This document shows, in pieces, positions 1 to 38,024 of a stretch of DNA of 38,024 nucleotides. Location: positions 1 to 38,024 of the IMG/VR virus record IMGVR_UViG_3300003267_000490. The stretch is one strand, 5' to 3'. The position numbers and the translations under genes are program-made. Within the stretch, counting starts at the first letter, position 1, and each line of letters begins with the position of its first letter. Origin of the DNA: a virus. The notes under the pieces were generated by a model. That model worked only from the letters and a program-made list of their open reading frames with translations. It was not told where the DNA came from and did no database searches.

Positions 1-6
1 AAGCAG

Positions 7-32
7 AGAGCCGGTGCTTGCGCACCGGCTCT
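7..32 (-). terminator. Perfect 11-bp hairpin with GCAA loop
   Basis: Positions 7-17 pair perfectly with 22-32. Read on the minus strand the loop is GCAA, a GNRA tetraloop. It lies 16 bp downstream of the tRNA in the direction of transcription and probably ends the leftward transcript. There is only a weak T-run after it (CTGCTT), so intrinsic termination is likely but not certain. Confidence 0.7.
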
Positions 33-47
33 GACCTGCATCTTCGG

Positions 48-122
<75 letters not shown>

Positions 123-128
123 GTGAAC

Positions 129-767
129 CTACAAATCTTCGTCGCGAACGGACTTCCGGCGGCCCTTCGAGCCCTTCTTGGCGTCGATCTCCGCGACGCG
201 CTGATCGTAGAGCTGGAACAGCTCGCGCGGCACCAGCGTCGGGTCGCTGCCGTGGAGCTCGCCGATCAGCGACTTCAGCGTGGACGGGTGAACGTCCTCG
301 GAAACCGACACCTCCGCGCCGTTCGCGCGCGCCCAGGGCAGCACGTGGGCCATGAACGCGTTGCGGGCCTCGGAGTCCCCCTTGGGCAGCTTGACGGTGC
401 CCAGGTGCTTGATGACGTCGCCGTGGCCGTTGCTGCGCAGCCACTCCATCGCCGCCTCCCGCTTGGCCGGATCCTCCTTGGGCAGCGCGCAGTGCACCGT
501 CTTCTTGATCGTCACGCACGCGCCGGTCGTCGTCGTCACGGAGTCGAATCCCATCTCGCCGAGCATCGCCGGCAGCTCACGCTCCTTGATCGAGCGGACC
601 GACTCCTTCATCAGCTTGACCTTCTCCTCCATGTCCGCCAGATCGCGCTCCTGCTGCGCCAGGCGAATGCACACGCGGGACACGCGCTCGCGCGCCGTCT
701 CCTCCGACACCGCCGGTTGCGCCGCCTCGATGTCGGCCAGGTCGAATTCCGTCACGTCGTTGGTCAC
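129..767 (-). CDS. Phage coiled-coil protein of unknown function
   Basis: A 212-residue soluble protein. Residues about 20-65 are heptad-rich and charged (QQERDLADMEEKVKLMKES), a likely coiled coil. The middle carries a WLRSNGHGDVIKH segment followed by a region ending in HPSTLKSLIGEL. This layout recalls small phage proteins commonly found near replication genes, but I cannot assign a function. The C-terminus is basic (KKGSKGRRKS). The start is GTG at 767, chosen because a promoter-like TTGACT/AAGGAT pair places its -10 only 5 bp upstream, as in the other leaderless-type genes here. The upstream neighbour is the helicase; the tRNA follows 6 bp downstream. Confidence 0.8.
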   Translation of the reverse strand: MTNDVTEFDLADIEAAQPAVSEETARERVSRVCIRLAQQERDLADMEEKVKLMKESVRSIKERELPAMLGEMGFDSVTTTTGACVTIKKTVHCALPKEDPAKREAAMEWLRSNGHGDVIKHLGTVKLPKGDSEARNAFMAHVLPWARANGAEVSVSEDVHPSTLKSLIGELHGSDPTLVPRELFQLYDQRVAEIDAKKGSKGRRKSVRDEDL

Positions 768-772
768 GACCT

Positions 773-802
773 ATCCTTCGCACGACGGTGTGCAGGAGTC
801 AA
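773..802 (-). promoter_or_regulatory. Promoter for the 129-767 gene
   Basis: The -35 TTGACT (797-802) and -10 AAGGAT (773-778) are 18 bp apart. The GTG start is 5 bp past the -10, so the transcript would be leaderless or nearly so. The -35 lies in a 17-bp sequence (788-804) repeated exactly at 27592-27608. Confidence 0.6.
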
Positions 803-805
803 GTC

Positions 806-2275
806 TCATCGGATCCACTCCCTCCACTTGTCGCCCTGGACCATCGCGGCGACGTCGTGGTTCTCGACGAGCGCCTGCCGCACGCGTTCGTCGACGGTGT
901 CGCGGGCCACGAGGTCGGTCACGACCACGCGGCTGTCCTGGCCCACGCGGTAGTTGCGCGCGTCCGACTGGAGGCGCACGACGAGCGCCCAGTCGTAGCT
1001 GTAGTTGATCGTGAACTTCGCCTCGTTGAGCGTCACGCCGATCCCGAGCGAGAGCGGATTGGCGACGAGGAACTGGATCTTGCCGGTGCGGAACGCCGAG
1101 AGCACTTCCTGCCGCTCGCGCTCGCTCACGGTACCGTCGATCCGACCGCACCGCGGGCCCAGCGGCCCGCGGTACTCGCTTGGCTTCCACCCGTTCAGCC
1201 GCTCCGCGACGCCCTGGGCGTCGTGCCGGAAGCGCGTCCACACGAGCGCCTGCTCGGTGAGGTCGGCGGTGCGCGCCTCGAGCGCGTCGAGACGCGGCAT
1301 CGCCGCGCAGATCTGATGCGTCTCGTCGTTCTCGTCGCGGTAGAAGCCGCACGCGACCTGGTGGAGGCGCATGAGCCGCTGGAGCGCGAGCGGCGCCTCG
1401 ATGACCAACCCGTCGCGCACCTCGGCCTGGTACGTGTCGACGAGGGACTCGTACACCCGGCGTTGCGCGGGCGCGAGCTCGAACTCGAGCTTCGCGAACA
1501 CCTGCGGCGGCAGGTCCAGCGCCTCGTCGCGCGAGAGGCGACTGCCGACCTCGTGCAGGATGTCGCGAAGCTCGTCGAGGTTTTGGTACTGGTCCAGCTC
1601 CTCGCACTTCTTGCCGTTCCAGTAGACCTGCTTCCAGGTCGCGAAGTGGTGCTTGAACGCCGTGTACGACCCGATCCCGCGCCGCTTCCAGTAGTCGCCG
1701 TCGAGGAATCGGATCTGCGCGTACGCGTCGAGCGGCGACTGGGCGATCGGCGTTCCGGTGAGGCCCACGCGGACGCCGGCGAGCTTGCCGGCCGCGATCG
1801 TCACCTTCGACCGCTCCGACGACGGCGTCTTGACCCAGTGGAGCTCGTCGGCGACGACCATCGCGCGCTGCTTCTTGCCCAGGAACTGGCGGCACAGCTC
1901 GCGGCCGGCGTCGGTCTTGATGCCGTCGTACGAGACGGCCAGGACCGCGAGCGAGCCGGACTGTAGGATCTCCGCCGAGGCCTCGCGCTGGTACTTCGTC
2001 TGCGCCTTGTCGGAGTGCCACGCGAGCGATCGCAGGTCGGTGATCCCGTGCTTCGGCAGCTCGTCGGTGATCCAGTTGGCGTGGACGACGTTCGGCGCGA
2101 CGACGAGGACGCGGTCGATGTCGCCCGCGGCGTAGCGACGCGCGGCGACGTGGACCGTCGGCAGCGACTTCCCGACGCCGGGATCCCACCACAGCGCCCA
2201 GGCGCTGGCGTTCCCGAAACGCTCAATGGCCGCCGCCTGATGGGCGAGCGGGATCGTCTTTAGGTTGACAACCAC
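806..2275 (-). CDS. SNF2-type superfamily 2 DNA helicase/translocase
   Basis: 489 residues with the ordered motifs of an SF2 Snf2-like ATPase: Walker A DPGVGKS (residues 31-37), motif Ia near VLVVAPNVVHANW, Walker B with DELH in place of DEAH (143-146), motif III GLTGTP (171-176), and in the second RecA-like lobe the ANPLSLGIGVTL and QSDARNYRVGQ motifs, including the arginine finger. Phage proteins of this type are thought to act in replication or recombination by moving along double-stranded DNA. The start is GTG at 2275, overlapping the upstream small gene by 16 bp, which suggests translational coupling. A plus-oriented copy of the TTTAGGTTGACA element covers codons 2-5. All core motifs are intact. 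Confidence 0.93.
   Translation of the reverse strand: MVVNLKTIPLAHQAAAIERFGNASAWALWWDPGVGKSLPTVHVAARRYAAGDIDRVLVVAPNVVHANWITDELPKHGITDLRSLAWHSDKAQTKYQREASAEILQSGSLAVLAVSYDGIKTDAGRELCRQFLGKKQRAMVVADELHWVKTPSSERSKVTIAAGKLAGVRVGLTGTPIAQSPLDAYAQIRFLDGDYWKRRGIGSYTAFKHHFATWKQVYWNGKKCEELDQYQNLDELRDILHEVGSRLSRDEALDLPPQVFAKLEFELAPAQRRVYESLVDTYQAEVRDGLVIEAPLALQRLMRLHQVACGFYRDENDETHQICAAMPRLDALEARTADLTEQALVWTRFRHDAQGVAERLNGWKPSEYRGPLGPRCGRIDGTVSERERQEVLSAFRTGKIQFLVANPLSLGIGVTLNEAKFTINYSYDWALVVRLQSDARNYRVGQDSRVVVTDLVARDTVDERVRQALVENHDVAAMVQGDKWREWIR
2259..2270 (+). repeat. TTTAGGTTGACA element inside helicase start
   Basis: An exact 12-bp copy of the promoter/boundary element, oriented against the gene. 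No convincing -10 lies 17-18 bp downstream on the plus strand, so it may be a binding site and not a promoter. Confidence 0.6.
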
Positions 2276-2538
2276 GGAAACCGCCCCTCGAAAAGCAGTC
2301 TGAGCGCGACCGTCTTCATCACTGCTTCCTCGTCACCGTAGATCTGGCCGCTCGGCGACACGACTCGGCAGAGCATGTACCGATTCATTTGCCCCAGAAC
2401 AAATCGCCATGTGGCGATTGCCAGTGACATGGCGCCGGAGCATATATCATAAATCACCCACTCGTTCGTTCCGCGGTACATGATCTGTACGACCCACGTT
2501 TGGTCGAGGTCGGGCGGTGAGACGGCGAGTAAACTCAT
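2260..2538 (-). CDS. Small unknown protein, lower GC than its neighbours
   Basis: 92 residues, not recognised. It is rich in aromatic and hydrophobic residues (WVVQIMYRGTNEWVIYDI; ATWRFVLGQMNRYMLCRVV) and has a predicted beta-rich pattern with no clear signal peptide or membrane helix. Base composition looks clearly less GC-rich than the helicase or lysis genes, suggesting separate acquisition. The start at 2538 is supported by a promoter whose -10 ends 9 bp upstream. Its 3' end overlaps the helicase start by 16 bp. An 18-bp near-palindrome (AATCGCCA-TG-TGGCGATT) lies at 2402-2419 inside it. Confidence 0.7.
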   Translation of the reverse strand: MSLLAVSPPDLDQTWVVQIMYRGTNEWVIYDICSGAMSLAIATWRFVLGQMNRYMLCRVVSPSGQIYGDEEAVMKTVALRLLFEGRFPWLST

Positions 2539-2547
2539 TTGTGTAGA

Positions 2548-2577
2548 AAGCTAGTCTACTCCTGCACAAGCTGTCAA
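2548..2577 (-). promoter_or_regulatory. Promoter for the 2260-2538 gene
   Basis: TTGACA (2572-2577) and TAGCTT (2548-2553) with an 18-bp spacer, and an ATG 9 bp past the -10. The TGA stop of the upstream lipoprotein gene is contained in TTGACA. GTAGA and TCTAC arms (2543-2547 and 2555-2559) flank the -10 as a small dyad. Confidence 0.65.
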
Positions 2578-2921
2578 TAGCCGATGCGCGCGACGTGGCA
2601 GGCGCGCCACGTGGACCACGCCCATCGACGCAGCTCCTCCGCATACGCGGCGAGCGCGTCGATCTGCCAGTCCGGCGGCGGAGCGCAGTCGATCTTGGCG
2701 GCGAGCCCGATCGACGGGCAGATCTTCTGATCAGCCAGGAAGACGCGGACCGCGGGTGACGGGCTCGGAGGCGGTAACTCGGGGCACGGGACCGTCTCCG
2801 TCGGCGGTTCCGGCGGCGGCTCGCTCGGCGTCTTCGGCGTCGACGCCGTCCTGCAAGCTGAGAGTGCCGGTGCCAGGAAGCACGCGAGCGCGAGAATCGT
2901 CGATCTGCCTGCGTAGCTCAC
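2574..2921 (-). CDS. Outer-membrane spanin lipoprotein (Rz1-like)
   Basis: 115 residues starting at GTG 2921. A short signal sequence ends in the lipobox LSAC with the acylated cysteine at residue 23, followed by a proline-rich stretch (PSEPPPEPPTE), the hallmark of o-spanins. The gene begins inside the 3' part of the preceding inner-membrane spanin gene in another frame and runs 157 bp beyond it, the usual overlapping Rz/Rz1 arrangement. The role is fusion of inner and outer membranes at the last step of lysis of a Gram-negative host. It is longer than lambda Rz1 (about 60 residues). Assignment rests on lipobox, prolines and overlap, not on sequence identity. Confidence 0.82.
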   Translation of the reverse strand: MSYAGRSTILALACFLAPALSACRTASTPKTPSEPPPEPPTETVPCPELPPPSPSPAVRVFLADQKICPSIGLAAKIDCAPPPDWQIDALAAYAEELRRWAWSTWRACHVARIGY

Positions 2922-3138
2922 GGATCTCTCGGTCCTTGTCCGCGGCGGCCGTCGCCCACCGCTGCTCGCTGTCCCGCGCGTAGTCGCGCCCGATCTCCGC
3001 CGCCGCGCGGCGCGCTGACTCGTCGGCCAAGCGCCGCCACGGCTCCGAGACCAGGCGCAGGATCAGGAAGCCGGCGACGGCCACGCCCAGGGCGGAGCCA
3101 CCGACGGCTGCGACCGACGTCGCGATCTCCCAGCTCAC
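2731..3138 (-). CDS. Inner-membrane spanin (Rz-like)
   Basis: 135 residues. The N-terminus has one membrane helix (about residues 8-30, VAAVGGSALGVAVAGFLILRLV), followed by a highly charged coiled coil (about 36-86, ending EIRELRRQIDDSR) that would span the periplasm. The start is GTG at 3138, making a GTGA overlap with the stop of the upstream holin-like gene. That start gives a one-helix i-spanin, whereas the open frame extends further upstream without a plausible N-terminus. The partner lipoprotein gene overlaps its 3' part in another frame. It acts with that lipoprotein in outer-membrane disruption. Confidence 0.82.
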   Translation of the reverse strand: MSWEIATSVAAVGGSALGVAVAGFLILRLVSEPWRRLADESARRAAAEIGRDYARDSEQRWATAAADKDREIRELRRQIDDSRARVLPGTGTLSLQDGVDAEDAERAAAGTADGDGPVPRVTASEPVTRGPRLPG

Positions 3139-3683
3139 GCCGAAGTCCCGGCGTCCTTCGACGGCGGCTTGTGCGGCGACAGGATCATCGCGACGGCCAT
3201 ACCGACCGCGGCGAGCAGCTCCTGCGTGTTCGCCTCGCCCAGCATGCGCGCGATGACCGCGCTGCCGATCAGGATGCCGGCGGCGACGACCGCGGCGCCG
3301 CGACTGCCCTCGACGCGGAACGCGGCGACGCGTTTCTGGAGCGCGAGCAGGATGCCGACCATCGCGGTGAGGACGGCGATCGGCCACCCCTTCGCCCACA
3401 GAGCCTTGACCTCGCCGAAGAAGCCGGACGGGTCCTCGACGGGGTCGGCGATGCGCGGCGACGTGATGATGCCGCCCGCAGGGCCGGCGTCCGGGGGCGC
3501 GATGCTCGCCTCGCCGGTGAGCATCGGCGGGCCGCCCTTGCCGCCGCCCATGCTGTGGCCGACCTCCGCGACGCCGGCGTCGACCGCCACCGCGGCGGCC
3601 TTCGGGAACTTCACGTTGTCGGCGGAGACGACTGCCGGTGCGGAAACGATCAGCACCGCCAGAACGAGCTTGGTGATTCGCAT
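3135..3683 (-). CDS. Membrane protein with signal peptide, possible holin
   Basis: 182 residues: a signal peptide (1-21, cleavage near VVSADN), a Gly/Pro/Ala-rich exported linker (about 35-80), and three hydrophobic segments near residues 100-116, 129-147 and 155-169, ending in a charged tail (HKPPSKDAG). It lies directly upstream of the spanins with a GTGA overlap, so a holin role is plausible from context. Holins are usually shorter and lack a long exported domain, so this could instead be another virion or membrane protein. The start ATG is at 3683, 10 bp after a TAGTAG sequence, and no Shine-Dalgarno sequence is visible. Confidence 0.75.
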   Translation of the reverse strand: MRITKLVLAVLIVSAPAVVSADNVKFPKAAAVAVDAGVAEVGHSMGGGKGGPPMLTGEASIAPPDAGPAGGIITSPRIADPVEDPSGFFGEVKALWAKGWPIAVLTAMVGILLALQKRVAAFRVEGSRGAAVVAAGILIGSAVIARMLGEANTQELLAAVGMAVAMILSPHKPPSKDAGTSA

Positions 3684-3696
3684 GTGCAGGAGGCTA

Positions 3697-4044
3697 CTAC
3701 GAACCCGTGACGTCCCGCTCGGAAATCAGCGCGAGGAGCTCGCCCACGTGGTTGACGAGGCTCGGTTCGTCGTCCGCGAGCTCGATGACGATCGCGTCGT
3801 CCGACTCGACGGCGTCGACGACGCGTTGGCAGTCGTCGCTGGCGTCCTCGACGGCCGCGTACCAAACGGCGCGCGTCTGCGCGGCCTCGCGCAACGGCCC
3901 GGCCACCTCCTCGGGGAATTCCCGATAGTCGCGCCGCGGCATCGAGTCTCGGACCAGGGTAACGACGCGCTCGTGTGGACACGTCGGTAGGCGCTTGGCG
4001 AGCATGCCCCACTCTACCCCATCACCCGTCTCGGGTGCCGGCAT
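3697..4044 (-). CDS. Unknown 115-residue protein in lysis cluster
   Basis: Not recognised. An acidic soluble protein with two cysteines (TCPHERVV and DDCQRVV) and a strongly acidic C-terminal half (AVESDDAIVIELADDEPS). No muramidase, amidase or peptidase motif is seen, so it is not an evident endolysin. The start ATG at 4044 shares one base with the TAA of the upstream gene (TAATG), which decides the start and suggests coupled translation. Confidence 0.7.
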   Translation of the reverse strand: MPAPETGDGVEWGMLAKRLPTCPHERVVTLVRDSMPRRDYREFPEEVAGPLREAAQTRAVWYAAVEDASDDCQRVVDAVESDDAIVIELADDEPSLVNHVGELLALISERDVTGS

Positions 4045-4403
4045 TACTCGTCGACGATCCGGCGCTGGAGGCGAGGTAGCACGGAGTGCGCCATGTCCTT
4101 CACGCTCGCGGTGAGCTGGTGCGCCTTCTCGGTCTCGGCCTTGAACGCCGCCGCGTGCTCGCGCGCGAGCTCCGCCATCTCCTTCCGCCACACCTCGCGC
4201 TCTTCGTCTCGCTCGCCTCGCTCGGCGAGGAGCCGCCGCCACAGGATGGTGACGGCGACGAGGAGCAACCCGCACATGACGCCGAGCGGACCCCACAAGA
4301 GGAACCAGTCCTCCTTCGCGACGGGACGACCGATGGTCGGGTAGCCGACGGCGGCGACGCCGGGCTCGCGATCGCGGGGCTCGGGTACGACGTCGTTTTC
4401 CAC
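4044..4403 (-). CDS. Membrane-anchored coiled-coil protein
   Basis: 119 residues from GTG 4403. One membrane helix (about 34-55, FLLWGPLGVMCGLLLVAVTILW) is followed by a long charged coiled coil (about 58-110). The topology is that of a class III holin, a lysis inhibitor or a second spanin-like protein. Context next to the spanins favours a lysis role, but which one cannot be read from sequence. A TAGTAT sequence lies 8 bp upstream of the start (a possible -10), without a convincing -35. Its stop overlaps the next start. Confidence 0.72.
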   Translation of the reverse strand: MENDVVPEPRDREPGVAAVGYPTIGRPVAKEDWFLLWGPLGVMCGLLLVAVTILWRRLLAERGERDEEREVWRKEMAELAREHAAAFKAETEKAHQLTASVKDMAHSVLPRLQRRIVDE

Positions 4404-4435
4404 GGTATGGAGAATACTACAGGCTTTGATCGCTT

Positions 4436-7400
4436 TTACTGCTCCAAATTGATGATCTCACGCGTGAAGAGGACGAACCGCCGGACGACCATGTTGGACG
4501 GCGGCATCTGGTGCCGCGTGAGCACGGTCGAGCTCGGCGTCCAGACGACGGCGCGCCCGCTCGTGACCACGGCGCCGGCGGTGTTGACGGCGATCGCGGA
4601 GAACGTCGCCGCCGCGTCGAGCAGCGCGGCGCGGTTCCACCGACCGCGGTAGGTGTTGACGGTCGTCCAGGTCGCCGCCGACGCACTCGCGGTGTTCGAG
4701 CCGCCTAGGCCGTCGAAGTGCTGGAACTGTGGTTGCGCCGTCGTCGAGTTCTTGATCAGGCGCGAGTCATTGGTGTTGGTGCCGTTGTCGATGTTGACGA
4801 TCGTCCGCGACACCGTCGGCGACGCCTCGACGCTGTAGGCATCGAGGTAGACCTCACCCTCGTGGTTGAACTGCCGCGAGAGCGTCTGCGTGAACGTGAC
4901 CGTCGAGTCCGCGAGCGATCCGCTGTACGGCGTCGCCAGCGGCACGGGGAGGCCGGTGCCCTGCCGCACGACGATCGGCCCCGCGAGCTGAATGGTGCGC
5001 GACGTCGCGTCGTTCGACGCGAAGAACTTCACCCGACCGTTCGCCGTCGACGCGTCCCACGTGGTGAACGTGTGCTCGAAACGCTGCCACGTCGCACCGA
5101 CCGTGTAATCGTGCGTCCCCTTCAGCACGCCGCTCGAGTTCTGAAGGATGACGGTCGCATCGTGCGGCGACCCCGCGGTGCGCGCGAACCACACCACCTG
5201 GACGTTGGTCGTCGCCGACAGCGCGACGTCGCTGTGGCGCACGCCGAGTCCACTCGTCGCGGTGGCCGCCCACTGGAGCGCGTCGCGGAAGCCCAGCGGG
5301 CCGGGTTGGTCGGGCACGTACGTCGGGCCGGCGTCGCGGATCCAGTTGGTCGTGTTACGCAGGTCGCACGCGGGCGCGAGGTTGGTGAACACCAGCGGGT
5401 TGGCCGCGCCGAAGCCCTGGTCGGCGAGGTTCGCGAACGCGAACTGGCTCTGGTGCCAGCTCGCGAACAGGTCGCCATCGTTGTCGCTGCCGACCTTCAC
5501 GACTGCGGAGCCCGTGCGCGTCGACGACGCCATCGTGAGCCCCGCCGGCACCGTCCCGTGCGTCCACAGCGACGACAGCTGGGCGCCGCTCAGAGCTTGC
5601 CGCCAGATCCACACGCGGGCGACCTGGCCGTCGAGGCAGTCTTGGCCGGCGACCACCTTGCCGATCGAGAACGGAACGAGGTCTTCGTTCTGGATCTGCC
5701 CGATGCCCACGGTGCTCGTCGAGGAGGTGCCCGAGGGATCGGCGACGGTGAGCGTGGACGTGAGCGGGTCGTACGAGATGGCGGCGAACCACGGCGCGCC
5801 GTCGCCGACCAGCGTACCACGGGTCGCGCTCGCGACGCCGTCGACGCCGCTCATGGTCGCGCGGACGAAACCGGCGCTGGTGAGCTCGAGCCACCATCCC
5901 GTGTCGGACGTGCCGCCGCGGCGGCCGACGAGCCCGCACGTCGCCGCCGTCGAGATGCGGCGGCGGAACACGATCACGCACGTGAAGGGCTCGGTGATCT
6001 TGAAGTTGCCGTAGAAGCGGCGGTCGTCCGATCCGACGATGCCGGCATCGGTCGAGTGGAGGTCCCAGCACGGCCACGGCGCGATCCCCGTCTCGGGGTC
6101 GTACGGCCCGACGAACTTTCCCTGAAGGAACCCGTTCGTCGACGACAACGTGGGCTCGATGGTCAAGTACCCGTGCGGGGAGTTGCCGTCGTACATGCCG
6201 TAATCCGGCATCGGCACCGTCGGGAACGCCTCGTACCACTCGCCGGGCCCGCGCGGCAGGCGTTGGACGACCGGCGTGCGAAAGTCGAAGTCGACGCGAC
6301 CGTCCGGATCGAGCCGCTTGTGGAAGCGGACGAAGATGTCGTCGAACTTCGACGACGCCGTCCCGGCCGCGAGGTGATCGGCGAGCAGCCGCACCCGGAT
6401 CACCGTGGCGTCGGGCGGAACGCTCTCGAGCACGAGCTCGCGGTACACCCAATTCGTCGTCGACGAGTACCCCTCCTGCGCCGCGGCGGCCGACGCGAGC
6501 ACGGTGCCGCCGCCGGTGCGCGCCTGGAGCTCGATCCACCCGACGTCGAGCGTGTCGGCGGTGTCGTTGCCCTGCATCCAGGTCACGAGGACGTCGCTGT
6601 ACTCGTACCCGGCGGGGATGGTCACGTCCTGGAACAGCTCGTTCGGCGACGCCGAGCCGCTCGCGACCGCATACCCGTCGTTGTCGACGGGATTCGTCGT
6701 GACCTGGGTCCAAGTCCCCGTCGCGGTCGTCCAGCCGGTGAGCGACGAGCTGAAGAGCCCGTTGGTCACCGCCTGGGCGGTCATCTGGCCCAGGCGCAGC
6801 TTGGGCGCGGTGAAACCCATCTCGCACGTCGACGGCTCGTCGCTCGACTCGAAGATGACGCGGACCTTCAGCGTGACGGTGCCGGCCGGCAGGTTCGCGT
6901 ACGTGCACACCTGCCGCGTCCACGTCACGGTCGACGAAGCCACCTGCGGACCGAACGACGACGAGCCGAGCACAGCGTCGTCCTCGTCGAGGGCCTCGAT
7001 CGTGACGGTGAGCTCGTCGTCGAGATCGGTCGCGAACGTCCTCCAAAAGAAGTCGAGCACGGCGGTCATGCGCTCGGGGTCATACCCGTCGACGCGCACG
7101 ATCTGCGACGCCTCGGCGATTGGCTCGTCGTCGGCGGGGTCGCCGCGGAACAGCTGGAACGCCGTCGTGATCTGCCCGGTCGTCGTGCGGGCCACGCCCT
7201 GCGTGGTGATCCACTCCTGATAATTACCCAGGTTCATGGGACCGGAGAATTCACTGTTGGTGAGCAGGTTCCGCCAGTGCTTGCAGTCCATCAGCACGCG
7301 CGGGCGATCCCACGACGTCTTCCCGTCGGCCGTCTCGAGGGCCTCGACACTCACCTCGATCTCGCCGTGCCCGCTGCGCGTGAGCGCGCCGAGCGCGCCG

Positions 7401-9859
7401 CTCGACGTCGTCTGGAAGATGGTGTAGAGCGGCCCGAAGGTACGCATACGCGGGCCGATCTTTTGCGACTTGAGGACGTACTGGAGCGTCGGCGACACGG
7501 TCTCGTCGGCCTCGTCACCGCGCACGATCGTTTGCGTGAGATAGTTGCGCTTCGCCCAGTTGACGACGACCCCCTCGCTCTCGAGGGAGCCGTCCTTGAC
7601 CGAGTTGACGAACATGTCCACCGGCGGGTACGGCAAGAGCGTACGCCCGCGCGCGACGAAGCGGTCGTACTCGAAGCCGATCTCGTCCTCACCGCGCGGA
7701 ACGATCTTCCACGGGATGATCTCGGTGTTGACGTCCTGTCCAGCGTCGGCGACGCCGAGTCGACCGACGAGGCGGAAGCCGTCGAACGCGCGCGCGTCGG
7801 TGAGGAAGAAGACGCGCTCGCCGACCGCGTGCTCGACGGTTGGCGTGTCGAGCAGGCCACGCCAGACGTTGTTCAGCCGCCACGTGCCGCCGCCGAGGTC
7901 AGTGGCCGACTCGAACGCCATGAACTCGGTCCCGCCGACGTAGATGAAGTTCTTGCCGCTGCCGCGGATCGCCGCCTCCGTCGCCGACTGCATCAGCTTC
8001 GTCGCGCCGAAGGTGAGGTCGTTGATCCGCAGCCCCACGAACGTGTCGTACGGCTCTTCGTCGCGCGGGTAGAGCGTCTCGACCGTGGCATACGACGGCA
8101 CCTCCTGCGGACGTGCGCCCAGGTCGTCGACGACGCGGACGAAGTCATCGTCGAACTCGGTGGCCGTGTAGCCGGTGATGCTCGGCTGCTGGGGCATCGG
8201 CGCGGCGACGTAGAGCACCCGCCCCGTGTTGGTGTTGGGCAGGAGCGAGTGCGCGACGGCCTGGTCGATGAAGTAGCGCGGCGCCTCGGTGACGTAACGC
8301 TCCTCGAGCGGCAGGACGAACTCGGGCGGGAACGGCACGAGGCCGTCGTCGCCGTTGGTGACTGAGAAGTCGTACGTGTCCTGGATGGCGTCGACGACGA
8401 TCTCCTCACCGCCGAGCTGGCCGAAGTCGATGTGCTGCACGCGGAACGGCACGAGGTCGATGCCCAACTCCGGCCACGTGAAGGCGAACACGCCGCCGGG
8501 TCGCAGCGTGAACGCGTCGCGGTTCGCCTTGAACTTCACGGCGACGATCGGCGCCGACAGCTCCGCGAGCTCGCGCGCGGCCACGTGCTGCGCGGTCGCG
8601 GCGTCGCGGATACCCGGGTAGTTGAAGGTGATCGCGCGCACCCGCCCGCCCTGGGCGGCGATGTTGGCGGGGTTTCGCTCGGTCGCGGTACGCGGCGAGA
8701 AGTCGTCGTAGCGGCTGATGTACTGGACGCGGACGACGTTGTACGTCTCCGCGAACGTGTTCATGTTGAGCTGGACGATCTCCGACACGTTGTCGGGGTC
8801 GAACACCGGCAGGAGCCCGACGGTGTAGTCCTGCCGCACGAGCTTGAGGACCAGCACGCGGTTGACCGGGTCCTCGTAGAGGACCGCGTTGATCTGGGAC
8901 AAGATCTCGCGGATGACGTCGGCCGCGTCCTTGGGGTCGTACAGGATGCCCGCCCAACCGTGGTATTCTTCGTCGAGGGCAATCGCTGCGGCCGAAAAGC
9001 TGGCCTTGTCAATCTTCGACTCGGGCAAGCCGATGCGGGCCCAGTCGTTGGTGAGCAGGTCGTAGATGACGGCGACGGGGTTGGCGTTGCCGCTGATGTG
9101 ACCGATCTCGGGGAACCCGCCACCCATGTCGACCGGGCACGGGTTGCGCACCGTCACGACGATCTGCGGCAGCTCGGGGCTGAAGCCGTAGATGAAGTAG
9201 TGCTCGTTGAGGGTCGCTTGGTCGTCGACGTCGACGTCCTCGGGCGCGAGGTTGTGCGAGTCGCCGCAACAAAACATCGTCGTCTGGAAGCGGTACGCCG
9301 GCCAGAGCGTTGGGTCGTTGCCAGGAGCGGCGCCGAACTGCCCCGCGCCGAACGGCGGGTTGTCGTGGAACCCGTCGTTGAAGATCAGCGCGCCACGCAC
9401 GCCCTGCACGCTGTAATTGATATTGGCCTTGAATACGTTGCCGCTGAATGGCGCCGACGTCGACCCGTCGGAGAGCCACGTGCTCAGCGTGCTCTGCGTG
9501 CTGAAGGCACGCAGCTCCTGCCCGTTCACTTCGAACGTTTCGTACGAGATCGTGTGGTCATAGTCGGTGCTCGCCGAGAGCTTCCCGCCGGGGATGCCCA
9601 GGACGTACATCATGTTCGCGCCCCAACACTGCGCGTCGACGCCACTCAGCTTGAAGAGGCGCCGCGGCGAGCTCCACACCAAGTTGGGACGGTCGAACTT
9701 CACCGTGCCGTAGTAGATCGGCACGGTGGTGCCGTCGTCGACGGTGGCGCCGTGCCCGTCGGCGTTGCGGTCGAGCCGCGTCTTCGGCGCCTTCGGCGCG
9801 GTGTACTTCGAGATGACGTACAGCGCCGCGTAGACCGCTACAGTGACCCAGAAGCCCAT
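4436..9859 (-). CDS. Giant gpJ-like tail hub and receptor-binding protein
   Basis: 1,807 residues. The N-terminus (MGFWVTVAVYAALYVISKY) is followed by a DGTTVPIYYGTVKFDRPNLVW segment and, around residues 320-560, the region typical of gpJ-like central tail proteins (ILYDPKDAADVIREILSQIN, then YNVVRVQYI and PGGVFAFTWPELGI). This part should form the hub at the tail tip that contacts the tape measure and gates DNA exit. The second half reads as a string of beta-sandwich carbohydrate-binding or laminin-G-like modules; the clearest ends in VARVWIWRQALSGAQL. It probably binds surface glycans. The start ATG at 9859 shares a base with the preceding TAA (TAATG). It is much longer than lambda gpJ (about 1,130), through added C-terminal domains. 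Confidence 0.9.
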   Translation of the reverse strand: MGFWVTVAVYAALYVISKYTAPKAPKTRLDRNADGHGATVDDGTTVPIYYGTVKFDRPNLVWSSPRRLFKLSGVDAQCWGANMMYVLGIPGGKLSASTDYDHTISYETFEVNGQELRAFSTQSTLSTWLSDGSTSAPFSGNVFKANINYSVQGVRGALIFNDGFHDNPPFGAGQFGAAPGNDPTLWPAYRFQTTMFCCGDSHNLAPEDVDVDDQATLNEHYFIYGFSPELPQIVVTVRNPCPVDMGGGFPEIGHISGNANPVAVIYDLLTNDWARIGLPESKIDKASFSAAAIALDEEYHGWAGILYDPKDAADVIREILSQINAVLYEDPVNRVLVLKLVRQDYTVGLLPVFDPDNVSEIVQLNMNTFAETYNVVRVQYISRYDDFSPRTATERNPANIAAQGGRVRAITFNYPGIRDAATAQHVAARELAELSAPIVAVKFKANRDAFTLRPGGVFAFTWPELGIDLVPFRVQHIDFGQLGGEEIVVDAIQDTYDFSVTNGDDGLVPFPPEFVLPLEERYVTEAPRYFIDQAVAHSLLPNTNTGRVLYVAAPMPQQPSITGYTATEFDDDFVRVVDDLGARPQEVPSYATVETLYPRDEEPYDTFVGLRINDLTFGATKLMQSATEAAIRGSGKNFIYVGGTEFMAFESATDLGGGTWRLNNVWRGLLDTPTVEHAVGERVFFLTDARAFDGFRLVGRLGVADAGQDVNTEIIPWKIVPRGEDEIGFEYDRFVARGRTLLPYPPVDMFVNSVKDGSLESEGVVVNWAKRNYLTQTIVRGDEADETVSPTLQYVLKSQKIGPRMRTFGPLYTIFQTTSSGALGALTRSGHGEIEVSVEALETADGKTSWDRPRVLMDCKHWRNLLTNSEFSGPMNLGNYQEWITTQGVARTTTGQITTAFQLFRGDPADDEPIAEASQIVRVDGYDPERMTAVLDFFWRTFATDLDDELTVTIEALDEDDAVLGSSSFGPQVASSTVTWTRQVCTYANLPAGTVTLKVRVIFESSDEPSTCEMGFTAPKLRLGQMTAQAVTNGLFSSSLTGWTTATGTWTQVTTNPVDNDGYAVASGSASPNELFQDVTIPAGYEYSDVLVTWMQGNDTADTLDVGWIELQARTGGGTVLASAAAAQEGYSSTTNWVYRELVLESVPPDATVIRVRLLADHLAAGTASSKFDDIFVRFHKRLDPDGRVDFDFRTPVVQRLPRGPGEWYEAFPTVPMPDYGMYDGNSPHGYLTIEPTLSSTNGFLQGKFVGPYDPETGIAPWPCWDLHSTDAGIVGSDDRRFYGNFKITEPFTCVIVFRRRISTAATCGLVGRRGGTSDTGWWLELTSAGFVRATMSGVDGVASATRGTLVGDGAPWFAAISYDPLTSTLTVADPSGTSSTSTVGIGQIQNEDLVPFSIGKVVAGQDCLDGQVARVWIWRQALSGAQLSSLWTHGTVPAGLTMASSTRTGSAVVKVGSDNDGDLFASWHQSQFAFANLADQGFGAANPLVFTNLAPACDLRNTTNWIRDAGPTYVPDQPGPLGFRDALQWAATATSGLGVRHSDVALSATTNVQVVWFARTAGSPHDATVILQNSSGVLKGTHDYTVGATWQRFEHTFTTWDASTANGRVKFFASNDATSRTIQLAGPIVVRQGTGLPVPLATPYSGSLADSTVTFTQTLSRQFNHEGEVYLDAYSVEASPTVSRTIVNIDNGTNTNDSRLIKNSTTAQPQFQHFDGLGGSNTASASAATWTTVNTYRGRWNRAALLDAAATFSAIAVNTAGAVVTSGRAVVWTPSSTVLTRHQMPPSNMVVRRFVLFTREIINLEQ

Positions 9860-10668
9860 TAGAACTTGGTCCTCTCGAGGAGCAACGTCTTGGTGAGGTA
9901 CGACAGCGGGATGAAGGGGTGACCACCGAAGTTGTCGACGTTGTCGAACGTGTCGCGGCACATCTTCACCGTGTGGTCGCAGCCGGCGAACAGCGTCACC
10001 GCCCAGGGCAGCGTCTGGGGCGGGAACGGCGCGTTGAGGGTGAGCGTGGTACTGCTCACCGCCATGATGGTGCGCCGTTCGCCGTCGGCGGTCCGCTCGA
10101 TCTCCCCGCCGACGAGCGGGAACGAGCCGGTCGACGTCACGGTGACGGTGAGCGCCGTCGCCGAGGTGACGTTGGTCGCCGTGTCGAAGTCCGTCCGCAG
10201 CTTACGGCAACGGGTGTCGTACAGCGTGTGGTTGCACTCAGTCTGGAAGTACACGCTCGGCACCTGCGTGGCGAGTGCTTCCGACGTGAGCGACGGGATC
10301 CGCATCTCCGCGCGGCGACCGACGACCTTGATGGAGGTGACGTTGCCTTCCCAGAAGATGACGTTCTGCCCGCTCACCTGTTGGTAGCGGCGCACGCGGC
10401 AAAAGAACTCCTTCGGCTGGATGCCGAAGACGTGCTGGCCGACGACGTCGAGCGAAGCCGGCATGTTGATGATCAGCTCAGACGCCTCTTCGGCGACGGT
10501 GACCTCGATCGAGCCGCGCTGGATCGGAACCGCCTCGTACGTGTCGCCGAGGAAGACGAAGTCGCTGTCGTGCGACGTGTAGTGGTACGACGTCGTCGGC
10601 AGCGTGAACGAGATGAGCTCGATCGGCGCGGACGCGGATACCGACTCCTCGTCGTCTTCGAAGGCCAT
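9859..10668 (-). CDS. Tail tip protein, gpL-like / BR0599 (DUF2163) type
   Basis: 269 residues. The C-terminal half carries the family signature: Cys145 (ECNHTLYDTRC), Cys154, Cys230 (GCDHTVKMC) and Cys237, followed by FDNVDNFGGHPFIP. In lambda gpL four cysteines hold an iron-sulfur cluster at the tail tip; the four here are in comparable places, so a cluster is plausible by analogy. It is located directly upstream of the gpJ-like gene, as expected for tail-tip assembly genes, and overlaps it by one base. Confidence 0.85.
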   Translation of the reverse strand: MAFEDDEESVSASAPIELISFTLPTTSYHYTSHDSDFVFLGDTYEAVPIQRGSIEVTVAEEASELIINMPASLDVVGQHVFGIQPKEFFCRVRRYQQVSGQNVIFWEGNVTSIKVVGRRAEMRIPSLTSEALATQVPSVYFQTECNHTLYDTRCRKLRTDFDTATNVTSATALTVTVTSTGSFPLVGGEIERTADGERRTIMAVSSTTLTLNAPFPPQTLPWAVTLFAGCDHTVKMCRDTFDNVDNFGGHPFIPLSYLTKTLLLERTKF

Positions 10669-10672
10669 GGGT

Positions 10673-11893
10673 CTACTGTTGCACGACCAGGAACCGGAGT
10701 TCCAGCGCTCCCTTGACCCCGGCCTCGAACTCGAACTCCACCGTGTCGTTGGCGAGCCGCACCGTCTCGAGGAGCATGAGCCGACTGATCGTGGCCGGGA
10801 TCGACGAGTCGGTGGTGAGGATCGACTGCGTCGTCCCGGAGATGCTGAGGACGCGGCGGTAGATCACGGAGCCGTTGACGAGCTCGAGGCGGAGCCGGCG
10901 GTGCGCGAGGCTCGGGAACCAGTCCGACGCGTACGCGAACCCGTCGTCGAGCGTGATGTTCGCCCCCGCTTGGCTGGCCACCGCGAAGTCGTCCCGCCAC
11001 GTGGGAAGCAGGAACGGCTTCTGCCGCCCGACCACGGTCTCGAGAAACTTCCGATGATACTGGCGGTCCGCGTGGCCGGTGATGACGTAGGCGTGGCCGC
11101 GGAAGATGTCGGCGACGTCGCGGCTCCACTCGAGCGAGATCGCCCCGTCGTAGTCGAACACCTCCACGCCACCGTCCGGTCGATCTTCCGCCCCGAGCCC
11201 GACGATGATCGGCTGCACGTCGAGCACGGGCAGGCCGTCGAACGTGTTGACGACGGCGCCGGTGCCGATCGTCGTCATCGGGAACTTCGCCCTCGCGGTG
11301 ACCGCCCACTGCCCCGCCCCGACGTTGTAGCGCGTGACCGGGTTGGCCGGCTCGAGGTAGAAGTGTCGGATCGGCATGACGACCGTGCACGTGCCGGGGA
11401 AGACGCCGCTCGGCGGCGCGATATCGACGGTGACCGTCGCGCCCGGCCCCGCACCGGCGGTCTGGATCACCGCGGCGTAGCCGCTCGTGGAGCCCTCGAT
11501 GTAGACCCGCTGCCCGGGAACCAGCCAGTCGAGGTACGTTCCGTCGACGACGAACGACGTGCCGGTCACGTCGCCGGAGACCGCGGCGGCCTCGTGGCGG
11601 ACCGGGATCAAGAACAGGGCGGTGGGGTCGAAGACGCGCCGGCGCCGGAGCTCGCGAAACACCGTCTCGTCGATGATGGTCGCGGTGAGCGCGAGGCTCT
11701 CGCGCGGCTTGCCCAGGAGCGCGGTACGCCGCTCGAGGCCCGACCACGACTTGTGGACGTCGGTCCAGTACTGGACGACGTGGCGCGCGCCGGCGTCGAA
11801 CTCGAGGCCCGTCCCCAAGAGGATCCCGTCCGGTCCGCTCGGTGGGACGACCGGGGTCGCCGAGTCGAACGCGTCGAATAGGATGCGGGACAC
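10673..11893 (-). CDS. Minor tail protein of the tail tip
   Basis: 406 residues from GTG 11893. The fold pattern is beta-rich, with the block HRKFLETVVGRQKPFLLPTWRDDFAVA and a C-terminal half of alternating strands ending DTVEFEFEAGVKGALELRFLVVQQ. Its position between tape measure and gpL/gpJ-like genes suggests a distal-tail or hub ring component. I do not recognise a precise family; the wording 'tail tip' is from gene order. The start lies 4 bp after the preceding stop, and the next gene follows 4 bp downstream. Confidence 0.8.
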   Translation of the reverse strand: MSRILFDAFDSATPVVPPSGPDGILLGTGLEFDAGARHVVQYWTDVHKSWSGLERRTALLGKPRESLALTATIIDETVFRELRRRRVFDPTALFLIPVRHEAAAVSGDVTGTSFVVDGTYLDWLVPGQRVYIEGSTSGYAAVIQTAGAGPGATVTVDIAPPSGVFPGTCTVVMPIRHFYLEPANPVTRYNVGAGQWAVTARAKFPMTTIGTGAVVNTFDGLPVLDVQPIIVGLGAEDRPDGGVEVFDYDGAISLEWSRDVADIFRGHAYVITGHADRQYHRKFLETVVGRQKPFLLPTWRDDFAVASQAGANITLDDGFAYASDWFPSLAHRRLRLELVNGSVIYRRVLSISGTTQSILTTDSSIPATISRLMLLETVRLANDTVEFEFEAGVKGALELRFLVVQQ

Positions 11894-11897
11894 GTGC

Positions 11898-12752
11898 TCA
11901 CGAGTTGATGATCATGAACGCGTCGGACGTGGCGGGCGCTGCGGTAAAGGCCGACGCGACGGTGACGAATTTCGTGGAGCCGTTGTAGGCGGAGATCTTC
12001 TTCACCTGCCCCTGGAGCGCGCCGGACAGGAAGACGATGAGGCAGTCCTTCCAGTAGTCGTTGACCGCCTCGGCGCGGTTCGTGAGGAAGGTGAGCGCGG
12101 TGTTCGAGCCGCTCGCCGACACGGTGCCCAGGACGTTGGTGCTGAGGCGCTGCCCGAACGTGCCCGTCGTGGTGTGGCCGGAGATCGTCGTGTTCCACAC
12201 GGCGTCGCCGATCTCGCTCGCCGCACTCGCTGCGAGCTGGGCGCTGCCGATGGCGTCGGTCGCGATCTGCGACGAGCCGATGGCGTTCGCGGCGATCTTC
12301 GTCGACGTGATCGCGTTGGTGGCGATCTTGTTGGCGGTGATGGCGTTGTCCTGAATCGCCGAAACGGTGATGACGTCGTTGCCGATCGCGCCCACGTTCA
12401 CGTCCTGCCGGCCGGCGACACCGTCGTACAGGGAGAACGAGATGACGAGCGCGGTCGCGATACGCGTGCGACAGCCCGTGCGGGCGAACTTCACGGCGAA
12501 GGTGCCCAGCGTGCCGAGCTCCGACACCGTCGGCTCGTAGACGTAGTAGCCGGCGCCGTTGCCGGCGCCACCCGCCTCCGTCCACGTGCCGGCGAAGTTG
12601 GTCCAGGTGCCGCCGTTGGTCTGCACCTGGATCTCCGACGTGCCGGGCGTCGTGATGCCGGTCTGCGGCGTGGTGCCGTCGGTGGACGAGACGATGAAGA
12701 ACGCGATCTTCTTTCGCGCCCCCGCGGACTCGCTCTGCTTGATCCACTGCAT
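11898..12752 (-). CDS. Tail structural protein with decapeptide repeats
   Basis: 284 residues. An N-terminal Ig-like/beta region (FFIVSSTDGTTPQTGIT...) leads to four tandem 10-residue repeats at about 136-175 of the form N/D-A-I-T/G-x-x-K/Q-I/L-A-x. Such repeats in tail fibres form trimeric shafts. A small C-terminal domain follows. The start ATG at 12752 overlaps the preceding TGA (TGATG). The likely role is a tail-fibre-like or tail-surface adhesin; the exact place in the virion is not readable. Confidence 0.78.
   Translation of the reverse strand: MQWIKQSESAGARKKIAFFIVSSTDGTTPQTGITTPGTSEIQVQTNGGTWTNFAGTWTEAGGAGNGAGYYVYEPTVSELGTLGTFAVKFARTGCRTRIATALVISFSLYDGVAGRQDVNVGAIGNDVITVSAIQDNAITANKIATNAITSTKIAANAIGSSQIATDAIGSAQLAASAASEIGDAVWNTTISGHTTTGTFGQRLSTNVLGTVSASGSNTALTFLTNRAEAVNDYWKDCLIVFLSGALQGQVKKISAYNGSTKFVTVASAFTAAPATSDAFMIINS
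12228..12347 (-). repeat. Four tandem 30-bp coding repeats
   Basis: The repeats encode NAITANKIAT, NAITSTKIAA, NAIGSSQIAT and DAIGSAQLAA. They are in frame and diverged at DNA level, consistent with an old expansion of a fibre shaft. Confidence 0.8.
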
Positions 12753-14794
12753 CAGTTGAGCCCCTGGTTGATCATCCCGTCGACGAAGCTCGTGCCGCCG
12801 CCGCCCGGCGGCTGCATGTCGATGTTGGCACCCGTAGTCGGCGCCGTGAAGTTGTCGGTACGACCCTTGTGTGTCGAGTCCTCACGCGCGGTCGCGTAGT
12901 ACGTGAGCGTGTCGTCGAAGACGACCGACGACCACGCGCCGCCGGACGTCGTCGTCGCCGTGTTGACGATCTCGCCGGTGTCGAGCCGGTGGACGTTGAC
13001 GACGATGCCCGAGCCGGCCCCGGCCGTGTTCGACAGCGTGCCGCTCACCGCGTACGTGATGCCGTGGTACGAGACGTACTGCATCGCGACGAACATCGAC
13101 GACGCCACGCCCTCGAGTCGGTAGTTGCGCGCCGTCTCGATGTTGGCCTTGCCGGTCTGCACCGAGTTAGCGTTCCACCACGCCGTCGTCGGCAGCATGA
13201 ACGGCGCGGCACAGAGCTCGGCGCTGTTGACCGCGACGGCGGCACTGGTGACCATCCAGCCGATGGCGTCCCATTCCCCCGATTGCTGCGCGGCCCAAAC
13301 TGCCGCGGCCGGTGCCGCGGCGGTCATGCGCGCCCAGAGTTCGACGAAGGTTCCCTGGAGGACGTAGTTGGTGGGGTTGATGACCGGGGTGATCGCCGTG
13401 GTCACGTCGCGCGACTGCGCGGCGGCGGCCGGATTAGCAATGGCCCAGGTCGTCGTCTTCGAGTGGGCCGACACGCCGGCGGAGGCGACGCCGCTCGTGT
13501 ACGTGACGATGGCGTAGCCCTGGAGGCTGTTACGCGACTCCGTCGACTGCCGGGCGCGGAACGTGAGCACGTTGCGGCCGCGCGCGAGCGACCAGCCCGT
13601 GGAGTGGTCGGTGCGGTGGATCGACGGCACCGGGCCGACGTACGGCGTGTTCGAGGTGATGTTGTACGTGCGCTCGGACTGGCCGCCGGCGGTGACGATC
13701 GTGTTCGAGGCCGCGTTGGTGGCGACCATCATCACGACCGCCGACTGCTTGATCGTGATGGTCCCCGGCGCCTGGATGTCGATCACCGCGCGGTAGTCCT
13801 GCGCGCTCGACGCGTTGCCGTCACCATTGAGCCAGAGCGTTTGCCCGTCGGCCGGTTGCAAGAGCGGAACGATCGTCTGGTTCAGGAACGTCGTGGTCGA
13901 CGTCGTCGAGTACTCGTACGTGACCGCCAGCCACCCGCCGAGGTTCTGCATGCGCGCGGTGACGTCCGCGCGCGCCTTGAACGCGTGCGTCGAGGATGTC
14001 GCGAACGTCCCCGTGTCGTAGATCATGATGTCGTGGAAGTAGACGCTCGAGCCGAGGGCCTCTTCCAGAACCGCGCGGTTGTTCTCCGACGCGGAATCGA
14101 TCTGGTAGATCGGCGTGATGTCGCCCGTACCGGATCCCGACAAGTCGTTCGAGAAGATCTCGAGGAACGCCTGCCGGATGGTGACGGAGTTCTCGGGAAG
14201 GTAGGTTGACAACTGCGGGATCTGGCTGGCCGGCGCGTTGGTGGTGCCGCCGGTGGTGCCAACCTCAACCTGCGACGTCGTGAGCGTCGTGTGGTGCGAC
14301 TGGATCGGGATGAGGATGGTCTTGACGCGCGTCGTTTGCGACGTGTCGCTGAACTGGTAGGTGATGAAGAGCTTGCCGGCGATGTTGTTGACGTTCGACG
14401 CCGCCGACGTCGACATCGCGAAGCCGAACTGGCACGTTTGCGACGTGCCGCTGCCGAAGTTCGTGTTGAAGTACGACGTCACGTCGTGGAAAAGCGTGCC
14501 GCTCTCGTGGTCGCCGGTGTTGGTCTGGCTGATGGAGTAATCCGTGTCAGTGAACGACGCGGCGCCGAGCTTGATGCCCAGGCGCCAACCCGTGACCGAC
14601 GCCGCGGCGGTGAACGCGTCACGCCACGTGACCATCAGGACCACGCTCAAGAACGTCCGCGAGGAATTCTCGGGGATGTTGAGCGTGACGCTCGCCGCGT
14701 CGTACCGCGTGGCCGCCGCGAGAGTCGTGTCCGTCGCGAGGTTGGTCAACCTCGTATCGAACGCGTACTGGATGGTTTGCTCTTGCGTGGCCAC
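12752..14794 (-). CDS. Large Ser/Thr-rich tail-associated protein
   Basis: 680 residues, strongly Thr/Ser/Ala-rich and predicted to be nearly all beta. Internal similarity is visible: phrases such as ITYQFSDTSQTTRVKTILIPIQ and VTYEYSTTSTTTFLNQTIVPL recur at the ends of about 170-residue units, suggesting duplicated jelly-roll-type domains. The last 90 residues (GITYAVSGTLSNTAGAGSGIVVNVHRLDTGE...) look like a carboxypeptidase-regulatory-type beta-sandwich, a common add-on in adhesive proteins. It probably belongs to the tail surface or fibres. It ends TGATG into the next gene. A GTAGGTTGAC copy (14201-14210) and a 16-bp dyad (14738-14753) lie within it. Confidence 0.78.
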   Translation of the reverse strand: MATQEQTIQYAFDTRLTNLATDTTLAAATRYDAASVTLNIPENSSRTFLSVVLMVTWRDAFTAAASVTGWRLGIKLGAASFTDTDYSISQTNTGDHESGTLFHDVTSYFNTNFGSGTSQTCQFGFAMSTSAASNVNNIAGKLFITYQFSDTSQTTRVKTILIPIQSHHTTLTTSQVEVGTTGGTTNAPASQIPQLSTYLPENSVTIRQAFLEIFSNDLSGSGTGDITPIYQIDSASENNRAVLEEALGSSVYFHDIMIYDTGTFATSSTHAFKARADVTARMQNLGGWLAVTYEYSTTSTTTFLNQTIVPLLQPADGQTLWLNGDGNASSAQDYRAVIDIQAPGTITIKQSAVVMMVATNAASNTIVTAGGQSERTYNITSNTPYVGPVPSIHRTDHSTGWSLARGRNVLTFRARQSTESRNSLQGYAIVTYTSGVASAGVSAHSKTTTWAIANPAAAAQSRDVTTAITPVINPTNYVLQGTFVELWARMTAAAPAAAVWAAQQSGEWDAIGWMVTSAAVAVNSAELCAAPFMLPTTAWWNANSVQTGKANIETARNYRLEGVASSMFVAMQYVSYHGITYAVSGTLSNTAGAGSGIVVNVHRLDTGEIVNTATTTSGGAWSSVVFDDTLTYYATAREDSTHKGRTDNFTAPTTGANIDMQPPGGGGTSFVDGMINQGLN
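14201..14210 (+). repeat. GTAGGTTGAC site inside tail gene
   Basis: A plus-oriented copy in minus-strand coding sequence. With four flanking bases it shares the 14-mer GAAGGTAGGTTGAC with the site at 27037-27046. No -10 box is seen downstream. Confidence 0.55.
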
Positions 14795-14803
14795 GCGTGC
14801 TCC

Positions 14804-16375
14804 TCAGCTTCCGGTGGTGGCGATCGGGCACTCGTCGGCGCCGGCGGCCGAGACGTAGTTCCCGTTTCGGACGATACCTCGGAACATGCTGCCCCAGGTA
14901 GCCCAGTTGATGCATCGGATGGCGCGCGTGGGGCCGTCCAAGGTGTTTCCGTAGAAGATCCACGGGCCGACCTCAAGCATGGGGCTAGCGTCCGGTGAAA
15001 CCGTCACCGCTGAGTGCCACGGGCCCAAGACCATGTTGCCCGTGAACGTGCCGCGCGCCGGGGGATTCGGGACCGTCGTGCCGGCACCCACCGACTCGAT
15101 GACGACGGCCACCGCGTTGGCGTTCGCCGGCGTCGGGCCGGCGTAGCGCAGGATGTTGTCGTGGAAGCGGACGCCGCTCGAGCGAACCACGGCGCCGACC
15201 GTCGACGCCTGCTGGAATAGGTCGTTGCCGGACACCTCGATGTCGGTCGGCGCCCCGTCGTTCGGGTCGGCGGTGATCGACAGGAGCGGGCCCGACGTCG
15301 CCGACACCGGCGCAATGCGCGTGAGGCGGCTGTTACGGAGACGGTTGCGGAAGCTCGCACGGCGGAACGTGACGAGCGCGTCGGTACCGTTGCCGAGTCC
15401 CTCGAACGTCGACCCCGCGACCTCGCAGTCGTTGCACGACAGGACGAAGATGCCGCCGCCATGGCAGTACGAGTCGTACACGCCCAGGCGGTCGCCCTTG
15501 CCCATCGTGATGCACGTGCCGCCCTGCTTCTCGATGTTGGCGTTGTAGATCTTCACGTCCTTGATGCGCGTGATGCCCATCGGGTCCTGCGTCCACGGCA
15601 GGGTCCCCGTTGCCTCCATGTCGAGGTCGTTGTCCGGGTTGCCCTTGGACGCGAAGTGGCGGACGGTGACGAAGTGCACCGCTCGCTGGAAGCCGAACGC
15701 ACTGCGGTCACACGCGAGGAAAGTCGTGTTGTCGAACGTGACGTTGTAGACGATGTCGGCGACGGTGTAGCCGCCGAGCAGGCGCACGCAGTCGCCACCG
15801 GCGGAGCCGTTCAGCGGATCCAAGTCGGGATGGTAGAAGACGAGGTTCTGCGCGTGCACGTCGTGCGCGCCGACGTCGAGCTCGAGGGCGTGCTGTTGCT
15901 CGTCGAAGCCAGACGTTCGCCCCGACATGTCGAACCGGACGCCGTCGAGGAACACCGGGGCCTTGTTCTTGTAGATCGTGAACAGGTAGCCGGTCCCGTC
16001 GTACCAGTTGCCGATCGCCTTGAACCCCGCCTCCCCTTGGGCGGTGATGCGGATCGCGCGCTCGTTGTCCTGGATGTAGACGCCCAAGTAGCGATATGGG
16101 TTGCCGAGCGCTAGGTTCGCCGCGTTCGACTGCACCTCGTACACGCCGCGCAGCACGATCTCGCCGCCGTCGGCCGCGGCGGCGGCGATGGCCGCCATGA
16201 TCGGGGCGTTGTCGGCAACGCCGTCGCCGGCGATGCCCGGCATCCCGGCGATGCCGGAGCTGAAGTCCTCGACGTAGTGGACGCTCGAGGCGCGCGTAGG
16301 CGCGACGAGTCCGAACGCGAGCAGTACTGCGATCGCTATGACGTACTTCTTCATCGTAGGTTGACCTCGGGTCAT
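14804..16375 (-). CDS. Exported right-handed beta-helix protein (pectate-lyase fold)
   Basis: 523 residues from ATG 16375, which overlaps the tape-measure stop (TGATG); an alternative ATG at 16354 is also reasonable. Either start gives a Sec signal peptide (MKKYVIAIAVLLAFGLVAPTRA). After that comes DGVADNAPIMAAIAAAAADGGEIVLRGVYEV, the opening of pectate-lyase-like tailspike folds, and repeated short rungs (e.g. CNDCEVAGSTFEGLGNGTDALVTFRRASFRNRLRNSRLTRI). It has many cysteines, fitting an exported protein. Phage beta-helix proteins of this type usually degrade surface polysaccharide. A signal peptide is unusual for a tail protein, so it may be a secreted depolymerase. Confidence 0.82.
   Translation of the reverse strand: MTRGQPTMKKYVIAIAVLLAFGLVAPTRASSVHYVEDFSSGIAGMPGIAGDGVADNAPIMAAIAAAAADGGEIVLRGVYEVQSNAANLALGNPYRYLGVYIQDNERAIRITAQGEAGFKAIGNWYDGTGYLFTIYKNKAPVFLDGVRFDMSGRTSGFDEQQHALELDVGAHDVHAQNLVFYHPDLDPLNGSAGGDCVRLLGGYTVADIVYNVTFDNTTFLACDRSAFGFQRAVHFVTVRHFASKGNPDNDLDMEATGTLPWTQDPMGITRIKDVKIYNANIEKQGGTCITMGKGDRLGVYDSYCHGGGIFVLSCNDCEVAGSTFEGLGNGTDALVTFRRASFRNRLRNSRLTRIAPVSATSGPLLSITADPNDGAPTDIEVSGNDLFQQASTVGAVVRSSGVRFHDNILRYAGPTPANANAVAVVIESVGAGTTVPNPPARGTFTGNMVLGPWHSAVTVSPDASPMLEVGPWIFYGNTLDGPTRAIRCINWATWGSMFRGIVRNGNYVSAAGADECPIATTGS
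16356..16365 (+). repeat. GTAGGTTGAC site at beta-helix gene start
   Basis: A plus-oriented copy between the two candidate start codons of the beta-helix gene, just past the end of the tape-measure gene. No -10 follows it on the plus strand. Confidence 0.55.
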
Positions 16376-18729
16376 CACTTGGTTGCCTGCCGGAACGCCG
16401 CCGGGTTCTTGCGGACGACGTTGATCATCTCTCGAGCGCCGAGCGGCGTGCCGATCGCGTTGGCCGACTCGCGCGGGTCGAACTGGTTGACGATGACGGG
16501 GCGGACGATGACGGGCGCGCCGGGCGCGGCGCGCTCCTGCTGCCCGCGGTTCTGGACCGTCACACGCTCGCCGGGCGACACGCGCGCGACCATGATCCGA
16601 TTGTCGATGCCGCCGTTGCCGGGGACGATCATGTCGCCACCGCCGGCGAGGCCGATCACGGGGCTCGGGAACATCGAGCCGCCACCGGCGCGCCCGAGCC
16701 CCGCGAAGAAGGCCTGTCCGGCGGGGATGGCACGCTCGATCCCCGCGCCGGTGCCTAGGCCGACCGCGCCGAGGATGAGCTGGCGGGCGAGCACGCGCGA
16801 GATGTCCTGGAGCAGCGACTCGGCGAAATTGTGGAAGTTGAACTGGCCGGTGGCCAGGAATTCAGCCAGCGCGTCTTCCGACTTGTGAAACGCCGACACC
16901 AGGGCGTCCTCGACGACGCCACCGAGGTTCGCGGCCTCCTGGCCGATGCGGCGCAGGCCGGCGGTGACGCCGTCCTCGAACGAGTTCCCGAGCGGGATCG
17001 TCTGCCGGTAGGCGTCGCCGAGGCGCTTCACCTCGTCGGTGTACTCGCCGATCGTGATCTTGCCGGCGGCGAGGAGCGCGTCCGTCGCGTCGAGTTTCTC
17101 CTGATACTCGATCGCCGGACCGCGGATCTCGTCGAAAACTTCCGCCTGCCGCTTCATGGCGGCGACGTACTCATCGGTGCTCTGCGCCCGGACCTTGTCC
17201 GCATCGGCGAGGATCAGCTGATCGCGCGCGAACGTGGGATCGGTGAGGGTCTGCGAAGCTTGGATCTGAGTCTGCGCGCCCGAGACCTTCGGCGCGTCGA
17301 GCTTCAGGTCGTGGAGCTTCTGCATGATCTCGACGCTGCGCGAGAGCGGCACGATGCCCGCGGCCACGGCCTTGTTGAGCGTGACCTGGGCGTCTTCGAG
17401 CTCGTGCATCGCGGCGATCACGGGATCCGTCTGGTCTTCGACCGCGCGGAACTCCTTGACGAGCGCCTTGTACTTCTCCGCCGCGTCGACCGCGGCCTCG
17501 ACGTTCTTGATCACCGCCTCGGTCACGCCGCCGATCACGATCGCCGCGGTCTGCGCCGCGGTCGTCGCGATGGACATCTGCGTCTTGCCGAGTTTGGCGA
17601 TTGTCTCAATCTGCGCGAATAGCTGGGAAAACTTGTTGAATTCTGGGTTAGAGGCCCGAATCACCCTAGCAAGTAGTCCAATGCTTTCAGCCGTAGCCTC
17701 AAAATCACGGGAAATCCTTTTCCAATCCCTATCAATTCCATCCATCGAAAGATCAGCGTTGTAAATCTTCTCTCCGTTCTTTTCCGCGGATTCCCCAAGG
17801 TGATCATACGCGATCGCCAGAGCGGCGATGCCCACGGCGATGGCGGTGAACGGGTTGCTGAGTGCCGCGAGGCGAAGCGCGTTGAGCGCGGCGATGGTCC
17901 GCGTGATGGCCACGCCGACGACGACGGTCGTGAGCAGTGTGGCGAACGCCGTGAAGTGATCGGAGAGGAAGCCGATCGCGTCGCCCAGAGCACGGACGAC
18001 GCCCGAGCCCTGGCCGGCCTCGCCGAAGAACTTGACTGCGGTGTTCTTGAGCGTCTCGAACTGCTGGTGAAGCGTCGGGATCCGCTTGCCGAAGCGATCA
18101 ACGATCTCGGTGCGTGCTTCCTGGAACGCCTTGATGATCACCGACGTCGTGAGCTGCCCGGCCTTGCTCATGCGCATGAGCTCGCCGCGCGTCACACCGA
18201 GGCTCTTCATCAGGATGCCCGCGACCTCGGTGGAGTTCTCCATGACTGACACGAACTCGTCGCCGTTCAGCTTGCCCTTGGAGAGGGCCTGTCCGAACTG
18301 GCGGAGGACGCTGGTCGTCTCCTGTGTCGTCGCGCCGGAGAGCTGGATCGCCTTCGACAGTGTGTCGGTGATGTCGAGGACGTCCTTCGACGAAAGCCAC
18401 AGGTTCTCCGTCGCGCGTCGAATTCGCCCGTACGTGCCGGCGAGGCTCTCCCAGGAGACGCGGTTTTCCTGCGCCGCCTGGAACGTCGCGCTCATCGCCT
18501 GTTGAAGCTGGTACTGATTGCTGGTGACGGTCTTCAGCTTGTTCTGGATCGTCGTGTACGTGTCGGTGAGCTTGATGAGCGCGCCGACGCTCACCGTCGA
18601 CGCGATGAGCGCGAGCCCGCGATTCAGCGCGGTCGCGCTCGCCTGCGTCTTGCGCAGCTCATCGTCGATCTTCTTGATGCCGACGGTGGCGCCGCCGCTC
18701 ACCACCACCTGGATCACGTACTGCGGCAC
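16375..18729 (-). CDS. Tape measure protein
   Basis: 784 residues from GTG 18729. The N-terminal part (about 45-215) matches tape-measure N-terminal domains: TYTTIQNKLKTVT, then SLAGTYGRIRRATENLWLS and the block EFVSVMENSTEVAGILMKSLGVTRGELMRMSKAGQLTT. A hydrophobic stretch follows (about 238-300), then long helical heptads. It sets tail length and leaves the tail during DNA entry; at about 1.5 angstrom per residue it would fit a tail near 118 nm. It follows the chaperone genes directly, as expected. A clearly AT-rich stretch of about 175 bp (17625-17800) interrupts the otherwise high-GC gene. Confidence 0.94.
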   Translation of the reverse strand: MPQYVIQVVVSGGATVGIKKIDDELRKTQASATALNRGLALIASTVSVGALIKLTDTYTTIQNKLKTVTSNQYQLQQAMSATFQAAQENRVSWESLAGTYGRIRRATENLWLSSKDVLDITDTLSKAIQLSGATTQETTSVLRQFGQALSKGKLNGDEFVSVMENSTEVAGILMKSLGVTRGELMRMSKAGQLTTSVIIKAFQEARTEIVDRFGKRIPTLHQQFETLKNTAVKFFGEAGQGSGVVRALGDAIGFLSDHFTAFATLLTTVVVGVAITRTIAALNALRLAALSNPFTAIAVGIAALAIAYDHLGESAEKNGEKIYNADLSMDGIDRDWKRISRDFEATAESIGLLARVIRASNPEFNKFSQLFAQIETIAKLGKTQMSIATTAAQTAAIVIGGVTEAVIKNVEAAVDAAEKYKALVKEFRAVEDQTDPVIAAMHELEDAQVTLNKAVAAGIVPLSRSVEIMQKLHDLKLDAPKVSGAQTQIQASQTLTDPTFARDQLILADADKVRAQSTDEYVAAMKRQAEVFDEIRGPAIEYQEKLDATDALLAAGKITIGEYTDEVKRLGDAYRQTIPLGNSFEDGVTAGLRRIGQEAANLGGVVEDALVSAFHKSEDALAEFLATGQFNFHNFAESLLQDISRVLARQLILGAVGLGTGAGIERAIPAGQAFFAGLGRAGGGSMFPSPVIGLAGGGDMIVPGNGGIDNRIMVARVSPGERVTVQNRGQQERAAPGAPVIVRPVIVNQFDPRESANAIGTPLGAREMINVVRKNPAAFRQATK
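17625..17800. other. AT-rich patch inside tape measure gene
   Basis: The reading frame is intact but third positions switch to A/T (encoding SMDGIDRDWKRISRDFEATA and neighbours). Flanks on both sides return to high GC. This suggests a recombined segment. Confidence 0.6.
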
Positions 18730-18732
18730 GGC

Positions 18733-19577
18733 TCAGCGACCCTTCCCGCGCACGTGCTCGCGAATCGGATCGGTCGCACCATCGCGTGGCCGCTTGCGGG
18801 CCTCCTCCATCGCGCGCTTCTGCGCCGCCAGGTAGCTGGCATCCAGAGCGCGGATGATCTGGTGGAAGGCCGGCATCAGGGTGGGCCCGAGCCCGTGCTC
18901 GCGACCGTAGGCGACGATAGCATGCCAGGGCACGGGCCCGACGGAAGAATCGCTGAAGTAACGCTCGGTGGAGAGGTCCCGGAAGGCGGCCAGATACCAA
19001 TGCTCCTCCGGGTGCACGATCGGTTCGTCGAGATACCACTGAGGGTGCGGTCGGCCCTTCTCGACGTCGAGATCGAGTGAGAACTGGCGCTCGGCGACGA
19101 GCTGCTCCCACTCGTACCGCTCGACTAGTTTTTTGCGATGGCCGCTCCGTCGACGACGCGCCAGTTGTCGGGCGTGTTGCACACGGTCTGGAGGATGCCG
19201 AAGAGGTCGTCGGGGAGCGCGCGCAGGAGCGCCTCGCACTCCTTGGCGGAGAACGGTACTGCGACACCATCGTCGCCGAAGACGTTCTCCCATCCCTTCA
19301 CGACGTGGTTCGCGTAGAGGACGCGGTCTCGTTCCATGCCCTCGGCGAACTCGCGCACCTGCTGCTCCGGGCTCAGGTTCGCCGCGCGACGCGCCTTGGG
19401 GCGGTTGCCAGCGTCCTCGAGCGCGGCGCGGTGGAGCGCCTTGTTCGTAGTACCCGCCGGCAGCACGTGCAGGATCACCGCCGGCTCTCCGTCCTTGGTG
19501 ATAAACCCGAGGTCGACGGGGATGGTCTTGCTGGCGTCAACCGCCAGCTTCTTCTTGAGGTTCTCGAAGTTCGGCAT
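18733..19577 (-). CDS. Tail assembly chaperone, long frameshifted form (gpGT-like)
   Basis: Predicted by a programmed -1 frameshift: 19577 to 19128 in the first frame, then 19128 to 18733 in the -1 frame, giving 281 residues. The second frame is open on both sides of the slip site but has no start codon near its beginning, and its protein (LVERYEWEQLVAERQFSLDL ... AMEEARKRPRDGATD) is reasonable. In lambda and many siphophages the rare gpGT fusion helps assemble the tape measure with tail tube subunits. Position immediately before the tape measure gene fits. The fusion ratio cannot be read from sequence. Confidence 0.87.
19125..19577 (-). CDS. Tail assembly chaperone, short form (gpG-like)
   Basis: 150 residues ending at TAG 19125. 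The C-terminal half (VVKGWENVFGDDGVAVPFSAKECEALLRALPDDLFGILQTVC) follows the pattern of phage tail assembly chaperones. Its last codons sit on the slippery heptamer A AAA AAC directly before the stop. It is not normally part of the mature tail. It starts with ATG 19577, 9 bp after a promoter-like -10, and it follows the terminator of the tail tube gene, so the tail assembly block may have its own transcript. Confidence 0.9.
   Translation of the reverse strand: MPNFENLKKKLAVDASKTIPVDLGFITKDGEPAVILHVLPAGTTNKALHRAALEDAGNRPKARRAANLSPEQQVREFAEGMERDRVLYANHVVKGWENVFGDDGVAVPFSAKECEALLRALPDDLFGILQTVCNTPDNWRVVDGAAIAKN
19128..19134 (-). promoter_or_regulatory. Slippery heptamer A AAA AAC for -1 frameshift
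   Basis: Reads GCA AAA AAC TAG in the zero frame: a canonical X XXY YYZ site immediately before the stop. After slippage the ribosome reads AAA AAA CTA GTC. A small ACGAG/CTCGT stem (19111-19115 with 19097-19101) lies 12 nt downstream and may or may not help. Confidence 0.88.
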
Positions 19578-19586
19578 CTGTGCGGG

Positions 19587-19616
19587 AGTCTACTCGATTC
19601 CGGCACGTATTAGCAA
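19587..19616 (-). promoter_or_regulatory. Candidate promoter for tail chaperone/tape measure block
   Basis: TTGCTA (19611-19616) and TAGACT (19587-19592) are separated by 18 bp, and the ATG lies 9 bp past the -10. The -10 matches the leaderless class; the -35 is a weaker match. It sits just beyond the hairpin that ends the tail tube transcript. Confidence 0.5.
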
Positions 19617-19626
19617 GAGGGGCGCA

Positions 19627-19658
19627 CCGCCCGACGGCCCGAGATTACCGTCGGGCGG
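19627..19658 (-). terminator. Hairpin terminator after tail tube gene
   Basis: A perfect 11-bp stem (19627-19637 with 19648-19658) with a 10-nt loop, followed on the minus strand by TGCGCCCCTCTTGCT. It separates the abundant tail tube message from the chaperone genes. The T-run is poor. Confidence 0.65.
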
Positions 19659-19700
19659 CGATGAGACGGGGAGATGAGGCCCGCCCCTGCCCCAAGACGA

Positions 19701-21176
19701 TCACGCCGGTGCGAACGGGAAGATCGAGACGCCGAGCGTATAGCCGAACACCGCGCTCTGGTGCGCGGAGATCTTCGTCGTGATGAGGATCTCCTGGTTC
19801 GCCGGGAAGTCCTCCGAGCCGTCGCCCAGGGTCACCTCGGGGAGGTCGAAGACGACGGCACCATCGTCGTTGCGGAAGATGCAGTCCCACGTGAGCGTGC
19901 GGTTGTCGCGGATCGCCGTCGGGATGAGCGAGCTCGTGAAGATGAGCTGCGTCTCGACGTCGACCTCGAAGATGCCGCGGTTCATGTACTTCGCGCCGAG
20001 CGTCCCGAGCACCTTGCTCGGGTTGACGTTGTTCATGATCTTGATGCTGGCGCTCTTGAAGTCGGTCGAGATGCCGACCTCATCGAGGCCGACCGCGCGG
20101 AGGCGGCCGATGTCCGACGTCGAAGTGAAGCCGGTGGTCTGGACGGGAACGAGCGGGGTGGCCGCGCCGGTCGCGCGCGTCGTCGACGGCGGCAGCGTGT
20201 CGGTACCGATGAAGCTCATCGACATCGTCACCTTGTCGGTGAGCGGCACGTTGAAGGTGAGCTCGTTGCAGTAGTTGCCCTTCGCGTACGCGTACTCATC
20301 GACGCCAGGAGAGCTGTTGAGGTTCTCGTACGCGCCCTCGAACTGGAACGAGCGCTCGAGGTAGTCGGCGTTGTCGACGGCGACGTTGCGCACGAGACGT
20401 CCGAAGTAGAGGTCGATGTTCTTGCCGGACCCGGTGTCGGTCACGAACGTCGCGTTGCGCTTGTCGAGCGGGATGGTCGTCGCGGTGATCGGGCCGTTCA
20501 CGCGCGCGTACGTGTTGTTGACGGCATTTGCGAACTGGTTCGCCGTCGCCGTGCCACCGATCTTGATCCACTGGCCTTGCGAGAGGTTTAGGGTGGTGCA
20601 GTTGAGCGCGGTCGTGACGATGTTGCCCGACGCGTTGATGGTGATGTCGCCGGTCGCGCCGCGCACGCCGCACACCTCGACGGTGGCGTTCTGCACGGTG
20701 GTCGTGGTCTCGGCCACCATGCCGCCGCCGAGCACCGGAATCGAGGTCGTGGTGCCGCCGGTGTCGACGACCTTGAGACCGTTGTTTGCCGTGTTGGCGA
20801 AGCCCTTGGAGACGATGAGACGGTTCTGCGGGATTGCTCCCGACATCGTCGGCACGGTGAACGCGGTGGTCGTCACCGCGGTCGGCCGGATGAAGAGATT
20901 GCCCTTCGCGACGGAGAACAGGAAGCCCTCGACGAAGTCGTTGAGGTGCTCCATCGTGAAGTCGGCCGTCATCTCGAACGAGGAGTCGAGATCGACGATC
21001 ACGCCCTTGCGGCGCTGGACGTTCTTGCTGATCGGCCGGCGCTCGACCTTCGAGATCTCCGCGCCGAACTTGGTGATGTCGTTCGGCTCGGTGAGCTTCC
21101 ACGTCGTGGAAGGAGTGCCGAGGGCGGTCTCGATGGAGTACGCCGCCGAGAAGTTGTTCGTCAGTGTGCGGCCCAT
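19701..21176 (-). CDS. Major tail tube protein
   Basis: 491 residues. The N-terminal (GRTLTNNFSAAYSIETALGTPSTTWKLTEP ... ISKVERRPISKNVQRRKG) and C-terminal (RNDDGAVVFDLPEVTLGDGSEDFPANQEILITTKISAH) parts follow the common phage tail tube pattern. A long insert (about residues 120-260), rich in Thr/Val/Gly, lengthens it beyond the usual 300-350 residues and probably adds an outward Ig-like or beta domain. A Shine-Dalgarno sequence GGAGGG lies 9 bp before the ATG at 21176, suiting high expression, and a terminator follows the gene. It forms the stacked hexameric tube. Confidence 0.9.
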   Translation of the reverse strand: MGRTLTNNFSAAYSIETALGTPSTTWKLTEPNDITKFGAEISKVERRPISKNVQRRKGVIVDLDSSFEMTADFTMEHLNDFVEGFLFSVAKGNLFIRPTAVTTTAFTVPTMSGAIPQNRLIVSKGFANTANNGLKVVDTGGTTTSIPVLGGGMVAETTTTVQNATVEVCGVRGATGDITINASGNIVTTALNCTTLNLSQGQWIKIGGTATANQFANAVNNTYARVNGPITATTIPLDKRNATFVTDTGSGKNIDLYFGRLVRNVAVDNADYLERSFQFEGAYENLNSSPGVDEYAYAKGNYCNELTFNVPLTDKVTMSMSFIGTDTLPPSTTRATGAATPLVPVQTTGFTSTSDIGRLRAVGLDEVGISTDFKSASIKIMNNVNPSKVLGTLGAKYMNRGIFEVDVETQLIFTSSLIPTAIRDNRTLTWDCIFRNDDGAVVFDLPEVTLGDGSEDFPANQEILITTKISAHQSAVFGYTLGVSIFPFAPA

Positions 21177-21191
21177 CGGGGTGCCCTCCGG

Positions 21192-21662
21192 TTACTGCAT
21201 CTCATGGTAATTGAACGCCACCTCGACGACAATGCGGAACCACTGCCCGTCATTGCCCAGGCGACGCGGGGTGACGTCGGTGACGTAGAGTCCGCCGTTC
21301 CGATAACCCTCGAAGATCTTCGCGAGCTGGTCGGCGAGGCGGCCGCACGGTGCCCAACCCGAGTCCTTGCGATACGACACCACCGCGCGGAACATGTCGC
21401 GGTGGAAGAAGAGGCGGTTTCCCTGGCGCCCGAGCGTCGATTGCCGGCGGATCATCGGCAGGATCGTGATGTCGACCCAAGCGACGGTGTCCGCTGGCGT
21501 CGGCTCGTACTGCTCGTTGTCGAGGCGGAACGGCGTCGTGACGCCCCACTGGTCGGTGAAGCGGTTGAACATCGCGACGGCTGCGGTGACGGCGTCCATC
21601 TCTTCGGGCAGGGGTCCCGGCGTCGGCGGGAGATCGTCGAACGTGAATTGGATGAAGGCCAC
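21192..21662 (-). CDS. Tail terminator protein
   Basis: 156 residues with the pattern of tail-terminator (gpU-like/DUF4128) proteins: an N-terminal helix (EEMDAVTAAVAMFNRFTDQWGVTTPFRLDNEQYEP), then strands VAWVDITILPMI and a C-terminal GQWFRIVVEVAFNY. It sits between the neck protein and the tail tube gene, its standard place. It caps the tube once it reaches full length and joins to the head. The stop is 15 bp before the tail tube start. Confidence 0.85.
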   Translation of the reverse strand: MAFIQFTFDDLPPTPGPLPEEMDAVTAAVAMFNRFTDQWGVTTPFRLDNEQYEPTPADTVAWVDITILPMIRRQSTLGRQGNRLFFHRDMFRAVVSYRKDSGWAPCGRLADQLAKIFEGYRNGGLYVTDVTPRRLGNDGQWFRIVVEVAFNYHEMQ

Positions 21663-21667
21663 GAGCG

Positions 21668-22111
21668 TTACTCCACTCGCAGCCCCCGCATGATGTTGTC
21701 CAGGGCGCGCTCAACGGCGACGCCGACGAAGCCGGCGGGCGCCTGGGGCGAGCTGCCGTTCTCGTCGAGGTCGGTCATGTACTCGACGTTGTTGGTGACG
21801 AAGATGTCACCCATTCCGAGCTGGTAGCTCACCAGTGCGGCGAGCCCCGCGCTCTGCTCGGCGAAGCTCGGCGACTCGCGCGAACCATCGACGCCGACGT
21901 ACGGCGCGCCGATCGACGGGATCCAGTTGTTCTGGGCGTGCGTCGTGTCGACTGGCGTGGCGATGTACAGCACGTTGGTCACCTCGTTGGCGACCTTGAC
22001 CGCGCCGTGCGCGACCGTCTGCTCGAGGTCGGCGATCAGGTCTTCCGGTCGGGTGAAGACCTTGCGGCCATCCCAACCGGAACCGCCACCCCGGAACCCG
22101 CCGACGGCCAC
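21668..22111 (-). CDS. Neck/tail-completion protein, HK97 gp10-like
   Basis: 147 residues from GTG 22111. It shows the typical HK97-gp10 pattern: a long helix (LIADLEQTVAHGAVKVANEVTNVLYIATPVDTTHAQNNWIPS), then DIFVTNNVEYMTDLDENGSSPQAPAGFVGVAVERAL. This family sits at the head-tail junction and often precedes the tail terminator gene, as here. The start follows the preceding TGA by 4 bp. Confidence 0.87.
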   Translation of the reverse strand: MAVGGFRGGGSGWDGRKVFTRPEDLIADLEQTVAHGAVKVANEVTNVLYIATPVDTTHAQNNWIPSIGAPYVGVDGSRESPSFAEQSAGLAALVSYQLGMGDIFVTNNVEYMTDLDENGSSPQAPAGFVGVAVERALDNIMRGLRVE

Positions 22112-22115
22112 CCGC

Positions 22116-22364
22116 TCACCGCCCGCGCTGCGCGGGCTGCGGCGCGGGCTTCTTCACCGGCGGCGCGGGCGGCAGCGTGTCGATCTGGTAGTTCCGCCAG
22201 AGCAGCACGATCGTCCGCTCGGGAAGCGCGCCCGCCGGGACGATCTCGCCGACGGCGTACGTCCGATCTCCGACCAGCAGCGGGCGCTGGCGCGGCACCA
22301 CCTGCCCGTCCGCGCAAAACGGCGGACGGGTGCGGACGTTCGGGACGTAGCCGTCGACGATCAT
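22116..22364 (-). CDS. Small protein after major capsid, unknown
   Basis: 82 residues, not recognised. The start ATG at 22364 overlaps the capsid stop (TGATG). The body (QRPLLVGDRTYAVGEIVPAGALPERTIVLLWRNYQIDTLPP) looks like a small beta-barrel, and the tail is Pro/Ala/Gln-rich (APPVKKPAPQPAQRGR). It may be a head-tail or capsid-associated factor. Confidence 0.75.
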   Translation of the reverse strand: MIVDGYVPNVRTRPPFCADGQVVPRQRPLLVGDRTYAVGEIVPAGALPERTIVLLWRNYQIDTLPPAPPVKKPAPQPAQRGR

Positions 22365-23362
22365 CAGGCGACCATGCCCGAGAGGAAGGTGCCCAGGTCC
22401 TTCGACACGATCGACTGGTCGTACGCCATCTCGAGCTCGAGGCGGTCCGACTTCAGCCACTCCATGCGGAACCGCGAGACGCGGTGACCCATCTCCGACA
22501 TCCCGTGGTAGCCCTTCCACGAGAAAGTGTAGCCCGACGACGGCGTCATCAGGCCGGCCGCGGGCGGCCGATAGAAGATGAGTCCGTTCTTGCCGATGAT
22601 GGAGGCCGCCGTCGCCGTCGCCGCGCCTTCATTCGACGTCACCTCGACGGCGGAGCCGACGAGGAGGTAGTCGAGCTTGAACATCTGGCGCAGGCCCTCG
22701 AGCGTGACGTCGACGGGGCCGGGCGCGGTCTGGCCGTACTTCAGGCGGTCGATGATCGACGCGTTGGTCATCAGCGCGTCGAGCGTGTCCTGGCCGATCA
22801 CCAGACCGTTCGGGCGGACACCCGTGAAATTGGTGATCTGGATCTCGCGCTTCCAGCGGAGGACGTCCTTAACCGGGTCCGACGCGGCCTGGTCCCACTG
22901 GATGAACTGCACGCCGGTCGGCGCCGAGGCGACACCGGTGCGGGTGAGGGTCCAGTTGGCGCCGACGAGCGCCTTCGCCGCCCAGGTCTTCTCGCGCTTG
23001 ATGAGCGCCTTCTGCGTGAGCAGGTTCAGGCCCTCGCGATCGAGGTTGATCGGCGAGTCGGCGTTCGCCGCGACCTGGTCGAAGATGTCGAAGTGCAGCG
23101 CGAAGAGCTTGCAGTTGTACGGCGAGGTCGCGACCTGGAAGCCCGTGCCCTGCGACTCGGCACCGACGGCGCGCTCCTTCATGTCGTCGCGCATGAAGAA
23201 GGTGCGGTCGAACGTGTAGTAGGTATCGCTCGACTTGTCGACCGGGATGTTCGGCCAAACCCTGTCGGCGATGAACGCATCGTCCTTCTGGAGGAAGGCG
23301 AGCGAGATGTTCGTGAGCGGCCGGGATACGTGGACCGCACCCTTGTCGGGCTGAATGGGCAT
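22364..23362 (-). CDS. Major capsid protein (HK97 fold)
   Basis: 332 residues. It opens with a segment typical of one capsid family (HVSRPLTNISLAFLQKDDAFIADRVWPNIPVDKSSDTYYTFDRTFFMRDD) and contains FDQVAANADSPINLDREGLN and LVIGQDTLDALMTN, ending LKSDRLELEMAYDQSIVSKDL. It is about the usual length for members made without a cleaved N-terminal scaffold. GGAG lies before ATG 23362. It builds the icosahedral shell. The cement protein gene lies upstream, separated by a palindromic hairpin. Confidence 0.93.
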   Translation of the reverse strand: MPIQPDKGAVHVSRPLTNISLAFLQKDDAFIADRVWPNIPVDKSSDTYYTFDRTFFMRDDMKERAVGAESQGTGFQVATSPYNCKLFALHFDIFDQVAANADSPINLDREGLNLLTQKALIKREKTWAAKALVGANWTLTRTGVASAPTGVQFIQWDQAASDPVKDVLRWKREIQITNFTGVRPNGLVIGQDTLDALMTNASIIDRLKYGQTAPGPVDVTLEGLRQMFKLDYLLVGSAVEVTSNEGAATATAASIIGKNGLIFYRPPAAGLMTPSSGYTFSWKGYHGMSEMGHRVSRFRMEWLKSDRLELEMAYDQSIVSKDLGTFLSGMVA

Positions 23363-23398
23363 GGCGGGCTCCGGGGAGGGATGTGGCGGGGAAGAAAC

Positions 23399-23426
23399 AG
23401 GTTGACGGCATCCCAGCCGTCAACCT
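23399..23426 (-). terminator. Palindromic hairpin made of two GGTTGAC copies
   Basis: A perfect 11-bp stem (23399-23409 with 23416-23426) and 6-nt loop between the cement and capsid genes. Each arm is AGGTTGACGGC or its complement. On the minus strand GTTTCTTCC follows, so partial intrinsic termination is possible. It could also be an mRNA processing or stability element, or a two-fold binding site. Confidence 0.65.
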
Positions 23427-23429
23427 ACA

Positions 23430-23822
23430 TCAGGCGATCAGGATGCCCGGGCTCGGGCGGAGGATGACCTCGGTGACCTCGCCGGCGACCGCGCCGGCGG
23501 TGCAGAGCAGGCCGGCCGGCTTGTCGCCGGCGATCGCGGCCTGGTTGCGCGAGGTCGCGTCGGGCGCGACCATGACGCCGGCGTTGGCGAGGGTGGCGCC
23601 GTTCAGCACCTTGACCTTGCCGGCCACCGCCACCGAGACGATGTCACCCGTGGCGGCCGGGAGGTTGCCGTAGAGCACGCCGGTCACGTTGTCGGTGTCG
23701 GCGGTGCAGAGGATGACCTGCCCGGAGTTGTTCATCTTGACGTACTTGAACTGGTCCGCGGCGGTGAGCGAGGCGCCCGCGGGGAAGTCGCAGCAGACTA
23801 CGGACTGGTCAGTGGCGCCCAT
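23430..23822 (-). CDS. Capsid decoration (cement) protein
   Basis: 130 residues of beta-rich, Gly/Ala/Val-rich sequence (TAADQFKYVKMNNSGQVILC, GVLYGNLPAATGDIVSVAVAGKVKVLNGA), typical of small cement proteins of the DUF2190-like type. Position next to the major capsid supports it. AGGAGG precedes ATG 23822. It stabilises the expanded shell from outside. A hairpin follows 4 bp after the stop region. Confidence 0.83.
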   Translation of the reverse strand: MGATDQSVVCCDFPAGASLTAADQFKYVKMNNSGQVILCTADTDNVTGVLYGNLPAATGDIVSVAVAGKVKVLNGATLANAGVMVAPDATSRNQAAIAGDKPAGLLCTAGAVAGEVTEVILRPSPGILIA

Positions 23823-23873
23823 GGCGGGCCTCCTGCGGTGGGATGTTGGCGGGGATCGTGCGGAGCGATTCGA

Positions 23874-24800
23874 TCAGGCGTTCTGCGAACGCGCGAGGCT
23901 CTTCTGGTAGAGCACCAGCGCGTCGTCGTCGCAGTCGGGGTGCTCGGGGTTGGTGAGGTTGTCGTACGCCTCGGCGAACGAGACCTTCTTCTCCCCGGCG
24001 TACTTCTTGACCTTCATCTCGAGCGCGGCGTCCGGATCGGACAGGTCGCCGTTGCTCTCGCCGCCGCGGCTCGAGCCGCGGCTCTTGAACGCCGCCGCCG
24101 CGCCGTCGTTGGCCGACTTGAGTAGCTGGGCCGCGGCCTTCTTCTCCTCGTCGGTGAGGGTCATGCCCTCGAGCGCCTTGATGACGGCGACGCTGCCGAG
24201 GTCGCCGCCGCCGAGGTTGCCGAGCTCGGTCGCCGCGCGCTTGGACACGCGCGACATCGTCGCGGCCTCGATCGCGGCCTTGCCGGCGGCCTTGAGCGCG
24301 GCGTTCTCCTTGGCGAGGCCGATCGCGATCGGGCCCGCGCTCTTGCGGATCGGCGTGCCGTCCTCGAGCGTGTGCACGATCGGGTCGGCGTCCTCCGCGG
24401 CCTTGACCGCCGCGGCGCGGTCGCCGGCGGACTTGGCGACGAACGCCTTGCCCTCGTCGGCGGGGAGTGCGCGGTAGTACGCGAGGTGATCGGCCGGCAT
24501 CGCCAGCGCCTTGGTGAGGGTCGCGACGTCGCCGATAGCGGCGTCGCGTGCCTTCTGCGCGGCGTCGCGCTCGACCGTCACGGCGGCGAGCGACTCGTTG
24601 GCCTTCTTGAGCTCGGCGCTGACGGTCTCGAGATCGGGCATGGTGGCGTTCTCCTTGGGGGTCGCGGTCGTAAGGATCGTGGCGCTCTTGGCGATGGCCA
24701 TCTTGGCCGACTCGTGAGCGGGGACGTCGACGCCCGAGAACTCCTCGATGTCGACCTCCGTGAAGTCGCAACGGACCATGGTGCCGTCGGGGAGGATCAC
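23874..24800 (-). CDS. Scaffold-like protein with XkdF-type N-terminus
   Basis: 308 residues from GTG 24800, which overlaps the protease stop (GTGA). The first 40 residues (VDIEEFSGVDVPAHESAKMAIAKS) resemble the segment that follows the protease core in XkdF-like proteins. The rest is helical and Ala/Lys/Glu-rich (LETVSAELKKANESLAAVTVERDAAQKARDAA), as expected for an internal scaffold removed during maturation. So protease and scaffold seem to be split into two adjacent genes. The C-terminus (EKKVSFAEAYDNLTNPEH ... LYQKSLARSQNA) may contact the capsid protein. Confidence 0.8.
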   Translation of the reverse strand: MILPDGTMVRCDFTEVDIEEFSGVDVPAHESAKMAIAKSATILTTATPKENATMPDLETVSAELKKANESLAAVTVERDAAQKARDAAIGDVATLTKALAMPADHLAYYRALPADEGKAFVAKSAGDRAAAVKAAEDADPIVHTLEDGTPIRKSAGPIAIGLAKENAALKAAGKAAIEAATMSRVSKRAATELGNLGGGDLGSVAVIKALEGMTLTDEEKKAAAQLLKSANDGAAAAFKSRGSSRGGESNGDLSDPDAALEMKVKKYAGEKKVSFAEAYDNLTNPEHPDCDDDALVLYQKSLARSQNA

Positions 24801-25231
24801 GAGACCTCCGCGCGCTTGCGCTTGGCCCAACCGCCGAACGAGAAGCCGGTGAGCTCGCCGCTCGCGTACTTCTGGAGCCACGCGCGGTCGTCGGGAGCCC
24901 AGCCGATGACGAGCCCGGTGCGCTCGGGGCCCGCGAGGTCGAGGGCCTTGAAGACGTCGGTGAGCACGGGCATCGCGAACACGACCTGCCCGACGTCCTT
25001 ATCGTCGTGCATGATCCGGGCGGCGCGCGCGGTGCGCATGAACTTCGCCGCGGCCTTCAGCATCACGTCCTCCGGCATGTGGTCGCCGTGGAGGTCGTAG
25101 TACTTCTCGCCCTTCTCGGTGCAGATGATGCCCCAGCCGATGATGAGGCCGTTGCTCGCATCCACCTTCGCGACGCGGCAAACACCGCCGATGGCGGTGT
25201 CGAGGCGGGTGCGGTCTGCGTGGTTGGTCAC
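24797..25231 (-). CDS. XkdF-like prohead serine protease
   Basis: 144 residues from GTG 25231. The core fits XkdF-like maturation proteases: GLIIGWGIICTEKGEKYYDLHGDHMPEDVMLKAAAKFM, the ARIMHD segment with probable catalytic His75, and GELTGFSFGGWAKR with probable Ser131. It cleaves scaffold and head proteins during prohead maturation. The gene lies between connectors and scaffold. A 12-bp hairpin ends 7 bp upstream of the start and could limit translation. Confidence 0.84.
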   Translation of the reverse strand: MTNHADRTRLDTAIGGVCRVAKVDASNGLIIGWGIICTEKGEKYYDLHGDHMPEDVMLKAAAKFMRTARAARIMHDDKDVGQVVFAMPVLTDVFKALDLAGPERTGLVIGWAPDDRAWLQKYASGELTGFSFGGWAKRKRAEVS

Positions 25232-25238
25232 TGTGGTC

Positions 25239-25268
25239 CGGGAGCGCGGTACTTGAACCGCGCTCCCG
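25239..25268 (-). promoter_or_regulatory. 12-bp hairpin abutting protease start
   Basis: A perfect stem (25239-25250 with 25257-25268) with loop TCAAGT on the minus strand, ending 7 bp before the GTG. There is no T-run, so it is more likely a translational or processing element than a terminator. Confidence 0.6.
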
Positions 25269-25313
25269 ATACCGTAGTGCAGGACTCGCGCCGCGCGCAA
25301 GTCCTTTTGAGCA

Positions 25314-25718
25314 CTACCCCTGGTTCTTGGCTCGGCACGTGAACACGGCCCGGAAAGGGTCGCGCTTCACGTTCTCGACGTACCAGCGGGTCGTCACGCC
25401 GTCCTCGACGAGGTCCAGGACGTCACCCTGGCGTGGCTCCACGTGCGGGACGATCGACTGGTCATAAACGTAGACGTCGGTCCACGTGACCTTGACGACG
25501 TCGCCCGACGTGAGGCGCGCGCCCTGCGAGTTCACGTCATCGTCGTTGCGGAACCCGCGCGCGGCGTGCGTGGTCGTCGTCGGGTTGGTACCGTCGAGCG
25601 GCGCCGCCGGGTTGCGCGTTCCGGGTGTGACGCGCGTGAGCGTGATCGGCGCGGCGTCGCCGACCGACTTCACGGCGTCGTAGAGGATCTTCCCGACGTT
25701 GACCCCGTACAGCTTCAC
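25314..25718 (-). CDS. Head-tail connector component, probable stopper
   Basis: 134 residues from GTG 25718 with a GTGA overlap. The beta-rich body (ARLTSGDVVKVTWTDVYVYDQSIVPHVEPRQGDVLDLVEDGVTTRWYVENVKRDPFRAVFTCRAK) resembles head-closure proteins (SPP1 gp16 type), where a domain prescribes a small barrel. The N-terminal helix (KILYDAVKSVGDAAPITLTRV) is similar to head-completion proteins. Assignment rests mostly on gene order: adaptor, this protein, then protease and capsid genes. Confidence 0.65.
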   Translation of the reverse strand: MKLYGVNVGKILYDAVKSVGDAAPITLTRVTPGTRNPAAPLDGTNPTTTTHAARGFRNDDDVNSQGARLTSGDVVKVTWTDVYVYDQSIVPHVEPRQGDVLDLVEDGVTTRWYVENVKRDPFRAVFTCRAKNQG

Positions 25719-26329
25719 GGGGCACCGACGTTGAAGACGTTCTCCGCGTCGGAGCTGAACGACGAGGGCGTCTCGCCGCCGGTGACGAAGGCGAAGCCGG
25801 TCGTCGAGTTCGTCGCGGCTAGGAACTGCGCGAGCAGCGCCTCGACGCGCGCGGCGAGCACCGTCGCCGCGGTCGTGTTCGGGCGAAAAAACTCGACGGA
25901 CGACGGGCCGCCCTCCACCTTCTTGATGTTCCCGCTCGAGCCGGGCACGCCGTCGAGAACGCTGGGATCCTGCGAGACTGCGTAGGCGGCCTCGTACGTC
26001 GCGAAGACGACCTCGTCGGGCACCGTCGCCGAGTCGACGGCGCTGCCGTCGCGGCGCGTGAGCCCGGTGCGCGGGAACTGGAGCGGCTGCGCGCCCGACG
26101 TCTTCGATCCCGCCCAGGGCAAGGTGTCGAGGTAGCGCGTGGCCGACACGAGCGCGCGCGACTGGTCGTCGGCGGCGAGCGCTGCCCAGGCAGTGTGGGC
26201 AGCCACGGAGGCGTTCAGGTACTCGCCGGCGGACGGCTGCGCCGTGAGGGCGTCCGGGTCGCGCTCGCCGTAGATCGAGTACGCGACGCCCGAGATCGTC
26301 ACGGTGGTTACCTGGCCCATGCCAAGCAT
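25715..26329 (-). CDS. Head-tail adaptor, HK97 gp6-like
   Basis: 204 residues. The central helical part (DDQSRALVSATRYLDTLPWAGSKTSGAQPLQFPRTGL, then PDEVVFATYEAAYAVSQDP) matches the phage connector proteins sometimes annotated as DnaT-like; the context is head morphogenesis, so a connector role is preferred. It forms a ring under the portal. The start may be ATG 26329 or 26320; no clear Shine-Dalgarno sequence helps. Confidence 0.82.
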   Translation of the reverse strand: MLGMGQVTTVTISGVAYSIYGERDPDALTAQPSAGEYLNASVAAHTAWAALAADDQSRALVSATRYLDTLPWAGSKTSGAQPLQFPRTGLTRRDGSAVDSATVPDEVVFATYEAAYAVSQDPSVLDGVPGSSGNIKKVEGGPSSVEFFRPNTTAATVLAARVEALLAQFLAATNSTTGFAFVTGGETPSSFSSDAENVFNVGAP

Positions 26330-26348
26330 CGTACCGACCGGGAGCGGG

Positions 26349-26717
26349 CTAGTCCAGCTCGACCAACCGGCCGCCCTGCACCACGATCGTCCCGTCCTCC
26401 TCGGTCGCGAAGCCGATCATCGTGTTGATGAAACGCTTGTACTGGGTGTCGGTCGGCGCGCAGAGGATCGCGGTGAACGTGCCGACGCCGAACGTGAACG
26501 ACAGCACGGGCGCGTACTCCAACGCCCGTTGGAGTCGGGGAAGCATCCGACGCGCTTCCTCGCAAATCCCGCCGCCGGCGTACGACAGCTCGACGAGCTT
26601 GCACCGCGCGGCCAGGTTGACGACGTCCTGATCTTCCGGCGGCAGGGCCTTCCACTTCTCGGGCGGTCGCTTCGTCTTGCGCGGGCCGGGCGCCTTGAGC
26701 TTCTTCCCCACGGTCAC
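26349..26717 (-). CDS. Unknown 122-residue protein in head region
   Basis: Not recognised. The basic N-terminus (KKLKAPGPRKTKRPPEKWK) is followed by a helical region (EDQDVVNLAARCKLVELSYAGGGICEEARRMLPRLQRALEY) and a beta-hairpin-like C-terminus (DGTIVVQGGRLVELD). GTG 26717 overlaps the preceding stop (GTGA). It sits between the portal and adaptor genes; it could be an assembly factor. Confidence 0.7.
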   Translation of the reverse strand: MTVGKKLKAPGPRKTKRPPEKWKALPPEDQDVVNLAARCKLVELSYAGGGICEEARRMLPRLQRALEYAPVLSFTFGVGTFTAILCAPTDTQYKRFINTMIGFATEEDGTIVVQGGRLVELD

Positions 26718-27349
26718 GGCCCCTTCGTGATCTTGGCCCGCTCCTCGAGCTCCTCGGAGTGCAGGACGGCCATTGCGAGGTAGACGATCGCGCCGAGCAG
26801 CTCGCGGCGCGCGGCGACTGGCTCGAGCCGCTGCGACTCCTCCATCTTCTTTGCGGCCTGGCCCAGCGCGAAACCGGTGCCGAACGTGCGCGTGATGGCG
26901 GCGATCGGCTGCTCTAGGAATGGCTGGCCGGTAGAGTGCCGCTCGCGCCCCTTCCCGGTCTGCGACTGCGCGAGCGCCTCGTCGAGGACGCGGGCGAGTG
27001 GCTCATAGCCGGCGGCGACGGCGAGGCGGTTCGAAGGTAGGTTGACCGGGACGACTGCGTCGAGGCCGCCGGTGACGGAGACGGCTTTACCCTGGTAGTC
27101 CGTGACGACCGTGAATTCGGACCGGTGCTGATCCGAGCCCCAATAATGCGTATGCCTGCCGGTAGAGCCGCACCACGGGTACCCGCACGGGCCGTCGACC
27201 ATGAACACCCCGTCGAGCGGCGGCGAGCTCGGGTGCGAGTCGAGGTCGCACCGTATCCGAAGCGCTGCACGCACCACCGTCTCCAACTTGGTGTCCGTGT
27301 AATGCCAACCACCGGCGGCACAACGAGACCAAATGCGTTCGTAGCTCAC
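26714..27349 (-). CDS. Unknown 211-residue protein in head region
   Basis: Not recognised. The start GTG 27349 overlaps the previous gene (GTGA), which decides it against a longer upstream frame. The N-terminal half has several Cys/His (GPCGYPWCGSTGRHTHYWGSDQH), perhaps a metal site; the C-terminal half is helical (AARRELLGAIVYLAMAVLHSEELEERAKI). A plus-oriented GTAGGTTGAC copy lies inside it (27037-27046). Confidence 0.72.
   Translation of the reverse strand: MSYERIWSRCAAGGWHYTDTKLETVVRAALRIRCDLDSHPSSPPLDGVFMVDGPCGYPWCGSTGRHTHYWGSDQHRSEFTVVTDYQGKAVSVTGGLDAVVPVNLPSNRLAVAAGYEPLARVLDEALAQSQTGKGRERHSTGQPFLEQPIAAITRTFGTGFALGQAAKKMEESQRLEPVAARRELLGAIVYLAMAVLHSEELEERAKITKGP
27037..27046 (+). repeat. 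GTAGGTTGAC site in head-region gene
   Basis: A plus-oriented copy within minus-strand coding sequence. It shares GAAGGTAGGTTGAC with 14201-14210. No -10 follows. Confidence 0.55.
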
Positions 27350-27570
27350 AGCTCCGCCACCCCGAACGACTTGAGCATGTCCGCGCGCGACTCCTCGTAC
27401 GCCGCTCGCGTCGACTTCACGACTTTCCACGCCGTCCGTTCGGCCTCGGTGATCACCGCGAGGCTCGCCTTCGCCGCCTGCGCCGTCGACACCGCGTCGT
27501 GCAGTGCCTTGGCGCGCTCCACCATCTTCAAGGTGGCCGCCTTCTGATCCTCGGTCATCTCGTCATCCAT
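27346..27570 (-). CDS. Small helical protein after portal, unknown
   Basis: 74 residues, nearly all helical (EDQKAATLKMVERAKALHDAVSTAQAAKASL), acidic N-terminus. It starts at ATG 27570, 6 bp past a TAGGTT -10, and overlaps the next gene by 4 bp. It could be a small coiled-coil assembly protein. Confidence 0.72.
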   Translation of the reverse strand: MDDEMTEDQKAATLKMVERAKALHDAVSTAQAAKASLAVITEAERTAWKVVKSTRAAYEESRADMLKSFGVAEL

Positions 27571-27576
27571 GACGTC

Positions 27577-27606
27577 AACCTACCTCGAAGCGTGTGCAGG
27601 AGTCAA
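27577..27606 (-). promoter_or_regulatory. Promoter for the 27346-27570 gene
   Basis: TTGACT (27601-27606) and TAGGTT (27577-27582), 18-bp spacer, ATG 6 bp past the -10. The TGA of the portal gene overlaps the -35. The -10 is itself part of a GTAGGTTGAC copy (27574-27583). The -35 region (27592-27608) repeats the 17-mer at 788-804. Confidence 0.68.
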
Positions 27607-29492
27607 GTAGCCTTCCGCTTCTTGGCCGCCGGCTTGGGCTTCTTCCCCGCAGCGGGCTTCTTGGCGTCGCTCTCGAGCTTCTTCCCGCCCCGGGCGATGC
27701 GGGCGTCCTCCTGCCCGATCCCGGCGCGGGTCGCCTCGGTTTGTGCGGCGGTGGCGTCGAGGCCCATGCGCGCGCCCTCGATCTCCGCCTGCCGCATGTC
27801 GAGGTCGAGCTGGTGCTGCTCAGCGGTGAGCTCGTCGGGCACCTTCGGCAGGCGCATGCGCGTGCGGAGCGTGTTGACCACCGGGTCCTTCGGGTGCAGC
27901 TTCGCACCGGCCTTGGCGGCCTTCTCGAGCATGTCGGCGACGCGCGTCGCGTCCTCGACGGAGACCTCCTCGAAGCGGATACGCGGCTTCAGCTCGGGGT
28001 CGAACCCGTTGAGGACCCACAGCGGGCCCACGAGGTCGCGGTTGAACGCCTCGCACGCGTCGGTGAGGACCGAGTTCACGTAGCCGGCGAGGAATCGGGA
28101 TTTTTCTTCGCCCAGGGCGCGGTTGGACCCGCCGTCGCCGCCGAGCATGAAACCCTCGGCGAATAGCGTGCGGGCGATCTCGCGCTGCTTGCCGTCGATG
28201 GCCTTGCGGATCGCCTCGTGCGAGTCGCCGTCGCCGGTGAGCAGGTCCACGCTCCACTCCGGCACCGTCGAGGGGGTGGCATTGGCGTCGAGCGACCGGT
28301 GGACCGAGCTGTCGAGCATGACCGCGAGCTTCTCGTCGCGGACGTGCTTCGTCATGAAGTCCTTGAGCGGCTTGATCGCCTTCTCTTTCGCCTCGTCGGT
28401 GAACTTCAGCGCGTCCATCTTCGCGAGCGGCGCGCGCGTGACCGGGATGCCGCGCAGGTCGGTCTCGTAGCCGATGCCCTCGAGCGACTCGAGCCGGCGC
28501 AGCTGGTTCACCTTGTTGACGGAGTGGCGGAGCAGGCCCACGCCCTGCGGGTCGCCGTCAGCGAGCTCGTCGTCGACGACGTAGAGGAGCTTCCAGCGCG
28601 GGATGTACGTGAACTCCGACGTGAGCGGGATCCGCTGGCCCACGCCCTGGAGGGTGCCCGAACGGTCGAGGTCCCACTGCTCGATCGTCGCCGGCGGCCG
28701 ATTCTCGACGTCGGCGATGCCGATGCGCCCGTCCGCGCGCCGCTCGGCGGTCCACTCGTGGATGGAGCAGCCCGTCGGCTTGAACATCACCGTGCGGCGG
28801 ACGAGCGACCACCACGGCGACTGCATGTCGTGGAACAGCACCTGCTCGACCCACTCGGCGAGCTCCTTCGCCTTCTCCGCGCGCGGGTCGACCGGCGGCA
28901 CCATCGCGCCCGGTTCGGCGGCGCCCGGCGCAGCGGGCTTCTTCTGGCCTGGGGGCGACTTGACGTCAACCTGATTTTCGGGACGCCGCGGCGACGTGCC
29001 GGGCGGGCGCGGCTCCTTGGGCGGGTCGACGCGCTTCCAGACCTTCTGGGCAGGGCCTGCCGCTTCGGCCTTCGGCCGGTTTCCATCAGCACCCGCCGGG
29101 CCGGGGGGACCAGAAACCTTCGACTCCGGCGGCGAAGACGCCGCGGGAGCGAAGGTTGGAGGATCCACGTCCCAGTGGACGCCGCCTGCCAACATGGTGA
29201 GAGCGCGGACGCCGATCGCGACGGAATCGACGTCTCGCATGTTCTCGTTGTAGAGAACGAATTTGTTGGTTCCCTTGAGCTTCGGGTTCCGCTCGACCTC
29301 GACGACGTACCCGCCGACCACCGCCACGCCGCCACCGCCCACGGTAGCGGCCGGCGACGGGGACGTGCGCTCGGCGGCCATGCTTGGGTCCATGGCCTGG
29401 TCCGCGGGCGTCGCGCCCGGGCTCTCGACCTTCGGCCAGCGGCCCTTCTCGACCTCGGCCGCCTCGGCGTCGCCGCTTTCGCGGGCGGTCAC
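27603..29492 (-). CDS. Portal protein
   Basis: 629 residues from GTG 29492, overlapping the terminase stop (GTGA). The core contains the typical portal stem/wing run: SWWLV-type region near QSPWWSLVRRTVMFKPTGCSIHEW, then IPRWKLLYVVDDELADGDPQGVGLLRHSVNKVNQLRRLESLEGIGYETDLRGIPVTRAP. The C-terminus is a long helical, basic tail (KKPAAGKKPKPAAKKRKAT). A Pro/Gly-rich linker (about 110-210) near the N-terminus is unusual and may be an insertion. It forms the ring through which DNA is packaged. Confidence 0.88.
   Translation of the reverse strand: MTARESGDAEAAEVEKGRWPKVESPGATPADQAMDPSMAAERTSPSPAATVGGGGVAVVGGYVVEVERNPKLKGTNKFVLYNENMRDVDSVAIGVRALTMLAGGVHWDVDPPTFAPAASSPPESKVSGPPGPAGADGNRPKAEAAGPAQKVWKRVDPPKEPRPPGTSPRRPENQVDVKSPPGQKKPAAPGAAEPGAMVPPVDPRAEKAKELAEWVEQVLFHDMQSPWWSLVRRTVMFKPTGCSIHEWTAERRADGRIGIADVENRPPATIEQWDLDRSGTLQGVGQRIPLTSEFTYIPRWKLLYVVDDELADGDPQGVGLLRHSVNKVNQLRRLESLEGIGYETDLRGIPVTRAPLAKMDALKFTDEAKEKAIKPLKDFMTKHVRDEKLAVMLDSSVHRSLDANATPSTVPEWSVDLLTGDGDSHEAIRKAIDGKQREIARTLFAEGFMLGGDGGSNRALGEEKSRFLAGYVNSVLTDACEAFNRDLVGPLWVLNGFDPELKPRIRFEEVSVEDATRVADMLEKAAKAGAKLHPKDPVVNTLRTRMRLPKVPDELTAEQHQLDLDMRQAEIEGARMGLDATAAQTEATRAGIGQEDARIARGGKKLESDAKKPAAGKKPKPAAKKRKAT
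28965..28972 (-). repeat. AGGTTGAC site in portal gene
   Basis: The coding-strand copy lies in the Pro/Gly-rich insert of the portal gene. Only 8 bp match the element core, so it is weaker than the others. Confidence 0.35.
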
Positions 29493-31222
29493 GGCTCGTA
29501 CCCCCACACGCCCTCGGACGTCTCGACGAGCTCGATGCATTGCCCGCCGGTCGGCGGGGGCGGCAACGGCGGCGCCGACAAGAGCTTGGCGTACGCGCGC
29601 GACGACGCGTCGATCGGGTCCTTGAAGCGCCCGGCCGGGAACATCTTCATGATGTTGACATACTGCCGATTCCACGGGCCCTTTACCAGTCGAACCCGCC
29701 GCGCGTTAACCTGCGAGGCGAACGGCAGGGCGCGGATCTCCTTCTCGCCGGTCTCAGGAGAGAACTCGAAGACGTGCCCGGCGAGCGCCTTGGTCGCCAG
29801 ATGCGACACCTGGGCCTTGCCGGCCTGCCCTGGGTCTTGGGGCAGGTCCTGATGCACGCCGCGGAGATGTGCCCAGCGCGGGTCCGCGTCGTCGCGGTCC
29901 GCGGTGGCCTCGATGAGCGCGTCGACGCCCTCCGGCGGCAGGCGCTCGATGACGCAGTCGACGACCCACAGCGCGTACTCGGTCTCGGCCATGAGCACGC
30001 CGGCGGTGAACGGGCTCGTCTTTTTCACGCTGCCGGCGAGGTCCCAACCTCGCACCTTATAGGTTGACGCGATGGCGAGTCGCTCCTTCTCAGGGATGTC
30101 GTGCCACTCGACGACGTAGTGCGGGTAGAGCTCATTGTCCTCCTGGAACGGCGTGACGTCGAACATGCCGCCCTTGCGGGCGATCGGGAACTGGCGGAGC
30201 TGCCCGGCCTCGGCGTATTCGCCGCCCTTGAACCGGAACTTCTCCTTCAGCAACCGCACCGCCTCGGCGGTGTAGCGCTCGGGCCAGCAGAGGGCACCCT
30301 CGCGCTGGTCCTTCGGCAGGTCGCGCCGCGGGTCGCGCCAGCCCAGGCGCGACCGGCGCTTGCGCGCGACGGGGTGTGACTCCTCGAACTCCATCTCGAT
30401 GCACAGGTGCTCGAAGCCGAAGTACTCGGCGTGCTCGAGGATGGCGCCCGATACATCGTACTCGTGGAGGCGCTGCATGATGACGACCTCGACGGGCCGG
30501 GCCGGGTTGTTCTGGCGTGACGAGGCCGCCTCGAAGAACCACAGGACCGCGGCGTCGCGCATGACGTCCGACTCGGCCTCCATCGTGTTGTGCGGGTCGT
30601 CGACGACGAAGCGATCGCCGCGCTCACCGATCGTGGCGCCGCCCACGGACATGGCGAGCTTCCAGCCCATGGCGGTGTTGCCGAAGCGCACCTTCGAGTC
30701 GATGTCCGACGACACCTGGACGCGGTCGCCCCACAGAGCCTGATACCACGGCGACTTCACGACGTTGCGGCACTTGCGGTTCGCCTCGAGCATCAGGCGC
30801 TCGGCGTACGCGGCCGCGCAGTACCGGAGATGCGGCAGGTTGCGCGGGCCCCACTCCCAAGCCGGCCAGAACACGTTCGTGATCTGCGTCTTCGACGTGC
30901 CGGGCGGCACGTTGATGAGCACGCGGTTCAAGTGCCCCGCGGTGATCGCCTCGAGGTGCTCGCAGATCGCCTCCATGACCCACCCGCGCACCATCGGCGT
31001 CGACGGGTCGGTGATGTGCCAGCCCAGCTCGACGAAGTCCATGAGGGACTCCTCGCAGTCGAGCTTGTCGAGCAGGCGCAGCGTCTCGTCGGGGAGCCGC
31101 GCGACCGTCTCGAGCTGGTCGTACTCGAGGCCGGGATCACTCCGCTGCTTGGATCGCCACGGGGGTGCCCAGCGCGGCACCGGGGGTTCGTCGACGGGCT
31201 CGAGGGCGGTCTGAGATTCCAC
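29489..31222 (-). CDS. Terminase large subunit
   Basis: 577 residues from GTG 31222. The ATPase half shows Walker A VPPGTSKT (105-112), Walker B VVDDPH (206-211) and the coupling segment VIMQRLHEYDVSG (247-259). The nuclease half begins VRGWDLAGSVKKTSPFTAGVLM, whose Asp fits the RNase H-like active site, and continues WVVDCVIERLPPEGVDALI. It pumps and cuts DNA at the portal. The small subunit is 3 kb away, with an island of small genes between. A TAGGTTGAC copy (30060-30068) lies inside. Confidence 0.95.
   Translation of the reverse strand: MESQTALEPVDEPPVPRWAPPWRSKQRSDPGLEYDQLETVARLPDETLRLLDKLDCEESLMDFVELGWHITDPSTPMVRGWVMEAICEHLEAITAGHLNRVLINVPPGTSKTQITNVFWPAWEWGPRNLPHLRYCAAAYAERLMLEANRKCRNVVKSPWYQALWGDRVQVSSDIDSKVRFGNTAMGWKLAMSVGGATIGERGDRFVVDDPHNTMEAESDVMRDAAVLWFFEAASSRQNNPARPVEVVIMQRLHEYDVSGAILEHAEYFGFEHLCIEMEFEESHPVARKRRSRLGWRDPRRDLPKDQREGALCWPERYTAEAVRLLKEKFRFKGGEYAEAGQLRQFPIARKGGMFDVTPFQEDNELYPHYVVEWHDIPEKERLAIASTYKVRGWDLAGSVKKTSPFTAGVLMAETEYALWVVDCVIERLPPEGVDALIEATADRDDADPRWAHLRGVHQDLPQDPGQAGKAQVSHLATKALAGHVFEFSPETGEKEIRALPFASQVNARRVRLVKGPWNRQYVNIMKMFPAGRFKDPIDASSRAYAKLLSAPPLPPPPTGGQCIELVETSEGVWGYEP
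30060..30068 (+). repeat. TAGGTTGAC site in terminase gene
   Basis: A plus-oriented copy opposite to the direction of transcription, with no matching -10. Confidence 0.5.
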
Positions 31223-31230
31223 CCGGTCTA

Positions 31231-31635
31231 CTATCGCACAGGTTCGAGCTCCGCGAGCGATCGGCGTTGCCGCGCACGCCGGAGCAACTGGCCCACCGCT
31301 TCCGCGCGCAGGCCCAGGTCGCGGGCGAGTCGCTGCTGCGTGAGCCGCGGGAACTGGTCGAACAGTGCGAGCAGATCCTCGGCGAGCGCGGGCGGGACGC
31401 AGCGCGGGTGATAGCCCAGGGTCGGGCTCACCGGGAGGTGCTTGAGCCGGCAGGTGAGGGACGCGCAGGGGCTCGGCGGCCAGCGGTTGAGCGCGCGGGT
31501 CGGCTGGCTTGGGGTCTCGTTGTTGGGTTGGGACGCGTCGAAGCGGACTTCCACCGTCGAGATCGGGCGCGACGAGATGAGGGTGCCGGTTCCCGCACCG
31601 GGACTCGCTGTGGGTTGGTTCGGATCGGGTTCCAT
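31231..31635 (-). CDS. Small protein with C-terminal HTH-like region
   Basis: 134 residues, not recognised. The N-terminal 90 residues are Pro/Ser/Thr-rich and probably disordered. The C-terminus (LLALFDQFPRLTQQRLARDLGLRAEAVGQLLRRARQRR) reads as a helix-turn-helix with a basic end. It fits exactly between the zinc-ribbon gene (3 bp upstream) and the terminase start (8 bp downstream), which supports it as real. It may bind DNA as an accessory packaging or regulatory protein. Confidence 0.65.
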   Translation of the reverse strand: MEPDPNQPTASPGAGTGTLISSRPISTVEVRFDASQPNNETPSQPTRALNRWPPSPCASLTCRLKHLPVSPTLGYHPRCVPPALAEDLLALFDQFPRLTQQRLARDLGLRAEAVGQLLRRARQRRSLAELEPVR

Positions 31636-31637
31636 GA

Positions 31638-31648
31638 TTTAGGTTGAC
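31638..31648 (+). repeat. TTTAGGTTGAC site at zinc-ribbon gene end
   Basis: Plus-oriented; on the minus strand it supplies the TAA stop of the zinc-ribbon gene just before the next ATG. No -10 is seen on the plus strand. Confidence 0.55.
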
Positions 31649-31887
31649 TTCTTCTGGTCGTCGGCGGAGACGATCGTGAATTCTATGTCGTTGGCGTCGG
31701 GTGCCCAGTCGCGGCTGTCCTTCGGGTCGCCTCGGGTCGGGTCCCAGGCCTCTCCGCACAGGCCGGTGGTGTACGAGACGGCGCAGCCGGTACAGGTGTA
31801 CTTGGGTCGGCCGTCGTTGGGGTCGTTTCCGTCGCGTTGGACGGTAAACCGAAGGCAATTCTTGCACTTACCGCGTGGTGTCTTCAT
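31639..31887 (-). CDS. Small zinc-ribbon protein
   Basis: 82 residues. Cys8-x2-Cys11 and Cys32-x2-Cys35 form a zinc ribbon (CKNC ... CTGC), with an extra Cys44. An acidic C-terminus follows. Zinc ribbons of this size in phages often act in transcription or as nuclease cofactors; no more can be said. ATG 31887 lies 6 bp past a TAGAAA -10. Confidence 0.72.
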   Translation of the reverse strand: MKTPRGKCKNCLRFTVQRDGNDPNDGRPKYTCTGCAVSYTTGLCGEAWDPTRGDPKDSRDWAPDANDIEFTIVSADDQKKST

Positions 31888-32087
31888 GTGGTGTTTCTAC
31901 CATGCTGAAAATGTGTTCAGTATGTCGAGAATGCGGGGAATTTTGGCGGAAAATTTGGGGCGGGGCTAACGCTCGACCCACCCCCATGCCGATCCCCAGA
32001 CGGGAAGATCGGGACTTGCCGCACAGCGTCGTAGCGCTATAGCCCTACGCTGCCATGCGTCGTAGCGGGAGTAGCCAACGCACAGCG
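31888..32087. other. Non-coding stretch with short repeats
   Basis: No credible gene. GCGTCGTAGCG occurs twice and CGCACAGCGTC twice between about 32020 and 32090, and CGTAG/CTACG arms surround the palindrome GCTATAGC. It may be a structured RNA end or binding region downstream of the 32088-32327 gene. Confidence 0.4.
31894..31923 (-). promoter_or_regulatory. Candidate promoter with operator-like dyad
   Basis: TAGAAA (31894-31899) lies 6 bp before the zinc-ribbon start. The -35 is poor (TACTGA or ATACTG). A dyad CTGAA-N6-TTCAG (31905-31920) lies in the spacer, a place where a regulator would block polymerase. Confidence 0.45.
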
Positions 32088-32327
32088 TCAAGCCTGCTCC
32101 TCGGCGGCGTCGTACCAGGCATCGACGACGGCGGGCCAGAGGCCGAGCTGGTCGATCGTCTGGCCCTGGAAGGCCCACAGGGCGTCGAGGTCGAGGCCGA
32201 CGCGCTGGGCCTGGCGGGCGACGGTGATCCAGGCAGCGACGGCCTCGCCGGGCTGGCCGGGGCGGAGGGCGAGCTCAACGGCGTGGTGGAGGCGGCGCAG
32301 GGGGCGGCTGGTCTCGGTGGTCGTCAT
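32088..32327 (-). CDS. Small unknown protein (island gene)
   Basis: 79 residues, not recognised, mostly helical (RRLHHAVELALRPGQPGEAVAAWITVARQAQRVGLDLDALWAFQGQTIDQLG), acidic C-terminus. The chosen start ATG 32327 has AGAGAGGG upstream, unlike the leaderless genes near it, and a six-codon open frame precedes it. Its first codons (MTTT) resemble those of the 33353-33610 gene. Confidence 0.68.
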   Translation of the reverse strand: MTTTETSRPLRRLHHAVELALRPGQPGEAVAAWITVARQAQRVGLDLDALWAFQGQTIDQLGLWPAVVDAWYDAAEEQA

Positions 32328-32338
32328 GGTGACCCTCT

Positions 32339-32359
32339 CTAGTGCAGGTGGTGGGCCAT
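32339..32359 (-). other. Possible six-codon leader peptide MAHHLH
   Basis: ATG 32359 lies 9 bp past a TAGGGG -10, at the position where other genes have their leaderless start. The frame stops at TAG 12 bp before the next ATG. It could be a regulatory leader peptide. Confidence 0.35.
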
Positions 32360-32368
32360 GGCCGTGCA

Positions 32369-32397
32369 CCCCTACCCAGCACCACGGCCCTAGTCAA
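32369..32397 (-). promoter_or_regulatory. Promoter for the 32088-32327 gene
   Basis: TTGACT (32392-32397) and TAGGGG (32369-32374), spacer 17 bp. The first ATG downstream is that of the six-codon frame. Confidence 0.55.
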
Positions 32398-32442
32398 CCC
32401 AGCCACTTGGGCGGTGCGGGTGTAGAGCCCCATGGCACTGGC

Positions 32443-32470
32443 ACGGTCAGTGTCGTTGGCGACGACACTC
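32443..32470. repeat. Repeated hairpin, copy 1
   Basis: 28 bp, identical except for one base to 33708-33735. It contains an 8-bp stem (32449-32456 with 32462-32469) and a 5-nt loop. It lies 10 bp after the stop of the 32480-32725 gene and may be its terminator. Confidence 0.65.
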
Positions 32471-32479
32471 CCGGGCGGC

Positions 32480-32725
32480 TCACGCCATGAGAGCGAGGGC
32501 GAGGATCGCGAACTGGTCGCCGGCGGCGGCGGCGCGCTCGTGCTGGGCGCGGATCTCGGCGCGGAGGGCGGCGACGTGCGGGGCGGCGGCGGCGAGGACG
32601 CGGGCGCGCTCCTGCTCCTCGAGGACGATGGCCTCCATGAGGCGGCGGGCCTGCTCCTCGCGCGACTGGGCGAGGATCTCGCGACCGAGCTTGCGTCCCG
32701 CCACCGTCTGGATCGTGTTCGTCAT
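32480..32725 (-). CDS. Small unknown helical protein (island gene)
   Basis: 81 residues, not recognised. A long amphipathic helix (REEQARRLMEAIVLEEQERARVLAAAAPHVAALRAEIRAQHERAAAA) suggests a coiled coil. ATG 32725 is preferred over a GTG two codons earlier because that GTG would touch the -10. The first five codons (MTNTI) and the 17 bp around the start are shared with the 33033-33248 gene. Confidence 0.7.
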   Translation of the reverse strand: MTNTIQTVAGRKLGREILAQSREEQARRLMEAIVLEEQERARVLAAAAPHVAALRAEIRAQHERAAAAGDQFAILALALMA

Positions 32726-32731
32726 GAGCAC

Positions 32732-32766
32732 ACCCTAGCGCGCCGCGCGGCGCGTGTCAACCTAAA
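32732..32766 (-). promoter_or_regulatory. Leaderless promoter, TTTAGGTTGACA type
   Basis: TTTAGGTTGACA at 32755-32766, 17-bp spacer, TAGGGT at 32732-32737, ATG 6 bp further. The TAG of the upstream gene is inside the element. Confidence 0.8.
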
Positions 32767-32995
32767 AGTTGCCGACCGCGCGGCACGCGTCCGCGTAGGC
32801 CGCAACCTCGGCCGCGGTTGCCAGGCGGAGCTGTGTCCCGCGGAAGATCCACGGGCCGCGACCCAGGATCTTGTGCTCCTGGGTCACGCGCGCGTCGCGG
32901 TCGGCGCCGACGTCGGCGGTGTAGGCGGTGGCGGGCTCGCCGTCGGGGAGAACGACGATGGCGGTGGTCTCGGTGCCGTTGGGCTTGTGCGTCAT
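32762..32995 (-). CDS. Small unknown protein (island gene)
   Basis: 77 residues, not recognised. The first half is beta-like (TETTAIVVLPDGEPATAYTADVG), then ILGRGPWIFRGTQLRLATAAEVAAYADACRAVGNF. It ends in GNF like its neighbour, because both stops use the TTTAG of the shared promoter element. ATG 32995 is set by the promoter 7 bp upstream. Confidence 0.68.
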   Translation of the reverse strand: MTHKPNGTETTAIVVLPDGEPATAYTADVGADRDARVTQEHKILGRGPWIFRGTQLRLATAAEVAAYADACRAVGNF

Positions 32996-33002
32996 GGGAG
33001 GC

Positions 33003-33037
33003 ATCCTCTCACAGCACGTCAGCCGTGTCAACCTAAA
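33003..33037 (-). promoter_or_regulatory. Leaderless promoter, TTTAGGTTGACA type
   Basis: Element at 33026-33037, spacer 17 bp, GAGGAT at 33003-33008, ATG 7 bp further. The TAG of the upstream gene is within the element. Confidence 0.75.
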
Positions 33038-33248
33038 AGTTGCCGACCACGGCTGCCTGCAAGACCACCACGAGCGCTTCCTCCATCAGCTCGTCCGCCT
33101 GCTCGGCGGTGATCTTGCGCGCCTTGGCCAGACCCTCGGCGCCGAGGGTGAGGCACTGACATGCCGCGCCGAGCTTGAGATCACCGTAGATCTTGGCGTC
33201 GGCGGCGAGGGCGCGGAGCTGGCGGGCGGTCGGGATCGTGTTCGTCAT
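33033..33248 (-). CDS. Small unknown protein (island gene)
   Basis: 71 residues, not recognised, helical (ARQLRALAADAKIYGDLKLGAACQCLTLGAEGLAKARKITAEQADELMEEALVVVLQ). It may relate to the 32480-32725 gene only through its shared start region. The start at ATG 33248 follows a GAGGAT -10 by 6 bp. Confidence 0.7.
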   Translation of the reverse strand: MTNTIPTARQLRALAADAKIYGDLKLGAACQCLTLGAEGLAKARKITAEQADELMEEALVVVLQAAVVGNF

Positions 33249-33254
33249 GGGAGC

Positions 33255-33290
33255 ATCCTCTCACAGGCTCGTCGGTCGTGTCAACCTAAA
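33255..33290 (-). promoter_or_regulatory. Leaderless promoter, TTTAGGTTGACA type
   Basis: Element at 33279-33290, spacer 18 bp, GAGGAT at 33255-33260, ATG 6 bp further. A hairpin at 33313-33339 ends the upstream gene first, so this gene is an independent unit. Confidence 0.75.
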
Positions 33291-33312
33291 ATTCTCGTCC
33301 CGTGCGGGGTGA

Positions 33313-33339
33313 GGCCGGCGCGGACCATCCGCACCGGCC
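33313..33339 (-). terminator. Hairpin after the 33353-33610 gene
   Basis: GGCCGG/CCGGCC and GCGG/CCGC stems with one C-A mismatch and a 5-nt loop. It lies 13 bp downstream of the stop. GC-rich and without a T-run. Confidence 0.5.
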
Positions 33340-33352
33340 CCGGCGGGCCCGG

Positions 33353-33610
33353 TCACCCGACCGAGCGGAGCTCGAGGTCGCCGCAAGCGCGGCGGCAGTC
33401 GACCCAGTTGCCGGCGTCGCCGGGCCAGGCGAAGCAGGACAGGCCGTGAACCGCGAGGAGCGGGCCGACCGCGCGGCCTTGGGCGCCGCCGCGGAGCGTG
33501 AGCACGCGGTGGGCGACGCCGGGCAGGCCCTGGAAGATCGTGGCGTCGTCGGCGCGGCGGAAGCGGTTGAACGGGTCGCGAGCGGAGCAGGTCGTCGTGG
33601 TGGTCGTCAT
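33353..33610 (-). CDS. Small unknown protein (island gene)
   Basis: 85 residues from ATG 33610, not recognised. N-terminal poly-Thr (MTTTTTTCS), then DPFNRFRRADDATIFQGLPGVAHRVLTLRGG and a C-terminal WPGDAGNWVDCRRACGDLELRSVG with three cysteines nearby. A TATTGA sequence 10 bp upstream may be its -10, with no convincing -35. Confidence 0.62.
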   Translation of the reverse strand: MTTTTTTCSARDPFNRFRRADDATIFQGLPGVAHRVLTLRGGAQGRAVGPLLAVHGLSCFAWPGDAGNWVDCRRACGDLELRSVG

Positions 33611-33707
33611 CTTGACCCATTCAATATGCTCGCGGCGTGCCACGATCCCGATCCGTTCCCGTTCGCGCACTTGGCCGGTGCGGGGCGGCCTCGGACCTGT
33701 CGGGAGT

Positions 33708-33735
33708 ACGGTCGGTGTCGTTGGCGACGACACTC
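33708..33735. repeat. Repeated hairpin, copy 2
   Basis: 27 of 28 bases match 32443-32470. It lies between the leftward 33353-33610 gene and the plus-strand promoter at 33770, where it could stop leftward transcripts coming from the small terminase gene. Confidence 0.65.
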
Positions 33736-33769
33736 GAGCGCCAACCCCGCGATCTCTGGTCGCGACAAA

Positions 33770-33804
33770 TTTAGGTTGACAGGAGACGCGGGCCGATCTA
33801 GACT
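33770..33804 (+). promoter_or_regulatory. Plus-strand leaderless promoter, TTTAGGTTGACA type
   Basis: Element at 33770-33781, spacer 17 bp, TAGACT at 33799-33804, ATG 6 bp further. The only case on the plus strand, showing the element moves with its gene. Confidence 0.8.
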
Positions 33805-33810
33805 CTCTTC

Positions 33811-34077
33811 ATGCTCACGACGCTCAAGGCCCTGCTCCTCGCCGCCAAGCTCCTCGCTCTTCCCGTCGGTGGCACGCCCTACGGCACCGAGAAGATCTGT
33901 CAGGAGTACTACCCCGGCCGCGACCTCGACGACCCCATGATCGCCGAGTGCGCGTGCCAGCTCTCGACCTGGCAGTGCGAGGCGCAGGGCTGGTGCTCTG
34001 ACGAGGAGACCGCGCCCTACCAGGCCGTCGCGCGCGGCCTGCCCGACCCGTACCGCATCGAGCTCGGCTGCCGCTAA
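33811..34077 (+). CDS. Small secreted Cys-rich protein, only plus-strand gene
   Basis: 88 residues. A short basic start and hydrophobic core (TTLKALLLAAKLLALPVGG) look like a signal peptide. The mature part has six cysteines at 30, 47, 49, 56, 62 and 87 (KICQEYYPG, AECACQL, WQCEAQGWC, LGCR), suggesting disulfides. It is unrecognised. Opposite strand, own promoter and flanking hairpins mark it as a moron-type gene, which in other phages often alters the host envelope or excludes competitors. That role is inference. Confidence 0.82.
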   Translation: MLTTLKALLLAAKLLALPVGGTPYGTEKICQEYYPGRDLDDPMIAECACQLSTWQCEAQGWCSDEETAPYQAVARGLPDPYRIELGCR

Positions 34078-34183
34078 TCAGCGCCAGGAGCCTCGCCACG
34101 AGGCGCGAGCGCCGACCCGCACCGAACCCCTGCCCGACCTCCGATCGGCCCGTGGCGCGCCCGCCAGCGCGTCTCGTGGGCCG

Positions 34184-34885
34184 CTACGCGTCGTCGCTCG
34201 CGCCGTCGTCCAGCCGCTCGAGCTCGAGGTCGATCGCGCCGGTCGCGCCGGACACCTCGCCAGAGGCCTCTGGCTTGCCCGTGGCGGGCTCTTCGCCCTG
34301 CCCTAGGCTCGCAGCCGCCCCGGCGCGCAGCGTGGCTCTCAGGGCAGCACGTTGCGCCCTGGTGAGGTTCTCGAGATCCAATGCCGGACCGGCCCCGGCT
34401 ACCGCGCCGGCCGTCGCCGTGGCGGTCACTGTGACTTTCGGGCCACTTGCGGCCGCCTCGCGGTACTCCCGATCGACCCGCTTCGCCTCAAGAATCAGCA
34501 ATTGATCTGAAAATACGCGCCTTTGGCCAACTACGTGACCCTGGTGGTACACGTCCTCCAACACGCCCTCCATGCCCCGCCGCTGCACCTCTGCGCGCAC
34601 CCGACCGGCGTACGCGTCGAGCGCTTCCTGCCACAAGGCCGCGAATTCTTTGTCAGAATTGCGGAATTGCTCGGCACCTTGACGCGACACGTTGGCCGAA
34701 TTCGCCGCCGTAGAAACGCGCCCTGTTGCTGCAAGTACTTGTAAAAACACGATCTGGCGCTGTTTCGAGCCCCTGAACTTACTCCAATCGGTCGGATTCG
34801 GACTCCAACGCGTCTCTTGCGCGATGACAATAGATCCATCTTCATTGCGCTCGTAACCCGGTGGAATATCATCGGTTTCCGACAT
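34184..34885 (-). CDS. Terminase small subunit
   Basis: 233 residues. After an acidic, disordered start comes KQRQIVFLQVLAATGRVSTAANSANVSRQGAEQFRN, the helix-turn-helix typical of small terminases (about 54-75), then EFAALWQEALDAYAGRVRAEVQRRGMEGV and VYHQGHVVGQRRVFSDQLLILEAKRVDREYRE. The C-terminal 90 residues are Ala/Thr/Gly-rich and probably flexible. It recognises the packaging site and activates the large subunit. The N-terminal coding part is notably less GC-rich than the C-terminal part. Confidence 0.87.
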   Translation of the reverse strand: MSETDDIPPGYERNEDGSIVIAQETRWSPNPTDWSKFRGSKQRQIVFLQVLAATGRVSTAANSANVSRQGAEQFRNSDKEFAALWQEALDAYAGRVRAEVQRRGMEGVLEDVYHQGHVVGQRRVFSDQLLILEAKRVDREYREAAASGPKVTVTATATAGAVAGAGPALDLENLTRAQRAALRATLRAGAAASLGQGEEPATGKPEASGEVSGATGAIDLELERLDDGASDDA

Positions 34886-34893
34886 CTAGCCCC

Positions 34894-34922
34894 AGTATAT
34901 TGACTTTTGGTCAACAGCGCAA
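34894..34922 (-). promoter_or_regulatory. Terminase small subunit promoter
   Basis: TTGCGC (34917-34922), 17-bp spacer, TATACT (34894-34899), ATG 8 bp further. A dyad TTGAC-N5-GTCAA fills most of the spacer (34900-34914), a likely operator. Confidence 0.68.
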
Positions 34923-34977
34923 GTGCTTGAAATCAGGCCTGCAAACGCTGACGAGTGTCAGTCACTGACGAATGTCA
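34900..34977. promoter_or_regulatory. Operator-like dyad cluster
   Basis: Three dyads sharing TGAC/GTCA half sites: TTGAC-N5-GTCAA at 34900-34914, TGAC-GAGT-GTCA at 34949-34960 and TGAC-GAAT-GTCA at 34966-34977, the last two 17 bp apart. A dimeric regulator could bind here and control the terminase promoter. Confidence 0.55.
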
Positions 34978-35137
34978 ACGAAACCACGCCAACCCATCGA
35001 TTTCCCATTCGCCCAGGTCGCGCGCGCCCTCGAACTGTATCGCCACGCACACTACGTGCTGGGGACACCGGGGAGTGCTGACTAGTACTTTTTCGGAATA
35101 CCAGAACACTCCCCCTGTAGTTTCTATTACTTTATTA

Positions 35138-35265
35138 CTTTTTAGGGGATAAATATATAAAAGTAGAAAGGGTCTGTTCGTTTGAGTAACAGGGCCGGGG
35201 GCCACGGCTCACTGCGTCAAAATTTTCAAACCCTCGCGACTCAGAGGGGGTTGTCCCCTAAAAAG
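35138..35265. repeat. 12-bp inverted repeat pair
   Basis: CTTTTTAGGGGA (35138-35149) is perfectly complementary to TCCCCTAAAAAG (35254-35265), with 104 bp between the arms. Confidence 0.75.
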
Positions 35266-35345
35266 CAAACAAGCCCCCGTTTTCACAGGAGCTTGTCTCT
35301 TGCATATGGGTTTTCAACTCCCCGTTTTTCCACGGGAACCCAGCA

Positions 35346-35891
35346 CTAACTGTCGTCCAACTCACCAAAAACGGCCGCGCTGCGCACAGTATGCGACATG
35401 AACTCGGCTCGGCCGTAGCTCGCGCGCTGCGCCGCGATGCGTTGGCGCGCCGCATCAATTCCGATTGGAATGATGGGTGCAGAGCGCTTGGTCTCGTGAA
35501 CGTCGGTCAATGGTTTGACCGATCGCGCCTCGTACTCGGCGAACTCGCGCGCCATCTTTGCGCGGTGCTCGGGCCGGTAATCGCCGTCCGCCCACTCGTC
35601 ATCCTCCCACGCGTCCCCGCCGCGAATGCACCACGCGCCCAGCGGCCGACCAGCGCGACCGAACCCCGGGCGCTTGACCTTGTAGATCTTGTCCCCCCAC
35701 AGGCGCAGCACGTGCTTTCGCAGCGTGCGCTCGACTTGCCAAGCGTTGCACCCGATATCAAGCGCGATCTCGTCGATCGTTGCGCCACCGCAAGTTTCCT
35801 TGCGGTTCTCGAGGAAGGCCATCCTCTGGCGCCGTCCGATGGCTCGCACGACGGCCTGCGGCGTCGCGTCGAGATCTCCGATCTTCCCCAT
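35346..35891 (-). CDS. Helix-turn-helix DNA-binding protein
   Basis: 181 residues. A probable helix-turn-helix spans about 37-60 (ATIDEIALDIGCNAWQVERTLRKH), followed by a winged part (LWGDKIYKVKRPGFGRAGRPLGAWCIRG) and a charged, helical C-terminus. It could be a transcription regulator or an origin-binding protein acting on the AT-rich region directly downstream. Its own promoter places the ATG 8 bp past a TAGGGT. Confidence 0.75.
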   Translation of the reverse strand: MGKIGDLDATPQAVVRAIGRRQRMAFLENRKETCGGATIDEIALDIGCNAWQVERTLRKHVLRLWGDKIYKVKRPGFGRAGRPLGAWCIRGGDAWEDDEWADGDYRPEHRAKMAREFAEYEARSVKPLTDVHETKRSAPIIPIGIDAARQRIAAQRASYGRAEFMSHTVRSAAVFGELDDS

Positions 35892-35899
35892 GCCGCCCT

Positions 35900-35929
35900 A
35901 CCCTACACCGCCACCTGGGCCACGCGCAA
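35900..35929 (-). promoter_or_regulatory. Promoter for the 35346-35891 gene
   Basis: TTGCGC (35924-35929), 18-bp spacer, TAGGGT (35900-35905), ATG 8 bp further. The -35 matches that of the terminase small subunit promoter. Confidence 0.65.
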
Positions 35930-36012
35930 GCGCCTCTCCGCCCGGGCAACATTCTGTCCTAAAAGCTCGGAACAATTGGAATTCTGCACGTTGTGTCATC
36001 GTACCTTCCTAC

Positions 36013-36222
36013 TCAAATGCCGTGGCGGCTGCTGATGACGCCACCGATCACGCAAAGGGCCCGAACCAGCTGGCCGGCCGCGACCGCGGTGAGCGCGCCT
36101 CCCTCGCCGATGCTCGCGGCGTTATGGTAGGCGGCGATCGCCGCGTCGACACGCGCCGCATACATGTACTTAGCGACGATCTCGGTGTTGCGGGCGATGC
36201 GAGCGGCCTCGGTCATCTTCAT
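36013..36222 (-). CDS. Small unknown helical protein
   Basis: 69 residues, not recognised. Helical and Ala-rich (MTEAARIARNTEIVAKYMYAARVDAAIAAYHNAASIGEGGALTAVAAGQLVRAL), one hydrophobic C-terminal stretch (CVIGGVI) too short for a sure membrane helix. ATG 36222 lies 9 bp past TAGGTT. Confidence 0.68.
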   Translation of the reverse strand: MKMTEAARIARNTEIVAKYMYAARVDAAIAAYHNAASIGEGGALTAVAAGQLVRALCVIGGVISSRHGI

Positions 36223-36231
36223 GTTGACCCT

Positions 36232-36266
36232 AACCTACTCCATCCCTCGTCACCTGTCAACCTAAA
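36232..36266 (-). promoter_or_regulatory. Leaderless promoter, TTTAGGTTGACA type
   Basis: Element at 36255-36266, spacer 17 bp, TAGGTT at 36232-36237, ATG 9 bp further. Confidence 0.8.
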
Positions 36267-36270
36267 TTCA

Positions 36271-36498
36271 TCACCACCGGTCGACGACCCGATCGGTCAC
36301 GTCCTCGCCGTCGCGCAGCTCCCACACCTTCTCACCGTGTCGCCAGCACTGTTGGCCGCCGCGCACTCGCACGCGACCCTGGGCGTCGGTGAGCGCGCTC
36401 GTGGCCGCCGTCTCGCCGCGGTCGGTGACGCGGACGGAGACACCGCAGACGTTCGCGGGGCGCCCCGTGGGCAACCCGCTGCGCCGGCCGATCGTCAC
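36271..36498 (-). CDS. Small basic unknown protein
   Basis: 75 residues from GTG 36498 (GTGA overlap with the upstream stop, so translated from the same message). Beta-like and Arg-rich (VCGVSVRVTDRGETAATSALTDAQGRVRVRGGQQCWRHGEKVWELRDG). Not recognised. Confidence 0.62.
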   Translation of the reverse strand: MTIGRRSGLPTGRPANVCGVSVRVTDRGETAATSALTDAQGRVRVRGGQQCWRHGEKVWELRDGEDVTDRVVDRW

Positions 36499-36896
36499 GC
36501 GCGCTCCGCGTCGCTCGCCGCGTCGCGGAGGAAGGACGCGGCGAGCGTCCGGGCCTTGACCCATCCCTGGATCGAGTAGAGATCGGCGCCGTGCTCTGCC
36601 GCGCGCTTCTGCGATTCCATCGCGGCGTAGACTGCCCGATAGCCGGTCGTGATGAAGGCCATCGCCAGCGGGCGCCAGCCATCGCAGGCGCGGAACCGCT
36701 CGCGGTGGTCGACCTCCATGCGGTACTCGAGCGCGTCGCTCGCGGCCGCGGCGAGCTCGCGCCAGTCGGGGCGATCGTTGGGGTCGGCGTCGACGATGCG
36801 CCGGCACGCGGCGCGGACCGACGCGAGGTAGCCCTCGCACTGGGCATCGGTGCGGAGGCAGGCGGGGACGGGCATCGGGCGCTCGGTGTGCATCAT
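36495..36896 (-). CDS. Unknown 133-residue protein
   Basis: Not recognised. Several Cys in the first half (VPACLRTDAQCEGYLASVRAACRRIVDADPNDRPDWREL), then a helical region (ALEYRMEVDHRERFRACDGWRPLAMAFITTGYRAVYAAMESQKRAAEHGADLYSIQGWVKA). ATG 36896 lies 8 bp past TAGGAT. Confidence 0.72.
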   Translation of the reverse strand: MMHTERPMPVPACLRTDAQCEGYLASVRAACRRIVDADPNDRPDWRELAAAASDALEYRMEVDHRERFRACDGWRPLAMAFITTGYRAVYAAMESQKRAAEHGADLYSIQGWVKARTLAASFLRDAASDAERA

Positions 36897-36904
36897 GGGA
36901 ACCC

Positions 36905-36939
36905 ATCCTAGCGCCGGTCGGCGCGGTTGTCAACCTAAA
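36905..36939 (-). promoter_or_regulatory. Leaderless promoter, TTTAGGTTGACA type
   Basis: Element at 36928-36939, spacer 17 bp, TAGGAT at 36905-36910, ATG 8 bp further. The upstream gene's TAG is inside the element. Confidence 0.85.
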
Positions 36940-37297
36940 TTTCACCCCTCACGCCGAACCCGGCCGGGATCGGGAAGATCTTGGTCCGCTCCCCACCACC
37001 GTCGTACGCGAGATAGCAGAACCCGCACCGCTCGAGTGCCGTGTGCGTCGTGTAGTTCTTGACCACCCCGTGATCGAGCGCGTGGACGAGCACCCACCAC
37101 GACGGCGCAGTTCCGCGCGGCGCCCTGGGCAAGGCCTTGGCGCATGTCCTGGCCCACCGTTCGGCGTCGGCACGATTCGAGAATGCTTGAGTGGGCGACC
37201 TGTAGTCCGCGGCGCGGTTGAACGCGCAGATCGCCACCGCGTAGCGCGCCCAGCGCGGCGAGTCGTAGTAGTGGCGGATGGTCTCGGATCTCGTCAT
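36935..37297 (-). CDS. Unknown 120-residue protein
   Basis: Not recognised. Basic and helical at first (RHYYDSPRWARYAVAICAFNRAADYRSPTQAFSNRADAERWARTCAKAL), later WWVLVHALDHGVVKNYTTHTALERCGFCYLAYDGGGERTKIF with a GFC motif. The promoter spacing, 7 bp past TAGGGT, sets ATG 37297. Confidence 0.7.
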   Translation of the reverse strand: MTRSETIRHYYDSPRWARYAVAICAFNRAADYRSPTQAFSNRADAERWARTCAKALPRAPRGTAPSWWVLVHALDHGVVKNYTTHTALERCGFCYLAYDGGGERTKIFPIPAGFGVRGEI

Positions 37298-37304
37298 GAG
37301 CTCA

Positions 37305-37339
37305 ACCCTACTCTCACCTGGCAGATCTGTCAACCTAAA
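37305..37339 (-). promoter_or_regulatory. Leaderless promoter, TTTAGGTTGACA type
   Basis: Element at 37328-37339, spacer 17 bp, TAGGGT at 37305-37310, ATG 7 bp further. The upstream TGA lies within it. Confidence 0.85.
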
Positions 37340-37704
37340 TCTTCCCGATGCGGCACCAGTCCGTACCGCTCGGCGATATCGGCGAGGACGCGCATATAGT
37401 CGGCGATGGGGTAACGACCGACGGCGTTCCAGTCGTGGGCGAATCGCATGTCGGCCAGGAGCGCGGCGGCGTCCGCGTCGTCCGGGACGCCGCTGGCGCG
37501 GAGCGCCTGTTGGAGCGTCGGGTTCTCGAGTCCGCACTGTTCGAGCATCGGGAAGTACGCGGCGTCGTCGATCTGGGCGCCCACGGCGCACCGGCACCCG
37601 CCGGGACCGCGGTAGACGCACCCGCCAGTTGTGGGATCCCGCCCGTAGCCCCACGTCACCGCGGCGTGCCGCGCGGCCTCGTACATGTCCTGCATCGTCT
37701 TCAC
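37330..37704 (-). CDS. Conserved-type phage protein with CAVG motif
   Basis: 124 residues. The segment GGCVYRGPGGCRCAVGAQIDDAAYFPMLEQ follows a pattern I associate with uncharacterised phage proteins (tyrosine, Cys-Ala-x-Gly, then a helical C-terminus). Function unknown. Its start, GTG 37704, has AGGAGGG 5-6 bp upstream, and the TTTAGGTTGACA here has no -10 at the right distance, so this copy differs from the leaderless ones. Confidence 0.75.
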   Translation of the reverse strand: MKTMQDMYEAARHAAVTWGYGRDPTTGGCVYRGPGGCRCAVGAQIDDAAYFPMLEQCGLENPTLQQALRASGVPDDADAAALLADMRFAHDWNAVGRYPIADYMRVLADIAERYGLVPHREDLG

Positions 37705-37715
37705 GTCGTCCCTCC

Positions 37716-37727
37716 TGTCAACCTAAA
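37716..37727 (-). repeat. TTTAGGTTGACA element without -10
   Basis: It lies between thyA and the next gene and runs straight into the Shine-Dalgarno AGGAGGG. No TAGxxT follows at 17-18 bp. Confidence 0.7.
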
Positions 37728-37728
37728 T

Positions 37729-37764
37729 ACGCATCACACGCATCACACGCATCACACGCATCAC
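37729..37764. repeat. Four tandem 9-bp repeats at thyA end
   Basis: ACGCATCAC four times in a row. The last copy holds the thyA stop codon. The unit is a multiple of three, so gain or loss would shift only the non-coding tail. Confidence 0.9.
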
Positions 37765-38024
37765 ACGGCGACGTCGAAGCGGATCGCCGGATGGTGTTGG
37801 TAGTTTTCGAGCTGGACGTCCTCGAACGTCATCTCGAGCACCGGCTTCTTCGCCAGGCGCAGCGTCGGCAGCGGGAACGGCTCGCGCTCGAGCTGCATCT
37901 TCAGGCCCTCGACGTGGTTCAGGTACACGTGGGCATCGCCCATCGTGTGGATGAAGAACCGCGGCACGAGGTTGCACTCCTGCGCGATCATCGACTGCAA
38001 GAGCGCGTAGCTCGCGATGTTGAA
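37761..38024 (-). CDS. thyA: Thymidylate synthase ThyA, C-terminal part
   Basis: Partial: the right edge cuts the gene, leaving 87 residues and the stop. The run [55 protein letters not shown] matches the ThyA core: FNIASYALL, the GDAHVYLNH block that binds dUMP, and REPxPLP. It methylates dUMP to dTMP with methylene-tetrahydrofolate. Phages carry it to supply thymine nucleotides for replication. Confidence 0.96.

Follow-up and report, generated by a model that had tools for sequence, protein, structure and literature searches.

Seven small genes in the window, by which we mean the whole 38,024-nt stretch of viral DNA that was analysed, are each preceded by a promoter built on one conserved 12-bp box, TTTAGGTTGACA. 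We consider it likely that a single explanation with several parts accounts for this arrangement. Each of the seven accessory (probably early) genes would have its own host-sigma70-type promoter, in which TTGACA within the invariant box, a spacing of 17/18 bp and a TAGxxT-like -10 would set the RNA start at or 0–3 nt before the ATG and give leaderless mRNAs; a further DNA-binding protein, probably phage-encoded, would read the same 12-bp box and control the gene set jointly; and the genes would be packed as cassettes, with one gene's stop codon lying in the next gene's box.

The 12-bp box and its promoters

The box is present in nine exact copies and one copy with a mismatch, and these ten copies at ≤1 mismatch compare with 0.02 expected. 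TTGACA, the -35 element, sits within it and the remaining TTTAGG part is also invariant. Seven of the nine exact copies are promoter parts just before small genes, and relative to the genes eight copies face in one sense and two are inverted. The sequence-only reading had overlooked the 12-bp unit, as well as the copy at 37716..37727, the inverted copies and the stop codons inside boxes.

The base-level anatomy is directly visible: in all seven promoters TTGACA is separated by 17 bp (18 for start 33248) from a TAGxxT or GAGGAT -10, and ATG follows. On the minus strand, the box at 32755..32766 is followed by TAGGGT (32732..32737), 6 nt before ATG 32725 of an 81-aa gene (32480..32725); that at 33026..33037 by GAGGAT with a TGn extension (33003..33008), 7 nt before ATG 32995 of a 77-aa gene (32762..32995); that at 33279..33290 by another TGn-extended GAGGAT (33255..33260), 6 nt before ATG 33248 of a 71-aa gene (33033..33248); that at 36255..36266 by TAGGTT (36232..36237), 9 nt before ATG 36222 of a 69-aa gene (36013..36222); that at 36928..36939 by TAGGAT (36905..36910), 8 nt before ATG 36896 of a 133-aa gene (36495..36896); and that at 37328..37339 by TAGGGT (37305..37310), 7 nt before ATG 37297 of a 120-aa gene (36935..37297). 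On the plus strand, the box at 33770..33781 is followed by TAGACT (33799..33804), 6 nt before ATG 33811 of an 88-aa gene (33811..34077). The boxes of genes 32725, 32995 and 36896 contain the TAG stops of genes 32995-32762, 33248-33033 and 37297-36935, respectively, and that of gene 37297 contains the TGA stop of gene 37704-37330.

The other copies lie outside such promoters. The box at 37716..37727 (minus strand) has no -10 and is directly followed by the Shine-Dalgarno (SD) sequence GGAGGG (SD energy -10.8) and then GTG at 37704. Both inverted copies are on the plus strand at gene junctions. Gene 2538-2260 takes its TAA stop from the exact copy at 2259..2270, which also overlaps the helicase gene start, and gene 31887-31639 takes its TAA stop from the copy with one mismatch, TTTAGGTTGACT, at 31638..31649, which ends 2 nt short of ATG 31635.

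The pattern TTGAC-N-17/18-nAGnnT-6..9-RTG occurs nine times in the window, where 300 order-1 Markov sequences averaged 0.06 occurrences and never had more than 2; a stricter TTGAC..TAnnnT form occurs seven times, with ATG/GTG 4–9 nt further on in all seven, against 0.0 in shuffles. Between box and -10 the spacers differ in sequence among the seven promoters and only the spacing stays at 17/18. It is very improbable that this conservation stems from recent duplication, with promoter-gene cassettes copied and their boxes not yet diverged. Genes 32725 and 33248 do have the coding start MTNTI in common, and 32753-32780 and 33024-33051 are alike over 28 nt at 96%, yet among the other members neither spacers nor proteins are related and the box is still invariant.

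A promoter family of at least ten genes had been proposed, of which the seven starts described here stand and the other five listed do not. Starts 2538 (TTGACA-18-TAGCTT-9), 34885 (TTGCGC-17-TATACT-8) and 35891 (TTGCGC-18-TAGGGT-8) are instead isolated sites of differing make-up, and a leaderless start is only possible for them; the predicted structure of the 35346-35891 protein was uninformative (pLDDT 40). Starts 767 and 27570 have a separate repeat in common, ACTTGACTCCTGCACAC, and are preceded by the SD-like sequences GAAGGA and GAGGTAGG, and because an SD is present both are probably leadered, with leaderless being the less likely reading there.

Leaderless or Shine-Dalgarno-led starts

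From the anatomy of the promoters we infer where transcription would start and that translation would be leaderless, a prediction that is well supported for the seven genes by their geometry, by the base preceding the ATG and by leaderless-type families elsewhere, and that is not supported for 767 and 27570. At 36222, where the -10 is farthest from the ATG, the predicted leader is 0–3 nt. C is found at -1 in all seven box genes, compared with a pyrimidine in 29 of the 77 other ATGs, and when the families of two further viral contigs (G055 and G020, described below) are taken with that of the window, a pyrimidine occupies -1 in 38/43 starts against 145/328 other ATG starts. The structural genes had been said to have good SD sequences instead, and SD-like sequences were indeed found upstream of them, for example at 21176 and 23822 (-10.0 and -10.3 kcal/mol).

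The AGG of the -10 also scores as a weak SD at the DNA level, and because of this resemblance the absence of an SD depends on the position of the transcription start. On read-through transcripts AGG could make the genes SD-led, which was counted against the leaderless explanation. Taken further, AGG would be the SD proper and the box an unrelated upstream element, with leadered, polycistronic mRNAs. AGG does lie 8–12 nt before the ATG in most family members, pairing of the upstream DNA with the anti-SD scores -6.9 kcal/mol for 36896 and -5.9 kcal/mol for 36222, and the genes lie close together and point the same way. However, T occupies -7 in 7/7 promoters, the distance from TTGACA is fixed at 17/18 bp, family member 33811 has TAGACT and no SD, and G055 displays the same geometry with TACACT/TATACT and without AGG, which, together with the uniform C at -1, makes SD-led starts decidedly improbable.

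The box as a putative regulator-binding site

As well as providing the -35 of promoters predicted to be leaderless, the box probably serves to bind a regulator, because one copy precedes an SD, the junction copies are inverted and several copies hold stop codons. The copies without a -10, the inverted copies and the invariance of TTTAGG past the -35 all support its being a protein site, and we infer a regulator from these features. A reading as ordinary promoters is incomplete, as there are also boxes that lack a -10 and boxes in inverted orientation. In its strictest form the 12-mer would be an extended -35 (UP-like plus TTGACA) for host RNA polymerase in what are only ordinary strong phage promoters. 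TTGACA and TAGxxT are near consensus and AT-rich bases lie upstream of several boxes; nevertheless TTTAGG is perfectly conserved in the nine exact copies despite a window GC of 67%, one box without a -10 lies before an SD and two are inverted at gene junctions, and we regard this reading as unlikely, though the most credible of the alternatives. This reading involves no additional protein, but leaderless mRNAs would be expected under it too.

In L5/cluster A phages, asymmetric sites of 12–13 bp are found at promoters and short gene junctions (PMC9283540), and the box here is likewise an asymmetric 12-bp site at promoters and gene junctions. With L5-like immunity, it would be an operator/stoperator through which a phage repressor prevents transcription from initiating at promoters and from elongating at junctions. 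The 12-mer overlaps the -35 and also lies over stop/start codons at gene junctions, a layout the same as that of cluster A repressor sites (PMC9283540), but the boxes are of mixed orientation relative to transcription, whereas L5 sites tend to follow its direction, and an integrase or repressor was not found in this incomplete genome. We therefore consider immunity of this kind fairly improbable. The leaderless type of the promoters here is a further difference from L5/cluster A.

Pfam/PHROG scans of selected proteins from the incomplete genome found no gp71-type repressor and only a weak helix-turn-helix (HTH) candidate. This 134-aa protein (31231..31635, minus strand), with a C-terminal helix-turn-helix, is a candidate, though unproven, box-binding regulator. 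Its coding frame is supported by codon-position GC and its predicted structure has a 3-helix C-terminus (pLDDT 71–85 by blocks of ten); its match to Sigma70_r4 (E 0.014) fails the cut-off, and a fold search in PDB gave no significant match, only non-significant HTH folds. Codon-position GC also led us to reject ORF 29489-31867 as one terminase, its first ~230 codons being in the wrong frame over genes 31231-31635 and 31639-31887.

Other contigs, the initiator tRNA and known systems

The same geometry recurs in some other viral contigs. G055, distantly related and syntenic with the window across the structural module, has ~20 early genes with a -10 TAnnnT 4–6 nt before the ATG (13/20 at 6 nt), although its promoter sequence differs and its repeated element is unrelated to the window's box. 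Among unrelated high-GC viral contigs, G020 has 15 leaderless-type promoters against none in the reversed control, and in G022 and G090 the gap from -10 to start peaks at exactly 6 nt. No such promoter family was found in the five annotated isolate relatives examined (KPP23, S0112, RDJL1, R6L and X3_2) or in nearly all other TerL-relative contigs. Leaderless-type gene sets elsewhere are thus built on unrelated promoter sequences, and the G055 set suggests that the architecture itself has been kept or has arisen repeatedly. A search of IMG/VR for the full box-promoter pattern gave 6 matches, about the estimated chance level; L013/L015, the only pair with several further near copies, is AT-rich and has an SD-type leader. 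Close relatives sought by portal, capsid and one leaderless-gene protein were not found.

The window is an incomplete genome that ends inside thyA. The likeness of TAG(G/A)xT to actinobacterial -10 sequences is not diagnostic of the host, and the spanin match favours the Gram-negative host that had been proposed, although this match is weak (E 0.00018). No exact tRNA match was found in 84,980 genomes.

The window also encodes an initiator-type tRNA-fMet (48..122, minus strand), with three G:C pairs in the anticodon stem, an A1.C72 mismatch, A11:U24 and an encoded CCA, which could favour leaderless translation. Short-D-loop initiator tRNA records with leaderless sets are G020 and the G022/G090 lineage, whereas ten initiator tRNA records (G013, G014, G015, G016, G030, G083, G084, G086, G087 and G088) have no such set and G055 has a leaderless-type set without any tRNA. 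The association has a rough Fisher p of 0.012, with partly overlapping choices, and was not relied on. The tRNA was rejected as the cause on account of these ten records and G055, and because co-occurrence across contigs is weak it is only a lead. A translation switch, in which a phage's own initiator tRNA would give preferential translation of co-regulated leaderless mRNAs, with sets rebuilt around each phage's box, is a speculative and rather improbable extension.

Several known systems are comparable. In cluster O mycobacteriophages (the Corndog group), SigA promoters are predicted to initiate transcription on the first nucleotide of the start codon, so described only for PL1, PR2 and PL2 of 8–9 promoters (PMC4351075); their repeated 17-bp palindrome lies apart from most promoters, whereas here one invariant box is inside seven leaderless-type promoters. 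Thermus phage phiYS40 has many leaderless middle/late transcripts, favoured by a reported shift in initiation factors (review PMC3594737). The likeness lies in many leaderless transcripts in one phage, which for the seven here are predicted from sequence, but phiYS40 involves middle/late genes, Thermus and IF2/IF3, while here the genes are small accessory ones and a phage-encoded initiator tRNA is the putative aid. Experiments in Deinococcus-Thermus have shown that leaderless mRNA results from a TANNNT placed at a fixed short distance upstream of the ORF (PMC12340547); that pattern is host-wide with the -35 an optional enhancement, unlike the phage-specific, invariant box containing the -35 described here. 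The lambda cI (PRM) mRNA has a 5'-terminal AUG, and its need for initiation factors drops with abundant initiator tRNA (PMC9031893). It represents a single repressor gene, as opposed to the multi-gene set found here.

To our knowledge, most leaderless genes known from phages are individual examples, whereas in the window an entire group of small genes, leaderless by prediction, lies under one invariant promoter box. If this is true, gene callers that expect an SD would mis-score such starts, and these phages would make it possible to test what favours leaderless translation in infection, including a possible role for a phage-borne initiator tRNA.

Promoter family and predicted leaderless starts

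Seven genes, starting at 32725, 32995, 33248, 33811 (+), 36222, 36896 and 37297, share a promoter in which the -35 TTGACA always terminates the 12-bp box TTTAGGTTGACA, followed by a 17 bp spacer (18 in one member), a -10 of the form TAGGGT, TAGGAT, TAGGTT, TAGACT or GAGGAT, with a TGn extension on both GAGGAT copies, and an ATG 6-9 nt further on. With up to one mismatch there are 10 boxes in the window versus 0.02 expected, and 7 strict promoter-plus-start patterns versus 0.0 expected. This seven-gene family and its geometry are near certain. The sequence-only reading had also included starts 767, 2538, 27570, 34885 and 35891, but these five are heterogeneous and fall outside the family.

The sigma70 -10 hexamer occupies positions -12 to -7, and therefore the +1 is predicted to coincide with the ATG or to precede it by 0-3 nt. 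From this spacing and the C at -1 in 7/7, leaderless initiation at the seven genes is predicted with high confidence. Across three families a pyrimidine occupies -1 in 38/43 cases versus 145/328 at other ATG starts. The AGG of the -10 might instead be a Shine-Dalgarno (SD) sequence, and could still serve as one on read-through transcripts, but as a full explanation this is difficult to reconcile with the constant spacing from TTGACA, the T that closes the -10 in 7/7, the invariant C at -1, and member 33811, which lacks AGG.

Starts 767 and 27570 share a different motif, ACTTGACTCCTGCACAC, and are not counted as leaderless because SD-like sequence precedes the start. Besides the box, the motif ACTCCTGCACA recurs in the window (5 copies with up to one mismatch versus 0.33 expected), at 789-799, 2558-2568, 3683-3693, 19579-19589 and 27593-27603. 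These copies sit close to starts 767, 3683, 19577 and 27570, with an inverted one by 2538, and may represent another, late class of promoter or operator.

The box and its genomic setting

The box is identical over all 12 bp whereas spacers vary, an exact copy at 37716 precedes an SD and GTG without a -10, and inverted copies lie at gene junctions 2259 and 31638; for these reasons it seems reasonably likely that an additional DNA-binding protein reads the box. Each inverted copy gives the preceding gene's TAA stop, and forward-promoter boxes hold the preceding gene's TAG or TGA at 32762, 33033, 36935 and 37330. The best candidate, on weak evidence, is a 134-aa protein (31231-31635) whose start codon is 2 nt past an inverted box and whose C-terminus is a predicted helix-turn-helix-like three-helix bundle (Sigma70_r4 E 0.014, below cut-off). 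Taken as a whole, an explanation in which leaderless box promoters would be combined with a box-reading regulator is likely; the leaderless part is its main support and the regulator its weakest step.

The window is a complete IMG/VR virus record (38,024 bp, 67% GC) that ends within a thymidylate synthase gene and is therefore a fragment. Its structural module is siphophage-like, with Terminase_6C, a Mu-type portal and a major head protein that has 48% identity to that of Pseudomonas phage KPP23. Other gene products include a SNF2-type helicase, a Pam3 gp33-like protein and one with a weak match to an Rz-like spanin. No near-identical phage was found in the phage collection. Four tandem GTGTGATGCG copies lie at 37727-37765 (-), between thyA and gene 37704, and an AT-rich intergenic stretch at 34900-35330, which combines TGACGARTGTCA-like repeats and a terminator-like hairpin of 14 pairs, is a possible origin or regulatory region.

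Similar promoters in other contigs and the initiator tRNA

The window box family was absent from TerL-relative loci of viral contigs (80), bacterial genomes (80) and five annotated phages. However, G055 (locus L050), a viral contig with distant kinship to the window over head, tail, portal, terminase and helicase, has ~20 genes behind near-identical leaderless-type promoters in its early region (L339-L342, 29-47 kb). These comprise a long repeated element, AAAAGAAAACGA..CAAAGTAGCCCCGGG..CCCGGGG, then TAnnnT with the ATG 4-6 nt on, and C at -1 in 19/20; they lack a TTGACA -35, carry a spacer dyad (CCCCGGG..CCCGGGG) and have no likeness to the window box in sequence. Most of these genes begin ATGAAGAA. 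Among contigs chosen without regard to kinship, G020 (L300-L303) has 15 near-identical promoters, TTGACAGATCAAG..TAAGGT-ATG (0 in the reversed control), also noted as TTGACAGATCAAG..TGTAAGGT with the ATG 5-8 nt after, and G022, G090 and G072 have CTTGACATAGTTTACCG..TATnnT-6-ATG. In a set of 63 high-GC TerL viral loci, 6 nt is the peak distance between -10 and start (29 versus a mean of 6.7 at the other distances), with the L050 family supplying 10 of the 29, while TerL loci of bacterial genomes show no 6-nt peak (16 versus 13.4).

The terminase relative G043 (L335-L338; locus L023) has 12 near-identical TAAAG-N14/15-GCCGATAA sites or close variants at 39.9-43.8 kb, most preceding small genes; these resemble the FliA/sigma28 consensus, which is unusual for phage early genes. 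In another terminase-relative phage (L022), the palindrome TCTTACGTAAGA and its variants form an array at 5338-5541.

The window encodes a single tRNA (48-122, (-)). Its anticodon stem with three G:C pairs, its A1.C72 mismatch and its A11:U24 pair mark it as an initiator-type tRNA-fMet, and its D-loop is shortened. Additional initiator tRNA reportedly gives a strong boost to leaderless translation but only a small one to SD-led translation (PMC9031893). This short-D-loop type is present in 20 IMG/VR contigs, and G020, G022 and G072 have one Met-CAT tRNA each, that of G020 being single and initiator-type. As most other contigs bearing the short-D-loop tRNA showed no leaderless set, and G055 has such a set and no tRNA, a tie between phage initiator tRNA and leaderless translation is only a lead.

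Comparison with known systems

Known leaderless cases include lambda cI (PMC9031893), three promoters predicted leaderless in cluster O mycobacteriophages (PMC4351075), and middle/late genes of phiYS40, where IF2 is up and IF3 down (PMC3594737). The asymmetric repeated operators of L5 resemble the window box in overlapping promoters and junctions, but are oriented along transcription (PMC9283540), while the window boxes are of mixed orientation. Beside the systems known from the open-access literature, a predicted leaderless gene set on one invariant box, apparently co-regulated, would be a new variation.
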